A stretch of DNA of 64,000 bases. Origin: Halosimplex halophilum. Lineage in GTDB: Archaea > Halobacteriota > Halobacteria > Halobacteriales > Haloarculaceae. Made by a program: the position numbers and the translations under genes. The notes beneath the pieces are model-generated. The model did not search any database. It saw only the letters and a list, made by a program, of their open reading frames with translations, and was not told where the DNA came from. Location of the stretch: assembly GCF_004698125.1 (NCBI RefSeq), contig NZ_ML214297.1:1240001-1304000 (forward strand), in the 5' to 3' direction. This document shows positions 1 to 64,000 of the stretch, piece after piece (position 1 is the first letter of the stretch; every line of letters begins with the position of its first letter).

Positions 1-259
1 GGTGCGGAATCTCTCGACGAACCCGGCCATCACCGTCCACCGGGAGGACGCCGAGGAAGTCGTCATACTCGAGGGGACGGCGGAGCGTATCGACGAGGAG
101 ACAGCCGACACCGCGCTCCTCGACCGGCTCGACGGTGCGTACGAGGAAAAGTACGATACCCCTCACGGAACGCCCTTCTTCGCCGTCCGGCCGGACAAGG
201 TGTTCGCGTGGAGCGACTATCCCGCCGACGCGACCCGCTGGGAGTTCGCCGACGGGTGA
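1..259 (+). CDS. Pyridoxamine 5'-phosphate oxidase-like (PPOX fold) protein, C-terminal part
   Basis: The open frame runs in from the left window edge and stops at 257-259, so about 85 C-terminal residues are visible. The segment NPAITVH followed by EEVVILEG and a tail with FAWSDYPADATRWEF resembles the C-terminal half of the split-barrel flavin/F420-binding PPOX family, where NPRVSVH-type strands are followed by an EG-T strand and a terminal W-R-F region. The substrate cannot be inferred. The true start lies outside the window, so a methionine or GTG near base 2 should not be taken as the start. Confidence 0.6.
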   Translation, partial: VRNLSTNPAITVHREDAEEVVILEGTAERIDEETADTALLDRLDGAYEEKYDTPHGTPFFAVRPDKVFAWSDYPADATRWEFADG

Positions 260-379
260 CGCTCGGTCCGCAGCGCGGGCCGGCGGAGCGACGGACCCGT
301 CTCCCGCCCCTCGACCACTACGAGTCGGGGTTGACTGAGAGTCGCAACCTTGTTTACCGGACTCGGCGAGTCGGGGAGT

Positions 380-1192
380 ATGAACTTCTTCGACCGGCTG
401 GCCGACCGCATCGCGACCGTCGACAGCGTCGTCTCGGTGGGACTTGACCCCGACCCCGCCCGGATCCCCGACCACCTGCACGACCACGACCTGCCCCGCT
501 GGGCGTTCAACCGCCGCATCATCGACGCGACGCACGAACACGCCGCGGCGTTCAAGCCCAACGCCGCCTTCTACGAGGACCCCGACGGCTGGAAGGCGCT
601 GCAGGAGACCGTCGCCTACGCCCACGGCAAGGGCGTGCCGGTCCTGCTGGACGCCAAGCGCGGCGACATCGGCAACACCGCCCGGAAGTACGCCGAACTG
701 CTCGACGACGACGGCATGGGCATCGACGCCATCACCGTCAACCCCTACCTCGGCCGCGACGCGCTGGAACCGTTCCTCTCGCGGGAGGACAAGGGGGTCG
801 TCGTCCTCTGTCGGACCTCCAACCCCGGCGGCGCCGACCTGCAGAACCTCGAACTCGACTCCGGAGAGCCGCTGTACGAGCGGGTGGCCGCGCTCGCCGA
901 CCTGTGGAACGACAACGACAACGTCGGCCTCGTCGTCGGCGCCACCGCACCGGAGGAGCTGGAGGAGGTCCGCGAGATCGTCCCCGACATCCCGTTCCTC
1001 GTCCCGGGCGTCGGGGCACAGGGCGGCGACGCCGAGGCCGCCGTCGAGTACGGCCTCGCCGACGGCGTCGGCCTCGTCAACTCCTCGCGGGGCATCATCT
1101 TCGCCGGGGAGGACCAGGGCGAGGAGTTCGCCCAGGCGTCGGGACAGGCCGCCAAGCGGCTGAAGAAACGGCTGAACCAGTACCGGGAGTGA
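380..1192 (+). CDS. pyrF: Orotidine 5'-phosphate decarboxylase, type 2
   Basis: 270 aa. Catalyses OMP to UMP plus CO2, the last step of de novo pyrimidine synthesis in the cytosol. The catalytic DxKxxD signature is seen as DAKRGDIG at residues 91-98, with Lys93 as the expected proton donor; the GLDPDP strand near residue 21 and the VPGVGAQGGD phosphate-binding loop also fit. The length and the Lys93 position match the longer type 2 subfamily rather than the roughly 220 aa type 1 enzymes. ATG at 380 was chosen over the in-frame ATG at 350 because it begins the conserved MNFFDRL region and lies about 25 nt after an AT-rich GTTTACC element, consistent with a leaderless start. It stands alone between a PPOX gene and a Nudix gene. 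Confidence 0.95.
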   Translation: MNFFDRLADRIATVDSVVSVGLDPDPARIPDHLHDHDLPRWAFNRRIIDATHEHAAAFKPNAAFYEDPDGWKALQETVAYAHGKGVPVLLDAKRGDIGNTARKYAELLDDDGMGIDAITVNPYLGRDALEPFLSREDKGVVVLCRTSNPGGADLQNLELDSGEPLYERVAALADLWNDNDNVGLVVGATAPEELEEVREIVPDIPFLVPGVGAQGGDAEAAVEYGLADGVGLVNSSRGIIFAGEDQGEEFAQASGQAAKRLKKRLNQYRE

Positions 1193-1306
1193 CCGACCGA
1201 GGGCAACCGGGTGGGAGCGACCCGACTCGGGACGACCGGCCGCAGTGATCCTCCGGATCGTTCGTGTCGAAAAACACCAAGTAGCGGCGACGAGGTGATC
1301 GCGCGT

Positions 1307-1852
1307 ATGACTAACAAGCCGCCGGAGTACTGCCCTCACTGCGGGGGCGAACTGGCCGCGGTCGACCCGCCGACCGCCCACCGCTGCGAGGACTGCGAGG
1401 AGTTCGCGTTCTACAACCCGACGCCCGCCGCCCGGGTGGCCGTCGTCGACGGCGACGAACTGCTGCTCTGCGAGGTGGGCGTCCCCGGCGTTGCGAACAC
1501 CTGGGAGACGCCGGGCGGGCGGCTGGAGGCCGACGAGGACCCGCCCGTCGCGGCGGCGCGGGAGCTCCGCGAGGAGACGGGCCTGACCGTCGACCCCGAC
1601 GCGCTCGTCATGTTCGACGCCCGCAGCTACGAGTCGGTCCCCGACCAGTACACGACGAGGCTCTGCTACGCCGTCGACAGGGCGGCGACGGAGGGACAAC
1701 TACGGGCCGGCGCGGAACCCGACGGCGTCCGGTTCTGGTCGGCCGACTCGTTCGCCGACTCGGGGGCGACGCTCAGCGACCGCCAGCCCGCGGCGACGCG
1801 GGAGGTCTCGTGGTGGCTGGAGGGCGCCCGCGCGGCGCTCGACGAGTCGTGA
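1307..1852 (+). CDS. Nudix hydrolase with N-terminal zinc ribbon
   Basis: 181 aa. Two CxxC pairs (Cys9/Cys12 and Cys27/Cys30) form a zinc ribbon of the NudC/ADP-ribose pyrophosphatase type. A complete Nudix box follows at about residues 71-93: GRLEADE, then RELREETGL, which matches the G-x5-E-x7-REUxEExGU pattern that binds Mg2+. The protein should hydrolyse a nucleoside diphosphate linked to another moiety; the substrate is not deducible. ATG 1307 is preferred over the upstream in-frame ATG at 1211 because the zinc ribbon starts right after it. The C-terminal half (about residues 120-181) is variable and acidic. Confidence 0.88.
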   Translation: MTNKPPEYCPHCGGELAAVDPPTAHRCEDCEEFAFYNPTPAARVAVVDGDELLLCEVGVPGVANTWETPGGRLEADEDPPVAAARELREETGLTVDPDALVMFDARSYESVPDQYTTRLCYAVDRAATEGQLRAGAEPDGVRFWSADSFADSGATLSDRQPAATREVSWWLEGARAALDES

Positions 1853-1867
1853 CGAGGGGAGTCGCTC

Positions 1868-2077
1868 TCAGAACCGATAGGTGTCGACGCCGTCGGGGGC
1901 GTCGTCGCCGGTCCCGGTCGGGTCGGCCGGATCCCCGCCCTCGACCTCGGCGACGCACTCGCTGCAGATCCCCAGCTGTGTGTCGAAGTGGCGGTCGCAG
2001 ACCAGGTTCCCGCAGCGGTCGCAGGTGTGGTCGACATCGGGGCGCTGGCAGACCTCGCAGAGCCCGGATACGCTCAT
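1868..2077 (-). CDS. Small haloarchaeal zinc-finger protein (HIT-type-like)
   Basis: 69 aa. Nine metal-binding-type residues in 41 positions (Cys7, Cys10, His17, Cys19, Cys22, Cys27, His30, Cys38, Cys41) suggest two interleaved zinc sites, like HIT or B-box-type small zinc fingers that are common and uncharacterised in haloarchaea. The last 25 residues are acidic and disordered. ATG at 2077 is the start directly before the Cys-rich core; a much longer frame upstream on this strand is a GC-rich shadow. It converges on the Nudix gene with only 15 nt between the stops. Function unknown. Confidence 0.75.
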   Translation of the reverse strand: MSVSGLCEVCQRPDVDHTCDRCGNLVCDRHFDTQLGICSECVAEVEGGDPADPTGTGDDAPDGVDTYRF

Positions 2078-2239
2078 GTGACCCGGTAGCGGACGAGCGC
2101 GTAAATGGATTGGGCGGCGGCTGGACTGGGAGCGGGACGGTCCCGGGTGTGGGCGAGCTTGGGCCGTCCGCGGCCGGTCACCAGTGGAGGTTCCGCCGCG
2201 TCCGAGACGTTTAGGAGGCACCGACGCCAAGGGGCGAGC

Positions 2240-2827
2240 GTGTACGGTACCCGGCTCGTCACGGCGGTCGCCGCGGTGTTCGCCGCCATCGCGGTCCTGT
2301 TCGCCATCTTCGGGTTCGTCGCCAACCTCGGCTTCTTCGCAGTCGCGGCGCTGTTCGGCGCGGTCGCGTACTTCATGTGGTACCACGCGTCGGGTCGGTT
2401 CGCCCGGCGGCTCTACCGCGGCGTCGAGGACCGCGCGGCGCCCGGCGACGGTGGCCGCGGCGCCCGCGCCGACCGCGGCGGGTTCGGGGCCGGCCCGCGG
2501 GAGGACTGGGAACCGCCCCGCGACGAGGGCGCCCGAGGGCGGGCGCGGGCAGCCGGCGGCCAGCAGACGGCGGCCGGTCGGCGCCAGCGACGGGGGGCTC
2601 GCGCGGGCGGACAGCGCCGTCGCCAGCGGGCGGCCGCCGCCGCACAGCGGAGCGGTCCCACGGCCGCCGAGGCCTACGACACGCTCGGCCTGGACCGCGG
2701 CGCCGACGAGGACGCCGTGAAGGCCGCCTACCGCGAGAAGGTCAAGGAGGTCCACCCCGACTCCCCCGACGGCGACGAGGAGGAGTTCAAGGAAGTGCAG
2801 TCGGCCTACGAGCGGCTGACCGACTGA
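2240..2827 (+). CDS. Membrane-anchored J-domain (DnaJ-like) protein
   Basis: 195 aa from a GTG start. Two hydrophobic segments (about residues 7-30 and 31-48) are followed by an Arg/Gly/Ala-rich linker (about 55-140) and a C-terminal J domain (141-195) with the HPD tripeptide at 172-174, needed to stimulate the ATPase of DnaK/Hsp70. No zinc-finger or substrate-binding C-terminal domain is present, so it is a short membrane-tethered co-chaperone rather than a full DnaJ. The GTG at 2240 is chosen because translation from it starts directly at the first membrane segment and it follows a TTTAGG promoter-like element; the in-frame ATG at 2105 overlaps the promoter of the opposite gene. Confidence 0.8.
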   Translation: MYGTRLVTAVAAVFAAIAVLFAIFGFVANLGFFAVAALFGAVAYFMWYHASGRFARRLYRGVEDRAAPGDGGRGARADRGGFGAGPREDWEPPRDEGARGRARAAGGQQTAAGRRQRRGARAGGQRRRQRAAAAAQRSGPTAAEAYDTLGLDRGADEDAVKAAYREKVKEVHPDSPDGDEEEFKEVQSAYERLTD

Positions 2828-2874
2828 GCGTCCGACCGAATACTGTTTTGCCGTCGGAGCCGCAGTCCCGGCCA

Positions 2875-3546
2875 GTGACGCCACCGCTCGCCGTCGACAT
2901 CGACGGAACGCTGACCGACGAGGACCGCGCCGTCTACCCGCCCGTCCTGTCCGTCCTCCGGGAGTGGGACGCACCCGTCGTGCTCGCGACGGGGAAGGCG
3001 CTCCCCTATCCCGTCGCCCTCTGCGAGTTCGCGGGGGTCGAGCGGACGGTCGTCGCCGAGAACGGCGGCGTCGCGTTCGTCCACGCGACCGACGACCTGC
3101 TGTTCCTCGGCGACCGCGAAGCCGCCCAGAGCGTGGTCGACGAGTACGTCGAGGAGGGTCACGACCTGGGATGGGGGGCCCACGACCTGGTCAACCGCTG
3201 GCGCGAGACGGAAGTGGCCGTCAGCCGCGAGGCACCGCTGGAGCCGCTCCAGCGGATCGCCGCCGACCACGGCCTCGAAGTCGTCGACACCGGTTTCGCC
3301 TACCACGTCAAGTCGCCGGACGTGAGCAAGGGGCAAGCCCTGGAAGCCGTCGCCGAGCGACTGGGTCGGGACCCCGCGGAGTTCGTCGCGGTCGGCGACT
3401 CCATCAACGACGTGTCGACCTTCGAGGTCGCGGGGCGGTCGTTCGCGGTCGCCAACGCCGACGAACCCGCCCTGGCGACCGCGGACGAGGTACTCAACGC
3501 AGCCTACGGCGAGGGGTTCCTCGAGGCGGTCGAGCGGGTGCGGTAG
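2875..3546 (+). CDS. Archaeal phosphoglycolate phosphatase (HAD superfamily)
   Basis: 223 aa from GTG. HAD motif I is DIDGT (Asp8 nucleophile, Asp10 acid/base), motif II is the TG at 39-40, Lys152 sits in motif III, and GDSIND at 174-179 is motif IV. The C2-cap type and length fit the archaeal phosphoglycolate phosphatase group, which hydrolyses 2-phosphoglycolate to glycolate for salvage of the oxygenase or DNA-repair by-product. The related sucrose/mannosyl-3-phosphoglycerate phosphatase group is the main alternative. It lies 47 nt after the J-domain gene on the same strand. Confidence 0.88.
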   Translation: MTPPLAVDIDGTLTDEDRAVYPPVLSVLREWDAPVVLATGKALPYPVALCEFAGVERTVVAENGGVAFVHATDDLLFLGDREAAQSVVDEYVEEGHDLGWGAHDLVNRWRETEVAVSREAPLEPLQRIAADHGLEVVDTGFAYHVKSPDVSKGQALEAVAERLGRDPAEFVAVGDSINDVSTFEVAGRSFAVANADEPALATADEVLNAAYGEGFLEAVERVR

Positions 3547-3689
3547 CCTGGGGACGGCCGCGCCGTCCCGGCCGTCCGAACCCGCTCACGACCGCTGGGG
3601 AACGATACGGAGCGCTCCGGAGCGTTACGGACGGGAACCGGGCGCAAACCCGGAGAAGGCTTTTGTACTGGCCACCGTTACCGACCCCC

Positions 3690-5399
3690 ATGAGCCCCGA
3701 CCGGGCCGTCCTCGAACGCGCCATCGAGCGCGGTGAGCGCGAGGGCGGCAGCGTCGAGTTCAAAGAGCGGCTCACGAAAGACCTCCACCTGGCGGACGGT
3801 CGCCGGGAGTCGCTGGCCGCCCAACTGCGCCACCGCGTCCTCTCCGGCGACGGGGAGGCCACCTACGTCGTCGGCGTCACCGACGACGGCGCCCTCGCCG
3901 GCATCGCCCCCGAGGCGTTCACCGAGTCGATGGACGTGCTGAGCCTGCTGGCCGAGGAGGCCGACGCCCACATCGAGAACGTCGAGACCTGGGGCGTCGA
4001 CGCCGACGGCCGCGCGAAACCGAAAGGCGGCACACGGCCGGGCGACGCCGGCAGCGCCGCGGCGTCCTCCGACGGCGACTCCGAACCGCCCGAGTCCGAC
4101 GCGCCCGCCGAGGGCATCGTCGGCGTCGCCATCGTCCGCGAGGGCGCCGTGCTGGAGGACGACGAACACATCGTCGTCGGGACCGCCGGCCACGTCGACC
4201 ACGGCAAGTCCACGCTGGTCGGCACCCTCGTCACCGGCCAGCCCGACGACGGCGAAGGGGGGACTCGCTCGTATCTCGACGTGCAGCCCCACGAGGTCGA
4301 ACGCGGCCTCTCCGCGGACCTCTCCTACGGCGTCTACGGCTTCGACGACGAGGGGCCGGTCCGCATGGACAACCCCGACCGCAAGTCCGACCGCGCCCGC
4401 GTCGTCGAGGAGGCCGACCGGCTCGTGAGCTTCGTCGACACCGTCGGCCACGAGCCGTGGCTGCGCACGACGATCCGCGGGCTGGTCGGGCAGAAGCTCG
4501 ACTACGGCCTCCTGACCGTCGCGGCCGACGACGGCCCGACGAAGACCACGCGCGAACACCTGGGGATCCTGCTCGCCACCGACCTGCCGACGATGGTCGT
4601 CATCACGAAGGCCGACATCGTCAGCGACGAGCGCCTGGCGGAGGTCGAGCGCGAGGTCGAGCGCCAGCTCCGCGAGGTGGACAAGACGCCGCTGTCCGTG
4701 GCGCGCCACGGCGTCGGGGCGGCCGTCGAGGAGATCGACGACACCGTCGTCCCGGTGCTGGCGACCAGCGCCGTCACGATGGAGGGGATGGACACGCTCG
4801 ACGAGCTGCTGGAGCGGTTGCCCAAGACGGCCGGGCCGACCGACGACGAGTTCGCGATGTACGTCGACCGCTCGTACAAGGTCACCGGCGTCGGCGCCGT
4901 CGCCTCGGGGACCATCCGCTCCGGTCGTGTGGAGGCCGGCGACGAACTCCTGCTCGGGCCGATGCAGGATGGCGGCTTCCGCGAGGTCGAGGTCCGGTCG
5001 ATCGAGATGCACTACCACCGCGTCGACCGCGCGAAGGCCGGCCGCATCGTCGGCATCGCCCTGAAGGGCGTCCGCGAGGCCGACGTGGAGCGCGGGATGG
5101 TGTTGCTCCCCCGCGACGCCGACCCCGACCCCGTCCGGGAGTTCGAGGCCGAGGTGATGGTGCTCAACCACCCGACCCGTATCGGCGAGGGCTACGAGCC
5201 CGTCGTCCACCTCGAGACGGTCAGCGAGGCCGCCGCCTTCTACCCCGAAGACGGGCGCCTGCTCCCCGGCGACTCGGGGACGACACGGGTCCGGTTCAAG
5301 TTCCGACCCTACATGGTCGAGGAGGGCCAGCGGTTCGTCTTCCGCGAGGGCCAGTCGAAGGGCGTCGGCAAGGTCACCGACGTACGCCCCGACGAGTAG
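3690..5399 (+). CDS. GTPBP1/EF-Tu-like translational GTPase
   Basis: 569 aa. An N-terminal region (about 1-160) with an acidic disordered loop precedes a translation-factor GTPase domain. The P-loop GHVDHGKS is at residues 167-174, the switch II DTVGHE at 250-255 and TKAD at 306-309. Beta-barrel domains II and III follow (about 385-569). This architecture matches the archaeal GTPBP1-like group related to EF-1A and SelB; eukaryotic GTPBP1/2 act in ribosome rescue and mRNA decay, while the archaeal role is unknown. ATG 3690 is chosen because the residues after it match the family N-terminus (VLERAIERGEREGGSVEFK); a longer upstream frame only reads across the preceding phosphatase gene. Confidence 0.85.
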   Translation: MSPDRAVLERAIERGEREGGSVEFKERLTKDLHLADGRRESLAAQLRHRVLSGDGEATYVVGVTDDGALAGIAPEAFTESMDVLSLLAEEADAHIENVETWGVDADGRAKPKGGTRPGDAGSAAASSDGDSEPPESDAPAEGIVGVAIVREGAVLEDDEHIVVGTAGHVDHGKSTLVGTLVTGQPDDGEGGTRSYLDVQPHEVERGLSADLSYGVYGFDDEGPVRMDNPDRKSDRARVVEEADRLVSFVDTVGHEPWLRTTIRGLVGQKLDYGLLTVAADDGPTKTTREHLGILLATDLPTMVVITKADIVSDERLAEVEREVERQLREVDKTPLSVARHGVGAAVEEIDDTVVPVLATSAVTMEGMDTLDELLERLPKTAGPTDDEFAMYVDRSYKVTGVGAVASGTIRSGRVEAGDELLLGPMQDGGFREVEVRSIEMHYHRVDRAKAGRIVGIALKGVREADVERGMVLLPRDADPDPVREFEAEVMVLNHPTRIGEGYEPVVHLETVSEAAAFYPEDGRLLPGDSGTTRVRFKFRPYMVEEGQRFVFREGQSKGVGKVTDVRPDE

Positions 5400-5702
5400 G
5401 GACTGCCGGCGCCGTCCCCGATATGCCCCCGACCGGTGGGGCCGTCGCCGCGGGCTCGTCGCCGGGTGTCCCGACAAGCGACGGTTACGGCGCGGTAGCT
5501 GTCGCTCACTCGGCCCAGCGGCCGGCTACGGGCTCGCTAAGACCGGGGTACTGCGAGAAACGCGACCCAACCGCAGTCCCGCGATTCCTATCACTCCGCT
5601 ACCCGTCGAACAGCCGGCCGGTAACTTTGACCGGTGGCATCCAGGGGACCATACGCGTGCGGGACGACGCGACGACGCGGGTTCCGCGCGCGGGAGATCA
5701 CT
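5400..5702. other. Intergenic stretch before the glutamine-rich gene
   Basis: About 300 nt without a convincing ORF on either strand. It contains a weak AT-rich element near 5625 (GTAACTTT) and a GC palindrome just before the downstream start (CCGCGCGCGG near 5685-5694). No tRNA-like cloverleaf or conserved RNA was recognised. A long upstream leader for the 5703 gene is possible. Confidence 0.4.
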
Positions 5703-6602
5703 ATGAGTTTCGAGAACCAGCCAGGACAGCAGGGATCGTTCGAGCAGCAACAGACCCAGCCACAGCAGGGAACGGGCCAGCAGCCGACACAGCAGCAGGG
5801 GTACATCCCGGCGGCTCAGCAGCCGGCCGGTCAGCAGGCCGGCTTCCCCGGCCAGCAGGGCCGCGGCGCCGACCAGGGCGCCCAGGACCGGCGCCACTCC
5901 CAGCAGTTCCGCCAGCGGATGAGCCAGATCGCACAGCAGCGACCGCGTGACCCCCAGACGGGACAGTTCCTGTCGACGGGATCGCAGGGCGGACAGCAGA
6001 GCCAGCAGCCACAGACCCAGCAGATGGGCCAGCAGCCACAGACCCAGCAGATGGGCCAGCAGCCACAGACCCAGCAGATGGGTCAGCAGCCCCAGACACA
6101 GCAGATGGGCCAACAGCAGCCCCAGACACAGCAACTGGGCCAGCAGCAGACGGCTCAGCAGCCCCAGCAGCGGAGCCAGCAGCCCCAGATGCAACAGACT
6201 CAACAGCAGCCCCAGACTCAGCAGTCGAGCCAGCAGCCACAGCAACAGACGGCTCAGCAACCGCAACAGCGGATGGGCGGCCAGCAGCAGGGGTACATCC
6301 CGGCGGCTCAGCAGCCGGCGGGACAGCAGGCCGGCTTCCCCGGCCAGCAGGGTCGCGGTGCCGACCAGGGCGCCCAGGACCGGCGCCACTCCCAGCAGTT
6401 CCGGGAGTTCCAGCACCAGAAAGCCGAACACCAGCCGCGTGACCCCCAGACCGGCCAGTTCCTGCCGGAGAACCAGCAGGGCCAGCAGGGACAGCAGAGC
6501 CAACAGGGTCGGCAGGGCCAGTCCGGCGGCCAGATGTACGCCCAGCGGACCCAGCAGGACCAGCAGTCCGGGATCGGGACCCAGCAGCAGAACTGGCAGT
6601 AG
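5703..6602 (+). CDS. Glutamine-rich low-complexity repeat protein
   Basis: 299 aa with Gln as by far the most frequent residue and very few acidic residues, which is opposite to the halophilic norm. Three layers of internal repetition are visible. A 41-residue module (GYIPAAQQPAGQQAGF, then GADQGAQDRRHSQQFR) occurs at about residues 30-70 and again at 194-234. Each module is followed within about 30 residues by RDPQTGQFL. Between them lie five PQTQQMGQQ nonapeptides (about 101-146). No signal peptide, membrane segment or known domain is seen. ATG 5703 begins the repeat-like composition. The frame is intact over 900 nt despite the repetition, and glutamine codons are almost all CAG, which argues for selection. 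Function unknown; a scaffold or phase-separating role would be speculation. Confidence 0.75.
   Translation: MSFENQPGQQGSFEQQQTQPQQGTGQQPTQQQGYIPAAQQPAGQQAGFPGQQGRGADQGAQDRRHSQQFRQRMSQIAQQRPRDPQTGQFLSTGSQGGQQSQQPQTQQMGQQPQTQQMGQQPQTQQMGQQPQTQQMGQQQPQTQQLGQQQTAQQPQQRSQQPQMQQTQQQPQTQQSSQQPQQQTAQQPQQRMGGQQQGYIPAAQQPAGQQAGFPGQQGRGADQGAQDRRHSQQFREFQHQKAEHQPRDPQTGQFLPENQQGQQGQQSQQGRQGQSGGQMYAQRTQQDQQSGIGTQQQNWQ
5790..5911 (+). repeat. 122-bp direct repeat, copy 1 (in Gln-rich gene)
   Basis: This segment recurs at 6282-6403 with only a handful of mostly synonymous differences. It encodes the 41-residue module of the Gln-rich protein and looks like an internal gene duplication. Confidence 0.9.
6003..6140 (+). 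repeat. 27-bp tandem repeat array (PQTQQMGQQ units)
   Basis: Four consecutive 27-bp units start at 6003, 6030, 6057 and 6084, followed by a 30-bp variant at 6111-6140 with one extra CAA codon. The period is a multiple of three, so length changes keep the frame open. Confidence 0.9.
6282..6403 (+). repeat. 122-bp direct repeat, copy 2 (in Gln-rich gene)
   Basis: Second copy of the module at 5790-5911, 492 nt downstream, in the same reading frame. Confidence 0.9.
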
Positions 6603-6730
6603 ACGTCCCGGACCGACCCCTCCCACCCCGGCGGTCGACAGCGCGACACCCGCGCCCTTTTCCAACGGCGACCCCGACAGCGACGGCTATCGGACGACCG
6701 CGATTCCCGAGAAGAACGTCGATGCCGCCG

Positions 6731-7006
6731 TCAGGACTCCATCTTCGCGACGATCTCGTCGGCGGCGTCGCGCGCCTCGCTCTCGTCGGCGACGCCGTCG
6801 ACCGGGACCAGGACGCTCTGGGCGGTCCAGTCCTCGTTGCCGTGCTCGTCGCCGGTGCGGACCTCGGCGCCGGAGACGACCGAGCCGGCGACGTTGGCCG
6901 CCCAGTCGGGCGTCCGTATCTCGTCGAACTCGTCGGGGTCGCGGTAGCGCACGTGGTAGTAGTTCTCGCTCTGTTCGACGCCCTGTATCGACCGGGAACT
7001 CGCCAT
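6731..7006 (-). CDS. Conserved haloarchaeal hypothetical protein
   Basis: 91 aa, acidic (many Asp/Glu), no membrane segment. The N-terminal half contains NYYHVRYRDPDEFDEIRTPD, a pattern I associate with small conserved haloarchaeal (and some haloviral) proteins of unknown function. ATG at 7006 lies at the beginning of the conserved part. It is followed on the same strand, in the opposite direction of travel, by the Bat-type regulator 85 nt away, so the two might be co-transcribed with the regulator first. No function is proposed. Confidence 0.7.
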   Translation of the reverse strand: MASSRSIQGVEQSENYYHVRYRDPDEFDEIRTPDWAANVAGSVVSGAEVRTGDEHGNEDWTAQSVLVPVDGVADESEARDAADEIVAKMES

Positions 7007-7091
7007 ACCGGCGGTAGCACCGCTCCGGCGGAGAACCGTCTGCCGGCAGTAGCAAGGCGGGCGCGGCGGCTCGGGGCGGGATCGTCGGCAG

Positions 7092-7754
7092 CTACTCCCC
7101 GCGCAGGACCGCCCGGAGGAGTTTCGACTCGGCCTTCCGCAGGTGTTCGGCGGCGGTGCTGGGCGCGCAGCCGAGGGCCTCGGCGACCGCCTCGTGGTCG
7201 CCGGTCCGCGGCACGTCGTAGTAACCCAGGTCGAGGGCGGCCTCGGCCGCCTCGCGCTGGCGGTCGGTCAGCCGCGCCGTCGGCGCGACGCGGGAACCCG
7301 CGAGCGACCCGACCGCTTCGACGGTGACCTCCACCGGATCCGGAATCTCGCCCATCGCCGCCTGCAGTTCCGCCTCGGGGCCGAAGATCGTGAGCCTCAC
7401 AGTCCCGTCGGGCCGGTAGACGATGGGCGGGACGACGACGAGCCCGCCACGGCTGATCGGCCCGAACAGGTCGACGAGCGAGTCCGTCGTCGCGTCGCGG
7501 ACGTAGGCGTAGAAGGCGTCGTCGCCCGCCCGCTCGATGTCGTAGCCGACGACCACGTCGATGTCGTCGGCCGCGGCGGCGAAGGCGTCGGCGTCGCCCT
7601 CGACGTAGTGGAGGATCCCCAGCGCGTCGCCGGTGAAGTTCCACTGCAGCGCCGTCGCCCGCTCGACGAACGGCGCGCGGGTCAGCACGCCGTACATCGG
7701 GTGGATCTCCGCCTCCCGTCCGTCGGCCGTGATCGACACCCGGAGACGCTTCAC
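7092..7754 (-). CDS. Bat-type (HTH-10) transcriptional regulator
   Basis: 220 aa. A sensor-like N-terminal part (about 1-150) is followed by the C-terminal HTH typical of bacterio-opsin-activator-like regulators: LTDRQREAAEAALDLGYYDVP and then CAPSTAAEHLRKAESKL. Such proteins are abundant in haloarchaea and regulate nearby or remote genes; the signal is unknown. The start is taken as GTG at 7754 (VKRLRVSITADG); upstream in-frame codons read into the promoter shared with the divergent dehydrogenase. That divergence, with 85 nt between the starts, makes the NmrA-like gene a candidate target. Confidence 0.85.
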   Translation of the reverse strand: MKRLRVSITADGREAEIHPMYGVLTRAPFVERATALQWNFTGDALGILHYVEGDADAFAAAADDIDVVVGYDIERAGDDAFYAYVRDATTDSLVDLFGPISRGGLVVVPPIVYRPDGTVRLTIFGPEAELQAAMGEIPDPVEVTVEAVGSLAGSRVAPTARLTDRQREAAEAALDLGYYDVPRTGDHEAVAEALGCAPSTAAEHLRKAESKLLRAVLRGE

Positions 7755-7839
7755 GGTCGTCGGTCCGCCTACAGATCGTATAAATCCGCCGGACAGATGC
7801 GGCAGTATCGACAGGGCCGCTGCGCGCGTCGGTCCGGGT
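7755..7839. promoter_or_regulatory. Divergent promoter region between HTH-10 regulator and NmrA-like gene
   Basis: An 85-nt divergent spacer with the AT-rich element CGTATAAATC at about 7777-7786, in an otherwise GC-rich context. On either strand this can act as a TATA box; from it to the regulator start is about 25 nt, consistent with a leaderless transcript. Confidence 0.5.
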
Positions 7840-8673
7840 ATGAGCGGCGTACTGGTGACCGGCGCGACCGGGACCCTCGGCGACGCGCTCGTCGACCGAC
7901 TGGTCGGCGATGGGCGGCGCGTGCTGGCAGCGACCCGGCGGCCCGACGATCCGCCCCCGACCCCGGAGGGCGACGGAGCTGTCGAGTGGATCGGGCTGAA
8001 CCTCGCGGAGGGACGGGGGATCGAGGCCGCGGTCGCCGACGCGAACACAGTCGTTCACGCGGCGACGGCCCCGCGGGGCGACGCCGAGGCCGTCGACGTT
8101 CGCGGGACCGAGCGGCTGCTCGACGCGGCCGAGGGTGCGGGCGTCGAGCACTTCCTCTACCCCTCGATCGTCGGCGTCGGCGAGATCCCGTTCTCGTACT
8201 ACGAGCGCAAGCGCGAGGCCGAGCGGGCGGTCGAGGCCAGTCCCGTCCCGTCGACGATCCTGCGGGCGACGCAGTTCCACGCGTTCGTCGACGAGATACT
8301 GGGGGCGGTCGCGAGACTCCCCGTGTGGCCGCTGCCGACGGAGTTCCGAGCTCAGCCGGTCGACCACCGGGAGATCGCGGGCAGACTCGTCGACCGCCTC
8401 GCCGGCGGGCCGTCCGGCCGCGCGGACCCCGTCGGCGGGCCGGCGGTCCACACGCTCGGCGAGCTGGCGAGCGCATACCGCGAGGCCAGGGGACTCCGGC
8501 GACCGATCGTCCGGCTCCCGGTCCCCGGAGCCGTCGCGAAGGGGTTCCGCGCCGGGGAGGCGACCTGCCCCGACCGCGCCGTCGGGACCGTGACCTGGGA
8601 GTCGTGGTTGGCCGAGCGATACGGCGGGTCGACGGATTCGGCGGCCGACCGGGCGGGCGCCCCGTCCCGATGA
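7840..8673 (+). CDS. NmrA-like NAD(P)-binding protein (atypical SDR)
   Basis: 277 aa. The Rossmann motif GATGTLG is at residues 8-14; HAATAPRG and the YYERKREAE segment around residues 124-132 place it in the atypical short-chain dehydrogenase/NmrA group of NADPH sensors and quinone or isoflavone reductase-like enzymes. The substrate is unknown. ATG 7840 follows the shared promoter. The stop overlaps the ATG of the following membrane protein (ATGA), which indicates co-transcription. Confidence 0.82.
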   Translation: MSGVLVTGATGTLGDALVDRLVGDGRRVLAATRRPDDPPPTPEGDGAVEWIGLNLAEGRGIEAAVADANTVVHAATAPRGDAEAVDVRGTERLLDAAEGAGVEHFLYPSIVGVGEIPFSYYERKREAERAVEASPVPSTILRATQFHAFVDEILGAVARLPVWPLPTEFRAQPVDHREIAGRLVDRLAGGPSGRADPVGGPAVHTLGELASAYREARGLRRPIVRLPVPGAVAKGFRAGEATCPDRAVGTVTWESWLAERYGGSTDSAADRAGAPSR

Positions 8674-9146
8674 CGGGTGCTGGTGCGGGGGGAAGTGACC
8701 GGCGTTCGGGTCCGGACGCCGCCCGCCGGTCGACTCGCGCGCTCCTGGCCGCTGTCGCCGTCTCGCTGGCGTTGACGGCGGTACACGGGGCCGCACACGG
8801 CTGGATCCCGGTCCCGCTCGCGACCTGGCAGCAGGGGTACGCCGCCGTCGTCCTGGTCGGACTCCCGCTCGGGGGTGCGACGCTGGTCCGCCTCGGTCGG
8901 CCGGCGACAGGCGCGGCGGTCGCGTTGATCGGCGGTCTGGGCGCACTCGCGTTCGAGGTGCTCGCGCACTTCGTCGTCGAGAACCCCGACCACGTCGCGA
9001 GCGTCGCGACGGGCTGGACCCTGTTCGCCGGGACCGCCGCCTTCTCAGTGCTCGGCGACGCGGTGCTCGTGACCGTCGCGGCGTGGACGCTCCGGACTCA
9101 GCCCCAGGGTTCCTCTGCGAGGTCGTGCAGCGACTCGACGACGTGA
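8670..9146 (+). CDS. Four-helix integral membrane protein of unknown function
   Basis: 158 aa. About four hydrophobic segments (roughly residues 26-44, 55-75, 78-100 and 110-135) separated by short loops; a polar Ser/Thr tail follows. The ATG is embedded in the stop of the preceding SDR gene. The last 49 nt overlap the 3' end of the opposite HAD gene; the extension carrying TQPQGSSARSCSDSTT is in this overlap and looks non-conserved, as if an original stop was lost. No family recognised. Confidence 0.65.
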   Translation: MTGAGAGGSDRRSGPDAARRSTRALLAAVAVSLALTAVHGAAHGWIPVPLATWQQGYAAVVLVGLPLGGATLVRLGRPATGAAVALIGGLGALAFEVLAHFVVENPDHVASVATGWTLFAGTAAFSVLGDAVLVTVAAWTLRTQPQGSSARSCSDSTT

Positions 9147-9778
9147 TGGGGTTCGGGGTCGTGGTCGAACGGCGGGTCGCCGTCGGCGAGCCACACCGAC
9201 CGCAGGCCCGCGGCGTGGGCGCCGGTCACGTCCGAGGCGTGGGAGTTGCCGACGTGGACGGTCCGCTCGGCGTCGACCCCCAGTTCCTCCAGCGCGAGGT
9301 GGAACGGTTCGGGGTCGGGCTTGTACGGCGCGTCGTGGCCGCCGTGGACGACCACCTCGAAGCGGTCCTCGATGCCCAGGCCGGCGAGCTTCTGTGACTG
9401 CATCCACGGGTCGCCGTTGGTGACCATGCCGATCCGGTAGGCGTCGGCCAGCGCGTCGAGCGCGCGCTCGGCGCCGTCGAGGAAGCGGACGTTCGTCTGG
9501 TCGCGCTCGTCGGTGTAGATGTCGGCTATCTCCTCGCCGACGGCCTCGTCGTGGCCCGCCTCGACGGCGAAGGTGCCGAACGCCGCCCGGCGCGTGTCGC
9601 GGATGTCGTCGCCCGCGTCGGAGAACTCGCCCAGCCGCTCGACGTACTCGGCGCCGTCGAAGAAGGGGTCGACGCCGACCCGGTCGAAGGCGACCGCCAG
9701 GATGTCGTCGGCGCTGCGCTCGTAGGTACAGAGGGTGTCGTCCAGGTCGAACAGGACGGCCTCAACTGGCCCCGTCAT
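9098..9778 (-). CDS. HAD-superfamily hydrolase (haloacid dehalogenase-like)
   Basis: 226 aa. Motif I is DLDDT (residues 11-15), motif II is TNG near 121, the conserved Lys is in KPDPE near 153 and motif IV is HVGNSHASDV near 175. The helical C1 cap between motifs I and II fits the phosphoglycolate-phosphatase/YjjG-like group. It is a cytosolic phosphatase of unknown substrate. It converges with the membrane protein gene with a 49-nt tail overlap. Confidence 0.85.
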   Translation of the reverse strand: MTGPVEAVLFDLDDTLCTYERSADDILAVAFDRVGVDPFFDGAEYVERLGEFSDAGDDIRDTRRAAFGTFAVEAGHDEAVGEEIADIYTDERDQTNVRFLDGAERALDALADAYRIGMVTNGDPWMQSQKLAGLGIEDRFEVVVHGGHDAPYKPDPEPFHLALEELGVDAERTVHVGNSHASDVTGAHAAGLRSVWLADGDPPFDHDPEPHHVVESLHDLAEEPWG

Positions 9779-9854
9779 TGCGGGATAGTAGCGACCCGGC
9801 GGCCAAAAGCCGGTCGGTCCCGGGCCGCTTTCGCCGTCGGGGGCGCACTCTGCC

Positions 9855-10244
9855 CTACCGTCCGTGGGAGAGCCCGGCGATCAGCGCGTCCACGGCTCGC
9901 TTGACCGCCGCGCCCGACTCGATCCGGACCGTCCCGTCGTCGGTCGCGGACAGGTCCGGCCCGTCGACCGCGTCGGCGACCCGGTCGGCGAGCGGGTGGT
10001 CGGCGTCCGCGACCGTGTCGGCCTCGATAGACAGTGTCGCGGCGTCGGGGTGGAGCCGGACGGTCCCAACCCGCTCGTCGCGGTAGGCGACGCCGTAGCC
10101 GACGGTCCCATCGGGAGCGGGTTCGGCGTCGGGGTCGGCGTCGACGACGGACAGGTCGCCGAGGACGCCTCTGTCACGCCCGGAGAGCTCCGAGGAGAGC
10201 AGCTGGGCGATCCGCTTGCCGTCGGTGACGCGGTCTTCGACCAT
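9855..10244 (-). CDS. Conserved hypothetical, partner of DUF2240 gene
   Basis: 129 aa, acidic, no membrane segment or cofactor motif. Its ATG overlaps the stop of the upstream DUF2240 gene by one base (TGATG), so the two are translationally coupled and probably work together. No family or function recognised. Confidence 0.65.
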   Translation of the reverse strand: MVEDRVTDGKRIAQLLSSELSGRDRGVLGDLSVVDADPDAEPAPDGTVGYGVAYRDERVGTVRLHPDAATLSIEADTVADADHPLADRVADAVDGPDLSATDDGTVRIESGAAVKRAVDALIAGLSHGR

Positions 10245-10693
10245 CAGTCGTCCCCCAGTTCGCCGGCGGCGCGGTCGGCCAGGTCGCCCAGTTCGACGCC
10301 CTGCCGGCGGGCGTAGACGACCGCGGCGGCCTCGACGGTGACGCCGAGGTCCGCCTGGAGGCCGTTGACCGCCGCGACGGCGTCCTGTTTCTCCACCCCG
10401 GACTGGACGATGGCGTCGAGCGCGCGCTCGAAGTTCGACCGCTGTCGCAACACGTCGTCGCCGGGCTCGAACCCGTCGGGGACGGTCACCTCCCGCGGGT
10501 CGAACGTGGGGTCGAGCTCGTCGTCCTCGCGGTCGAGCAGCCCCTCGGTGGCGGCCACGTCGACGAGCCGCTTGGCCTGCTCCGGGGAGAACCACTCGCG
10601 GTCCAGCGAGAGCGCGACGACGAACTCGCTCTCCGAGAGGGTCTCGCGGCCCTTCGCCCGGAAGGGGACGGCGACGGCGCGGCGCAGACTCAT
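10244..10693 (-). CDS. DUF2240 family protein
   Basis: 149 aa. The N-terminus (LRRAVAVPFRAKGRETL, then WFSPEQAKRLVDVAATEGLL) and the FDPREVTVPDGFEPG segment match the archaeal DUF2240 family as I remember it; the central part looks winged-helix-like, suggesting nucleic-acid binding, but no role is established. ATG 10693 is followed closely upstream by the divergent promoter region of rps8e. Downstream it is coupled to a second hypothetical gene. Confidence 0.7.
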   Translation of the reverse strand: MSLRRAVAVPFRAKGRETLSESEFVVALSLDREWFSPEQAKRLVDVAATEGLLDREDDELDPTFDPREVTVPDGFEPGDDVLRQRSNFERALDAIVQSGVEKQDAVAAVNGLQADLGVTVEAAAVVYARRQGVELGDLADRAAGELGDD

Positions 10694-10867
10694 CGTCCGT
10701 CGATGGGCGCGGCCCGGCACGTAACGTTGCCGGTCGCCGACCGGCGGGCCCGGTCGGACGGTGCGCGACCGCCGCGAATGGCTCCGGCGCGAGCGAACGG
10801 CGTCCTCGGGGGGCGACGGCGACCGGGAGTCGAGAGGTTCAAGTAGACGCTGGGCGACTCCACGGGT

Positions 10868-11239
10868 ATGAAGTTCCAGGGACGCTCCCCGCGCAAGCGC
10901 ACCGGCGGTCGACGCCGGAACTTCCGGAAGAAGAAAAAGCACGAACTGGGCGACGAGCCGACCGAGACCCGCGTCGGCGAGACGCGCCTCAAGACGGTCG
11001 ACGCCCGCGGCAACACCGAGAAGGTCCGCGCCGTCACCGCCGACACCGCCAGCGTCGCGGCCGACGGCGAGGTCGTCGCCGCCGAGATCGAGGACGTCGT
11101 CGAGAACCCCTCGAACCCCAACTACGTGCGCCGGAACATCGTCACCAGGGGCGCCATCATCGAGACCAGCGAGGGGCGCGCCCGCGTCACCTCCCGACCC
11201 GGCCAGGACGGCCAGATCAACGCCGTCCTCGTCGAGTAA
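10868..11239 (+). CDS. rps8e: 30S ribosomal protein S8e
   Basis: 123 aa. Lys/Arg-rich N-terminus (RSPRKRTGGRRRNFRKKKK) followed by the conserved NVPSNPNYVRRNIV-like region (here NPSNPNYVRRNIVTRGAII) and the GRARVTSRPGQDG C-terminal segment, all diagnostic of archaeal/eukaryotic eS8. It is a component of the small ribosomal subunit. It stands alone, with a TTCAAGTA element about 25-30 nt before the ATG as the likely TATA box. Confidence 0.97.
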   Translation: MKFQGRSPRKRTGGRRRNFRKKKKHELGDEPTETRVGETRLKTVDARGNTEKVRAVTADTASVAADGEVVAAEIEDVVENPSNPNYVRRNIVTRGAIIETSEGRARVTSRPGQDGQINAVLVE

Positions 11240-11597
11240 CCCCCGTTCTCTCACCGCGGTCGCCGCCGGGTCGTGACGGCGACCGCGTCTATATAGCGGT
11301 CCGTTCCACTCGATGCCGGAGGGGAGCCGCCCGTACCCCTCTTAGCGAGGCTTTTGGCGGTCGATCCCCCACTCACCGATGGCGTGCGGCGCTCACCACC
11401 GAGCGCCACCGAGCACCTGCACCCCGTTCGACGCGCGCCGCACGTCCCACCCGCGACTGCCACCTCGTCCGGGGCACCCCAGCCCCGTTTTCCGCGTCCC
11501 CGGTAGCGGCCGCTTACCGACGAGCTAACGGAGACACGGACGCGCAGTTCGTGTCCAGTCGTCGCCGCGGCGGTCGCCCCGAGCGAGCCGCCGGGCC
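11240..11597 (+). ncRNA. Non-coding intergenic region with TATA-centred palindrome and two stem-loops (RNA candidate)
   Basis: 358 nt between the convergent 3' ends of rps8e and an AbrB-PhoU gene, with no convincing ORF. At 11281-11301 GACCG and CGGTC arms flank CTATATAG, a plausible TATA box. About 25 nt downstream begins a hairpin (GAGGGG 11319-11324 with CCCCTC 11336-11341). Further on, a 12-bp stem pairs 11381-11392 with 11435-11446 around a 42-nt loop. Together these could form a small RNA transcribed on the plus strand. SRP RNA and RNase P RNA signatures were not found. The call is a hypothesis. Confidence 0.3.
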
Positions 11598-12596
11598 TCA
11601 GGGGGACGGCGCCGCCTTCTGGAGCGCGCTCTCGGCGATGTTGCCGCCGTAGTCGGCGGTCCGGGACAGCGAGTCGACGACGAGCCCGAGCGACTGGGCG
11701 AGCTCGGGGTCGTCGAGGCCGCGGATCACGTCGTCCACGTCGCGGGCGCGCTCGTCGATGTCGGGCAGGTCGGCGCGGGCCTCGGTCGCGAGCGCGACCG
11801 CCTCGTCGGGGTCGTCCGCCAGCAGCGCGTCCATCGCGGTCTCCGGGACGGTGACGGCGGCGGTCTGGAGGTCGCTCAGCACCTCGGCGACCGACTCGTT
11901 GACGGGGCCGATCTCCAGGGCGATGTTGGCGATCTTGGTGGCGTGGTCGGCGATCCGCTCCAGCTGGCGGGCGCTGGACTGGTAGTCGAAGACGGTCTCG
12001 CGGGGGAAGCCGATCTCGGTGGCGGCGGCCGGGTTCCGCAGGACCGTCCGGAACACCCGCGAGACCATGTACCACAGCCGGTCGACGTCGTCGTCGCGCT
12101 CGATCACGTCGTGGGCGAGCTCGTCGTCGTCCTCCAGCAGGGCGGTCACGGCGTCGGAGAGCATCGTCAGCGACACCAGTCGCATCCGCGTGATGGCGTT
12201 GTGGACCGACAGCTCCGAGGAGTCGAGCAGATCCTGGAGGACGACCCGCTCGCCGGTCTCCTCGATGACCTCCAGGCCGACGAGCCCCTGGGTCGCCTCG
12301 CGGATGGTGCGGCGCTGGCCGGCGGTGACCCGGGCGGCCTCGAAGTTGATCACGTCGAACCCGCTGACGTACATCGTCATCACCGCGCGCGTGAGCTGGT
12401 CGCCCTCCAGCCCGTCGATCTCGATCGACCCCTCCTCGCGCTCCTCGTCGCTCTTCGGGGACAGCAGCAGGATGTCCTCCTCGGAGTGGAACTCAACGAC
12501 GCTGCCCGCGCTCACGTCGTTCTCGGTCGCCCAGTCCTTCGGCAGCGACACCGTGTACGTCGACCCGCCCGTGACCTGGACCTTGCGCGTCTCCAT
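11598..12596 (-). CDS. AbrB-PhoU phosphate-responsive regulator
   Basis: 332 aa. Residues 1-45 form a SpoVT/AbrB-type DNA-binding fold (METRKVQVTGGSTYTVSLPK, then WATENDVSAGSVV). Residues about 115-330 carry PhoU-like three-helix repeats, including RQLERIADHATKIANIA. Haloarchaeal proteins of this type sit next to pst operons and are thought to regulate phosphate uptake. It is divergent from pstS across a 445-nt regulatory region. An AAATAAA element (12620-12626) lies about 25-28 nt before the ATG, which supports a leaderless start at 12596. A paralogue lies at 17796-18833. Confidence 0.9.
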   Translation of the reverse strand: METRKVQVTGGSTYTVSLPKDWATENDVSAGSVVEFHSEEDILLLSPKSDEEREEGSIEIDGLEGDQLTRAVMTMYVSGFDVINFEAARVTAGQRRTIREATQGLVGLEVIEETGERVVLQDLLDSSELSVHNAITRMRLVSLTMLSDAVTALLEDDDELAHDVIERDDDVDRLWYMVSRVFRTVLRNPAAATEIGFPRETVFDYQSSARQLERIADHATKIANIALEIGPVNESVAEVLSDLQTAAVTVPETAMDALLADDPDEAVALATEARADLPDIDERARDVDDVIRGLDDPELAQSLGLVVDSLSRTADYGGNIAESALQKAAPSP

Positions 12597-13041
12597 AGCG
12601 GTGGGTCGTCGTCACTGACAAATAAATCAACCCCTTTCTATATATTTACAACTACGTACCGGTATATTGCAGCATATATCCCTCCGATTCGGCGCCGCTC
12701 CGGCGAATATCCGCGACGGGCACCGAGATTCGCGGTCGACTCCGATCGGCTATATATCCATCAGAGAGGGATATGATGGCCGTACCAGGACCGAACGCAC
12801 GGGACGTTCCGGGCCGCGCCGACGAGAGCCGTGAAGCCGGGTCACGCCGGGGAGCGACATCGGCCACATAGAGCGGGTCTCCCGGCTTCCCCGACACGGG
12901 CCGTCGCGTTCGGCCCGCACCTCGGCGATACCCCGACCCTACCGGCGCCGGTCGCCCGTCCGTATCGTTTGGCATGGGTATGTACCACTATATAGGCATA
13001 ATAGTAGAGTATTTAGTCAAACTGGGGCCACTGATCCGGTA
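12597..13041. promoter_or_regulatory. Divergent phosphate-regulon promoter region (AbrB-PhoU / pstS)
   Basis: 445 nt, strikingly AT-rich in patches. On the minus side, AAATAAA (12620-12626) is placed as a TATA box for the AbrB-PhoU gene. On the plus side, TATTTAGT (13010-13017) lies about 27 nt before the pstS ATG, and CTATATAG (12988-12995) is an upstream alternative. The octamer ATATATCC occurs at 12674-12681 and 12752-12759, with AATATCC at 12706-12712 and its reverse complement (GGATAT) at 12769-12774. The same octamer appears in the next pho promoter at 18902-18909, so it is a candidate operator. The 12780-12960 part is GC-rich with no ORF. Confidence 0.6.
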
Positions 13042-14127
13042 ATGCGGGAGAACCCTGTAACCCGCCGACAACTGCTGGCCGGCGCGGCGGGCGTCGCCGC
13101 GTCGCTGGGTGGCTGTATCAGTACGAGTCCCACACCGCCGGGACAGGCCGCGGGCGGGGCCGGCGGCGGTGGGGGCTCGAGTACCGAACTGCTCAAGGCC
13201 GGCGGCTCGTCGACGCTGTTCCCGATGGTCCAGCGCGCCGCGTCGTACTGGGCCTCGAACTATCCGCCGACCGACCGGGAGTACTGGGGGCCGAGCCAGT
13301 ACGACATCGAGACCGACGAGCGGCTGGCCGACTACTGGGCGAGCAAGTACGGCTTCGAGGCCGACGGCGACGTGTCGCCGCCCTTCGAGGTGAACGTCGG
13401 CCTCAGCCACTCCGGGACCGGCCTGGAGAAGCTCCGTGACCAGCAGATCGACATCGGGAACGCGAGCGCGCCCGCGAGCGCCGAGTTCCCCGACGCCTCC
13501 GAGGAGGAGCTGTCGAGCTTCACGGAACACGTCATCGCCGTCGACGCCCAGCCCATCGTCGTGAGCACGGAGATCTACGACGCGGGCGTGACGAAGCTCA
13601 CGGCCGAGCAGGTCCGCGGGATCTACACCGGCGAGATCACCCGGTGGTCGGAGATCCCGAGCTACGACGGCCCCGATAGGGAGATCCAGGCCATCGGACG
13701 CGCCGAGGGGTCGGGGACCGACACCGCCTTCCGGACGAACATGCTCGGCGGCCCCAACGCGCCGATGGACGGCGTCGACGGCCGGAAGGGACAGAACCAG
13801 CAGGTCAAGACCACCGTCTCGAGCTCCAACAACGCCGTCGCGTACATGGCGCTGGCCTTCACCGACGACTCGGTGCCCGCCGTCGAGCTCTCGTTCGACG
13901 GGACGACCTACACGCCGGGCGAGAACCTCTCGGACCCCTCCTACCCGCTCGCCCGGGACCTCCACTGTTACACCTGGGAGGGGACCTCGGCGAAGGAGGC
14001 CGCGTTCCTCCGGATGATCCTCAGCGACTTCGGCCAGCAGAACTTCGTCGAGACGGAGGGGTACTCGAAGCTCACGGCAGAGCGCCAGCAGGCGGAGTTC
14101 GACAAGCTGCCGGAGCCCGAAGCATGA
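13042..14127 (+). CDS. pstS: Phosphate ABC transporter substrate-binding lipoprotein PstS
   Basis: 361 aa. A Tat signal (TRRQLLAGAAG) with lipobox ending at Cys29 (SLGGC) indicates folded export and lipid anchoring outside the membrane. A Gly-rich linker precedes the periplasmic-binding-protein fold: GGSSTLFPM (phosphate loop), SHSGTG, DIGNAS and GRAEGSGTDTAF are the expected phosphate-binding segments. It delivers phosphate to PstCA. First gene of pstSCAB, whose genes overlap each other by four bases (ATGA), implying tight translational coupling. It is likely induced at low phosphate from the shared upstream region. Confidence 0.96.
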   Translation: MRENPVTRRQLLAGAAGVAASLGGCISTSPTPPGQAAGGAGGGGGSSTELLKAGGSSTLFPMVQRAASYWASNYPPTDREYWGPSQYDIETDERLADYWASKYGFEADGDVSPPFEVNVGLSHSGTGLEKLRDQQIDIGNASAPASAEFPDASEEELSSFTEHVIAVDAQPIVVSTEIYDAGVTKLTAEQVRGIYTGEITRWSEIPSYDGPDREIQAIGRAEGSGTDTAFRTNMLGGPNAPMDGVDGRKGQNQQVKTTVSSSNNAVAYMALAFTDDSVPAVELSFDGTTYTPGENLSDPSYPLARDLHCYTWEGTSAKEAAFLRMILSDFGQQNFVETEGYSKLTAERQQAEFDKLPEPEA

Positions 14128-15167
14128 GCGTTGCGACCCGACTCGACGGCCTGGACACCGGGACGCAGGTGATCGGGGGCGTCGGGACCGCCCTCGTCGC
14201 GGCCGCGATCCTCTCGTTTCTGGTCGCGCCGGCGCTGACGGGCCCCGTCCTGCTCGCCTTCGCCGTGTTCGTCGTCGCCGGCTACCTCGTCGCGGAGGAG
14301 AGCACCGCCCGCTTTCTCCTGTTCACGACGACCACCTCGACGGTCCTGATCCTCGGGTTCATCACCGTCTACCTGGTGATAAACGCCGTCCCGGTGTTCG
14401 AGGAGATGGGGCTGTACCTCCTCGTCGGGTCCGACCCGTTCTGGGAGACGGGGTCGAACGTCTACTCGCTGGTCCCGATGATGTGGGGGACGCTGGTGAC
14501 GACCGTCATCGCGACGCTCGTCGCGGCGCCGCTCGGCGTCGCCGGCGCCGTCTTCATCAGCGAGGTCGCGCCCGCGTGGGCGCGAGAGATCGTCAAGCCG
14601 GCCGTCGAGATGCTCGCCGGCATCCCCTCCATCGTCTACGGGTTCATCGGCTTCACCGTCCTCTCGCCGTACTTCCAGACCGAGCTGAGCGTCCCGCAGC
14701 TCGGGAACATCTTCATCGTCGGGTTCGTCATCGGCGTGATGGCGCTCCCGACGGTCGTCTCGGTCGCGGAGGACGCCATCGCTGCCGTCCCCGACCCGAC
14801 GAAAGACGGCGCCCACGCGCTGGGCGCGACGGACTGGCAGACGACCACCAGCGTCACGCTGCCGACCGCCTTCTCGGGCATCTCCGCCGCGGTCCTGCTC
14901 GGCGTCGGCCGCGCCGTCGGCGAGACGATGGCCGCGACGGTCATCCTCGCCAACGTCGTCGAGCTCCCCGCGCCGCTGACGGACGTCTTCGACAGCACGA
15001 TCACGCTCACGAGCCTCATCGCCAGCCAGTACGGCGCCGCCAGCGGGCTCCAGATGTCGGGGCTGTTCGCGGCCGGCGTCGTCCTGTTCGTCACCGTGAT
15101 GGGCTTCTCCGTCGCGTCGCAGCTCATCGAGCGGCGGATGAGCGAGCGGCTGGGAGGTGAACAATGA
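14124..15167 (+). CDS. pstC: Phosphate ABC transporter permease PstC
   Basis: 347 aa. Eight or so membrane segments: the first three (about residues 12-90) form an N-terminal extension and the remainder the permease core, with the cytoplasmic coupling loop [20 protein letters not shown] (EAA-like motif) near residues 230-250 that contacts Pst[21 protein letters not shown] is the conserved segment before the core. Its ATG overlaps the pstS stop and its stop overlaps the pstA ATG. Confidence 0.94.
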
Positions 15168-16804
15168 GCTACCGCACGGACCTCGACGACCGCGACGTCC
15201 TGGTCGCCGACGACTCCTCGACGCGCGAGCTGGTCAGCGGCGGGCTGGTCGCCCTGTCGTTCGCGTCGTTCGTCCTCGCGCTGCTCGCGCTCGCCCAGTA
15301 CGTCCCGGCCGACACCGCCGTCGGCGGCGTCTCCGTCGCCGCGGCGCTGGGCGGGTCGCTGACCGCCGTCGGCGTCGGCGTCGTGGCGCTGGGGGCCGCC
15401 TCCTACGGCGGCCGCTTCGCGGCCGAACCCGGACACACCGGCGGGCTCGTCTCCGCGGCGTTCCTCGGGCTGCTGTGGTTCGCGGTCGGCGGGCTCGTCG
15501 CGGCCCAGACGCTCGGGCTCTCGACGGTCTGGCCGGTCGTCGCGCTGGTCACCGGCGCGGTCGGCGCGGGCGTCGCGCTGGTGGCCCGCGAGGACCTCGG
15601 CGTCACCCTCTCGGCCGGGCTGTTCGTCCTCGTCTCGGGGGCGGTCGTCGCCGCGGGCCTCGTCGGCCCGGGCTGGACGTGGAGCCCCGAGGGGTTCTCC
15701 ATCACGCTGACGGGCGTCGTCGGCGTCCCGGTGATCGCGCTGTTCGCCGGGCTCGTCGGCGTCTGGACGGCCGCCCGCGTCTACGGCGGCTTCGGCCCGC
15801 AGGGCCGACAGCTGGGCGCGTACACCCTCATCGCCACGAACGCCGCCGGGATGCTCGCCCTCCTCGGCTCGCTGGTCGGGTTCATCGTCGTCCGCGGCTT
15901 CGGCCCGATGACCGAGGGGATCAAGTACGGCCTCTACTGGGGGCCGTGGACGTGGTTCAACCCGCCCGTCCTCGACACGTGGGTCGTTGTCGAGGGACCG
16001 ATCGTCTGGTTCTACTGGCCGTTCGTCATGGAGGGGTACAGCACGCTCGGCACGGGCATCAACGGGGTGCTCCCGGCCATCGTCGGCACCGTCTGGCTGG
16101 TCGTCGGCGCGGTGGCGCTCGCGGTGCCGCTGGGCGTCGGCGCGGCCGTCTTCCTCACCGAGTACGCCGAGCAGGGCCGGTTCACCTCGCTGGTCGAGAT
16201 CTCAACGAACGGCCTCTGGAGCACGCCGAGCGTCGTCTACGGGCTGTTCGGGCTGGCCTTCTTCGTCCCGCGGCTCGGCAACACCAGCTCGATCCTCGCC
16301 GGCCAGCTCGTCCTCGGGTTCATGCTGCTGCCGCTGGTGGTCATCACCAGCCGGGAGTCGCTCAAGAGCGTCCCCGACGAGTACCGCGACGCCAGCGCCG
16401 CGCTGGGCGTCTCCAAGTGGGAGACCATCAAGAGCGTCGTCCTCCCGGCCTCGCTTCCCGGGGTCATCACCGGCGTCATCCTCGGCATCGGCCGCATCGC
16501 CGGCGAGACGGCGCCCATCCTGCTCGTGACCACGAGCTCCCCCTTCCCCTCGGAGGTCGCCGGCGTCGTCGAGGGCGGCTTCCGGTTCACCTCGGCGTTC
16601 CCGTTCGTCGCCGTCCCCGACGTGAACCTCGTGCAGTCGTCGAGCGCGCTGCCCTACCAGCTGTACGCGGTCATCACCGCCGGGCTCGAGGCGAACATGG
16701 GCTTCGCCTGGGCCACGGCGCTGGTGCTGTTGCTCGTCGTGATGAGCTTCTACGCGGTCGGCATCGGCTCGCGGATCTACTTCAGGAGGAAACTCGACCA
16801 ATGA
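15164..16804 (+). CDS. pstA: Phosphate ABC transporter permease PstA, long N-terminal form
   Basis: 546 aa. The C-terminal half (about 290-546) is a normal PstA permease: [20 protein letters not shown] and the EAA-like loop [22 protein letters not shown]. The N-terminal 240 residues carry about seven additional hydrophobic segments not found in the roughly 290 aa bacterial PstA, arranged as paired helices, with a polar loop (about 210-290) before the permease. Haloarchaeal PstA proteins are often long, so this may be a lineage trait. It would act as the partner of PstC in the membrane. Coupled by four-base overlaps to pstC and pstB. Confidence 0.92.
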
Positions 16805-17730
16805 GCGAAACCGACTTCACCCAGACCGACACCGACGAACCGACACCCGGAACCGACGCGGCCGTCGAACCCGAGACCACCGCCGGCGAGACCGAAGAGC
16901 GCGTCCGCGAGGAGTGGCGCGAGTACGAGTTCGCCGGCGAGACGAAGCTCAGCGTCGAAGATCTGGACGTCCACTACGGCGACGACCACGCGCTGAAGGG
17001 CGTCTCGATGGACATCCCCGAGGAGAGCGTCACGGCGCTCATCGGCCCCTCCGGTTGCGGCAAGTCGACGTTCCTGCGCTGCCTGAACCGGATGAACGAC
17101 CGGATCAGCGCCGCCCGCGTCGACGGCTCGGTCGAGCTCGACGGCGAAGAGATCTACCAGGACGGCGTCGACCTCGTGGAGCTCCGCAAGCGCGTCGGCA
17201 TGGTGTTCCAGGCACCGAACCCGTTCCCCAAGTCCATCCGCGACAACATCTCCTACGGGCCGCGCAAGCACGGCGACCTGAACACCGGGCTGGTCGCGCG
17301 CCTGCTCGGCCGCGACGACACCGACGAGGAGCGCGAGCTCGTCGAGCAGTCGCTCCGGCAGGCGGCGCTGTGGGACGAGGTCAGCGACCGGCTGGACGAC
17401 AACGCGCTCGGGCTGTCGGGCGGCCAGCAACAGCGGCTCTGTATCGCCCGCTGTCTCGCCGTCGGGCCCGAGGTCATCCTGATGGACGAGCCCGCGAGCG
17501 CCCTGGACCCGGTCGCCACCTCGAAGATCGAGGACCTCATCGAGGACCTCGCCGAGGACTACACGGTCGTCGTCGTCACCCACAGCATGCAGCAGGCCGC
17601 CCGCATCTCCGACCAGACCGCCGTCTTCCTGACCGGCGGCGAACTCGTCGAGTACGACGACACCGGAAAGATCTTCGAGAACCCCGAGAGCCAGCGCGTC
17701 GAGGACTACGTCACCGGCAAGTTCGGGTAG
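16801..17730 (+). CDS. pstB: Phosphate ABC transporter ATP-binding protein PstB
   Basis: 309 aa. An acidic N-terminal extension of about 50 residues precedes a complete ABC ATPase: Walker [11 protein letters not shown]-loop near [10 protein letters not shown], signature LSGGQQQR, Walker [10 protein letters not shown] and switch histidine in [12 protein letters not shown]. The [13 protein letters not shown] and DYVTGKFG segments are specific to the PstB subfamily. It energises phosphate import by PstSCA. ATG 16801 overlaps the pstA stop. Confidence 0.96.
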
Positions 17731-17795
17731 CGCCTCCGGCTACCGGAGGACCGGGGCCGTCGGTATCGCGACACCGACACCGCCCGGGAGCGCCG

Positions 17796-18833
17796 TCAGT
17801 GCGACGCAGGCGGCGCCCGCTCGAAGTCGAACTCCTGACGCGACACCTGCTGGATGGCGACGGCGGCGACGTTCGCCCCGTACTCGGCGGTCCGCCGGAG
17901 GCTGTCGAGCACCAGTCCGGCGGTGTGGGCCTCGCCCGGGGCGTCGTGGTCGTAGAGGTCGCGGTCGAGCCGCTCGGTCGCGGACACCAGTTCGTCGCGG
18001 CCGGCGAGTGCCGAGTGGGCGGCCTCGACGCCGGCGTCGGCGAGGATCACGTCGCCCGCCTCGTCGACGACGCCGCAGGCGTCCGAGCCCAGCGAGACGA
18101 CGCGGTCGGCGAACCGTTCGGGCAGCGCCGCGTCCGGGTCCAGCGCGAAGCGGGCGATCTTCACGGCGTGGTCGGCGACCCGCTCGAACTGCCGGCAGGC
18201 GTAGTAGTACTCGAACAGTTCGTCGCGCTGGTGGTCGAGCTTCTCGACCTCGTGGAGGTCGGTGAGCGCCCGCCGGAAGTGCCGGGTCACCATCGCGAAC
18301 AGTTTGTCGGCCTCCGCCTCGCGGTCGACCACCCGTTCGGCCAGCGCCGCGTCGCCCTCGACCGCGGCCGTCACCGCGTCGCGGTGCATCGCGAGGGTCA
18401 CCAGCCGGAGCCGGAGCGCGCTCTTGCGCACGTCCACGTTCTCGGCGTCGATGAGGTTCGTGAGCCGGATCCGCGTCTCCGAGGCCTCCAGCAGTTCGAA
18501 CCCCGACAGCTCGGCGACAGTGTCCTCGACCAGCGCGCGCCGGTCGCCGTCGTGGCCCGTCGTGTCGGCGAGCGTCACCTCGTCGAACCCGACGGCGTGC
18601 AGCGCCCGGATCCGCTGTGCGACGGCGCTGTCGCTGCTCGTCGACACGTCGACCGTCGCCGACCGCGTCTCCTCGGCGCGCTCGGCGGCCGGCTCCACAA
18701 GCAGTGACCCGTCGGCGTTCGGGTACAGCGACAGGACCGACCCCGCCTCGATCCCCTGTTCGTTCGCCCAGGCCTTCGGCAGCGACACCGTGTACGTCGT
18801 CCCGCCGGACAGCTGGACCTTTCTCGTCTCCAT
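17796..18833 (-). CDS. AbrB-PhoU phosphate-responsive regulator (second copy)
   Basis: 345 aa, the same architecture as the protein at 11598-12596: N-terminal AbrB-like fold (METRKVQLSGGTTYTVSLPK, then ANEQGIEAGSVL) and C-terminal PhoU helices including RQFERVADHAVKIARFA. The two N-termini are nearly identical, while the C-terminal halves diverge, indicating an old duplication or separate partners. ATG 18833 is preferred over the in-frame start 27 nt upstream because METRKVQ aligns with the paralogue. It converges on pstB and is divergent from the winged-helix-PhoU gene; CATATAAAC (18867-18875 region) is a likely TATA box. Confidence 0.9.
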   Translation of the reverse strand: METRKVQLSGGTTYTVSLPKAWANEQGIEAGSVLSLYPNADGSLLVEPAAERAEETRSATVDVSTSSDSAVAQRIRALHAVGFDEVTLADTTGHDGDRRALVEDTVAELSGFELLEASETRIRLTNLIDAENVDVRKSALRLRLVTLAMHRDAVTAAVEGDAALAERVVDREAEADKLFAMVTRHFRRALTDLHEVEKLDHQRDELFEYYYACRQFERVADHAVKIARFALDPDAALPERFADRVVSLGSDACGVVDEAGDVILADAGVEAAHSALAGRDELVSATERLDRDLYDHDAPGEAHTAGLVLDSLRRTAEYGANVAAVAIQQVSRQEFDFERAPPASH

Positions 18834-19027
18834 ACGCTGTCGGATCCCCACAGGTCCCAACTTAACGTTTATATGAACTGAACGTTCCGCTCCCGGACCA
18901 TATATATCCGTACGGGGTCGGGAACAGAGGGGTAGAGACGAGCGCGAGCGCGGCGCGGACGGACGCTATATAGCCGTCCGGACACTCGGTGGAGCACCCC
19001 TTTGTCACGACCGTCCCAGGGCGGGAT
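18834..19027. promoter_or_regulatory. Divergent pho promoter with TATA-centred palindrome
   Basis: 194-nt divergent spacer. Arms CGGACGG (18956-18962) and CCGTCCG (18974-18980) flank the element GCTATATAGC (18965-18974), itself a perfect 10-bp palindrome and a probable TATA box for the 19028 gene. The octamer ATATATCC (18902-18909) matches those upstream of pstS. A regulator bound to the palindrome would compete with TBP. Confidence 0.55.
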
Positions 19028-19960
19028 ATGGCTCGCAGAACCTGGCACCGATCGCGCGGCGCGACGCGCCAGGGCCGTGACGCAACGCTCGCCCACGTCG
19101 TCGAAGCGATCGACCGGACCGCCCCGGAGACGAAGGCCGACCTCGCGGCGACGGTCGGCATCTCCGAGCAGTACCTCTCGGAGCTGCTCCGGGAGCTCAA
19201 GCGCGAGGACGCGGTGCGGAAGGCCTACGTCGTCGACGACGAGGCGGTCTACGAGGCGGCCGACACCGTCTCCCGGCTCCTCGAACCCACCGGTGTCCCC
19301 CAGTCCGGGGGCGACGAAACCGGGGCGAACGGCAACACCTCCGGTGGCGAGCGCCGCGGGCCCGCCGTCCTCGACCTGCTCGAACGCCTCGACGAGGTGA
19401 CCGCCACCCAGTACGAGGCCGCCCGGCTCGCCGTCGTCGGCGACGAGCCGGACCAGCCTGCCGGCGCCCTCGAATCGCTGGCCAACGAGCGGTACGGTGC
19501 CGTCCTCGAGGAGCTGAAGTCCTACACGCTCACGAACGACTGGCCGGCCAACCGCGTCGCCTCCGACCTGGCGACCGTGGCGACGAACCTGGAGATCGTC
19601 GGCGACCGCGCCTGCTTCGTCGCCGACGTGGCCGACAGCCAGCCCGTCGCGGCGACCGGCGTCGTCGAGGAGCGCGTCCTCGACGTCTTCGCCGCCGGCG
19701 ACCGCATCAACGACCACTTCCGCGACGTGCTCTTCGAGGGCGAGCTGGCCGCCCACGACCGGCTCCGCGCCGAGGAGGAGACCGTCCACCGCGACCTCGA
19801 CGAGCTGTTCGAACTCGTCACCGCCTACGACCCCGAGCTGTACGGCTCGCTCGTCACCGTGACCCGGGCGCTCGAACGGGCCATCTACTACTGGGTCGAC
19901 GCCGCCGAGATCGCCGTCCGGCTCCACGCCGGCGTCGAGCCCGACCACGCGATGATCTGA
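19028..19960 (+). CDS. Winged-helix PhoU-domain regulator
   Basis: 310 aa. Residues 10-85 form a winged-helix DNA-binding domain (TKADLAATVGISEQYLSELLREL, recognition helix about 46-60). After a Gly/Ser-rich linker (about 90-115), residues 120-310 contain PhoU-like helices (LATVATNLEIVGDRACFVADVA). It should be a DNA-binding phosphate-status sensor. ATG 19028 is preferred to an in-frame start at 18989 because it gives the conserved ARRTWHRSRG start. The third PhoU-type protein of the cluster and a different DNA-binding fusion from the two AbrB ones. Confidence 0.85.
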   Translation: MARRTWHRSRGATRQGRDATLAHVVEAIDRTAPETKADLAATVGISEQYLSELLRELKREDAVRKAYVVDDEAVYEAADTVSRLLEPTGVPQSGGDETGANGNTSGGERRGPAVLDLLERLDEVTATQYEAARLAVVGDEPDQPAGALESLANERYGAVLEELKSYTLTNDWPANRVASDLATVATNLEIVGDRACFVADVADSQPVAATGVVEERVLDVFAAGDRINDHFRDVLFEGELAAHDRLRAEEETVHRDLDELFELVTAYDPELYGSLVTVTRALERAIYYWVDAAEIAVRLHAGVEPDHAMI

Positions 19961-20158
19961 GGACCGGGCCGCTCCGGGCTGACGGCGACCGCACTCGGGG
20001 GCCGGACCGATAACCGACCCCTCGAACCCGGAACGCGCCGGTCAGGACCTCTCGTCACCGAGGGGCGTTCGTCGAAACCACCTCCAGCCGCGGCGACACA
20101 GCAGCGCGCCGAGCCCGACCTGAACGAGGCCGCTCGCACGGTGATCGGTCGCCCATCG

Positions 20159-20830
20159 TCAGTCTGCGTCCGGCTGTGTGACCGCCGCCGCGTCGGGCGC
20201 GTACTCGTCGAGGAAGGTGTCGAGGTCGCGGAACGCGTCGAGGCGCTCGGCGAGCGTCTCGTGGTCCCAGTCCCACCACTCGGTGGCCTCGATGCGCGCG
20301 GCGATCTCCTCGGGGAACCGCCGGCGGACCGGCTCGGCGGGGACGCCCGCGACGACCGTGTACGGTTCCACGTCGGCAGCCACGACCGCGCCGGCGCCGA
20401 CGACGGCGCCGTTGCCGATCTCGACGCCGGGGAGGACGACCGCGCCGTGGCCGATCCACACGTCGTGGCCGACCGTCACCGGCTGGTCGGCCCGCCACGC
20501 GAAGACCGACTCGTCGTCCTCGCCCAGGTCGTACGCCGCCGCGCGGTAGGTGAAGTGGTGGGCGGCCGGACGGTCGATGGGGTGGTTCGTCGGCCCGAGC
20601 CGCGCGTCGCTGGCGACCGACCCGAACTTCCCGACGGTCGCGTAGTCCAGCTGGACCCGCTCCATCAGGTAGGTGTAGTCGCCGACCGCCGATTCGTTGA
20701 TGCGCGTCCCGGGGCGGACCTCGGTCCACGCGCCGAGTTCGCTCTCCGTGACGGAGACGGGGTCGTGGATCGTCGGCTCCGGCGAGAGCTCGCCGCTGCG
20801 GTCGGGGCCGTAGGATTCGAAGTAGGTCAT
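20159..20830 (-). CDS. Phosphonate-associated hexapeptide-repeat transferase
   Basis: 223 aa. The left-handed beta-helix is visible as hexapeptide-like turns (VTESELGAWTEVRPGTRI, VGDYTYLMERVQLDYATVGKFG, VTVGHDVWIGHGAVVLPG, VEIGNGAVVGAGAVV) with the acetyl-CoA-type turn IGHGAVVLPG. It resembles the chloramphenicol/xenobiotic acetyltransferase group and in particular the family found in phosphonate operons (phosphonate metabolism transferase hexapeptide family). It could acetylate an aminophosphonate or sugar intermediate; this is inferred from context. It lies 28 nt downstream of phnE in the phnDCE operon. Confidence 0.85.
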   Translation of the reverse strand: MTYFESYGPDRSGELSPEPTIHDPVSVTESELGAWTEVRPGTRINESAVGDYTYLMERVQLDYATVGKFGSVASDARLGPTNHPIDRPAAHHFTYRAAAYDLGEDDESVFAWRADQPVTVGHDVWIGHGAVVLPGVEIGNGAVVGAGAVVAADVEPYTVVAGVPAEPVRRRFPEEIAARIEATEWWDWDHETLAERLDAFRDLDTFLDEYAPDAAAVTQPDAD

Positions 20831-20858
20831 GGCTGAGTGGTCACCGACGGGACGGTGG

Positions 20859-21980
20859 TCAGGGGCGACCCCGGCGGCCGAGCGTCGAGGCGAGGATGTT
20901 CCTGGGCACGTTCACGAACGCTTCGACGACGCCGGTCTTCGACCCGCCTTCCGTCTCCTCTTCGCGGAGGTACGACCGGACGCGCTGGCTCGCGAGTTCG
21001 ACCGACCCGGCGAGCAGGAAGATGAGGATGATGCAGGCCATCATGTCCGTGTACTTGAACAGCTGGCGCTGGGTGTAGAGTTCGAGGCCGAGGCCGCCGC
21101 CCCCGATGAGGCCGAGGCCGATCGCGGCCCGGACGTTGTGTTCCAGATCGAAGGCGACCCAGGCGATGAACTGCCGGAACACCTGACTGAGCATCCCGAA
21201 GGGGACGATCTGCGACTTGCTCGCGCCGGTCGAGCGGATGCCCTCGATCGGGCCCTCCTCGATCTCCTCCAGTTCGTCGGTGAACAGTCGGCCGAGGTAG
21301 CCGGTCGTGTCGACCATGATCGCCAGCGCGGCGGTGAACGTCGAGACGCCGGCCAGCGGGATCAGGATCAGGAACCAGACCAGCCCGGGGATCGCGCGGA
21401 TGAGGCTCATCGTCCCGCGGAAGAGGAAGTTGAACGGGTACGGGACGACCCGCTCGCTCGACATGACGCCGAAAAACAGCGCCAGCGGGAGGCCGAGCAC
21501 CGACCCGGCGACGGCGACCGCGAGCGTGTCGAACATCGCGCCGGGGACGATCGTGACCCCCTCGTAGAACAGCGGCGGGACGAGGCCGAGTCCCAGCAGG
21601 CTCCCGCCGGACTCGACTCGCAGGATCAGGTTCTCCGCCAGCATGAACGCCCAGTACTCCCCGAGGTCGACGAACGGTATCGAGAGCCCGGTGAACGGGA
21701 TCACGAGCGCCCCGGGCGGGAAGTACGGCGACTCACCCATGGTGAGCGCCTCGAGGAACTGGGGCCACTGGGTGACCAGCTCGCCGACGGAGAAGTTGAT
21801 GACCTCCAGGCTCAGCCCGAACACGACGCCGACGCCGACCAGCCCGAGGAGCGTGTAGAGCCGTCGCTTCGTCTTCCGCCACTTCAGCTCCGTCAGTTTC
21901 TGCTCGACCGGCGAGTCGCCGATCTCCTCGACGCCGAAGTACTCCCCCGGTGACCGGTCGCTCAACCGGCGCCCGCTCAT
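20859..21980 (-). CDS. phnE: Phosphonate ABC transporter permease PhnE
   Basis: 373 aa with about six core membrane segments plus an N-terminal helix (about 40-58) and a long polar segment (about 70-150) outside the core. The EAA-like coupling loop is EGIRSTGASKSQIVPFGML near residues 250-268. Family features include the FRGTMSLIRAIPGLVW segment. It imports phosphonates together with PhnC and PhnD. Its ATG overlaps the phnC stop by four bases. Longer than the roughly 260 aa bacterial PhnE because of the N-terminal part. Confidence 0.9.
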   Translation of the reverse strand: MSGRRLSDRSPGEYFGVEEIGDSPVEQKLTELKWRKTKRRLYTLLGLVGVGVVFGLSLEVINFSVGELVTQWPQFLEALTMGESPYFPPGALVIPFTGLSIPFVDLGEYWAFMLAENLILRVESGGSLLGLGLVPPLFYEGVTIVPGAMFDTLAVAVAGSVLGLPLALFFGVMSSERVVPYPFNFLFRGTMSLIRAIPGLVWFLILIPLAGVSTFTAALAIMVDTTGYLGRLFTDELEEIEEGPIEGIRSTGASKSQIVPFGMLSQVFRQFIAWVAFDLEHNVRAAIGLGLIGGGGLGLELYTQRQLFKYTDMMACIILIFLLAGSVELASQRVRSYLREEETEGGSKTGVVEAFVNVPRNILASTLGRRGRP

Positions 21981-22774
21981 TGCGAGACCACCCGCTCGGC
22001 CGCCGGCTCGCCGTCGAGGCTCGCGGGCTCCCCGTCGGCGCTGTCGGCCAGGCCGACCGTCTCGACGTCGCCGTAGAGGTCGTCGATCAGCTCGGGGGTG
22101 AGGTCGTCGCGGCGCACGTCGAAGAGCAGCTCGCCGTCCCGGAGGCCGATGAACCGCTCGCCGAAGTGGGCGGCGATGTTGACCTGGTGGAGGCTGACCA
22201 GCGCCGTCACGTCGTGCTCGGTCGCGGCCTTCTTCAGGTACCCCATGACGGTCTCGGCGCTCGCGGGGTCGAGGCTGGCGACGGGCTCGTCGGCCAGCAA
22301 CAGCCCGGGGTCCTGCACCAGCGCCCGGGCGATGCCGACGCGCTGTTGCTGGCCGCCGCTCATCTGGGAGACCCGCTGTCCGGACTCCTCGAGCAGCCCC
22401 ACCGTCTCCAGCGCGTCGAGCGCGCGGAGCTTGTCCTCGCGGGACTGCCACTGCAGCAGGCTCGTCAGCACCGACACGCGGTCGAGCGACCCCGTCAGCG
22501 CGTTCAGGTACGCCGAGACGCCCTCGACGAGGTTGTGCTGCTGGAAGATCATGCCCACGTCCGACCGCGAGCCCGATATCGGTGCGCCGTCGAGGCGGAT
22601 CTCGCCCGCCGTCGGCTCGGTCAGCCCGTTCACGCACCGCAGCATGGTGGACTTGCCGGCGCCGGATTCGCCCAGCAGCACCGCGAACTCGTCCTCGATC
22701 TCGAACGAGACGCCGTCGAGCGCCGTCACGTCGCCGTACTCTTTCCGCAGGTTTTCGACTTTCAGTGTACTCAT
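21977..22774 (-). CDS. phnC: Phosphonate ABC transporter ATP-binding protein PhnC
   Basis: 265 aa. Walker A GESGAGKST (about 34-42), Q-loop in GMIFQQHNLV, signature MSGGQQQRV, Walker B LLLADEPVASLDP and switch His in VSLHQVNIA. GMIFQQHNLVEG and SLDPASAETVM are typical of PhnC. It powers phosphonate import by PhnDE. The C-terminal 35 residues are an acidic extension. It follows phnD by 28 nt. Confidence 0.94.
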   Translation of the reverse strand: MSTLKVENLRKEYGDVTALDGVSFEIEDEFAVLLGESGAGKSTMLRCVNGLTEPTAGEIRLDGAPISGSRSDVGMIFQQHNLVEGVSAYLNALTGSLDRVSVLTSLLQWQSREDKLRALDALETVGLLEESGQRVSQMSGGQQQRVGIARALVQDPGLLLADEPVASLDPASAETVMGYLKKAATEHDVTALVSLHQVNIAAHFGERFIGLRDGELLFDVRRDDLTPELIDDLYGDVETVGLADSADGEPASLDGEPAAERVVSQ

Positions 22775-22802
22775 TGTAACGTGGTGTCGTCGACGGCGTC
22801 GC

Positions 22803-23927
22803 TCAGGCCGCGGGGTCGATCCCGACGGCGTTCATGCGCTTTATCACCGGCTGGTAGGTCTCCATCGAGGTGTCCTGCAGCGTCGTGAACGGGAGTTCCT
22901 CCTCGTTGTAGTCGCTGGGGTAGTACTGCTGGATCTTCTCCTTGGTCGAGTTCACCAGCACTTCCCCGATCTCCTGTTTCTTCGGCGAGTCCCAGGTCTT
23001 GCGGGCGTAGACCGGCTGTTTCGGGATCGGGAACGAGAACCAGACCGGGCGGAGCTTCGGCTCCTCGGTGTCGAGCGTGTCCAGGTAGGAACTCTTGTTC
23101 TTGACGCGGTCCGGGAAGTCCGACTCGTACTTCTCGGGGATATGCGGCAGGCCGTTGCCGCCCCACGTCGTCGCGCCGACGGCCTTGTCGTTGGCGACCC
23201 GCTGGATCGCCTGGTCGTGGTCCGACCAGCTCCCCTCGAAGTCAACGGGGTCGCCGGTCGGGGCCTCGCCGATGTCGAGCCCGGCCTCCTGGAGGGCGTA
23301 GAGGGCGAAGATCGAGCCGCTCGTCGACAGGCGGTCGGCGAACGCCCAGGTCTTGCCCTCCACGTCCGCGGGGCCCTGTACGTTCGAGTCCGGCTGGGTG
23401 AGCATCACGGAGAAGTAGAACGCCGAGCCGCCGGTGACGGTCGTCCCGTACACGTCCATGATGTCGGGGTTGGAGATCAGCGTCACGTCGTCCATGCCGA
23501 TCTCGGCCTGTTCGCTCTGGAGCGCCGGGCGGATCGCCGAGTAGTTCAGCGGGACGCGCATCGTGACGTCGACGCCGTCGACCTCCCCCTCGATGAGGTT
23601 CTTCATCGGCATGTAGCGCCGCTTGGCGTCGCTGGGCGTCCCCGGCGTCAGCACCATCGTTATCTCCTCGGCGTTCGGTCCGGGGGTGCCGACCGTGGCA
23701 CCGCCGGTGGAACCCGAGTCGGTGGCCGTCGAACCGCCCGACCCGCTGCCCCCGTCCGAGGAGCCGCCGTCGGTGCCCCCCGACCCGGACGAACCGCTGC
23801 ACCCGGACAGCGCGACGAGCGCCGCGACGCTCGACGCGCCGCCCGCGAGGAACCGCCGCCGTTTCACCCGACCGCTACCTGTCGAACCCGTCCCTGTCGA
23901 TCCCTCGCCGCAAGTCTGGTCTGACAT
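22803..23927 (-). CDS. phnD: Phosphonate ABC transporter substrate-binding lipoprotein PhnD
   Basis: 374 aa. Tat signal KRRRFLAGGASS with lipobox ending in LSGC (Cys at about 43) then a Gly/Ser-rich linker (about 45-85). The binding domain includes VLTPGTPSDAKRRY and a second lobe with SGSIFALYALQEAG. It captures phosphonates for PhnCE. A GTG directly precedes the ATG at 23927; either could initiate. First gene of phnDCE plus the hexapeptide transferase, divergent from phnG. Confidence 0.9.
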   Translation of the reverse strand: MSDQTCGEGSTGTGSTGSGRVKRRRFLAGGASSVAALVALSGCSGSSGSGGTDGGSSDGGSGSGGSTATDSGSTGGATVGTPGPNAEEITMVLTPGTPSDAKRRYMPMKNLIEGEVDGVDVTMRVPLNYSAIRPALQSEQAEIGMDDVTLISNPDIMDVYGTTVTGGSAFYFSVMLTQPDSNVQGPADVEGKTWAFADRLSTSGSIFALYALQEAGLDIGEAPTGDPVDFEGSWSDHDQAIQRVANDKAVGATTWGGNGLPHIPEKYESDFPDRVKNKSSYLDTLDTEEPKLRPVWFSFPIPKQPVYARKTWDSPKKQEIGEVLVNSTKEKIQQYYPSDYNEEELPFTTLQDTSMETYQPVIKRMNAVGIDPAA

Positions 23928-24142
23928 CACTCGAACGGCTACCCGGGGACGGAATAACCGTTGGCTGCGTAGAGTCCGGAGACGCCCCGGGACGCTCCGG
24001 GAGCCGGCACCCGACTGTCTCGGGTCCGTACTGGTCCGGATCCGACGAGACGGGAGGTGGCTACGACCGCGGACCGGCCGGCGGGATAGAGAGTACCCAG
24101 CGAAGACTTACCCGGAGCGTTTCGCTTGGTCGGAGCGATCAC
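23928..24142. promoter_or_regulatory. Divergent phnD / phnG promoter region
   Basis: 215 nt separating the two phosphonate operons. It is mostly GC-rich; AGACTTACCCGG (about 24105-24116) is the best AT-containing element, 30-odd nt before phnG, and on the minus side GAATAACCG near 23950 precedes phnD. No ATATATCC octamer is present, so control may differ from the pst genes. Confidence 0.35.
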
Positions 24143-24586
24143 ATGGACGATCCACACGACCGGTCGGACCGCTTCGAACTGATCGCCGCCGCCGACGGCG
24201 ACGAGCTCGAACGCCTCGCGGACTCGGTGCTCGCCGAGGACCCCCACCTGCGGGTGCTCCAGGAGCCACGGCCACAGCTCGTCATGCAGCGGGTCCGCGA
24301 GCCCGTCGAGCGCCGCCCGTTCAACCTCGGGGAGGTCGTCGCGACGCCGGCCGAGGTGTCGTTAGAGGGAGCCCGCGGGTTCGCGATGGTCCCCGGCAAG
24401 GCCGAGCGCGCCGCCTTCGCGGGCGCCGTCGTCGACGCCGCCGTCGCAGCCGACCACGCCGTCACCGACGAGGCGGTCGAGGCGCTCTCGCAGGCGGCCG
24501 AGGCGCACGACCGCGAGCGCCGCCGGGAGTGGGCGGAGAGCCGCCACACCACCGTCGAGTTCGAGACGATGGAGGACGACCCGTGA
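24143..24586 (+). CDS. phnG: C-P lyase core subunit PhnG
   Basis: 147 aa. The segment PRPQLVMQRVREPVERRPFNLGEVVAT matches the PhnG core, in which the subunit helps form the PhnGHIJ complex that attaches phosphonate to ATP in place of adenine. It continues with ARGFAMVPGKAERAAFAGAVVDAA. Start ATG 24143. First gene of phnGHIJKLM; its TGA overlaps the GTG of phnH (24583-24586). Confidence 0.93.
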   Translation: MDDPHDRSDRFELIAAADGDELERLADSVLAEDPHLRVLQEPRPQLVMQRVREPVERRPFNLGEVVATPAEVSLEGARGFAMVPGKAERAAFAGAVVDAAVAADHAVTDEAVEALSQAAEAHDRERRREWAESRHTTVEFETMEDDP

Positions 24587-25134
24587 GGGCGCTCGGGCTC
24601 GACCCCGTCCACGACACCCGGCGGACCTTCCGGGCGCTGTGCGACGCGACGAGCCGCCCCGGGAGCGTCGTCGCCGTCGACGCCGACCCCGCAGACCACG
24701 CCGTCCTCGCCACCCTCGTCGACCACGAGGTGACGACGTGGACGCCCGACGAGCGGCTCCGCGAGGTGCTGGACAGCCAGGGCCGGCTCGACGCGGCGGC
24801 GCCGACCAACGCCGACGTGGTCCACGCCGTCGGGTCCCCGGAGTGGGACGTGCGCGAGTGCGACCGCGGGACGCTCGTCGAACCCAGCGAGGGCGCGACC
24901 GTCGTCTACCGCGTCGACGACCTCGGCGACGCCGACGATCCCGGGCTCACCGGCGTCGAACTCGCCGGCCCCGGCGTCGACGGCACCCGTCGCTTCGGCG
25001 TCGGGCTCCCCGCCCGCGAACTCGACCGGCTCGGCGACGCGCAGTCGACCTACCCCCGGGGCGTCGACGCCTACTTCGCGGCCGGCGACCGCGTCGCGGC
25101 GGTCCCGCGGTCGTCGGACCTGGAGGTGCTGTAG
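24583..25134 (+). CDS. phnH: C-P lyase core subunit PhnH
   Basis: 183 aa from GTG. N-terminal DPVHDTRRTFRALCDATSRPG is the PhnH signature; the fold is PLP-transferase-like without the cofactor lysine. It dimerises within the PhnGHIJ core. The start is fixed by the overlap with phnG and the match of the N-terminus. The stop at 25134 is followed immediately by the phnI ATG. Confidence 0.93.
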   Translation: MRALGLDPVHDTRRTFRALCDATSRPGSVVAVDADPADHAVLATLVDHEVTTWTPDERLREVLDSQGRLDAAAPTNADVVHAVGSPEWDVRECDRGTLVEPSEGATVVYRVDDLGDADDPGLTGVELAGPGVDGTRRFGVGLPARELDRLGDAQSTYPRGVDAYFAAGDRVAAVPRSSDLEVL

Positions 25135-26475
25135 ATGGGGTACGTCGCTGTCACCGCCGGCGAGGAGATCATCGAGCGCGCGGCGGACCTCTTCGAGAAG
25201 CAGCGCCTCGACGGCGACTCGGCCACGCTGTCGGTCGACCAGCTCGACGACCAGCTCTCCAGGCTGACCGCCCAGGCGATGAGCGAGGGCGGGCTCTACG
25301 CCCCGCGGCTCGCCGCGCTGGCGGTCAAGCAGGCCCAGGGCGACACCGTCGAGGCCGCCTTCCTCCTGCGGGCCTACCGCTCGACGCTCGAACGGTGGGA
25401 GGAGACCGAGCCGGTCGACCCCGACGAGCTGTTTGCGACCCGCCGGGTCTCCCCCGCCTACAAGGACGTGCCCGGGGGCCAGATCCTCGGCCCGACGAAG
25501 GACTACACCCAGCGGCTGCTCGATTTCGACCTCGACGGCGAAGCGGGGAGGGACGGGCCGGCCGACCGTGACGCGGGGGTCGGTCCCGGTGACGCGGCGG
25601 ACGGTCCGACCGACCCCACCGCCGACTGGGACCTCCCGGAGGGCGAGCCGACGACGGTGGAGAACGTCATGGAGATCCTCCGGGCGGACGGCCTCGTCCA
25701 CGACCCCGACGCGGACGCCGACGGGGCCGGGGACGGGACCGACGACGGAGCGGACAGTGGAGCCGACGACGAGTGGGGCGAGCCGGCGGACACGACGCGG
25801 GAGTCGGTCACCCACCCGCCCGGCCGCGACGCGGTGCTCCAGGAGCTCGCACGCGGCGAGACGGGCGCGGTGACCGCGCTGGGCTACTCGGCGATGCGCG
25901 GCTACGGCCAGGTCCACCCGACGCTCGCCGAGGTGCGCGTCGGGAAGCTCCCCGTGCGGATCACCCACCCTTACACCGGCGAGGCGGTCCGCGTGACCGA
26001 CGCGGAAGTCACCGAGTCCGAGGCGGTCGTCCCCGTCTACGAGAAGCGCGAGGACCCCCAGTTCGCCTTCGGCTACGGCCTCTCCTTCGGCCGCAACGAG
26101 CGCAAGGCCATCGCGATGACGGTCCTCGACGCCTCGATCCAGCTCGACGGCGCCGACGAACCCGCCGAGGACCCCGAGTTCGTCCTCGACAACGTCGACG
26201 GGATGGATTCGTTCGGGTTCATCGAGCACCTCAAGCTCCCCCACTACGTCACCTTCCAGAGCATCCTCGACCGCATCCGCGCCATCCGGGAGGGGCGCGA
26301 CCACGACCCCGACGCGGACGGCGACCCCGACGCGGACGGCGACCCCGACGCGGACGGCGACCCCGACCCCGACGCGGACGGCGACTCCGACCCCGACGCG
26401 GACGGGCCCCCGGACGGGGAGACCGACCCGGAGACCGACGAACCGGTGGCGACCGCGGGAGGCGACGATGACTGA
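25135..26475 (+). CDS. phnI: C-P lyase core subunit PhnI with acidic insertions
   Basis: 446 aa against about 355 in bacteria. The core is intact: GYVAVTAGEEIIERAA at the start, KQAQGDTVEAAFLLRAYRST, the central GETGAVTALGYSAMRGYGQ, and the C-terminal FAFGYGLSFGRNERKAIAM. In the known pathway PhnI provides the nucleosidase/transferase activity with PhnG, H and L. Two acidic, Asp-rich insertions are present: one of about 60 residues around 140-220 and a C-terminal tail with DPDADG repeats from about residue 384. The tail overlaps phnJ by eight nucleotides. The insertions look like halophilic low-complexity linkers. Confidence 0.93.
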   Translation: MGYVAVTAGEEIIERAADLFEKQRLDGDSATLSVDQLDDQLSRLTAQAMSEGGLYAPRLAALAVKQAQGDTVEAAFLLRAYRSTLERWEETEPVDPDELFATRRVSPAYKDVPGGQILGPTKDYTQRLLDFDLDGEAGRDGPADRDAGVGPGDAADGPTDPTADWDLPEGEPTTVENVMEILRADGLVHDPDADADGAGDGTDDGADSGADDEWGEPADTTRESVTHPPGRDAVLQELARGETGAVTALGYSAMRGYGQVHPTLAEVRVGKLPVRITHPYTGEAVRVTDAEVTESEAVVPVYEKREDPQFAFGYGLSFGRNERKAIAMTVLDASIQLDGADEPAEDPEFVLDNVDGMDSFGFIEHLKLPHYVTFQSILDRIRAIREGRDHDPDADGDPDADGDPDADGDPDPDADGDSDPDADGPPDGETDPETDEPVATAGGDDD

Positions 26476-27583
26476 CCGCGGCACCGAAACGACCGCCGCG
26501 TCGCCGGCAGACGACGCGACCGACGGCGACTCGACGGCCGCCGACGATTGCGCCGGCGAGGCAGTCGGCGCCGACTCGGTCGCCGCGGCCGTCGAGGGCC
26601 TCTCGGGCGGGGGGCCGTCGGGGTACAACTACGCCTATCTCGACGAGCACACGAAACGCGAGGTGCGCCGGGCGGTCCTGAAGGGGATCGCGATCCCCGG
26701 CCACCAGGTGCCGTTCGCCTCGCGCCCGATGCCGCTGGCCCGCGGGTGGGGCACCGGCGGCATCCAGACCTCCCTGTCGCTGCTCGGTCCCGAGGACACC
26801 TTCAAGGTCATCGACCAGGGGAGCGACGAGAGCGTCAACGCCGCCAACGTCCGCCGGCTCGCCGAGACGACCGCGAACGTCGAGACCGCCACCGACACCA
26901 CCGAGGCCGACGTGGTCCAGACGCGCCACCGGATCCCCGAGGAGGTCCTGACCGACGACCAGATCCTCGTCCTCCAGGTCCCGATCACCGACCCGCTCCG
27001 GAAGGTCGACTCCTCGGACGCCGCCAACCGGCGCCGCCACGCCCACGCCAACTACGGGAAGATGTGGGTCCACCTCTACGAGAACGTCGTCGAGTGGGGC
27101 GAGATCCAGATCGCCAGCCGCTACCCGGTGATGGTCGCCGACCGCTACCTGATGGACCCCTCGCCCATCCCGCGGTGGGACGTGCCGAAACTCGACGACG
27201 CCGACACCCTCTTCCTGTTCGCCGCCGGCCGCGAGGCGCGGATCTACGCCGTTCCGCCCCACACCGAGGTCGAACCGCTCGCCTTCGAGGACGAGTCGTT
27301 CCAGGTCGAGCGGTTCCCCGACCAGGCCTGCCGGTCATGCGGCTCGACGGACACCTACCTCACCGAGGTCGAGACCGACGACGGCGACCGGCTGTACGTC
27401 TGCAACGACACGAGCTTCTGCCTCAAACGGCAGGACGACCCCGCGCTCGCGAAGGACCACCACCTCGACCGCGACGGCGTCGACTGGGGGCCGGGGACGC
27501 CGGGCAGGCCGCCGGTGGACGGGACCGCCGAGGCCGCGGACAGCGGAGAAGGGGCCGACGGCGAGGGAGGTGACGGCGCGTGA
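26468..27583 (+). CDS. phnJ: C-P lyase radical SAM subunit PhnJ
   Basis: 371 aa. An acidic N-terminal extension (about 1-50) precedes a highly conserved core starting SGYNYAYLDEHTKREVRRA. Catalytic cysteines are present: CRSC, then 20 residues, C, five residues, C in CNDTSFC. The first three would bind the 4Fe-4S cluster and the last is the thiyl-radical cysteine; E. coli has 21 residues in the long spacer, so this is one shorter. It cleaves the carbon-phosphorus bond to give a hydrocarbon and 5-phosphoribosyl 1,2-cyclic phosphate. The C-terminus ends in an acidic tail. Coupled to phnK by a four-base overlap. Confidence 0.95.
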   Translation: MTDRGTETTAASPADDATDGDSTAADDCAGEAVGADSVAAAVEGLSGGGPSGYNYAYLDEHTKREVRRAVLKGIAIPGHQVPFASRPMPLARGWGTGGIQTSLSLLGPEDTFKVIDQGSDESVNAANVRRLAETTANVETATDTTEADVVQTRHRIPEEVLTDDQILVLQVPITDPLRKVDSSDAANRRRHAHANYGKMWVHLYENVVEWGEIQIASRYPVMVADRYLMDPSPIPRWDVPKLDDADTLFLFAAGREARIYAVPPHTEVEPLAFEDESFQVERFPDQACRSCGSTDTYLTEVETDDGDRLYVCNDTSFCLKRQDDPALAKDHHLDRDGVDWGPGTPGRPPVDGTAEAADSGEGADGEGGDGA

Positions 27584-28410
27584 CGCTGCTGGAGGCGACG
27601 GACCTGGAGACGGTCTACGGCGACCCCTGCGGCGAGTGCGTCGCGCGGACCGGCGACGAGGCGGGCACCAACCAGTGCCCGGTCTGCGGCGCGGTCGTCG
27701 CCTGCGCGGACGTGTCGCTCGACGTCGAACCCGGCGAGGTGCTGGGTATCGTCGGCGAGTCGGGGTCGGGCAAGTCCAGCGTCGCGGAGCTGCTCGCGCT
27801 CGAACGGAACGCCGACGGGCACACGGGCGGCGACGTGCGCCTGCGCGGCCACGACGGCAACCTGCTGGCGGCCGACTACGAGACGCGCCACCGCCTGCGG
27901 ACGGGCGAGATCGGGCTCGTCCACCAGCACATCCGCGACGGGCTGAACCTGGCGTTCACCGGCGGCGGGAACGTCGCCGAGAAGCTGCTCGCGGCGGGCG
28001 AGCGGTCGTTCGGCGACGTGCGCGAGCGAGTCCGCGAGCTCTACGAGGCGACCGAGGTCCCCGTCGACCGGATGGACGACCCGGCCGAGACCTACAGCGG
28101 CGGGATGCAGCGCCGCGTGCAGATCGCCCGCGCGCTGGCCACGGACCCCGAGGTCGTGGTCCTCGACGAGCCGACGACCGGGCTCGACGTGAGCGTCCAG
28201 GCGCGCGTCCTCGACATGTTCCGGCGCATCCAGCGCGAGGCGGACGTGGCCGCCGTCGTCGTCAGCCACGATCTGGGCGTCGTCCGATTGCTCGCCGACC
28301 GGACCCTGGTCATGCGCCACGGCCGCGTCGTCGAGCGCGGCCTGACGGACCGCGTCATGGAGGACCCGCACCACGAGTACACGCAGACCCTGATCAACTC
28401 GGTCATATGA
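27580..28410 (+). CDS. phnK: C-P lyase ATP-binding protein PhnK
   Basis: 276 aa from GTG. A Cys cluster at residues 17, 20, 33, 36 and 42 (CxxC-x12-CxxC-x5-C) precedes the ABC domain, which has GESGSGKSS, the TYSGGMQRRVQ signature and VVLDEPTTGLD. PhnK is known to bind the PhnGHIJ core and couple ATP hydrolysis to the complex. The Cys cluster could bind zinc or an iron-sulfur centre. The start overlaps the phnJ stop and the stop overlaps the phnL start. Confidence 0.93.
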   Translation: MTLLEATDLETVYGDPCGECVARTGDEAGTNQCPVCGAVVACADVSLDVEPGEVLGIVGESGSGKSSVAELLALERNADGHTGGDVRLRGHDGNLLAADYETRHRLRTGEIGLVHQHIRDGLNLAFTGGGNVAEKLLAAGERSFGDVRERVRELYEATEVPVDRMDDPAETYSGGMQRRVQIARALATDPEVVVLDEPTTGLDVSVQARVLDMFRRIQREADVAAVVVSHDLGVVRLLADRTLVMRHGRVVERGLTDRVMEDPHHEYTQTLINSVI

Positions 28411-29138
28411 CAGACGTTCTCACCGTCGAGGGGCTCTCGAAGACCTTCGACATGCACGCGCTCGGCGACAAGCGAGTCGTCGGGCTGGACGACGTAACGT
28501 TCGCCCTCCGCCGCGGCGAGTTCCTCGCCGTCGTCGGCGAGTCCGGCAGCGGGAAGTCCTCGCTGCTGAAGTGCCTCTACCGCACCTACGACCCCACGGC
28601 CGGCTCGGCCGAGTACCACCCCGAAGACGTGGACCTGGCGACCTGCGACGACCGGACGGTGATGGCCCTGCGCGATTCGGCCGTCGGCTACACCTCGCAG
28701 TTCCTCGACGAGATCCCCCGCGTCCCGGCGGTCGACGTGGTCTCGCGGCCGCTGCGCGAGCGCGGGACCGACCCCGAGGCGGCCCGCGAGCGCGCCCGGG
28801 AACTGCTCGACGCGCTCGGGCTCCCCGAGGCGCTGTGGGACGCCTACCCGGCGACGTTCTCGGGCGGCGAGCGCCAGCGGGTCAACCTCGCGCAGGCGCT
28901 CGCGCCCGAGCCGGATCTACTGTTGCTCGACGAGCCGACGAGCGCGCTCGACCCCGAGACGCGCGCCGCCGCGGTCGAGTTGCTCTCGACGGCGACCGCC
29001 GAGGAGACGGCCGTCATCGGCGTCTTCCACGACCGCGAGGTCGTCGAGTCGGTCGCCGACCGCGTCGCCGTGCTCGACGACGGCCGCCTCCAGCGGGTCG
29101 TCCCCGTCGCGGAGTTCTCCGGGGAGGTGGTGGCGTGA
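28407..29138 (+). CDS. phnL: C-P lyase ATP-binding protein PhnL
   Basis: 243 aa. ABC ATPase with GESGSGKSS, FSGGERQRVNLAQAL and LLLLDEPTSALDP; the segment SKTFDMHALG, then VGLDDVTFALRRGEFLAVVG matches PhnL. It assists the PhnGHI-dependent transfer of phosphonate to ATP. The start is the ATG 28407 that overlaps the phnK stop. A longer upstream frame is a shadow of phnK. Confidence 0.93.
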   Translation: MTDVLTVEGLSKTFDMHALGDKRVVGLDDVTFALRRGEFLAVVGESGSGKSSLLKCLYRTYDPTAGSAEYHPEDVDLATCDDRTVMALRDSAVGYTSQFLDEIPRVPAVDVVSRPLRERGTDPEAARERARELLDALGLPEALWDAYPATFSGGERQRVNLAQALAPEPDLLLLDEPTSALDPETRAAAVELLSTATAEETAVIGVFHDREVVESVADRVAVLDDGRLQRVVPVAEFSGEVVA

Positions 29139-30313
29139 ACGGGACCGGCGAGTCGGCCGCGACGGTCGCGGACCGGACGGACGCCTTCGCCGTCACCGAC
29201 GCCCGCGTCGTTACGCCCGACGCCGTCGTCGACGGGGGCGTCCGGATCGAGGGCGACCGCATCGTCGACGTGGGCGAGGTCGACACCGACGGGGCCGTCG
29301 GGATCGACGCCGACGGGCAGTTCCTCCTCCCGGGGCTGGTGGACCTGCACGGCGACGACATCGAGTCGCACCTCCACCCGCGGTCGGGCGCGCGCATGGA
29401 CACGCACATGGCGCTCGCCGCGGCGGACCGCGCGAACATCGCCGCCGGGATCACGACGAAGTTCCACGCCATCTCCTTCGAGACCGACCCCGACTCGGGC
29501 CGGTCGCCGGAGCTCGGCGCCGAGATCACCGCGGCCGTCGACGCCGCCGAGGACCTGCTGGCCGACCACCGGATCCACGCCCGCTGCGAGGTCACGGAGG
29601 CCGACTGCGTCGAGGCGGTCCTCGACGTGGTCTCGGCGGGCGACGCGGACCTCGTCTCGGTGATGAGCCACATCCCCGGCAAGGGGCAGTTCCGCGACCG
29701 GGAGGCGTTCGTCGAGTACTACCGCGAGTCGGACAACCACACCGTCGCGGAGGCCGAGGAGATGATCGCCGAGCGCGGCGACATCGAGCTGGCGACGCTC
29801 CACGAGCGCGTCGAGCGGGTCGTCGAACGGGCCCACGACGCGGGCGCCGTGACGGCCTCCCACGACGACGAGGACCCCGCCGAGGTCGAGCGCCTCGCCG
29901 AGACCGGCGTCGACGTGACCGAGTACCCGATCACCATGGAGACCGCCCGACGGGCCGCCGACCTCGGGATGACCGTCGCGATGGGCGCGCCGAACCTCGT
30001 CCGCGGCGAGAGCCAGTGGGGCAACCTGGAGACCGCCGCCGCCATCGACGCCGGCGTCGTCGACGCGCTCGTCGCCGACTACCACCCGCTGTCGATGCTC
30101 GCCGGCGCGTTCGTCGACACCGGCGAACCGCTCCCCGAACGGGTCGCTCGCGTGACGGCCAACCCCGCCGCGGCCGTCGGCCTGTCCGACCGCGGCCGGC
30201 TCGAGACCGGGGCGCGGGCCGACCTCGTGCTCGTCGACCGCGACCCCACCCCGACCGTGAGCCGCGCGTTCGTCGCGGGCGAGCCGGTCTACCGCGCGGA
30301 GGGGTCGCGATGA
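29135..30313 (+). CDS. phnM: Alpha-D-ribose 1-methylphosphonate 5-triphosphate diphosphatase PhnM
   Basis: 392 aa from GTG. Amidohydrolase-fold metal motif GLVDLHGDDIESHLHPRSG (His72, Asp74), MSHIPGKGQF and SHDDEDP for metal and catalysis, and YHPLSML near the C-terminus. It releases pyrophosphate from the ribose 5-triphosphate phosphonate made by PhnGHIL, giving the PhnJ substrate. Overlaps phnL upstream and the TIM-barrel gene downstream by four bases each. Confidence 0.94.
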   Translation: MNGTGESAATVADRTDAFAVTDARVVTPDAVVDGGVRIEGDRIVDVGEVDTDGAVGIDADGQFLLPGLVDLHGDDIESHLHPRSGARMDTHMALAAADRANIAAGITTKFHAISFETDPDSGRSPELGAEITAAVDAAEDLLADHRIHARCEVTEADCVEAVLDVVSAGDADLVSVMSHIPGKGQFRDREAFVEYYRESDNHTVAEAEEMIAERGDIELATLHERVERVVERAHDAGAVTASHDDEDPAEVERLAETGVDVTEYPITMETARRAADLGMTVAMGAPNLVRGESQWGNLETAAAIDAGVVDALVADYHPLSMLAGAFVDTGEPLPERVARVTANPAAAVGLSDRGRLETGARADLVLVDRDPTPTVSRAFVAGEPVYRAEGSR

Positions 30314-31119
30314 GCTCCGTCGGCGCCGCGATGGACGTGCGCTTCGGCGCCACCGTCGCGGAGTTCGTCGCCTACCTCGACGAACTGGGCCTCTCGCATC
30401 TGGAACTCAAGCGGGAGTACCTCCACGGCCACCCCGATGCCCCCGACCCCGAGACGGTCGGCGAGATCGCCGACGAGTACGGCGTGACCGTCACCTACCA
30501 CGCGCCGTTCCGCGACTGGAACGCGGGCAGCTTCAACGACGCCGTCCGCGAGGCGTCGGTCGACCAGGTCAAGCGGACCATCGACGACGCGGCCGCGGCC
30601 GACGCGGGCGCCGTCGTCGTCCACGGCGGTTCGGTCCCGACGCGCTACCCCGAGTGGGTCCGCGAGACCGCCCGCGAACACGCCCACCGCTCGCTCGCCG
30701 AGTGCGCCCAGTACGCCCAGCTGGTCGGCGTCCCGCTCTGCCTGGAGAACCAGCCGGTCGACGACCAGCGGCGCCGCTACACGACGACGCCCGAAGACCT
30801 CGAATCGATGCTCGACGAGGTGGCGGTGGCCCCCGAGTACCTCGGCGTCACGCTCGACGTGGGCCACGCCAAGGTCAACGGCTACCACTGGCGGAAGTTC
30901 GTCGACCGCTTCGGCGACCGCATCCGCGTCTGCCACCTCTCGGACAACGACGGGACCGCCGACGACCACGAACCGCTCCCCGACTACCGGCGCATCGTCG
31001 ACGCCGTCCCCGCCGACTACTTCGCCTTCGAGATGAAGTCGGTCGGCGACATCGCACGATGTATGGGAGTCGACCCCGAATCGGTCGACACCCCCCTCGC
31101 GACCCCGAGTGACCCATGA
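30310..31119 (+). CDS. Xylose isomerase-like TIM-barrel protein of the phn operon
   Basis: 269 aa. The AP-endonuclease/xylose-isomerase fold is shown by VTYHAPFRDWN, VVVHGGSVPTRYPEW, LCLENQPVDDQRRRY, GVTLDVGHAKVNG and VCHLSDNDG, which supply His, Glu and Asp metal ligands in the order typical of this superfamily. Substrate unknown; the family includes sugar-phosphate isomerases, epimerases and phosphodiester-cutting endonucleases. It sits where phnN/phnP would be expected, coupled by ATGA overlaps to phnM and to the next HAD gene, so it probably acts on a C-P lyase product. Confidence 0.82.
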   Translation: MSSVGAAMDVRFGATVAEFVAYLDELGLSHLELKREYLHGHPDAPDPETVGEIADEYGVTVTYHAPFRDWNAGSFNDAVREASVDQVKRTIDDAAAADAGAVVVHGGSVPTRYPEWVRETAREHAHRSLAECAQYAQLVGVPLCLENQPVDDQRRRYTTTPEDLESMLDEVAVAPEYLGVTLDVGHAKVNGYHWRKFVDRFGDRIRVCHLSDNDGTADDHEPLPDYRRIVDAVPADYFAFEMKSVGDIARCMGVDPESVDTPLATPSDP

Positions 31120-31778
31120 CAGGAACCTACGACGCGGTCGTCTTCGACCACGATGGCGTGCTCGTCGAACTCACCGAGATGGACCTGCTGCGCCGCGCCG
31201 CCCGCGCGGCCTTCGAATCCCACGGCGTCTCGGACCCGCCCGAGGCGCTCGTCGAACACGCGGCTAACGGCGAGCTCGACGACCTCGCCCGGGTCGAGGA
31301 CGCGCTGGACCTCTCGCTGGCCGACTACTGGGCCACTCGCGAGGACCACGCCGTCGCCCACCAGTGCGACGCCATCGAGTCCGGCGCCAAACCGCTGTAC
31401 GACGACGTGACCGCGCTGGCGGACCTCCCCCACCGGAAGGCCGTCGTCAGCAACAACCAGCACGAGACGGTCCGGTTCGTCGTCGACCACTACGACCTGG
31501 CCGACCACTTCGAGCACGTCGTCGGCCGCGACCCCACCGTCGAGGGCGCCCGCCGGCGCAAGCCAGAGCCCCACTACCTCGACGCCGCGCTCGACGAGCT
31601 GGGCACCCGCGACGCACTCTACGTCGGCGACTCCCCGAAAGACGTGGAAGTCGCCCACCGCGCGGGCGTCGACAGCGCCTTCCTCCGGCGCGACCACCGG
31701 GCCGACACCGTCCTCGACCGCGAGCCCACCTACGAGGTCGAGACGCTGACCGCGCTGGCCGAGCGGCTGGCCGACTGA
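31116..31778 (+). CDS. HAD-superfamily phosphatase of the phn operon
   Basis: 220 aa. Motif I is FDHDGVL (Asp11 nucleophile, Asp13), motif II is SNN, the lysine is in RRKPEPHY and motif IV is VGDSPKDVE. Helical cap after motif I. It belongs to the phosphoglycolate phosphatase-like group. Last gene of the coupled phnGHIJKLM-TIM-HAD series. A plausible role is dephosphorylating a ribose phosphate released by C-P lyase; this is inferred from position only. Confidence 0.8.
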   Translation: MTGTYDAVVFDHDGVLVELTEMDLLRRAARAAFESHGVSDPPEALVEHAANGELDDLARVEDALDLSLADYWATREDHAVAHQCDAIESGAKPLYDDVTALADLPHRKAVVSNNQHETVRFVVDHYDLADHFEHVVGRDPTVEGARRRKPEPHYLDAALDELGTRDALYVGDSPKDVEVAHRAGVDSAFLRRDHRADTVLDREPTYEVETLTALAERLAD

Positions 31779-31866
31779 CGGCTCCCGGGGCCCCAGCGCC
31801 GCCAGTCGCCCGGCAATTCGCGCGGATGGCACAACATACATTGCCCGGCCGGTGGTCGTCGTAGGT

Positions 31867-32547
31867 ATGCCACGCGAAGGATATCAGGAGAAACTCGACG
31901 CGCTACAGGAGGACGTGCTCTACATGAGCGAGGTCGTCCTCGAACGCCTGCGGATGGGCCTGGACGCCCTGGAGACCAAAGACGAGGATCTGGCCTGGGA
32001 AGTCATCGAGGGCGACCACGAGATCAACGACCTCTACCTCGACCTCGAACAGGACTGCATCGACCTGCTGGCGCTCCAGCAGCCGGTCGCCTCGGACCTG
32101 CGATTCATCGCCGCCTCGTTCAAGATCATCACCGACCTCGAACGCATCGCCGACCTCGCCACCAACCTCGGCGACTACACCCTCGAAGCCGAGCGCGACC
32201 TGTACCCCGACGTGGACATCCAGGAGATCGGGACGCTCGTCATCGAGATGGTCGAGGCCGCCATGGACGCCTACGAGTCGGAGGACGCCGACGCCTGCGT
32301 CGCCATCTCCGAACAGGACGACGCCATCGACGAGCGCTGCGAGGCCGCCTCCAGCACCATCGTCCGCGACCTCATCGAACGGGAGGTCGACGACGGCACC
32401 GGCGAGGAGGAGATCGAACAGCTCATGGCCGACGTGTCCCGCCTGCTGCTCACCGTTCGCGACCTCGAACGCGTCGGCGACCACGCCGTCAACATCGCCG
32501 CCCGCACCCTCTACATGGTCGAGAACTCCGACGAACTGATCTACTGA
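31867..32547 (+). CDS. phoU: Phosphate uptake regulator PhoU
   Basis: 226 aa. Two three-helix PhoU repeats with the metal-binding ELxxxxRL/DLERIADLATNLGDY and DLERVGDHAVNIA patterns. It is a stand-alone PhoU without a DNA-binding fusion, like the bacterial protein that links Pst transport to signalling. It closes the phosphorus island, 88 nt after the HAD gene. ATG 31867 is chosen over the in-frame GTG/ATG further up because it begins MPREGYQEKL, and the spacer TTGCCCGG carries the ACATACATTG element as TATA. Confidence 0.93.
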   Translation: MPREGYQEKLDALQEDVLYMSEVVLERLRMGLDALETKDEDLAWEVIEGDHEINDLYLDLEQDCIDLLALQQPVASDLRFIAASFKIITDLERIADLATNLGDYTLEAERDLYPDVDIQEIGTLVIEMVEAAMDAYESEDADACVAISEQDDAIDERCEAASSTIVRDLIEREVDDGTGEEEIEQLMADVSRLLLTVRDLERVGDHAVNIAARTLYMVENSDELIY

Positions 32548-32576
32548 GAACCACCTAGTTTCCATCTTTTTCCGCC

Positions 32577-32687
32577 GGGGGTATCCTCAGTCGCTACGCT
32601 CCTTGCGGGTACCCCCGACGCAAAAACATGGGTGAAAAAGGCCGCTCGCGCGGAGCGCGAGCGGTGAACCGGCGCCGTAGGCGCCGG
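32577..32687. repeat. Cluster of three hairpins (palindromic element)
   Basis: Three consecutive inverted repeats lie between phoU and a low-GC gene. The first pairs 32577-32586 with 32607-32616 (GGGGGTATCC with GGGTACCCCC, one G-U). The second is CCGCTCGCGC (32642-32651) with GCGCGAGCGG (32655-32664), separated by GGA. The third is CCGGCGCC (32669-32676) with GGCGCCGG (32680-32687), separated by GTA. The two latter are perfect. They may be terminators for phoU or a repetitive extragenic element. Confidence 0.8.
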
Positions 32688-32737
32688 ATGCTCAGTATAG
32701 GTTGCACAGGCATCGGTCAGTACAGTCTGTAGATACT

Positions 32738-33271
32738 TCAGACGAGACGAAATAGCGCGATACACCGCATCCAGTCTGAACCGTCGGGGTTTGGGACGTT
32801 GATACCTGCTGTGTACGTTCCTGTGTCCACAGTTGCTTCCTCGTTGATGAAATCCACGACTTCTCTAAAAGTCCACGTATGCGTTTCACCGGGCGAGAGC
32901 GTCAGTTGTCCATTACCAGATGAGCGTTTCTCAATCGGGTCCCATCCAGCGGACGACCTCTTCGTTATGGACCATTGGTATGGGTTAAACTCCAGTTCGG
33001 TCGATGATCTGTTGTGAAGCGTCAGTTCAACCGTTCCTGTTGACGCGTCCACCGTAGTTTGTGATGGGAGGAGATAGGCGCTCGCAGACCCTGTCTCGAC
33101 AGTATGTGAGCAGACGGCGGCCCCTGAATATGAATCGTGTGGTGGGCAATCGTACTTGGAGTGTAGAGTCGGTGTGATGGCGGAAGTCCCCGGCTCCGTT
33201 GCATCACTTGAACAACCAGCAAGTCCGGCCGTCGATGCACAGGTAGCGACAAGCAACTCCCTACGGTTCAT
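32738..33271 (-). CDS. Haloarchaeal lipoprotein of unknown function, lower GC
   Basis: 177 aa. Signal peptide with Tat-like NRRELLVATCASTAG and lipobox ending in GLAGC (Cys20). The mature part is a beta-sandwich-like domain (VELTLHNRSSTELEFNPYQW and LSPGETHTWTF), as in extracellular immunoglobulin-like or DUF lipoproteins. The codon use is far less GC-biased than its neighbours. It sits between phoU and radB beside the hairpin cluster, which suggests recent acquisition. Function unknown. Confidence 0.7.
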   Translation of the reverse strand: MNRRELLVATCASTAGLAGCSSDATEPGTSAITPTLHSKYDCPPHDSYSGAAVCSHTVETGSASAYLLPSQTTVDASTGTVELTLHNRSSTELEFNPYQWSITKRSSAGWDPIEKRSSGNGQLTLSPGETHTWTFREVVDFINEEATVDTGTYTAGINVPNPDGSDWMRCIALFRLV

Positions 33272-33374
33272 ATTCTCTCTCTGTCTCGTCTACACAAATG
33301 ACTGTGTGAGACGAAAAGGACTCTTTGAACGATAAGCACGCACACAGAACGGAAGACGACGCTTCGCCCGTCGA

Positions 33375-34061
33375 CTACCGCGGTTCGCCGCTCACCAGTC
33401 CCTCGTCGGTGATCTTGAACTGGGCCTTCTCGCCGGCGGCCTTCGCCCGGTGTTTCTCCAGGGTGGCACGCCGGTTCCCGCCCCGGAAGCGGTCGACGCG
33501 GAGGATCGTGGCCGACCAGTGATTCAGCGTGTGGCCGCCGAGCGCGCGGGCCTGCTCGGAGTCGGGGTCGGTGTACACCTGGTTCGTGAAGGCGACGGCG
33601 ATGTCGTGTTTCCGGGCGAGCGAGAGCAGGTGCGCGAGCTGTCGCCCGACGGCGCGCAGGGCCTCGCCCTCCTCCTGTTCGGTGCGCTGGAGGCGATAGA
33701 AGCCGGTGGCGCTGTCGACGGCGACGAAGTCGACGGCGTCGACGAACTCCTCGACGTCGCGGACTGCCTCCTCCTGCTCCTCGAAGGTGTACGCCTCCGT
33801 GATGATGAGCCGGGAGGCCACGTCGTCGGCGTCGCGGCCGCCGGCGCCGGCGAGTTGCTCCATGCGGTCGACGGAGAGGCCCTCGGTGTCGACGAGCAGC
33901 GCCGAGTCGCCGGCGGCGGCCAGTTCCGTCGCGGCCGAGAGGACGATGTTCGTCTTGCCGGCGGCGGGCGGGCCGTAGACCTGCGTGACCGCGCCGCGCT
34001 CGAACCCGCCGCCCAGCAGGTCGTCGATGGCCTCGCAGCCGGTCGGGATGCGCTCGCTCAC
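33375..34061 (-). CDS. radB: DNA repair and recombination protein RadB
   Basis: 228 aa from GTG. RecA-fold core without the N-terminal HhH domain of RadA: Walker A GPPAAGKT (residues 30-37), Walker B-type FVAVDSATG, and the FTNQVYTDPD and ALGGHTLNHWSATILRVDR segments. RadB is the euryarchaeal RadA paralogue that assists homologous recombination. The start is GTG 34061 just before the conserved SERIPTGCEAIDDLLGGGF; a longer upstream frame has no family similarity. It is separated from the lipoprotein by about 100 nt. Confidence 0.94.
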   Translation of the reverse strand: MSERIPTGCEAIDDLLGGGFERGAVTQVYGPPAAGKTNIVLSAATELAAAGDSALLVDTEGLSVDRMEQLAGAGGRDADDVASRLIITEAYTFEEQEEAVRDVEEFVDAVDFVAVDSATGFYRLQRTEQEEGEALRAVGRQLAHLLSLARKHDIAVAFTNQVYTDPDSEQARALGGHTLNHWSATILRVDRFRGGNRRATLEKHRAKAAGEKAQFKITDEGLVSGEPR

Positions 34062-34198
34062 GCCGGGAGGTTGGCCGCCACCCGGTAAAAACGCTCGTAC
34101 TCCGCCGCGCCGACGCTCGCTGCCGACCATCCGAAGGCGCCGGCCCGACACAGACACTACCCGTGACTTTATCCGGACACCCGGCGAGAGGGGGCGAT

Positions 34199-36073
34199 AT
34201 GAACCCGCTCGCGGACAACCCGCTGCGGACCCGCTCGGACTTCCGGGCGGCCGTTGTCGACCTCTACGAACCGCTGCGACCCCACTTCAGCCCCGGACGG
34301 GCGCGGGTGAACCCGGACCCGCGCGGGGCCGCACACACCGAGACCGAGGCGGAGATGGAAGGGTTCGCCCGCCCGCTGTGGGGGCTGGCGGCCCTCGAAG
34401 CCGGCGGCGGCGAGTTCGGCGACTGGTCGCGCTACCGGACGGGCCTCGCCAACGGGACCGACCCCGACCACCCCGAGTACTGGGGCGCCGCCGGCGACTA
34501 CTCGCAGAAACACGTCGAACTCGCCCCGGTCGGGGTCGCCCTGGCGCTGGCGGGCGACCGGCTCTGGGAGCCGCTCGACGCCGAGGCGCGCGCGAACCTG
34601 ACCCGGTATCTCCGCCAGGTCGAGGACGCCGAGCTGTACGACTGCAACTGGCTGTACTGGCGCGTCCTCGTCGCGCTCGGCCTCCGGGCGGTCGGCGCGG
34701 ACCACGACTGGGCGGCCGCGCAGGACGCCATGGACCGGCTGGAGTCGTTCTACCTGGGCGACGGCTGGTACGCCGACGGGCCGGACGGGCCGCGCGACCA
34801 CTATATCGCGTGGGAGATGCACGCAGACGGGCTGCTGTACGCCGCGCTCGCCGGCGACGCCGACCCCGAGCGGGCCGACCGCCTCCGCCAGCGGGCTCGC
34901 GAGTTCGCCGCGCAGTACCGCGGCTGGTTCGCCGACGACGGCCGGGGGCTCCCGTTCGGGCGCAGCCTCACCTACCGGTTCGCGCAGGCGTCGTTCTGGG
35001 GCGCGCTCGCGTTCGCCGGCGTCGAGGCGCTCCCGTGGGGGGAGATCCGCGGCCTGTGGGCGCGGAACGTCCGCTGGTGGGCCGACCAGCCGGTCTTCAC
35101 CGGGGACGGCCGGCTCTCGGTCGGTTACCGCTACCCGACGATCAAGGTGAGCGAGCCGTACAACTCCCCGGCGTCGCCCTACTGGGCGACGAAGGCGTTC
35201 CTGCCGCTGGCGCTCCCCGCGGACCACCCGTTCTGGCGGGCCGAGGAGCGGCCGCTCGGGGACGCGCCGACCGAGACGGTCCACCCCCGCGCGAACGCGG
35301 TGGTCTGCCGCGACCGCGACGCGGGCCACCACTACGCGCTGACGGCCGGCCAGGACAGCCACTACGCCGAGAAGTACGGCAAGTTCGCCTACTCGACGGA
35401 CTTCGGGTTCTCCGTGCGGAGCCGCGCGCCCGGGCTGGCCGGCGCCGGCGTCGACGGCGCGCTCGCGCTGAGCGAGGACGGCCGGTCGTTCCGGGTCCGA
35501 ACGGGCGTCGAGCGGACCGGCGTGGACGGCGACACCCTCTACAGCCGGTGGCGCCCCTGGGAGGACGTGACCGTCGACACGTGGGTCGCGCCGGCCTCGC
35601 CGTGGCACGTCCGCGTCCACCGGATCGACACCGACCGCCCCCTCGGGAGCGCCGAAGGTGGCTTCCCGATGGACCGCAGCGGCGAGGAAGGCGAGAACGC
35701 CGTCGACCGCGAGACGGGCGAGGGGCGCGCGGTCGTCCGCTACCCCGGCGGCGTCAGCGGCGTTCGCGGGCTCGGCGGAGACCGAACCGACGAGGGAGCC
35801 CGGCGGACCGGCGAGGTGGTCGACCAGGACCCGAACACGAACCTCGTCGCCCCCCGGACGGTCGTGCCGACGCTGCGGGCCGACCACGAACCGGGGACCC
35901 ACTGGCTGGCCACGGCCGTCACGGCGGCGACGGCGGACGGCGACGCCGCGTGGGAGCGCCCGCCGGTGCTCGAATCGACCGGTGACCGACCGGTCCTCAC
36001 GGACGCCGACGGCGAACCAGTCCTCCGCTGGGACGCCGATGCGCCGGGACCGCTCGACGAGGCGCCCCTCTGA
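34199..36073 (+). CDS. DUF2264 family protein (possible glycoside hydrolase)
   Basis: 624 aa. The N-terminal (alpha/alpha)6-like region carries WGLAALEAGGG, EYWGAAGDYSQKHVE, YDCNWLYWRVLVALGL and GWYADGPDGPRDHYIAWEMH, which match DUF2264; the C-terminal part (about 370-624) is beta-rich. From memory, some members are grouped with beta-glucuronidase-type glycoside hydrolases (GH154), so a role in acidic glycan breakdown is possible. No signal peptide is visible, so it is likely cytosolic. ATG 34199 is preferred over the in-frame 34163 because it lies after a probable ACTTTATCC TATA box. Confidence 0.8.
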   Translation: MNPLADNPLRTRSDFRAAVVDLYEPLRPHFSPGRARVNPDPRGAAHTETEAEMEGFARPLWGLAALEAGGGEFGDWSRYRTGLANGTDPDHPEYWGAAGDYSQKHVELAPVGVALALAGDRLWEPLDAEARANLTRYLRQVEDAELYDCNWLYWRVLVALGLRAVGADHDWAAAQDAMDRLESFYLGDGWYADGPDGPRDHYIAWEMHADGLLYAALAGDADPERADRLRQRAREFAAQYRGWFADDGRGLPFGRSLTYRFAQASFWGALAFAGVEALPWGEIRGLWARNVRWWADQPVFTGDGRLSVGYRYPTIKVSEPYNSPASPYWATKAFLPLALPADHPFWRAEERPLGDAPTETVHPRANAVVCRDRDAGHHYALTAGQDSHYAEKYGKFAYSTDFGFSVRSRAPGLAGAGVDGALALSEDGRSFRVRTGVERTGVDGDTLYSRWRPWEDVTVDTWVAPASPWHVRVHRIDTDRPLGSAEGGFPMDRSGEEGENAVDRETGEGRAVVRYPGGVSGVRGLGGDRTDEGARRTGEVVDQDPNTNLVAPRTVVPTLRADHEPGTHWLATAVTAATADGDAAWERPPVLESTGDRPVLTDADGEPVLRWDADAPGPLDEAPL

Positions 36074-36148
36074 GTCGCGGCGTCCGCTCCGGGTCGCCGT
36101 CGAGCGAGGGACTCGAACACTTAGGTATGCGGGCCGCCTACCCCGGGT

Positions 36149-36886
36149 GTGATAGTCGTCGCGACGGCGGACTTCGAGGTCTACCACGGCGTGGTCAACG
36201 AGCTGCGCGACCGCGGCGTGACGTTCACGACCATCGAACTCGACGACGACCTCCCGGAGCGGACGACGGTCGTCGTCAGCGCCGCCGGGGAGGAGCCGCC
36301 GAATCCAGACGACGCGCCGGTCGTCCGCGCCGACCCCGACGACCCCCGCGGCGCCGTCGACGAGGTGGTCGCAATCCTGCGGGGCGGCAGCGGCCGCACC
36401 GTCGTCGGCGTCGACCCCGGCGAGCGGCCGGGGATCGCAGTCCTCTCGGGCGAGATGGTCGTCGCCACGTTCCACGTCCCGCTTGCCGACGCCGCCGAAG
36501 TCGTCCGCGAGGAGGTCGACGACGCCGTCGACCCGCTGGTCCGGGTCGGCGACGGCGCCCGCCTCCAGGGCGCGAAGATCATCGACGACCTCGAGGACGT
36601 GCCGGTCGAACTCGTCGACGAGACGGGGACGACCCCCTACCTGGGCACCGGTGCCCGCGGCATGGGCGACGTGCTCGCCGCCGTCAACATCGCGCGGCTC
36701 TCCGGCGAGCGCGTGGACTCGCGCACCATCGAGCCGACGGCCGGCGAACTCCAGCGGATCAAGGAGCGGTCCCGCGAGGCGGGCGACGCCAACCGCGCCA
36801 TCGACGAGAACCTGGCTCGACGGGTCGCGCTGGGCGAGTTGACGATGGACGAGGCGCTCGCCGAGCACCGCGAGGACGAGGAGTGA
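36149..36886 (+). CDS. Conserved archaeal protein with RNase H/RuvC-like segment
   Basis: 245 aa from GTG. The N-terminal Rossmann-like part (MIVVATADFEVYHGVVNEL) is followed at about residues 86-115 by VVGVDPGERPGIAVL, resembling the first strand of RuvC/YqgF-like RNase H-fold proteins, where the Asp is a metal ligand. Further acidic residues (VDDAVDPLVRVGDGA) fit but a full active-site set cannot be assigned. C-terminal helices are charged. It is close to the end of the DUF2264 gene (75 nt). No function is claimed. Confidence 0.65.
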   Translation: MIVVATADFEVYHGVVNELRDRGVTFTTIELDDDLPERTTVVVSAAGEEPPNPDDAPVVRADPDDPRGAVDEVVAILRGGSGRTVVGVDPGERPGIAVLSGEMVVATFHVPLADAAEVVREEVDDAVDPLVRVGDGARLQGAKIIDDLEDVPVELVDETGTTPYLGTGARGMGDVLAAVNIARLSGERVDSRTIEPTAGELQRIKERSREAGDANRAIDENLARRVALGELTMDEALAEHREDEE

Positions 36887-36913
36887 CAGTCCCGAGGCCG
36901 GCGCCCCGACCGC

Positions 36914-37792
36914 CTACTCGGCCTCGCCGGCGTCGACCTGCGACCGCAGTCCCTCGCCGACCGCGGACGGCTCGAAGTCGACCAGCGAGTCGAACCGCTC
37001 GGAGGCCAGCGAGGTGTCGGGGGCCACGTCCATCCCCTCGGGGATCGAGTCCCGTTCGACGGGATCGGGGTCGTACCCGAGCGCACGCATCGCCTCGCAG
37101 TGGAAGTCGTAGACGCTGATCCGCGGCGTCGGGACGTGGACGACGCCGGTCGCGTCGCCGTCGACCAGCGCGGCGACCGCGTCGGCCGCCTCGGTGACCA
37201 GCACAGGGCTCTTGTACATGTCCGTGAAGTACGCGACCGACTCCCCGCGGTCGAGGTGGTCGCGAGTCCGCGCAAGCCGGCGGTCGAGCCGCCCCGTCGA
37301 GAAGCCGAACAGGTAGCTCGTCCGCAGCACCGTCGCGTCGTCGCAGTGGTCCTCGACGGCGTCCTCGAAGGTGACGAGCCGCCGGCCGTAGTCGTCCCGC
37401 GGCGACCGGGAGTCGCTCTCGACGTACCGCGATCCGGTCCCGTCGAACACCGACGCGCTGGAGACGTAGACGACCCGCGTGTCGGCGACCCCCGCGGCGA
37501 ACCGCTCGGCGCGCTCGGCGAAGGTCGCGTCGACCCCCGACTCGCCGGTGTCCGCGTCGCCCCCGTACTCGACGGCCGCGGCGAAGACCACCGTGTCCAC
37601 GCCGTGCTCGGCGACCAGTTCCGCCACGTCGTCCGTCCAGAAGTCGAACCCCACCTCGGCGGTCGGGCCCGGATCCGAGCAGTGGGTCCCGAGGACGCGG
37701 CGGTCGGATCGGTTGTCGAGTCGGCGGAGGCGCCAGGCGACCGACCGGCCGAGGTAGCCGCTCGCCCCGACGACGAGGACGGTCTCGGTCAT
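36914..37792 (-). CDS. NAD-dependent epimerase/RmlD-like reductase
   Basis: 292 aa. Rossmann motif GASGYLG (residues 9-15), VVFAAAVEYGG, VVYVSSASVFDG and VLRTSYLFGF identify an extended SDR close to dTDP-4-dehydrorhamnose reductase. The catalytic tyrosine is in DDYGRRLVTFE, but the usual lysine four residues after it is leucine, so activity may be altered. The stop is near the convergent RuvC-like gene. Its ATG overlaps the larC stop by four bases, indicating co-transcription with larC. Confidence 0.8.
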   Translation of the reverse strand: MTETVLVVGASGYLGRSVAWRLRRLDNRSDRRVLGTHCSDPGPTAEVGFDFWTDDVAELVAEHGVDTVVFAAAVEYGGDADTGESGVDATFAERAERFAAGVADTRVVYVSSASVFDGTGSRYVESDSRSPRDDYGRRLVTFEDAVEDHCDDATVLRTSYLFGFSTGRLDRRLARTRDHLDRGESVAYFTDMYKSPVLVTEAADAVAALVDGDATGVVHVPTPRISVYDFHCEAMRALGYDPDPVERDSIPEGMDVAPDTSLASERFDSLVDFEPSAVGEGLRSQVDAGEAE

Positions 37793-39111
37793 TCTCTCGC
37801 GGCCGCCTCCGCGCGGCGAGCGACCTCGCGCACGGGCAGATCCGTCTCGCGGGCGACCGCCGCGGCGTCGTCGTACTCGGCGCTCACGTCGAATATCTCC
37901 CCTTCGCTGTCCGTGCCGATCTTCACCGCCACCTCGTGGGTCGCCCCCTCGACCGCGACCTCGACCCTGCGGACCTCGCGGTCGGCGATCCAGCGGTGGC
38001 CGGCGCCGTGCTCGCGGACGCCCAGCGTCCCCGTCTCCTCGGCCAGCCGCCGCGCGACCCGCTGGGCGTCCTCCGGCTTGGTGACGACCTTCACGAGGTG
38101 GCCCGGCCGGGACTTCTTCATCGTCGCCGGGAGGATCGACACGTCCCGCGCGCCCGCCTCGGCTAGCGACTCCTGGAGGCCGCCGAGGACTTCGGGCGTC
38201 GCGTCGTCGAGATTCGTCTCTAGCACGGTGATGGCGTCCCGCGAGAGGCCGCCCCGGGACTCGCCGACGATGGCCCGGAGCACGTTGGGGTACTCGGCGA
38301 GGTCGTAACCCCCGGCACCGTAGCCCGATGCCGACACGTCCAGATCCGGCAGCGCCTCGACGCCGTCGGCGTAGTGGGCCAGCAGTGCGGCGCCCGTGGG
38401 CGTCAGCAGTTCCCGCTCGACGGGTCCACCCCGCAACGACCAGTCGGCCCGCTCGGCGAGTTCGACGACCGCCGGGGCGGGGACCGGGTAGGTGCCGTGG
38501 CTCATCTCCACCTCGCCGCCGCCCCCCGCGAGCGGCGTCGTCACGACCCGCTCGGCGCCCAGGTCGTCCACCAGTAGGGCGACGCCGACCACGTCCGCGA
38601 TGGCGTCGTCGGCGCCCACCTCGTGGAAGTGCGTGTCGTCGATGTCGGTGCCGTGGACGCTCGCCTCGGCCTCGCCGAGCAGTTCGAACACGGCGAGCGC
38701 GTCCCGCTCGACGCCCGACGGGAGGTCCATCGACTCGACGAGGTCGACGACCTCCGCGTAGGTCCGGTTCGGTCCCGCGCCTTCGGCGTGGCCGTGACCG
38801 TGCCCTTCCTCGTGGTCGCCGTCGTCGTGGTCGTGACCGTCGTGCGCGTGGCCGTGGCTGTGGTCGTGGCCGTGCGCGTCGTCACCGTCTCCCTCGCCGT
38901 GGTCGTCGTTCTCACCGGCCCCGTCGGCGTGGCGCACGTCGACGGCGGTGGCGGCGATACCGTTCTTCGTGACCGACCGGACCTCGTAGCGGACGGGCAG
39001 GGCCTCCTCGACGCGGTCCAGCACCGCCGGGTCGGCGCCGGCCGCCACGAGCGCGCCCAGGAGCATGTCGCCGCTGGCGCCCAGCCGACCGTCGAACGCG
39101 AGGGTTCGCAT
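37789..39111 (-). CDS. larC: Nickel-pincer cofactor biosynthesis protein LarC
   Basis: 440 aa. The N-terminus RTLAFDGRLGASGDMLLGAL and the internal FHEVGADDAIADVVG, ATMKKSRPGHLVKVV and TGTLGVREH regions match LarC, which inserts nickel into the pyridinium-dithiodicarboxylate cofactor using CTP. An His/Asp-rich insertion (about residues 61-113) is a potential nickel store. In lactobacilli LarC is made by frameshifting; here it is one uninterrupted frame. No larA, larB or larE is seen in this window. ATG 39111 is chosen because it begins MRTLAFDG. Confidence 0.92.
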   Translation of the reverse strand: MRTLAFDGRLGASGDMLLGALVAAGADPAVLDRVEEALPVRYEVRSVTKNGIAATAVDVRHADGAGENDDHGEGDGDDAHGHDHSHGHAHDGHDHDDGDHEEGHGHGHAEGAGPNRTYAEVVDLVESMDLPSGVERDALAVFELLGEAEASVHGTDIDDTHFHEVGADDAIADVVGVALLVDDLGAERVVTTPLAGGGGEVEMSHGTYPVPAPAVVELAERADWSLRGGPVERELLTPTGAALLAHYADGVEALPDLDVSASGYGAGGYDLAEYPNVLRAIVGESRGGLSRDAITVLETNLDDATPEVLGGLQESLAEAGARDVSILPATMKKSRPGHLVKVVTKPEDAQRVARRLAEETGTLGVREHGAGHRWIADREVRRVEVAVEGATHEVAVKIGTDSEGEIFDVSAEYDDAAAVARETDLPVREVARRAEAAARE

Positions 39112-39366
39112 ACACCACAACGGGCGCGCGGCGGCGGCAAAAACGGTCCGGTCCCCCGGAGCGCGAGCGCGGCTCCCGCGGCGGTGCGGCGGGATCGCCG
39201 GTGACCGCGGTTCGGCGCTCGGCGCGACGCCCCAGAATCGCAAGACTACGAACGGATTATCGTTCCCGGAGCCACCCCGGAATCGGTGTCGATCGACCGA
39301 TGGAACCGCCGGAGGCAAAAAGCATATCCGCGGGGGTACCCGAGTGAGACACACTCCCACTCACCT

Positions 39367-41592
39367 ATGAACGAAGTGCAACTAGAAGTGGCGAAAGCGT
39401 ACCCGAACGACTCGGGGCGCGGCATCGCCCGGCTGGATCCCGACACGCTCCTCCACCTCAAGCTCTCTCCCGGCGACATCATCGAGATCGAGGGCAGCGA
39501 GGTGACCGCCGCGAAGGTCTGGCGCGCGGACCGCCAGGACTGGAACACGGATACTGTCCGCATCGACGGGTTCACGCGCCAGAACGCCGACGTGGGGATC
39601 GGCGAGCGCGTCGAGATCCGCAAGGCCGACGCCGAGAAGGCCGACAAGCTGGTGCTGGCCCCGCCCGAGGAGGCCTCGGTCCAGTTCGGCTCCGACGCCG
39701 CCGGCATGGTCAAACGGCAGATCCTCAAGCGCCCGGTCGTCGAGCGCGACATCGTCCCCGTCATGTCCTCGACGAACCATCCCTTCATGCGCTCGCCCGG
39801 TCAGGCGATCCCCCTGATCGCCGTCGAGACCGAACCCGAGGGCGTCTGTCTCATCACAGAGGACACGGAGGTCGAACTCCGCGAGGAGCCCATCTCCGGG
39901 TTCGAGAAGACCGGCGGCGGGATCACCTACGAGGACATCGGCGGCCTGCAAAACGAGATCCAGCGCGTCCGGGAGATGGTCGAGCTCCCGATGAAACACC
40001 CCCAGATCTTCAAGAAACTGGGCATCGAGCCGCCCCAGGGGGTCCTGCTGCACGGCCCGCCGGGCACCGGGAAGACCCTGCTCGCCAAGGCCGTCGCCAA
40101 CGAGACCTCCGCCAGTTTCTTCTCTATCGCCGGTCCGGAGATCATCTCGAAGTACTACGGCGAGTCCGAGCAACAGTTACGGGAGATCTTCGAGGACGCC
40201 AGCGAGGAGGCGCCCTCGATCATCTTCATCGACGAACTCGACTCCATCGCGCCCAAGCGCGAGGACGTGACCGGCGAGGTCGAACGGCGCGTCGTCGCGC
40301 AACTCCTGACGATGATGGACGGCCTCGAATCACGGGGACAGGTCATCGTCATCGCCGCGACCAACCGCGTCGACAGCGTCGACCCCGCCCTGCGCCGGCC
40401 GGGCCGGTTCGACCGCGAGATCGAGATCGGCGTCCCCGACGAGATGGGTCGCGAGGAGATCCTCCAGATCCACACCCGCGGCATGCCGCTGTCCGACGAC
40501 GTGGCGCTCGGTCGCCTGGCCGACGAGACCCACGGCTTCGTCGGCGCCGACATCGAGAGCCTCACGAAGGAGGCCGCGATGAAGGCCCTGCGGCGGTACC
40601 TCCCGGAGATCGACTTGGACGAGGAGGACATCCCGCCGAGCCTCATCGACCGGATGATCATCAAGCGCGAGGACTTCCGCGGCGCCCTCAACGAGGTGAG
40701 TCCGAGCGCGATGCGGGAGGTCCTCGTAGAGTTGCCCAAAGTGTCCTGGGACGACGTGGGCGGCCTCGAAGAGGCCAAGGGCAAGGTCCAGGAGTCCGTC
40801 GAGTGGCCGCTGAACAAGCCCGAGAAGTTCCAGCGGATGGGCATCGACCCGCCGTCGGGGGTCCTGCTGTACGGGCCACCGGGCACCGGCAAGACGCTGA
40901 TGGCCAAGGCCGTCGCCAACGAGACCGACGCCAACTTCATCTCGGTGCGGGGGCCGCAACTGCTCTCGAAGTGGGTCGGCGAGTCGGAGAAGGCCATCCG
41001 CCAGACCTTCCGGAAGGCCAAGCAGGTCGCTCCGACGGTGATCTTCTTCGACGAGCTGGACTCGCTCGCCCCGGGACGGGGCGGCGACGTGGGCAGTAAC
41101 GTCTCCGAGCGCGTCGTCAACCAGCTCCTGACGGAGCTCGACGGGCTGGAGGACATGGAGGACGTGATGGTCATCGGCGCGACCAACCGCCCGGACATGA
41201 TCGACCCGGCGCTCATCCGCTCCGGTCGGTTCGACCGCCTGGTCATGATCGGCGAGCCCGACACCGAGGGCCGCGAGCAGATCCTCCGCATCCACACCGA
41301 GGACCAGCCCCTCGCCGCGGACGTGAGCCTGCGCGAACTCGCGGAGATCACCGACGGCTACGTCGGCTCCGACCTCGAGTCGATCGGCCGCGAGGCCGCC
41401 ATCGAGGCGCTGCGCGAGGACGACGACGCCGAGGTCGTCGAGATGAGCCACTTCCACCAGGCGCTGGACAACGTCCGGCCGACCATCACCGACGACATCC
41501 GCGACTACTACGAGCAGATGGAAGACGAGTTCCAGAGCGGCGGCCAGAGCCGGCAGGGCCCCCGCTCGGGCGGCCGCATCGGGTTCCAGTAG
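39367..41592 (+). CDS. cdc48: AAA+ ATPase Cdc48 (VCP/VAT-like)
   Basis: 741 aa. N-terminal double-psi barrel domain (about 1-185), then two AAA domains. D1: Walker A GPPGTGKT (230-237), Walker [13 protein letters not shown] and the second region of homology [20 protein letters not shown]2: Walker A GPPGTGKT (503-510), Walker [18 protein letters not shown] and [19 protein letters not shown]. It unfolds proteins for the proteasome and other partners as a hexamer. ATG 39367 is preferred over the in-frame upstream ATG at 39286 because it begins [15 protein letters not shown], the conserved start. Confidence 0.96.
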
Positions 41593-41844
41593 GCGCCTCC
41601 CAGTTTTTCGCCTCCGATCGCCGCGTCGTTCTCCGAGCGGGTTCCCGAACGCCCCACCCCGTTCAGGCACACGGCGACGCCTCGAAACCAGCCGGCTACA
41701 GGTGATTCCGAAACGGAACAAACGAATTTATTTACGTGTAGTTTGAGATACAGGACGTGGCCGAAACGAGCGAATCGGGGTCTCTGGGAACACCGCACGG
41801 GGAAACACTGATGGGAACGAGCGACGACCGCCGAGCGAATCGGG

Positions 41845-42711
41845 GTGTCTGACGTGCGCGAGTGGTCGGTCAAGAGCGCCGTCGGTCGACGCCCGGTCGT
41901 CTCGTATTTCGTGCTCACGTTCGCCTTCTCGTGGAGTGTCGCGGGACTTCTGTATCTGGCTACCGGGGGAGATGCGCCCTTCGTCGCGGCGATCCCGTAC
42001 GCGTGGGGGCCACTGTTCGGTGGGGCGGTGACGATCCGGCTGCTCGGCGGTAGCGTCCGGGCGTGGGTCGGACAGGTTCGCAACTGGCGGGTCGGAGCCC
42101 ACTGGTACGTGCTCGGTGTAGCGATCGTGATGCTCAGGACCGACATCGGAGCGGCGGTGGCGGCCCTGTCGGGAGCGGGGATCGCGGTCCAAGCCGACGG
42201 CTGGCAACTCTACGCGATGGCGTTCAACTTTCTGGTCACGCTGTTTTTCGCCGGGGCACTCGAAGAGTTCGGGTGGCGCGGCTTCGCACAGGTACGGCTA
42301 CAGAAACGGTACGACGCCACGCTGGTGAGCGCTCTGATCGGCGTCGTCTGGGCGGTGTGGCACGTCCCGCTGATGCTGATCGGGGTCGGTGATTTCGTCG
42401 GCCCGACCGACTACGTCGTCATGGCGGTCGGGTCGTCGGTCGTCTACAGCTGGCTGTACAACAGCACTAACGGCGTACTGCCCGTCGTCATGGTCGCCCA
42501 CGCGGCCTCAAATATGCCCGGGGTGCTTCGAGCGACCGGCGATGTCCCCGCTATCGTCGACCGGTTCCCGATCGGTCCGAGCGCGCTCTTCGCACTTTCG
42601 GTGGTGGCAGCCGTCGTCTGGTACGCGGGTTCCGACGACCTCTCACGGGACGGCCCGTTGCCGGACGTTCCGGGACGCGGTGACCGGGAGGCCGCCGCGA
42701 CCGCCGACTGA
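41845..42711 (+). CDS. CPBP family intramembrane protease (CAAX-like)
   Basis: 288 aa from GTG. About seven membrane segments. The catalytic motifs of the CPBP/Abi family are visible: EEFGWRG at residues 140-146 (Glu140, Glu141, Arg145), HVPLML with His173, and a later VVMVAHAASNM with His/Asn. The proteins are membrane metalloproteases, related to Rce1. The start GTG 41845 is preferred; GTG 41854 is an alternative. A TTTATTTACG element at about 41728-41738 may be the promoter. Substrate unknown. Confidence 0.88.
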   Translation: MSDVREWSVKSAVGRRPVVSYFVLTFAFSWSVAGLLYLATGGDAPFVAAIPYAWGPLFGGAVTIRLLGGSVRAWVGQVRNWRVGAHWYVLGVAIVMLRTDIGAAVAALSGAGIAVQADGWQLYAMAFNFLVTLFFAGALEEFGWRGFAQVRLQKRYDATLVSALIGVVWAVWHVPLMLIGVGDFVGPTDYVVMAVGSSVVYSWLYNSTNGVLPVVMVAHAASNMPGVLRATGDVPAIVDRFPIGPSALFALSVVAAVVWYAGSDDLSRDGPLPDVPGRGDREAAATAD

Positions 42712-42845
42712 CACCGCTGGGGAAGCGACGGAGTCGCGCCCGCCCCCGCAGACTACCGACCCGGGGCAGACGAACACACTCGCCCCGTCTATTTGCTCCG
42801 GCAGTATCACGCCGTGGTCCGGTAGCATCCCGCCGTCCCCTGGAA

Positions 42846-43052
42846 CCGAAGTCGTTCCCCCACGTCACGATCTAGACCGACGACCACGAGGCCAGCGAGG
42901 CGTTCTACCGGACGCGCTTCGACGACAAGGTGGTAGACCTGGGCGGGGCCGCCGACGGTCAGGGTGCGACCACCGCCGTCGGGTTCGTGATGGGCCGACG
43001 ACGAGACCGCTGCCCCAGCGTCCCCGCCGACAGGCGGCCGACCGTTCTTTAA
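42846..43052 (+). pseudogene. Degraded VOC/glyoxalase-family gene
   Basis: The plus-strand frame reads FPHVTI, a TAG stop at 42873-42875, then TDDHEASEAFYRTRF, and ends at TAA 43050-43052. This resembles the first beta-alpha unit of vicinal-oxygen-chelate proteins (HVTIQTDDPEASEAFYR-like), with the stop in place of a Gln codon. Only about 60 codons remain and no second VOC repeat follows, so it is a decayed fragment. The similarity is short. Confidence 0.4.
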
Positions 43053-43090
43053 GTGGTTCTCGTCACAAGGGTCTATAGTAAGAGGAGTTC
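43047..43090 (+). promoter_or_regulatory. Repeated promoter-like module, copy 1
   Basis: Core of about 44 bp: CTTTAAGTGGTTCTCGTCAC then AAGGGTCTATAGTAAGAGGAG. CTTTAAGT is a typical haloarchaeal TATA-like element and CTATAGTAA would fall near the start site. The same core recurs at 43170 and 43309. A weaker similarity (GACCAGCGGCCGC) follows copies 1 and 2. Confidence 0.6.
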
Positions 43091-43169
43091 TGCGGGGAAC
43101 TGCGACTGACCAGCGGCCGCTTTGTTTCCGGTCGGTTGGTCGAGAACAGCCCAGCGGTCACTCTCGAGC

Positions 43170-43213
43170 CTTTAAGTGGTTCTCGTCACAAGGGTCTAAA
43201 GTAAGAGGAGTTC
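43170..43213 (+). promoter_or_regulatory. Repeated promoter-like module, copy 2
   Basis: Differs from copy 1 mainly at CTAAAG in place of CTATAG; 123 nt downstream of copy 1. Followed by the shared CGACCAGCGGCCGC segment. Confidence 0.6.
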
Positions 43214-43308
43214 TCAGGAAACCGCGATCGACCAGCGGCCGCACTGCCACCGACGCCCGGCTCCTGGCCACGGTTCGAGAAGCGATGATCCGTCCTCACC
43301 ACACGGTC

Positions 43309-43352
43309 CTTTAAGTCGTTCTCGTCACAACGGTGTGTAGTAAGAGGAAGCC
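43309..43352 (+). promoter_or_regulatory. Repeated promoter-like module, copy 3
   Basis: More diverged: CTTTAAGTCGTTCTCGTCAC then AACGGTGTGTAGTAAGAGGAA, 139 nt after copy 2 and about 70 nt before the predicted gene start at 43424. Confidence 0.55.
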
Positions 43353-43423
43353 GTCGGTTCTCTCCGCTTTCCGCGACCGCCTAGCCGGAGCTTTCTATAG
43401 TGGCGAGGGCGAAGGCCGACGAG

Positions 43424-44188
43424 ATGAACGGGGGACGCGACAGGGTCGACCACGGGCTCCGAGCCAGCGGCGAGCCGGTCGACCCGCGCGCGGAACGGGA
43501 CGTGAGCACGCGGCCGGGCGACGGGTCGCTCGGGCGCGTCGAGGCGGCGAAAGACGAGTCGTTCCGGCGGTGGGACGTGACGACGCCGAGCGCAACGCTC
43601 ATCGGGCGGCCGGAGAACCCCGGGGAGGACGTGAGCGAGAACCTCCGGCGGCTGCACGACGAACAGCACCCGGCGATGGCGGGCCACGCCGAGCGGATGC
43701 ACCGGCTGGAGAAGGCCCGGATAACCCACGCCTTCTGCAACCGGCTGGCGCTGACGCCGTGGGAGCGCGACCGGGCGCTGGGCATCATGACCGACCTCGA
43801 CCTGACCGTCTTCGGGAGCCAGCGCGCGATCCAGAAGGTCGCGCTGGTCGTGATCCGCCACGTCGTCGACGACGAGCGCCAGCGGGTTCTCGGGCTGCAC
43901 GACCGGGAGTGGGTGGCCGAGCAGCCGCCCGAGTCGCTGGCCGACCTGCACGAGCGGTTCGACTCGATCAAGGACGACCCCCGGTACCGGACGCTCATGG
44001 ACCTGGTGGGCCTGGACGTGACGAGCGTCAACCGGCTCGACCGGACGCTGCAGGACCAGCTCGACGAGCAGGGCCTCCGGGGAGCGGTCTTCGGGCGCAA
44101 CCCCCACCGGGACCCGAGCCTGCCGCAGATCCGCGACCGCGACCCGACGGAGGTGCCCCGCTCCGACGGCGACCCGACCGCGGAGTGA
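43424..44188 (+). CDS. rpoeps: Haloarchaeal DNA-directed RNA polymerase subunit epsilon-like protein
   Basis: 254 aa. The central part (FCNRLALTPWERDRALGIMTDLDLTVFGSQ, then RAIQKVALVVIRHVVDDERQRVLGL) resembles the haloarchaeal protein annotated as RNA polymerase epsilon subunit, with a helical fold reminiscent of cyclin/TFIIB repeats. The termini are acidic and variable. ATG 43424 is chosen because TTCTATAG (43394-43401) lies about 26-28 nt upstream as a TATA box for a leaderless transcript; GTG 43400 is in frame and possible. Three promoter-like repeats precede it. The identification is by memory of the family, without alignment. Confidence 0.6.
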   Translation: MNGGRDRVDHGLRASGEPVDPRAERDVSTRPGDGSLGRVEAAKDESFRRWDVTTPSATLIGRPENPGEDVSENLRRLHDEQHPAMAGHAERMHRLEKARITHAFCNRLALTPWERDRALGIMTDLDLTVFGSQRAIQKVALVVIRHVVDDERQRVLGLHDREWVAEQPPESLADLHERFDSIKDDPRYRTLMDLVGLDVTSVNRLDRTLQDQLDEQGLRGAVFGRNPHRDPSLPQIRDRDPTEVPRSDGDPTAE

Positions 44189-44288
44189 GGACGGTATCCG
44201 TCTCCCCGTCGTCGCTCTCACCGACACCCCCGTCGGTGCCCCCATCAGGTTCTTGCCGCTCGGCGTGCAATCGGTACGCAGAGCCCAC

Positions 44289-44438
44289 ATGACAACCACA
44301 ATCGAGATCGACGACGACCTCGCCGAGCGGATGGAGGCCCACCTCGAGGAGGACGAGTCGATGGCCGAGCTGGTCGAGGAGCTGGTCAACATGTACGAGA
44401 CGGAGGGCGCGTTCCTCCAGGAAGGCTACTCGGAGTAA
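44289..44438 (+). CDS. Small ribbon-helix-helix-like protein (DUF7557 type)
   Basis: 49 aa. TTTIEIDDDLAERMEAHLEE, then MAELVEELVNMYE has the strand-helix-helix pattern of the RHH/CopG DNA-binding fold; similar small haloarchaeal proteins are classified as DUF7557. It could be an antitoxin or a regulator, but no toxin gene is adjacent. ATG 44289 begins the strand; a longer in-frame start at 44253 adds non-conserved residues. Confidence 0.7.
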   Translation: MTTTIEIDDDLAERMEAHLEEDESMAELVEELVNMYETEGAFLQEGYSE

Positions 44439-44527
44439 CGTCGTCGGTCGGACGGGCGGGGCGGTAGACAGCGAGCGGAGCGGGCCGTCGTGACGGCGGG
44501 ACGACGGTCCGTCGCGCGGTCGACGGT

Positions 44528-45670
44528 CTAGAGTTCGCCGAGCTTGCGGAGCAGCTGGCCGCGGTACTCCTCGTCGGCCTGGACGTCCTTGAGTTCGAGG
44601 ACGTTGCGTTCGAGCTTGTCGAGGGCGACGCCGAACGCGGAGTCGGCGCCGTAGCCCTCGCCGGAGCCGGCGGCCTGGCCCTTGTTGGTGCGCAGGCGGA
44701 TCTGCGAGCGGATCAGCGGCGTGCCCCGCAGCTTCTCCTTGTGCTCGTGGAAGCGGACGTGGGCGTGCTGGACCTGCATGTCCTGGTACTTGTCGGCGAC
44801 GCGCTCGATGCGCTGGCGGATGTCCTCGCGGCTGATCGTGTCCAGTAGCTTGATGTTCGTGATCTGCACGTCCATGTGCTCCTCCTCGGTGAACGTCAGC
44901 GCGCGGAGCACGTCGGTCTTGGTGAGGATGCCCTCGACGACGCGGTCGTCGCCCTCGGGCGTGACCACCAGCCCGGCGTAGTCGTTGTCGAGCATGCGCT
45001 CGACGGCGTCGCGGACGGACTCGTCGAGGGTCGTGGTGGCGACGGGGCTGGACATCTCGTCGTAGACCGGCAGGTCGAGGACGCGCTCGATGTCGCCGGC
45101 GCGCTCGCCGCGGGTGGCCTTGTCCATGTCGCGGACGACGATGTCGACGATGTCGTGACGAGTGACCATCCCGGAGAGGTGGCCGTCCTCGTCGAGCACG
45201 GGGAGCCGGGAGATGCCGTGCTCGCGCAGGAGGTTGATCGCCTGGCCGACGTTGGTGTCCTCGTCGACGGTGACGACCTTCTCGGTGTAGATGTCCGAGA
45301 CGGTGAGGGCGTCGAGGTTCTCGAGGACCGCCTCGAGGATCGCGTCCTCGGTGACGATCCCCCACAGGCGGTCGGCCTCGAAGACCGGGGCGACCTTGGT
45401 CCCGCCCTCGACGAGGACGCGGGCCACCTCGCGCACGTCGTCGGTGCGCTCGACCTTGGGGGCCGGCTGCAGCATCGCGCTGGCCTTGGTGTTGTCCTCG
45501 ATGTGGGACTGCACCAGCTGTTTCTGCGTGATGATCCCGGCGTACTCGCCGTCGTCGGTGACGATCAGGCCCTTGGGATTCTCGCGCTCGAACTTCGACC
45601 GGACTTTCCCCAGCCGTTCGTCGACGTCGACCGCGACGTACTCGCTGGTGGCGATATCAGCAATATCCAT
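44528..45670 (-). CDS. Four-CBS-domain protein with C-terminal S30AE/HPF-like domain
   Basis: 380 aa. Four CBS motifs at about 5-56, 65-118, 123-178 and 203-260 form two Bateman modules that usually bind adenine nucleotides. Residues 266-360 (MDVQITNIKLLDTISREDIR, then QVQHAHVRFHEHKEKL and SAFGVALDKLERNVLEL) show the beta-alpha-beta-beta-beta-alpha order of ribosome hibernation-promotion factors (S30AE). This suggests energy-dependent ribosome control, an inference. Start ATG 45670 begins the first CBS repeat; the upstream in-frame extension to 45757 is not conserved. Confidence 0.78.
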   Translation of the reverse strand: MDIADIATSEYVAVDVDERLGKVRSKFERENPKGLIVTDDGEYAGIITQKQLVQSHIEDNTKASAMLQPAPKVERTDDVREVARVLVEGGTKVAPVFEADRLWGIVTEDAILEAVLENLDALTVSDIYTEKVVTVDEDTNVGQAINLLREHGISRLPVLDEDGHLSGMVTRHDIVDIVVRDMDKATRGERAGDIERVLDLPVYDEMSSPVATTTLDESVRDAVERMLDNDYAGLVVTPEGDDRVVEGILTKTDVLRALTFTEEEHMDVQITNIKLLDTISREDIRQRIERVADKYQDMQVQHAHVRFHEHKEKLRGTPLIRSQIRLRTNKGQAAGSGEGYGADSAFGVALDKLERNVLELKDVQADEEYRGQLLRKLGEL

Positions 45671-46126
45671 CTGAATCTCCCATCCCGGGAGTTCGACGCC
45701 GACACTATTCAAACTTGGCGACCGCTCCCGCTCGTCTGGACGGCCGCCCCCCGTCACACCACCAGCGTACCCGCCGCCGGCGCTCCCCGCTCCGGATTCG
45801 CAGTCCGACGAGTCACCGGCGGCTTTCCGATCGGTACTGGCTCCCTACCCCGCTGTCGAGCCCGGTTCCCCGCCGAGAGGTGCGCTCTGCCCCCGTCTCC
45901 GGAACGTCCACCTCGCGGGCGGCCGGACGGATTTCGACAGTAGTCGAATAATACTACGACTTTAATCGAATCCATCGTTTCGCGGGAACATCGAAAGCAC
46001 GACGGACTCGAAATTAACGTTCGTTCAACAGTGGCCCCGTACGGCCGGCATGACAAACACAAACATGGGTAAATCGGGAAAAACAGCAGAAGTTTTTTCA
46101 TCTCCCCGCTCGCTGGTTCGGGTACG
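45671..46126. promoter_or_regulatory. Divergent intergenic region with inverted repeat
   Basis: 456 nt between the divergent CBS-S30AE gene and the 46127 gene. An inverted repeat GTAGT (45940-45944) with ACTAC (45953-45957) encloses CGAATAAT in an AT-rich patch and is a candidate operator. AGTTTTTTCAT (about 46092-46102) lies about 25-30 nt before the plus-strand ATG as its TATA box. The remainder is GC-rich without an ORF that looks real. Confidence 0.45.
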
Positions 46127-46615
46127 ATGACGGGGACACAGCCGCGGATCGAACTCTACGTCCGGTCGCTGCTGCCGGACGGCGCGCACAACCGACAGGA
46201 GGCGGTCATCGACCGGCTCGAACGGCTCGACGCCGAGGACGAGATCGAGGACTTCTCGGTCATCGTCTGGGGCAAGCAGATCGCCCGCGACTCCGCGGGC
46301 GCCCGCACCGAGGAGGGCGAGTACATCCTCAACCGCGTCGCGGAGTTCAAGCAGTGGGCGCTGTCGAACAACGTCTCGCTGGAGTCGTTCTACCAGAAAC
46401 ACGACGTGACCAACGACGCCACCGACGAGCCCTACTCGGCCATCGTCCTCCCGGTGATGGGCCTCGCCGAGTACGAGGGCGAGGAACTGCGCCACGTCGC
46501 CCCCTGCACCGAGGGCGACGAGGTCCACACCATCATGGACCGCCTCGACCGCCTCGAACGCGGCGAGCCCGCCGCCGTCGAGCAGTCGAACGACGTATCG
46601 ATCCTCTCGGACTGA
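46127..46615 (+). CDS. Conserved haloarchaeal protein of unknown function
   Basis: 162 aa, acidic. RIELYVRSLLPDGAHNRQEAVIDRLERL at the N-terminus and LSNNVSLESFYQKHDVTNDATD, then SAIVLPVMGLAEYEGEEL are features of a haloarchaeal family that I recall but cannot name. It might contain a degenerate helix-turn-helix. ATG 46127 follows a good TATA element. It is isolated from its neighbours and has its own promoter. Confidence 0.7.
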   Translation: MTGTQPRIELYVRSLLPDGAHNRQEAVIDRLERLDAEDEIEDFSVIVWGKQIARDSAGARTEEGEYILNRVAEFKQWALSNNVSLESFYQKHDVTNDATDEPYSAIVLPVMGLAEYEGEELRHVAPCTEGDEVHTIMDRLDRLERGEPAAVEQSNDVSILSD

Positions 46616-46744
46616 CGCGCTCCCCCGTCACTCCCGTTTTCCGCCCGCCCAGCGGCGGCGCCGAACTGCCCGGCCGCACGCGTGCCCGCCCCTGCGAGCG
46701 CAGGGGCGCGGTACTTCGGTGGCAGTCCCCACTGTCCGGTAGCG

Positions 46745-46939
46745 ATGGTAACTCGCAACGCGGGTCCGCTGAAGAAGCTCGGTATCGTCTCGACGCTCGT
46801 CGACGCCGCGCTGGCGTTCGCCCGCGGCCGTCCGAAAAGCGGCGCGCTGCTGGTCGCCGCGGCGGCACTGTCCTCGAAGGTCCCCGCGCTGGGGACGCTC
46901 ACGTCGGTCGCGCTCCGGATCGCCCGCCGGGTCCGGTAA
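46745..46939 (+). CDS. Small basic hydrophobic haloarchaeal protein
   Basis: 64 aa, with Lys/Arg-rich ends and a hydrophobic middle (LVDAALAFARG, then SGALLVAAAALSSKVPALG), possibly one membrane-associated helix. A basic protein is unusual against the acidic background. ATG 46745 is chosen because the sequence after it has a uniform composition; the in-frame upstream part to 46682 looks random. No family recognised. Confidence 0.55.
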   Translation: MVTRNAGPLKKLGIVSTLVDAALAFARGRPKSGALLVAAAALSSKVPALGTLTSVALRIARRVR

Positions 46940-46977
46940 CGCGCCCGCCGGACCCGATACCTCTCCGCCGACCGCGC

Positions 46978-47880
46978 TCAGCAGACGAACACGGTCGCGG
47001 ACACGTCGCCCTCGGGACCGGCGTGGGCGTCGACCCCGACCAGCTCGGCCCCGCTGTCGGAGAAGCCGCCGGTCTCGTCGACGTAACCGTCGACCAGCGC
47101 GGCCGCCAGGGCGTCGGGCGAGTCGACGGCGGGGTCGCCCTCCGCGAACGACCGCGAGAACGGGGTGATCCGCTCGACGCCGTCGCCGCAGGCGCCGTCG
47201 AGCGCCCGCCCCAGCCGCTCACCGCTCGGTATCGACCCCGTCCCGGCCGCCTCGCTGACCCGCCCCTGGTTGTACAGCCGGGCCGCGTCGTCCACGTTCC
47301 CGTCCCGCTCGTACTCGGCGAGTCCCGCCTCGGCCCGACGGTCGTTCAGCTCGGCGACGAACGCCGCCTCCGTCTCGCCGAGGTCGACGCCGCGGTACTC
47401 GCTGGCACTGCCGGGCACGCTGTCCATCCCCGGGAGCGTGACGACGCCCAGCAGCGCGAGCACGAGGACCGCCCCGGCCACCAGCGCGACGGCCAGCCCG
47501 ACCAGATAGCGGGCGTTCAGCAGGTCGAGGTAGGAGGTACCGCCCAGTTCCTCGGCGTAGTCGGCCTCGTCCGGGACCGTCCGCTCCAGGCCGGCGTTGC
47601 CGCAGCGGCTGCAGGGCGGCGAGTTCTTCTGGTGGACCCGACCGCACTCCGGACAGACCCACACCGGTTCGCGCTCGTGGTCGGGGTCGTCGGGCGCGAC
47701 CGGGACGACGGCCTTCTCGAACTTGTGGTGGCCGCAGTTGTCGCAGGGCGGGTCGTTGCGGTCGTGGGGCTTGTCGCACCACGCGCAGCGCCACTTCGCC
47801 GAGCCGCCGGTGTCGGTGCCGTCCGAGGTTCCGGTCCCGCTCGCGGCGTCGCCGCCGCCCGGACTGTCGCCCCCGCTCAT
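46978..47880 (-). CDS. Double zinc-ribbon, single-TM protein with CAP-like outer domain
   Basis: 300 aa. An N-terminal cytosolic part has two zinc ribbons (CAWCDKPHDRNDPPCDNCG and CPECGRVHQKNSPPCSRCG), a membrane helix (about 133-155: GLAVALVAGAVLVLALLGVV), and an external domain (about 175-300) with VAELNDRRAEAGLAEYERDGNVDDAARLYN, similar to the start of CAP/SCP domains. This could transmit a signal across the membrane. The first 30 residues are Gly/Ser/Asp-rich. It follows hisF on the minus strand with one base between the hisF stop and its ATG. Confidence 0.7.
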   Translation of the reverse strand: MSGGDSPGGGDAASGTGTSDGTDTGGSAKWRCAWCDKPHDRNDPPCDNCGHHKFEKAVVPVAPDDPDHEREPVWVCPECGRVHQKNSPPCSRCGNAGLERTVPDEADYAEELGGTSYLDLLNARYLVGLAVALVAGAVLVLALLGVVTLPGMDSVPGSASEYRGVDLGETEAAFVAELNDRRAEAGLAEYERDGNVDDAARLYNQGRVSEAAGTGSIPSGERLGRALDGACGDGVERITPFSRSFAEGDPAVDSPDALAAALVDGYVDETGGFSDSGAELVGVDAHAGPEGDVSATVFVC

Positions 47881-47881
47881 C

Positions 47882-48697
47882 TCACAGCCGGACGGGCACG
47901 TCGCGGTCGTCCAGGTACCGCTTCACCTCGTCGATCGAGTACTCGTCGAAGTGGAAGATAGAGGCCGCCAGCGCCGCGTCCGCGCCGGCCTCGGTGAACA
48001 CCTCGTGGGCGTCCTCCGGGCCGCCACAGCCCGACGAGGCGATGACGGGCGTCGAGACGGCGTCGCAGACCGCCCGCGTCAGCGGGATGTCGTAGCCGTC
48101 CTTCGTCCCGTCGGCGTCGATGGAGTTGACGAACAGCTCGCCCGCCCCGCGCTCCTCCGCTTCCTCGGCCCACGAGACCACGTCGACGCCCGTCCCCTCG
48201 CGGCCGCCCTTGACCGTGCACTCGAACCAGCAGGACTCGCCGTCGACCTCGACGTAGTGCTCGCCCGCCTCGTCGAATCGCCGGCGTGCGTCGACGCTGA
48301 TGACGATGCACTGGTTGCCGAACGCGCGGGCGCCCTCGGTGATGAGCTCCGGGCGCTCCAGCGCGCCGGTGTTGATGGACACCTTGTCCGCGCCCGCGCG
48401 GAGCGTCTCCTTCACGTCCTCGCGGGTGCGGATGCCCCCGCCGACGGTCAGCGGGATGAACACCTCGTCGGCCACCTGCGAGACGGTGTCGAGCATCGTC
48501 TCGCGGCCCTCGGCGCTGGCCGTGATGTCGAGGAAGACGAACTCGTCGGCGCCGGCCTCGTTGTACTTCTTTGCCATCTCCACGGGGTCGCCCGTGTAGG
48601 CCAGGTCCTCGAAGTTCACCCCGGTGTAGACCGCCGCCTCCCCGTCGTCGTCCAGGTCCACGTCGATACAGGGGATGATCCGCTTCGTCAGAGCCAT
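47882..48697 (-). CDS. hisF: Imidazole glycerol phosphate synthase subunit HisF
   Basis: 271 aa. TIM barrel with catalytic Asp12 (PCIDVD) and Asp136 (VISVDAR), plus VGGGIRT, NTGAL and IASSGCGG phosphate-binding loops. With HisH it converts PRFAR and ammonia to imidazole glycerol phosphate and AICAR in histidine synthesis. No other his gene is adjacent, which is common in haloarchaea. It is slightly longer than the usual 250-257 aa because of an acidic insertion near residue 17. It lies one base upstream of the zinc-ribbon gene. Confidence 0.96.
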
Positions 48698-48863
48698 CTA
48701 TACCGACGACTCGGGCGGCGAGCGGCAAAAGGTATCCGCCTTCCCGGGCGGGTCGACCCCCGCTCGGACCGCAGCACCGACGGTGGGCCGCGGGTCCCGC
48801 CGGGCCGAGCCGTGGACGGTATCCGGGGAATACTTTTGGGGCGGATCCGCGAACCGCCGACGA

Positions 48864-49310
48864 ATGAACCGGCCACTCAGCGCGGTCGTCGCCGGCGCGG
48901 TCGGCACGATGGTCATGTCGGCGGCGCTGGCGATCTTCGAGGTCCAGACCCGCTACGCCATCGGGATCTTCGAGGCCATCGCCCGGTTCGTCAGGATGCC
49001 CGAGAGCCTCTTCGTCGGCTTCGTCGTCTACGCCCTGGTCGGCACCGTCGCCTGGCCGCTGCTGTTCGTGAGCCTGAAACCCTACGTCCCGCTCGACCTC
49101 GATCCCGCGGTCGCGGGGATGCTGTTCGCGCTCCCGCTGTGGGTCGCGTTCGCCATCGTCGGCCGCGGCGACGTCGAGGGCGCGCTCGTCGTCCTCTTCG
49201 TCGCGTTCACCCTCATCGCACACCTCGTCTACGGGTTCGTCCTCGGCGCGGTGTACGCGAGCCTCGCCGACGAGCACGCGTCGGGTCCAGCCGCGCCGGC
49301 CGCCGAGTAG
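48864..49310 (+). CDS. DUF6789-like four-helix membrane protein
   Basis: 148 aa with four hydrophobic segments (about 5-30, 47-70, 85-100 and 110-135). The pattern AGAVGTMVMSAALAI at the start and HLVYGFVLGAVYA at the end is typical of a haloarchaeal DUF6789-type family, often near cytochrome oxidase genes. Here too the cytochrome oxidase fusion gene follows. The stop codon lies in the first unit of a 27-bp tandem repeat. ATG 48864 is preceded by an ATACTTTTGG TATA-like element at about 48830. Confidence 0.7.
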   Translation: MNRPLSAVVAGAVGTMVMSAALAIFEVQTRYAIGIFEAIARFVRMPESLFVGFVVYALVGTVAWPLLFVSLKPYVPLDLDPAVAGMLFALPLWVAFAIVGRGDVEGALVVLFVAFTLIAHLVYGFVLGAVYASLADEHASGPAAPAAE

Positions 49311-49406
49311 GTCGCGACGACATCGGCCGCCGAGTAGGTCGCGACGACATCGGCCGCCGAGTAGGTCGCGGTTACACCGGCCGCCGAGTGGGTCGCGGCC
49401 ACACCG
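49299..49406 (+). repeat. 27-bp tandem repeat (minisatellite), about four copies
   Basis: Units start at 49299, 49326, 49353 and 49380; the first two are identical, the third and fourth differ in a few bases, and a degenerate fifth (GTCGGCGAGTAAGTCG) follows to about 49427. The first unit contains the TAG stop of the DUF6789-like gene, and each of the first three units contains the same in-frame TAG. The period is a multiple of three. Confidence 0.9.
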
Positions 49407-49494
49407 CTCCCGTCGGCGAGTAAGTCGAACCGACCGACGGATGCGCGACGTATACTTTTCCCGTATCTGTCGCAACACCCGGCACCCTCGCCCG

Positions 49495-52257
49495 ATGTCC
49501 GGACTCCTCGCCGCCCTGGTCGTCGTCGGGTGCTGCGCCCCCGCGGCGGTCGTGTGGTACCGAACGAGGCCCTTCGCGGACCACCAGCGGCGGCGACGCG
49601 ACGGGACCGACGACGGCTCGGCTCCCACCCGCGCCGACGGCGGCGGGACGGTCCGCGCGAAGCCGCTCGGACCGCGCCGCTGGCTGACGACCGTCGACCA
49701 CCGCGACGTGGGTCTGCTGTACCTCGCGTTCGGGACCGTCGCCGGCCTCTGGGGCGGGATGGACGCGATGATGATGCGGACCGAACTGCTGACGCCCAGC
49801 GTCTCCGTCTGGAACGCCGAGACGTACAACGCTCTGTTCACCACCCACGGGATCACGATGCTGTTTTTCTTCGCCGCGCCGGTGTTCGCCGGCATCGCCA
49901 ACTACGTCATCCCCCTGCTGATCGGCGCCGACGACATGGCGTTCCCGCGGATCAACGCCCTCGCCTTCTGGCTGTTGCCCCCCGCGCTGCTGATCGCCCG
50001 CGCCGGCATCGTCACCGAGCTCGTCGGCAAGACCCTCGAAGGCGCCCTGGGGCTCGTCCCGCCGGGCCTCCTGGCCCGGATCGGCGGCGTGGGCGCCGTC
50101 GTCGATCCGCTCCTGTTGCTGGAGCCGCCGGGGGTCGGCTGGACGATGTACACGCCGCTGTCGATCCAGAGCCCCAACCAGCAGATCAACCTGCTGTTGC
50201 TCGGCCTCCACCTCAGCGGTGTCGCGACGACGATGGGCGCGATCAACTTCATCGCGACCATCGTCACCGAGCGCGGCCCGGAAGTCTCGTGGGCCGACCT
50301 CGATCTCTTCTCGTGGAACATCCTCACCCAGTCGGGGATCATCCTGTTCGCCTTCCCCCTGCTGGGCAGCGCGATGGTCATGCTCCTGCTGGACCGCACC
50401 GTCGGGACGACCTTCTTCACCGTCGACGGCGGCGGCCCCATCCTCTGGCAGCACCTGTTCTGGTTCTTCGGCCACCCCGAGGTGTACATCCTCGTCCTCC
50501 CCGCCTTCGGCCTGGTCAGCTACATCCTGCCGAAGTTCGCCGGCCGGGAGCTGTTCGGCTTCCGCTTCGTCGTCTACTCGACGCTCGCGATCGGCGTCCT
50601 TTCCTTCGGCGTCTGGGCCCACCACATGTTCGCGACCGGCATCGACCCGCGGGTCCGGGCGAGTTTCATGTTCGTCTCCATCGCCATCGCCGTCCCCAGC
50701 GCCGTGAAGACGTTCAACTGGCTCGCGACGCTGTGGAACGGCCGGATCCGGCTCACCGCGCCGATGCTGTTCTGCCTCGGCGGCCTCGCGCTGTTCGTCG
50801 TCGGCGGCATCACCGGCGTCTTCCTCGCCTCCATCCCGGTGGACCTCGTCGTCCACGACACCTACTACGTCGTCGGCCACTTCCACCTCATCGTCATGGG
50901 GGTCATCCCCTTCAGCATGTTCGCGGCCTGCTACTACTGGTTCCCGCTCATCACGGGCCGGTGGTACAACCGCCCCGTCGCCGTCGCCCAGGCCGTCCTG
51001 CTGACGGTCGGCTCCGCGCTGACCTTCCTTCCGATGCTCGTCACCGGGATGGATGGCCTCCCCAGGCGCTACGCGAACTACCCCGAGCCGTTCGCCCTCC
51101 TCAACCAGGTCTCCTCGGCCGGCGCGTACCTGGTCGGCCTCGCCGCCGTCCTCTGGCTGTTCAACATGGTGCAGTCCTATCGCGTCGGCCCGCCCGTCAC
51201 CGACGACGACGCCTGGGACCTCGCCGCGACCGACCAGCGCGCCCGCGAGTGGCACCACCCCTCGGGCCGGCCGACGCAGCGAGCGCCCGCGGTCAGCGAT
51301 CCTGCGCCGGAGAGCGACGGGAGCGAAGCAGACACCGACGGCGGCGCGCCGACCGACGACGCGCCGGCCGAACCGGACCGCGCGAGCGCCCTCGACCGCT
51401 CGACCCGCGACGAGCAGATCGGCGGGCGGGGGCCGCTCCGGCTGGTCGCCGCGGTGACCGTCGCCATCGCCGTCCTCGTCGTCGCCGGGCGGCTGCTGCT
51501 CCCGTTGACGGGGTTCGACTCGACGACGGAGGCGCTGATCCGGACGCTCAACCGCCGGCTCCTGCTGGTGGCCGTCCCCCTGGCCCTGTTCGTCGAGGGC
51601 GTGCTCGTCTACGCCGTCTACCGGTTCCGCGGCGGCGTCGCGCTCCGGACGCCCGAGAACAAGTCCCTGGAGATCGGCTGGACGATCGCGACGGCGTTCG
51701 TGCTCCTGTTCGTCGCCGTCGTCTCCTACCAGGTGCTCGGCTCCCCGTTCGTCGCCGCGACGCCCGAACCCGAGCGCGAGCGGCCCGCCGACGCCGTCGA
51801 GATCGAGATCGTCGCCGAGCAGTTCGACTACGGCGTCCGCTACCCGGCGGCGAACGCCTCGGTCGCGGACGCCGACGTGATCTACGCGCCCACCGACCGG
51901 CCGGTGTACTTCGAGGTGACCGCCGAGGACGTGTTGCACTCCGTCCACGTCCCCGGCCTGGGGCTCAAACAGGACGCCTTCCCCGGCCAGTGGAACCAGC
52001 TCCACACGCGCCTGCTCGACACCGGGGAGTACCGCCTCTACTGCGCGGAGTTCTGCGGCGTCGGCCACTCCCGGATGCGGACGACCCTCAGCGTCGTCCC
52101 GCCCGCGGAGTACCAGGATCGAGTCGACGCACTCGCCGACGAGGCGGAGAACGGAACCGCCGAGGACAGGACTGCCGGGAACGGGACCGCTGCGAGCGCG
52201 ACGGCCGGCACCCGGTCCGCTCCGGCCGGGGGAGTCGCCGGTCCGGCCTTCCGGTGA
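49495..52257 (+). CDS. Cytochrome oxidase subunit I-II fusion (CoxA-CoxB)
   Basis: 920 aa. Subunit I part (about 60-620): low-spin heme His118, CuB His327 and Tyr331 (GHPEVY), CuB His376/377 (WAHH), heme-a3 His462 and low-spin heme His464 (VVGHFH). A linker rich in Asp/Pro (about 580-650) joins a subunit II part with two TM helices and the CuA domain: His815, Cys850, Glu852, Cys854, His858, Met861, at exactly the spacings of bacterial/mitochondrial COX2. It would reduce O2 and pump protons in the membrane. The frame is open throughout. ATG 49495 is preferred because GTATACTTTT lies about 40 nt upstream. Confidence 0.9.
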   Translation: MSGLLAALVVVGCCAPAAVVWYRTRPFADHQRRRRDGTDDGSAPTRADGGGTVRAKPLGPRRWLTTVDHRDVGLLYLAFGTVAGLWGGMDAMMMRTELLTPSVSVWNAETYNALFTTHGITMLFFFAAPVFAGIANYVIPLLIGADDMAFPRINALAFWLLPPALLIARAGIVTELVGKTLEGALGLVPPGLLARIGGVGAVVDPLLLLEPPGVGWTMYTPLSIQSPNQQINLLLLGLHLSGVATTMGAINFIATIVTERGPEVSWADLDLFSWNILTQSGIILFAFPLLGSAMVMLLLDRTVGTTFFTVDGGGPILWQHLFWFFGHPEVYILVLPAFGLVSYILPKFAGRELFGFRFVVYSTLAIGVLSFGVWAHHMFATGIDPRVRASFMFVSIAIAVPSAVKTFNWLATLWNGRIRLTAPMLFCLGGLALFVVGGITGVFLASIPVDLVVHDTYYVVGHFHLIVMGVIPFSMFAACYYWFPLITGRWYNRPVAVAQAVLLTVGSALTFLPMLVTGMDGLPRRYANYPEPFALLNQVSSAGAYLVGLAAVLWLFNMVQSYRVGPPVTDDDAWDLAATDQRAREWHHPSGRPTQRAPAVSDPAPESDGSEADTDGGAPTDDAPAEPDRASALDRSTRDEQIGGRGPLRLVAAVTVAIAVLVVAGRLLLPLTGFDSTTEALIRTLNRRLLLVAVPLALFVEGVLVYAVYRFRGGVALRTPENKSLEIGWTIATAFVLLFVAVVSYQVLGSPFVAATPEPERERPADAVEIEIVAEQFDYGVRYPAANASVADADVIYAPTDRPVYFEVTAEDVLHSVHVPGLGLKQDAFPGQWNQLHTRLLDTGEYRLYCAEFCGVGHSRMRTTLSVVPPAEYQDRVDALADEAENGTAEDRTAGNGTAASATAGTRSAPAGGVAGPAFR

Positions 52258-52293
52258 CGGTAGGTTTTACTGCCGGCGGAGACCACCGCGACT

Positions 52294-54843
52294 ATGCGTA
52301 AACGTTCACTCGCGGGCGAGTGGCAGTTTCGCCGCGAGGGCGGCGAGTGGCGGACGGGGACGGTCCCCGGCGGCGTCTACACCGACCTCCTGAACGCCGA
52401 CGCGATCCCCGACCCGTTCGTCGAGGACAACGAACTCGACGTGCAGTGGGTCGGGAAGTCCGACTGGACCTACCGCCGCACCGTCGAGGTCGACGAGCGC
52501 CTGCTCGACCACGACCGGGTACTCCTGCAGTGCGACGGCCTCGACACCGTCGCCACCGTGTCGGTCAACGGCCAGGTCGTCGGCGAGTCCGTCAACATGC
52601 ACGTCGGCCACGAGTTCGACGTGTCCGACGCCCTCGTTCCCGGCGAGAACGAGGTCACCGTCGCCTTCCGCTCGCCCGTCGAGTACGGCCAGGAGCGGGC
52701 CGCCGAGTACCCCTACGAGGTGCCCTGTATCCGCTACCCCGTCGACCAGCCCGGCCGCCCGTTCGTCCGGAAGGCCCAGTGTCACTACGGCTGGGACTGG
52801 GGCCCCTGCCTCCCGACGATGGGCATCTACCGCGACATCGCCGTCGTCGCCTACTCCGAGCCCCGCGTGCGCTACACCAAGACCGAACAGGACCACGACG
52901 GCGAGGGCGTCGACCTGACCGTCCGGGCGGGGGTCGACGCGCCGACCGCCGGCACCTACGACCTGACCGTCGAGGTGGCCGACACCGTGGTCACCGAGTC
53001 GGTCGACCTCGACGCCGGCGAACAGGACGTCGAGCTGACGGTCCCGGTCGACGAGGACGCCGTCGAACTGTGGTGGCCCAGCGGCTACGGCGACCAGCCG
53101 CTGTACGATCTGGACGTGTCGGTCGGCGACAGCGAGGGCCGCACCCACCACACGCACTCGGATCGCGTCGGCTTCCGCGAGGTCGACCTGGTCGTCGAAC
53201 CGGACGACGCGGGAACGTCGTTCTACTTCGAGGTCAACGGCGAACCCGTCTACGCCAAGGGGGCCAACACCATCCCGACCTCGCCGTTCTACGGCGAGGT
53301 GACCGAGGAGCGCTACGAGCACCTGGTCCGCAGCGCCGCCGACGCCAACATGAACATGTTGCGGGTGTGGGGTGGCGGCTACTACGAGGAGGAGGCCTTC
53401 TACGACCTCTGTGACGAGTACGGCATCCTCGTCTGGCAGGACTTCATGTTCTCCTGCTCGCTCCACCCTGCGAACGACGAGTTCCTCGACACCGTCGAGG
53501 AGGAAGTCCGCTACCAGGTCCGCAGGCTCGCGAACCACCCCTCCGTCGCCGTCTGGTGTGCCAACAACGAGAACGAGGAGGCCGCCCAGAACTGGTTCGT
53601 CGAACACGACCACCACGAGGACCACCTCGACGACTACGCCGCCCTCTACGAGGAGACGGTCGGCCCGGCCTGCCGCGAGGAGGACCCCTCGCGGACGTAC
53701 TGGCCGGGGTCGCCGTCCAGCGGCCCGGACGAACTCGAACCGTACGTCTTCGAGAAGGGCGACATCCACTACTGGGACGTGTGGCACCGGGGCCAGCCCT
53801 TCGAGGACTACCTGACCACCGAGCCGCGGTTCGTCTCCGAGTTCGGTTACCAGTCGTTCCCCTCCACCGATTCCCTCCGGACGGTCCTCGACGAGGCGGA
53901 CTTCAACCCCACCTCGCCGATGATGGAACACCACCAGCGCAACCCCGGCGGCAACACCACCATCCTCCGCCGGATGGCCGACTACTTCCGGATCCCCTTC
54001 GACTTCTCTGAGTTCGTCTACCTCTCGCAACTCCTGCAGGCCGAGGCGATGTCGACGGCGATCGAACACTGGCGCCGCCGGAAACCGACGACGATGGGCG
54101 CGCTGTACTGGCAACTCAACGACCTCTGGCCCGTCGCGTCGTGGTCCTCGGTCGAGTACGACGGCAAGTGGAAGGCACAGCAGTACGCCGCCCGCCGGCA
54201 GTTCGCGCCCGTCCTGCTCTCCTTCCACCCCTCCTTCGAGGGGCGCGACGGCGTCGACAACGCCCAGGCCGAGGACCCCGACGACGAGGACTGGGGCGAC
54301 GTGACCGCCCAGACGCTGTGGGTCACCAGCGACGAGACCGAGCCCCTCTCGGCCCAGGTATCGCTCGAAGTCGTCACCTTCGACGGCGAACTCGTCCACG
54401 AGGAGACGGTCGCGGTGGACGTCGACGCCCACGAGAGCACCGAACTGGCGACCGTCGACCGCGAGGACCTGCCCGAGGGCGTCGACCCCTCTGAGGTGAT
54501 GGTCCGCGCGGCGTTCGAGGGCGACCGCGACGGCGGAACAGTCCCGGAGTCGTATCCCGCGACCGCCTTCTTCGCGGACTACAAGCGCCTGGACCTGCCG
54601 GAGACCGACCTCGCCGTCGAGATCGACGGCGCGGACGTGACGGTCGCGGCCGAGGGAGCGGCGCTGTTCGTCGAACTCGACCCCGGAACGATGCCGGGCG
54701 CGTTCTCGGACAACTACGTCCACCTCGCGCCCGGCGAGGAGCGGACGCTCGCCTTCGACGCCTACGACGGGCGCCGCGACGCGCTCGTCGAGGCCGACCT
54801 CGAAGACGACCTCTCGGTGCGTCACCTCCGGGAGACGTACTGA
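52294..54843 (+). CDS. Beta-mannosidase-like glycoside hydrolase family 2
   Basis: 849 aa. N-terminal jelly-roll domain (LAGEWQFRREGGEW, then PGGVYTDLL), immunoglobulin-like domain, and TIM barrel with acid/base Glu426 in WCANNENEE and nucleophile Glu516 in FVSEFGYQS. QCHYGWDWGPCLPTMGIYRD is characteristic of the beta-mannosidase branch of GH2. No signal peptide, so it acts in the cytosol on imported or endogenous mannosides. A TAGGTTTTACTG element (52260-52271) about 28 nt before the ATG serves as promoter. Galactosidase or glucuronidase activity is less likely. Confidence 0.92.
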   Translation: MRKRSLAGEWQFRREGGEWRTGTVPGGVYTDLLNADAIPDPFVEDNELDVQWVGKSDWTYRRTVEVDERLLDHDRVLLQCDGLDTVATVSVNGQVVGESVNMHVGHEFDVSDALVPGENEVTVAFRSPVEYGQERAAEYPYEVPCIRYPVDQPGRPFVRKAQCHYGWDWGPCLPTMGIYRDIAVVAYSEPRVRYTKTEQDHDGEGVDLTVRAGVDAPTAGTYDLTVEVADTVVTESVDLDAGEQDVELTVPVDEDAVELWWPSGYGDQPLYDLDVSVGDSEGRTHHTHSDRVGFREVDLVVEPDDAGTSFYFEVNGEPVYAKGANTIPTSPFYGEVTEERYEHLVRSAADANMNMLRVWGGGYYEEEAFYDLCDEYGILVWQDFMFSCSLHPANDEFLDTVEEEVRYQVRRLANHPSVAVWCANNENEEAAQNWFVEHDHHEDHLDDYAALYEETVGPACREEDPSRTYWPGSPSSGPDELEPYVFEKGDIHYWDVWHRGQPFEDYLTTEPRFVSEFGYQSFPSTDSLRTVLDEADFNPTSPMMEHHQRNPGGNTTILRRMADYFRIPFDFSEFVYLSQLLQAEAMSTAIEHWRRRKPTTMGALYWQLNDLWPVASWSSVEYDGKWKAQQYAARRQFAPVLLSFHPSFEGRDGVDNAQAEDPDDEDWGDVTAQTLWVTSDETEPLSAQVSLEVVTFDGELVHEETVAVDVDAHESTELATVDREDLPEGVDPSEVMVRAAFEGDRDGGTVPESYPATAFFADYKRLDLPETDLAVEIDGADVTVAAEGAALFVELDPGTMPGAFSDNYVHLAPGEERTLAFDAYDGRRDALVEADLEDDLSVRHLRETY

Positions 54844-54926
54844 CCGGATTCCGGGGCGGGGGCGAGACGAACTGGACATCGAGCCGTTCCGACACGCTAA
54901 GGTGGCCCCCGGCTGAATCGGCGTCC

Positions 54927-55133
54927 ATGGTCGACGAACACGAGGACGCGGCGCACGGACACGAGGACCGCCCGGACTACGATCCCGCGGACAAGGACCT
55001 GCCGGCGCGGGAGCCGCCGCTGCGCTCGACGGCACCGCAGAGCGACTACACCGGCCGCGACGTGGGCGTCGGCGTCGCCGTCACCCTCGTCGGGCTCGTC
55101 GTCACCTTCGTTCTCCCCATCGCGCTGGTCTGA
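54927..55133 (+). CDS. Small haloarchaeal membrane protein (DUF7550-like)
   Basis: 68 aa. His/Asp-rich N-terminal half (DEHEDAAHGHEDRPD) and one C-terminal membrane helix (VGVGVAVTLVGLVVTFVLPIALV). This matches a small haloarchaeal family of unknown role that I recall as DUF7550. ATG 54927 is the only plausible start. It lies about 80 nt after the GH2 gene and converges on the PEBP gene. Confidence 0.7.
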   Translation: MVDEHEDAAHGHEDRPDYDPADKDLPAREPPLRSTAPQSDYTGRDVGVGVAVTLVGLVVTFVLPIALV

Positions 55134-55142
55134 CGCGGGCCA

Positions 55143-55736
55143 TCAGCGGCCCGACCGCGTGTCCGTACCGGAGCCGGCCAGCGGCCGTGCGTACTCCACG
55201 GTGATCCGGCGACTCGCGAGGACGGCGTTGCCGACCGCCTCGCTCGCGACGTCGTGGGTCGCGCCGCCCTTGACGTCGAGGCGCTCGGAGAGCGCGTACA
55301 CCTGGAACCGGTAGGTGAACGGCTCGCCCCTGGGCGGACAGGGCGGCGTGTACCCGACCGCCCCGCCCTCCGGCCGGCCCTGTCGCGCGCCGCCGAGCGA
55401 CTCGACGACCGGGTCGCCCGGGAGCGCGGCGGGGATCCGGTCGCGGTCGGGCGGGACGTTCCACAGCGTCCAGAAGGTCCTGTCGGTGATCGGCCCCTGG
55501 TTGAACGACGCCGTCACCGCGAACCCCGCGGTCGGCTCCGGGGCGCTCTCGACGGCGAACGGCGGGGAGACGCCCTCGCCGTCGCAGGCGTGGCGGGCCG
55601 GCAGCTCCCCGTCGGTGGCTATCGCCCGGCTCGAAACGCGGAACGGACGGGGCGTCTCGCCCCCGGAGGCGGAACAGCCCGCGAGGCCGAGGGCCGTCCC
55701 GCCGGCGAGCGTCGCGAGGAGGTCCCGGCGGCGCAT
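55143..55736 (-). CDS. YbhB/YbcL-type PEBP (Raf-kinase-inhibitor-like) lipoprotein
   Basis: 197 aa. Tat-like signal RRRDLLATLAGG with lipobox ending LGLAGC (Cys21). The PEBP fold is indicated by PARHACDGEGVSPPF, then TFWTLWNVPPD and GYTPPCPPRGEPFTYRFQVYAL, which contain the phosphate/ligand-binding pocket residues. Bacterial/archaeal PEBPs have no settled role; binding of phospholipid head groups or small metabolites is likely. Exported and anchored to the membrane. Downstream neighbours are convergent. Confidence 0.88.
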   Translation of the reverse strand: MRRRDLLATLAGGTALGLAGCSASGGETPRPFRVSSRAIATDGELPARHACDGEGVSPPFAVESAPEPTAGFAVTASFNQGPITDRTFWTLWNVPPDRDRIPAALPGDPVVESLGGARQGRPEGGAVGYTPPCPPRGEPFTYRFQVYALSERLDVKGGATHDVASEAVGNAVLASRRITVEYARPLAGSGTDTRSGR

Positions 55737-55932
55737 AGCGGACCTGCGGGCGGCGCGTTAATCGGGGCTTCGATCCACGCCGTACGCGTGGCGGCACCGC
55801 CACGCGGCGCGCGTGGCGGCGACACAGTCGCTCCCCCGGCGCCGCTCCGGTCTTGCCGGGTCCCACCGGGGGTTCTCTCAGCGCGTGAAGTCGATGGGAA
55901 CGGTTTTTGTCGCCGTTCACTTCTCCGGAGAC

Positions 55933-56319
55933 GTGAGCGTGACGAAGTATCAGGGACTGGTCGAGCGCCTCCAGGAACGCGCGGGCGAGAGTCTGCTGAC
56001 GGTCACGCGGTTCACCGAGGCGGAGTCGGAGTTCCTCTACGGCGAGGAGTGGTTCGAGCGGTTCGTCGCCGCGGTCGACACGCGCTCCCCGGAGAAGATG
56101 CACGAGGACGCCGTGTACAGGCTCCAGCAGGCCGAAGTGAGCGGCGACCTCTACGGGAGCCGCGTCCGGTCGGAACTGCGGGTCACCGAGGACGGGATCG
56201 CGATCGCGCTCTACCCCGGCGACGGCGTCGGCTTCCACGTCCTGCTCGACGACGAGGCGTCCGTCGACGTGCCCGGCATCGTCGACGAGGCGCTCGCCGA
56301 GATCGGCGACACTCCGTAG
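55933..56319 (+). CDS. Hypothetical haloarchaeal protein
   Basis: 128 aa from GTG 55933 (SVTKYQGLVERLQERAGES). No membrane segment; a basic/acidic mix with VRSELRVTEDGIAIALYPGDGVGFHVLLDDEA as a beta-rich C-terminus. GTG 55933 is preferred over the in-frame ATG 55894 because GGTTTTTGTCG (about 55902-55912) is a TATA-like element placed roughly 25 nt upstream; GTG 55939 is a further alternative. No family recognised. Confidence 0.6.
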   Translation: MSVTKYQGLVERLQERAGESLLTVTRFTEAESEFLYGEEWFERFVAAVDTRSPEKMHEDAVYRLQQAEVSGDLYGSRVRSELRVTEDGIAIALYPGDGVGFHVLLDDEASVDVPGIVDEALAEIGDTP

Positions 56320-56412
56320 GCGATCCCCGACGCGCGTTCCCCGAGGGGGGTCGCGATCCCCTCCCGGCGGCCGACCCCCAGGTTTATGACGCTCGGTTGA
56401 CCACTCCCGGGT

Positions 56413-57603
56413 ATGTGCGCTTCCCTCCAGCGACGCCCGGCCGCCGACGGCCCGACGACCGCCGGGTACGCCGCGCTGGTCGCCCTGCTGGCCGGGCTCG
56501 TCCTCGTCAGGGTCGGTGTCGGCTACGCCGCCGGGACGCTCCCGTCGGAGACGGGCCTGCTCGGGATCCCGGCGGTGGTGACCCTCGCGTACAGCGCCGT
56601 CGCGCTCGCCGGGCTCGGCGCCGTCTACGCGGCGTTCTCGGCGCTGGCCGAGGAGCGGCTCGACAGGGCCGAACTGGCACAGGCGGGACTGGCAGTGACG
56701 CCGCTGGTGGTCGTCGCGGTCTACGTCGCGTTCGACCGCCTGGATGTCGGCGTCTCGGCCACACCGGTCGTCAGGTCGGCCGGGTATCTGGCCGCCGTCG
56801 GCCTCCTCGCGGTCGGCTACGCCCGCGCGACCGACCTCGAGGTCCCGGCGGGGCCGCCGACCCGCGACGGCTGGGCCGCGACCGGCCTGGCCGTCGCCGC
56901 CGTCGCCGCGAGCGCGGGGCTCGCGGCGGTCGGCGCGTCGCTCCTCGGGTGGCCCGGCGGGCCGTTCGCGTCGTTCCGGTATCCGTCGACGCTGTCGGTC
57001 CCGTCGTTCGTGCTCGCGACGGCCGTTCCGACGGCGATCACGGCCGCCGGGACGGCGCTGCTGTTCAACGGGGCCGTCCAGTCGGGGCTCCGTCGCCACC
57101 GGTCGCCGGCCGCCGCCGCCGGCGCCGTCACGCTGCTCGCGTTCGCCGCCGACTGGGTGATCGCCGCCGTGCCGCGCGCGCTCGCCCCCCTCGCTCGCCA
57201 GGTTCCGTCAGCCGTCCGGTGGCTCGTCGTCCTCGCCGCGCTGGTCCTCGCCGTCGTCGCGGTGCTGGCCGCCGCGGTCGGCTACGGCCGCGTCTGGGAC
57301 GAGCGCGCCGGCGCCTCGGTGGGCGACTATCCGACGCTCGTCGCCGTGACCGCGGCCGGCGCCGCCGGGGTCGGCCTCGCGCTCGCCGTCGCCACCGCTC
57401 TGGGGGGTAGTCCGGGCCCTGCGGTGGTCAGCTACGCCGTCGCCGTCGGCGCCGGCGCTGTCGCCTTCGAACGCACGCGAACCGTCTGGGCCCCCGCCGT
57501 CGTCTACGCGACCCACGGGATCGCGATAGCACTCGCCACCCGATACGTGGTTTCCGGCGGTGCGGGCGGCGACGCGGTGACCGTCGGCCTGTCTCTCCTC
57601 TGA
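56413..57603 (+). CDS. CPBP-like multi-spanning membrane protein lacking catalytic Glu
   Basis: 396 aa with about ten hydrophobic segments. Around residues 216-244 the sequence LLFNGAVQSGLRRHRSPAA resembles the core CPBP segment EELLFRGVLQRRL, but the EE pair is absent. Near the C-terminus TVWAPAVVYATHGIAIALA matches the last CPBP helix with the His. It may be a pseudoprotease or a diverged relative; an unrelated membrane family is possible. ATG 56413 lies about 30 nt after a GGTTTATGACG element (56381-56391), a likely TATA box. Confidence 0.6.
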   Translation: MCASLQRRPAADGPTTAGYAALVALLAGLVLVRVGVGYAAGTLPSETGLLGIPAVVTLAYSAVALAGLGAVYAAFSALAEERLDRAELAQAGLAVTPLVVVAVYVAFDRLDVGVSATPVVRSAGYLAAVGLLAVGYARATDLEVPAGPPTRDGWAATGLAVAAVAASAGLAAVGASLLGWPGGPFASFRYPSTLSVPSFVLATAVPTAITAAGTALLFNGAVQSGLRRHRSPAAAAGAVTLLAFAADWVIAAVPRALAPLARQVPSAVRWLVVLAALVLAVVAVLAAAVGYGRVWDERAGASVGDYPTLVAVTAAGAAGVGLALAVATALGGSPGPAVVSYAVAVGAGAVAFERTRTVWAPAVVYATHGIAIALATRYVVSGGAGGDAVTVGLSLL

Positions 57604-57633
57604 GCCGACTCGACGCCGAGGTCGACCTCGACC

Positions 57634-59793
57634 TCAGTCCAGTTCCCGCTCGATCACGTCGCGCAGCTCGGCGATCTCGGCCGCGTCGTAGGACAGGTCG
57701 TCGTCGGCCAGCGCCACGTCGAGCGTCCCGGAGCCGTCGGCCGTCCCGAGGTCGTAGACGGGCGCGACGCCGTCGAACGCCTCGCGGACCGCGCTCGCGT
57801 CGGTCGTCTCGACGACGACGCGACCGGCCTGCTCGCCGAACAGCAGCGCCGCGGGCGAGCCCTTCGACGGGGCGTCGAGGTCGACGCTCGCGCCGGCGTC
57901 GCCGGTGACCATCTCGGCGAGCGCGACCGCGAGGCCGCCGTGGCTCACGTCGTGAGTGGCCAGCGTCGCGTCGTCGTTGGCCACGTCGACCAGCGTGTCG
58001 ACGAACGCGTCGGGGTTGGCCAGCGACTCGGGGAACCGGTCGGTGCCGCCGAACTGCGCGAGGTACTCCGAGCCGCCGAGGCGCGCTTCCGCGTCGCCCT
58101 CCAGCGAGCGAGCGCCGACCAGCAGGAGGTCGCCCTCGCCCTGCAGTGCCGCCGGCGGCGCGTCGTAGCCGTCCTTGACGCCGACCAGGGCGAGCGTCGG
58201 CGTCGGCGGGATCGGACCGGCCACCGAGTCGTTGTACAGCGAGACGTTCCCGCCGAGGACGGGCACGTCGAGCGTCGAGCACATCTCGGCGAGGCCGTCG
58301 ACGATTCCCTTGAATCCCCCGTACACGTCGGGTTTCTCGGGGTTGCCGCCGTTGAGGCAGTCGACCGCGGCGTGGGGGGTCGCGCCCTTCGCCGCGACGT
58401 TGGTGGCGTTCTCCAGCGCGACGGCGCGGGCGCCCTCGTACGGTGCGGCCGCCGTCCAGTTGGGGTCGGCGCCCGAGGAGAAGGCCAGGCCCGTCTCGGC
58501 TTCCCGGACAGCCAGCACGGCCGCGTCGTCGCCCGGTTGCGTGGCGGTCCGGACCTGCACCTCGTGGTCGTACTGCCGGTAGACCCACTCCTTGGAGGCC
58601 GTGTTCGGGCTGCCGACGACGGCCTCGAACGCTTCGTCGAGAGCGACGCCCTCCGGGAGGTCCCGCGGCTGTTCCTCGGGTTCCTCGGCGGGCAGGTCGT
58701 TGTACGGCGCGCCGTCGCCGAGGAACTCGGCGGGCGCGTCGACGACGACCTCGCCCTCGAACGTGCAGACGTAGTTGCCGTCGGTGACCTCACCGATGAC
58801 CGACGCGCCGAGGTCGTAGCGGTCTGCGATCGCCTTCACGCGGTCGACGTTCTCGGGGCGGACCTCGTAGCACATCCGCTCCTGGCTCTCGGCGAGCAGG
58901 TACTCCATGGCGTTCATGTTGGGCTCGCGCTCGTGGACGTTCGTCAGCTCGATGCTCGCCCCGAGGCCGCCCTTGGCGACCATCTCGGAGGACGCGCCGC
59001 CCAGCCCCGCGGCGCCCAGATCGCGGGCCGATTCGATCAGGCCCTCGTCGATCAGCGCCTCGTTGGCCTCGATCAGGAGTTTCTCGGTGTAGGGGTCGCC
59101 GACCTGGACCGCCGGGCGGTCCTCGGTCTCGGCGTCCTCCGCCAGGTCCTCGCTGGCGAACGACGCGCCGCCGAGGCCGTCCCGGCCCGTCGAGTTGCCG
59201 ACGAGGACGAGCTTGTTCCCGGGCTCCTGTGCCTCCGCGGTGACAAGCCGTTCGGGGTCGTCGATGAGTCCGACGCACGCGACGTTCACGAGCGGGTTGC
59301 CCTCGTAGCCGTCGTGGAAGGCGGTCGATCCCGTCACTGTCGGGACGCCGATGCAGTTGCCGTAGTGGGAGATGCCCTCGACGACGCCCTCGAAGAGGTA
59401 GCGGGAGTGTTCGCGGTCGAAGTCGCCGAAGTACAGCGAGTCCGCGAGCGCGATGGGGTAGGCGCCCATCGAGAGGGTGTCGCGGACGATGCCGCCGACG
59501 CCGGTGGCCGCGCCGTCGAACGGGTCGACGTAGGAGGGGTGGTTGTGGCTCTCGATGCCCATCGTGATGTAGGTCTCGCCCTCGTCCGACGGGATGGAGA
59601 CGACCCCCGCGTCGTCGCCGGGGCCGACGACCACCTGGTCGCCCTCGCTGTCGAAGGCGCTCAGCAGCGGCCACGACGAGCGGTAGGCGCAGTGCTCGCT
59701 CCAGAGGTTCTCGAACAGCGCGGCCTCGGCCCGGGTGGGCTCCCGCCCCAGCTCCTCGACCACGAGCTCGTGGTCGGCGTCGGACAGACTCAT
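57634..59793 (-). CDS. purL: Phosphoribosylformylglycinamidine synthase subunit PurL
   Basis: 719 aa. The ATP-grasp-like PurM fold duplicated: [13 protein letters not shown], then [11 protein letters not shown] and [24 protein letters not shown] at the N-terminus, and [12 protein letters not shown], then GNVSLYNDS and [13 protein letters not shown] further on. It catalyses the ATP-dependent formation of FGAM in purine synthesis, with PurQ and PurS supplying ammonia. This small PurL (about 720 aa) is the form that works with separate PurQ/PurS. ATG 59793 begins [20 protein letters not shown], as in relatives. Confidence 0.97.
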
Positions 59794-59935
59794 TACCGGA
59801 CGGTCGCTCCCGGCCGGCTAAATCGCTTTCCATGCGCGCCCGGACGCCGGCGTCCCGCCGGGGCTGGAGCACTCGGTCGGGCCGACCGCCGCCGTTTCCG
59901 CCCGGAGCGGCCGCCGCCGTCTCACCCGGGCCCGA

Positions 59936-60799
59936 CTACTCCCCGGACGCCCGGACGGACAGCACCGGGACCGAGGCCGAGCGCATCAGGTTCTCGGTGA
60001 CGCTGCCGAGGATCCGTTTGTCGAGACCGGTCCGGCCGTGGGTGCCGACGACGACCAGACCGATCCCGTGGTCGTCGACGTACTCGACGAGCCGGTCGAC
60101 CACGTCCCCCTCTTCGAGGGCGGTCTCGACGGCGACGCCCCGCTCGTCGGCGCGCTCCCTGGCGGGCGCGAGCGCCTCCGTCTCGCGCTGCTCGCGGGCC
60201 TCGGCGAGCCGCGAGGACCCGAGATCGATGCCCAGCACGTTCGATTCGAGGACCGACACGACGTGGAGGGCCCCGCCGGTGGCCGCGGCGATGCCGACCC
60301 CCTCGTCGACGGCCGCCGCCGAGCCCTCGCTGCCGTCCGTGCCGACGAGGATCGACTCGGGCGGGTACGCGGGGTCGCTCTCCGGCGGGACGACCAGCAC
60401 CGGCGCCGCGCTGTTGCGGACCACCCGCTCGGTGACGCTCCCGAGGATGATCCGCTCGATGTCGCGGCTCCCGCGGGTGCCCATCACCACGAGGTCGATC
60501 CCGCGGTCGTCGACGTAGTCGCAGATCGTCCGCGAGGGGCCGCCCTGGACCACCTCGTCGACCGTCTCGACGCCCGCGCGGCGGGCCTTCCCTGCCGCTT
60601 CCTCGACGATGTCGCGGCCCTCGCCCTCCAGCACGTCCCGCACCTGCCCCTGGACGTTCGCCAGGCTGGGCTGGTTCGTGTCGGCGACGTACAGCACGTG
60701 CAGCGTCGCGTCGTGGGCGTCGGCGGCGGCGATGGCCGCGTCGAGGGCCGTCTCCGCCGCGTCGCTCCCGTCCGTCGGGAAGAGGATGTCGTCGTACAT
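59936..60799 (-). CDS. Tandem UspA-domain universal stress protein
   Basis: 287 aa with two UspA domains: the first starts DDILFPTDGSDAAETALDAA and ends MGTRGSRDIERIILGSVTERVV; the second starts SILVGTDGSEGSAAAVDEG and ends VGTHGRTGLDKRILGSVTENLM. The ATP-binding G-2x-G-9x-G-S/T pattern is seen in both. It is a cytosolic nucleotide-binding stress protein. ATG 60799 is preferred to the in-frame upstream start at 60892. It is divergent from the multicopper oxidase. Confidence 0.9.
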   Translation of the reverse strand: MYDDILFPTDGSDAAETALDAAIAAADAHDATLHVLYVADTNQPSLANVQGQVRDVLEGEGRDIVEEAAGKARRAGVETVDEVVQGGPSRTICDYVDDRGIDLVVMGTRGSRDIERIILGSVTERVVRNSAAPVLVVPPESDPAYPPESILVGTDGSEGSAAAVDEGVGIAAATGGALHVVSVLESNVLGIDLGSSRLAEAREQRETEALAPARERADERGVAVETALEEGDVVDRLVEYVDDHGIGLVVVGTHGRTGLDKRILGSVTENLMRSASVPVLSVRASGE

Positions 60800-61040
60800 G
60801 TCTCCACCTCCACGGGCCAGCCTCAAAAGCGCTGTCTGCGACGGGCCGAGTGCCCCGCGGCTCGGAGGTCCGACGGACGGTCGACCGGGCACGGACCGAA
60901 CGTGTTCGCTATCGACCGGGGGCCGCGAACCGGTTCGGTCGTATTTATATCACAGCGACCCCCGATGCTGGGGGCCGTTTTCAGACCCTGGGAATCCCCT
61001 TGCCGGGCTTTATGGGATGGCTCCCAACTCCGAAGTGAGC

Positions 61041-62216
61041 ATGACCGACAACATCGGTGCGCCCGGAACGGACATGTCGCGTCGCGAGTTCGCCAAGGCC
61101 GCCGCCGGCACGACCGGCTTCATGGCCCTGTCGGGCTGTCAGGCCGCCCCGTCGGGCAGCGAGGGCGTGACCGTCTCCGAGGTCGAATCGCAGGGCGGTT
61201 CGACCCCCGCACAGACCGCCAACCCGGCCGACCTGCCCAAGACCTCCCCGCCGGAGGTCGTCAACGTCGACGAGCAGGGCAACCAGGTGACGCTGCGGAG
61301 CGTCCCCTCCTACCACGAGGTCCACCCGCTGGAGAACATGGGCGGCCCCGTCGACCTGCCGGCCACCTGGGCGTTCCAGGCCGACGACCGCGAGCCCTCG
61401 GTTCCGGGCCCGATCCTCCGGACGACCGAGGGCGAGGACATGGAGGTGACGCTCGACAACACGGACGGCAAGCGCCCCCACACCGTCCACTTCCACGGCG
61501 TCAGCAAGAACTGGGAGGACGACGGCGTCCCGACGACGACGGGTATCACCGTCCCGCCGGGCGAGAGCCACACCTACGAGATCCCCGCCAACGTCCCGGG
61601 CACGCACCTCTATCACTGTCACTACCAGACCCACCGCCACATCGACATGGGGATGTACGGCTTCTTCCGCGTCGACCCCGAGGGCTACGAGGAGGCCGAC
61701 GTGGAGACGTTCATGACCCTCAAGGAGTGGGACAACCGGCTCAACAAGCAGATGGCCGGGATGGACGTCGACTACAGCCCGCGCGACCGCAACCCCAACG
61801 TCTTCACCATCAACGGCAAGTCCGCCCCGCGGACGCTCCACCCCGAGGACGGCTCGCCGGTCATCGTCGAGCAGGGCGACACCGTCCGCATCCACTTCGC
61901 CAACAACGGGTACATGATGCACCCGATGCACACGCACAACCACCGCTTCGAGGTCGTCGAGAAGGACGGCTCGCCCATCCCCGAGGCGGCCCGCTACAAG
62001 GAGGACGTGCTCAACATCGCGCCCGCCGAGCGCAAGACCGTCGAGTTCGAGGCCGACGCCGACCCCGGCATCTACCTCATGCACTGCCACAAGGTGTTCC
62101 ACGCCATGAACGGCAACTCCTACCCCGGCGGCATGGTCGGCGGCATCGTCTACAAGGAGGCGATGGACACCGACATCTTCTCCCAGCTCATGGAGTACGC
62201 CGGCTACGAGGGCTGA
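61041..62216 (+). CDS. Two-domain multicopper oxidase (Tat lipoprotein)
   Basis: 391 aa. A Tat signal (SRREFAKAAAGTTGF) ends in LSGC (Cys31), so it is exported folded and lipid-anchored. Domain 1 carries HTVHFHG and YHCHYQTHRHIDMGM; domain 2 carries HPMHTHNHRF and MHCHKVFHAMNG. Both domains have a Cys-His-Met-type blue copper site and each contributes His pairs, so three domain-interface trinuclear centres are expected in a trimer, as in two-domain laccase-like enzymes. Nitrite reductase is the other two-domain family, but it lacks the second HCH. ATG 61041 is chosen; GTG 61035 is in frame. Confidence 0.85.
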   Translation: MTDNIGAPGTDMSRREFAKAAAGTTGFMALSGCQAAPSGSEGVTVSEVESQGGSTPAQTANPADLPKTSPPEVVNVDEQGNQVTLRSVPSYHEVHPLENMGGPVDLPATWAFQADDREPSVPGPILRTTEGEDMEVTLDNTDGKRPHTVHFHGVSKNWEDDGVPTTTGITVPPGESHTYEIPANVPGTHLYHCHYQTHRHIDMGMYGFFRVDPEGYEEADVETFMTLKEWDNRLNKQMAGMDVDYSPRDRNPNVFTINGKSAPRTLHPEDGSPVIVEQGDTVRIHFANNGYMMHPMHTHNHRFEVVEKDGSPIPEAARYKEDVLNIAPAERKTVEFEADADPGIYLMHCHKVFHAMNGNSYPGGMVGGIVYKEAMDTDIFSQLMEYAGYEG

Positions 62217-62326
62217 TCGCCCCGCGCCGACGGCATCTCCCGCTTGAACGCCGACGCCCGCCGCTCCCCGAACCCACGACACCCCTGTCAAACATCGCAC
62301 CCGGCGTCGGCGCTCCCCCTTTTCCG

Positions 62327-62635
62327 CTACTCCACCACGTACGACTGCAGGTCGCCGCGCGTCCGAACGTCGACGAACCGGTAGCGGCGGCCGTCGGCGA
62401 GGTCGCCGGCGAAGTCCGCGTCGGCCGCGCCCTCGACCTCGTAGACCTCGTCGGCCTCCCGCAGGTCGTGGCCGTGCAGCGTCTCGCGCACCGTCTCGGG
62501 GAGCCGCCCCTCCGGCGGGACCTCGACGACGAACAGCCGGTCGGTGAAGCTCTTGGCCGTCCAGGCGTCGACGACCCCCTCGCGGTCGGCCAGCCGGTCC
62601 GCGAGCGCCGACAGGTCGGCGGCTCTGTCGCTCAT
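62327..62635 (-). CDS. Conserved haloarchaeal hypothetical protein
   Basis: 102 aa, acidic, no membrane segment. Sequence VVDAWTAKSFTDRLFVVEVPP and LREADEVYEVEGAADADFAG suggests a small alpha-beta domain (ferredoxin-like). The conserved look of the middle part and its codon bias support a real gene. ATG 62635 is the only good start. No function known. Confidence 0.65.
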   Translation of the reverse strand: MSDRAADLSALADRLADREGVVDAWTAKSFTDRLFVVEVPPEGRLPETVRETLHGHDLREADEVYEVEGAADADFAGDLADGRRYRFVDVRTRGDLQSYVVE

Positions 62636-62735
62636 ACCCCCGATTCGGACCGCGGCCGGAAACGACCGGTCCCGAACTGGTTCGCCGAACCCGGGCGGCC
62701 GGGCTGGGCCGGATCGAGCCGACCGGATCGATTCC

Positions 62736-63560
62736 TCACCCCCGTTCCATCGCCTCGCCGTACCACGTCGGCCGGTCGACGGTCGTCGCGCCGACCCGTT
62801 CGAACCGGACGCTCCGCCTGACGCGGACGCGCTCGCCGTCGACGGTCGCGTCGTAGACGACGTGGTACGACGCCACGAACCCCGACTCGGCGACGAACGC
62901 GTGCAGCGTCGCGTTCTCCACGTCGTCGACCGCGGAGTCGCCGACGAACCCCTCGGAGCGGACGGTCGTCCCGACGAGGTGGACCCGCCCGCTCTCGGGC
63001 GACCGGTCGGCGACTCGCGTCTCGAACCCTTCGAGCGTCGAGCGCAGGTCCGTCTCCGGCCCGAGGTCGAGCGCGACCGTCCCGAGCCAGAAGCTCCAGG
63101 TGCCGACGTAGGCGTCGGTGTCGTCGTAGCGGCTGTACTCCGTCCGGTTGTCGATGGTCTGGCGGCGGAGGTACACCTCGTCGTTCGCCCAGTACTCGGC
63201 CCGGGTCGGCGGCTCGCCGATGACGAGCGGCGCGCCCGGCCCCTCGACCGACACCCTCGCGTGGTAGTCCCGCGCCGGCGCCGCCGAGAGGGCCAGCCGG
63301 ACGGTCAGCGCCGACCTGAGCGACCCGTTCGCCGCCCGGACCGTCCGGTTCGTGACGAGCGTGTAGCTCCGGTTCCCGAGCGCGGCCCCGTGGGCGGTCG
63401 CCAGCGCCGCGGGGTCGGTCACGCCGCCCGGCTCGACGCCCGGGGGAAGCGGCGAGTCGGTCGGGACCGGCGCCGGCGTCACCGTCGGCCGGTCGGTTCC
63501 GGGAGCCAGGGCGCTACAGCCCGCGAGGACGACGAGCACCGCGACGAGCGCCCGGCGCAT
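62736..63560 (-). CDS. Secreted haloarchaeal lipoprotein (DUF7537-like)
   Basis: 274 aa. Signal peptide RRALVAVLVVLAGC with lipobox Cys15, a Thr/Pro-rich linker (about 20-50), then a beta-rich domain: SYTLVTNRTVRAANGS, YWANDEVYLRRQTIDNRTEYSRY and a C-terminal VVYDATVDGERVRVRRSVRFERVG. This order fits the outer-surface lipoproteins DUF7537 as I recall them, perhaps with a LolA-like lipid-binding fold. Several N-x-T/S sequons suggest glycosylation. ATG 63560 begins the signal peptide. Confidence 0.7.
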   Translation of the reverse strand: MRRALVAVLVVLAGCSALAPGTDRPTVTPAPVPTDSPLPPGVEPGGVTDPAALATAHGAALGNRSYTLVTNRTVRAANGSLRSALTVRLALSAAPARDYHARVSVEGPGAPLVIGEPPTRAEYWANDEVYLRRQTIDNRTEYSRYDDTDAYVGTWSFWLGTVALDLGPETDLRSTLEGFETRVADRSPESGRVHLVGTTVRSEGFVGDSAVDDVENATLHAFVAESGFVASYHVVYDATVDGERVRVRRSVRFERVGATTVDRPTWYGEAMERG

Positions 63561-64000
63561 ACGCAAGGTTCGGCCCGCGAGAGCAAAAGATGCGCGGCGG
63601 GTGTGCGCTGTCAGGAGACCACGAGATGGCGGGCGGTGCGGTCGGCGCGCGCTGGAGCGCGCGTTCATGCGCGCGACGGTAGCCGCGCGAGGTCTTCGTG
63701 AACTGTGTGAACGAAGGCTCGTCGGAGCTTGCTCCGACGGTGGATTCACGACTCGTATGTCCCGAATCGGCTGGGGAGGCTCGTGGCTGTCTGCGGTGCT
63801 GTGCGGTCGTGGTGCTGTTGCGGTGCGGTTTGCTGTCCTGGCGGACTGACCGGGCGAGACGCGCTCGTGTCCAGTTCAGTCGCCTGAGCGGGCACTATCC
63901 GCGCGGGCGGTGCCGAGAGCGCGGATATCCCGCTTGGTTCGAGAGAGCGAAGCGTTCTCGTCACTGAGCGAATCGGAGATTCGCGAGGTCCGCAGGAGCT
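63561..64000. other. Non-coding tail with palindromes
   Basis: 440 nt without a supported gene up to the right edge. It contains perfect hairpins: CGCGCGCT (63646-63653) with AGCGCGCG (63656-63663); CGTCGGAGC (63720-63728) with GCTCCGACG (63731-63739); and GCGAATC (63968-63974) with GATTCGC (63978-63984), loop GGA. The base composition around 63780-63960 is less GC-biased. It may be a decayed or repetitive intergenic element; any gene continuing past the edge cannot be judged. Confidence 0.6.

Follow-up and report, generated by a model that had tools for sequence, protein, structure and literature searches.

The C-P lyase proteins PhnGHIJKLM of E. coli convert phosphonates to 5-phospho-alpha-D-ribosyl 1,2-cyclic phosphate. 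When a C-P lyase operon encodes neither PhnP nor PhnN, which enzyme opens this cyclic product, and what becomes of it afterwards? The question is raised by a locus of the haloarchaeon Halosimplex halophilum (genome of 4.47 Mb, 99.9% complete), which lies in a 64,000-nucleotide window of the chromosome (G000:C1:1240001-1304000, the whole stretch of DNA that was analysed). An earlier reading made from the sequence alone (the sequence-only reading) had pointed to two genes at the end of the operon, encoding a TIM barrel and a HAD phosphatase, as an alternative end of the pathway.

The C-P lyase core of this locus is complete. The genes phnGHIJKLM are on the forward strand (24143-30313), divergent from phnEDC on the reverse strand (20859-23924). 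The models of five core components were matched over their cut-offs: phnG (24143..24586; PF06754, 4.4e-23), phnH (24583..25134; PF05845 and TIGR03292), phnI (25135..26475; PF05861, 5.2e-131), phnJ, the radical SAM subunit of the C-P lyase (26468..27583; PF06007, 5.5e-133), and the diphosphatase gene phnM (29135..30313; NF011990, 440 bits for a cut-off of 233). The products of phnK (27580..28410; TIGR02323, 219 bits) and phnL (28407..29138; TIGR02324, 237 bits) have their best matches to the expected models, yet remain under the strict cut-offs (303 and 256 bits). The TIM-barrel gene (30310..31119, forward; PF01261, 3.3e-32), which encodes the proposed phosphoribosyl cyclic phosphate phosphodiesterase, and the HAD gene (31116..31778, forward) follow directly, and the junction coordinates confirm that each overlaps its upstream neighbour by four bases (ATGA), as had been read from the sequence. 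The same type of overlap (ATGA or GTGA) occurs at G/H, J/K, K/L, and L/M, whereas phnH and phnI abut and phnI and phnJ overlap by eight bases. The cluster also includes genes that the sequence-only reading had left unmentioned, all on the reverse strand: phnD, for a binding protein (22803..23924; PF12974, 1.4e-28), phnC, for an ATPase (21977..22774; best match TIGR02315, 249 bits, cut-off 266), phnE, for a permease (20859..21980; TIGR01097, 216.4 bits, cut-off 216.7), and a gene for a hexapeptide acetyltransferase (20159..20830; TIGR03308 phn_thr-fam, 307 bits, cut-off 202) of a family named after its occurrence in phosphonate clusters. Possible regulators of the cluster are a protein combining a PhoU domain with an AbrB/MazE-like domain for DNA binding (17796-18965, reverse) and the product of an adjoining HTH gene (18989-19960).

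Neither phnN nor phnP is present in the operon, and both are missing from the window, as the sequence-only reading had stated. The absence extends to the whole genome, in which profile searches (the basis of all genome-wide negatives given here) found no PhnP (TIGR03307) or PhnN (TIGR02322) over cut-off. PhnJ is encoded in 39 of the 391 genomes of the class that we surveyed, and none of these 39 (the genome of the window and 38 others) has PhnP, PhnN, or an RcsF-type 2H phosphodiesterase (TIGR03223) over cut-off. The archaeal gap was already known: the part of a 2023 review available to us (PMC10574752) describes archaeal C-P lyase operons without phnNOP, e.g., in H. walsbyi and N. moolapensis, presents the use of phosphonates by Archaea as unproven and without data, and gives the RcsF-type phosphodiesterase as a proposed substitute for PhnP in bacterial operons lacking phnP. 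The TIM barrel is not mentioned as a candidate in that part of the review.

The TIM-barrel gene is tightly associated with the phn genes. It lies directly after phnM in all 38 operons that could be read, i.e., in the window, in 36 fetched loci, and in the genome G300, where phnM and the TIM gene after it are on a separate contig. In the fetched loci, the gene next after phnM encodes a homologue with 57-87% identity (one is cut by the end of a contig), and the stop of phnM overlaps the TIM start by four bases in 32 of these 36 loci. A relative with at least 56% identity is present in all 39 genomes encoding PhnJ; in the closely related Halosimplex pelagicum, the protein is 93% identical. All ten haloarchaeal plasmids with phnJ carry the gene, and a search of bacterial plasmids gave no match, though about 205 of them carry phnJ. 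Pairwise distances between TIM proteins correlate with those between PhnM proteins (r = 0.87). This association goes far beyond chance adjacency. In the phylogenetic tree, a group of TIM proteins from genomes largely lacking PhnJ nests among those of the phn operons, and a single clade of phn TIM proteins is not rejected (p-AU 0.066). One genome (G314) has a broken phn operon: its phnJ is truncated, the stretch contains an assembly gap of 100 N, and about 10 kb downstream lies a remnant of the TIM gene.

The second gene of the pair is less constant. Its product is a complete HAD-IA phosphatase (PF00702 and PF13419, both over cut-off), and the motifs DxD, VSNN, RKP, and GDS are kept in the HAD proteins encoded next to the TIM gene. 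The family is nevertheless present in 370 of the 391 genomes, adjoins the TIM gene in only 19 of the 36 operons with enough sequence, and the 17 sufficiently long TIM-adjacent proteins do not form one clade (p-AU 7.7e-57). The placement beside the TIM gene arose through several separate recruitments. In one locus (L073, a 14 kb region of G268), the HAD gene after the TIM gene matches as two overlapping pieces in different frames, which indicates a pseudogene or a sequencing error.

The surroundings of the cluster give the HAD gene another context. A pst locus surrounds the phn cluster: genes for a PstS-like protein and PstB come before it (12835-17730), and the HAD gene and phoU (31867..32547, forward; PF01895, 3.7e-40) after it (31116-32547). 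A genome of the same genus without phnJ (G161) lacks the stretch corresponding to 17.7-31.1 kb of the window; pstB, a gene for an 87%-identical HAD protein, and phoU are contiguous there, in this order. Five further genomes have a HAD gene of the same family between pstB and phoU. The HAD gene of the window is therefore a resident gene of the phosphate locus that stands beside phn, the phn cluster having been either inserted here or lost in G161. Hence, of the TIM-HAD pair to which the sequence-only reading had pointed, the TIM half stands in every readable operon, whereas the HAD half, found in about half of them, polyphyletic, and in this genus persisting without phn, was rejected as a conserved phn-specific partner. 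Its repeated placement after the TIM gene points to a useful connection, in the simplest case a bisphosphate phosphatase activity, and a ribose-bisphosphate phosphatase acting as dedicated partner of the TIM protein is possible.

What kind of enzyme is the TIM protein? It belongs to the AP endonuclease 2/xylose isomerase-like barrels (PF01261, 112.6 bits, cut-off 31.1) and passes the cut-off of no curated family. Its best curated match is CbiR (NF041277, 68.3 bits, cut-off 105), followed by one of two DNase IV models and then by epimerase models. The score is 43 bits for endonuclease IV (Nfo; cut-off 244) and 24-34 bits for fructoselysine 3-epimerase, IolE, IolO, and psicose epimerase (cut-offs 290-305). 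Identification as CbiR or as Nfo was dropped, both scores being below cut-off. Nine residues (H64, H105, E146, D183, H186, H209, D218, H220, and E241) are invariant in the 36 phn TIM proteins and 20 relatives, and we take them to correspond to the nine ligands of the tri-metal site of endonuclease IV. Seven align directly to H109, E145, D179, H182, H216, D229, and H231 of E. coli Nfo; in the MAFFT alignment, H64 and E241 are shifted relative to their Nfo counterparts, and they were assigned by motif, by the alignment of H64 with the histidine of HAPY in the mycobacterial enzyme, and by the place of E241 following the final strand. A direct comparison with E. coli Nfo by hhalign gave a weak probability (19%), probably owing to the shallowness of both profiles. 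The AlphaFold model is a TIM barrel (pLDDT 89.8, pTM 0.89) with the nine residues at or near the C-termini of strands.

Comparisons with known proteins are informative in different ways. A structure search with the model found M. jannaschii MJ1311 as nearest (PDB 3wqo; E 8e-17, TM 0.78), then epimerases and endonuclease IV. MJ1311 has the motifs HAPF, VVH, LEN, and DxGH in common with the TIM protein, but only 24% identity; the structure is titled epimerase-like protein, and the records consulted give no function. Endonuclease IV is a TIM barrel too, with counterparts of all nine residues in the phn protein, although the C-terminal part of the latter diverges and has no sign of DNA binding. 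CbiR, of the same PF01261 superfamily, is a characterised cobamide-remodelling phosphodiesterase that cleaves a ribose-linked phosphodiester in a metal-dependent manner (PMC7733943). The neighbours of the TIM gene are phn rather than cobamide genes, and a different substrate is expected.

These features may be read in more than one way. Public records annotate the protein as a sugar phosphate isomerase/epimerase, and many of its structural neighbours are epimerases; it might thus act on the ribose product while an unlinked enzyme opens the cyclic phosphate. However, an aligned D-tagatose 3-epimerase shares E146, D183, H186, and H209 but lacks H64 and H105, and it is these two histidines, which separate the endonuclease IV-type site from that of the epimerases, that are kept in the TIM protein, together with invariant D218 and H220. 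CbiR and one of the DNase IV models also outscore the epimerase models, and no PhnP or RcsF-type enzyme was found in the 39 genomes to serve as the unlinked opener. We thus regard an isomerase as improbable, and the suggestion of the sequence-only reading that the barrel isomerises the ribose product is not supported. The opener could also be a generic protein of the metallo-beta-lactamase fold, the TIM protein then having another task, e.g., repairing or detoxifying a side product. Such proteins give weak matches to the PhnP profile in most haloarchaea (at most 68 bits, cut-off 272). Yet genomes lacking phnJ have them just as often (10 of 11) as those with it (35 of 39), which rules out a hidden PhnP among them, and none was seen within phn operons; this explanation seems to us improbable. 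The sequence and the model favour a putative metal-dependent phosphodiesterase over an isomerase, and the TIM protein is probably the haloarchaeal replacement for PhnP, hydrolysing 5-phosphoribosyl 1,2-cyclic phosphate. Its substrate is assigned from the gene context and the gap in the pathway. This is the part of the sequence-only reading that fared best, as an opening step fits the absence of PhnP and PhnN, the invariant place in the operon, and the phosphodiesterase-type metal site. E. coli PhnP, whose gene is likewise late in the phn operon, takes the same proposed step after PhnJ, but has a metallo-beta-lactamase fold and a dinuclear site, unrelated to the barrel and its endonuclease IV-type site; the RcsF-type enzyme, also a proposed substitute, differs from the barrel in fold.

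Whether a second enzyme is then necessary is less clear. Elen0235, an enzyme of the PHP family, opens the cyclic phosphate and also removes the phosphate ester, giving ribose 5-phosphate. If the TIM protein did the same, it would yield ribose 5-phosphate directly and the HAD protein would be dispensable. In seven genomes with PhnJ (G014, G102, G138, G164, G282, G299, and G317), the operon ends in the TIM gene, and there is neither a TIM-adjacent HAD gene nor a ribose-1,5-bisphosphate isomerase over cut-off; these genomes would be compatible with double hydrolysis or with unlinked phosphatases. However, almost all haloarchaea encode HAD proteins of the same broad family at other loci, and these might act in trans; we consider double hydrolysis unlikely. 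A different outlet, by the pentose bisphosphate route, would involve type III RuBisCO, present in 12 of the 39 genomes with PhnJ, and bona fide ribose-1,5-bisphosphate isomerase, present in 19; their presence has no clear link to the adjacency of the HAD gene. Neither enzyme was found over cut-off by profiles in the H. halophilum genome. We therefore rejected this route for H. halophilum, where a phosphatase is the simplest outlet.

With the TIM protein as the opener, the pathway would run as follows. PhnGHIJKLM, assumed to act as in E. coli, would convert the phosphonate to 5-phospho-alpha-D-ribosyl 1,2-cyclic phosphate. The TIM protein, with an endonuclease IV-like site holding up to three metal ions, would open the cyclic phosphodiester by hydrolysis, giving a ribose bisphosphate that is probably the 1,5-isomer. 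With PhnN, the enzyme that makes PRPP, missing, this product would be dephosphorylated to ribose 5-phosphate and phosphate. The coupled HAD protein may be the best candidate for this last step in H. halophilum, a weaker assignment than that of the barrel, and other haloarchaea might use another HAD protein or the ribose-1,5-bisphosphate isomerase/RuBisCO route. We put forward the whole scheme only tentatively, at somewhat less than even confidence: a PRPP-free end of the C-P lyase pathway in which an endonuclease IV-type phosphodiesterase is followed by a phosphate-starvation HAD protein or the archaeal pentose-bisphosphate route, with release of free phosphate. The sequence-only reading is in this respect partly upheld, its opening step retained, its isomerase role disfavoured, and its HAD pairing weakened. 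The analysis provides one specific candidate gene for the cyclic-product step, present in every haloarchaeal operon examined. If the proposal is true, it adds a phosphodiesterase function to a superfamily publicly annotated as sugar isomerases and completes a haloarchaeal route releasing phosphate, and perhaps methane, from phosphonates.

In addition, a sister group of the TIM protein, sharing its ligands, is encoded in about 23 genomes. Since PhnJ is missing from nearly all of them, the fold alone does not determine which substrate is used. The sister proteins (loci L117-L136 and L168-L170) have 46-59% identity and keep the nine ligands. Most of their loci include, next to the sister gene, a gene for a ComB-like homologue of 2-phosphosulfolactate phosphatase (PF04029), three genes for an ECF-type transporter with an unclassified membrane component, or both.
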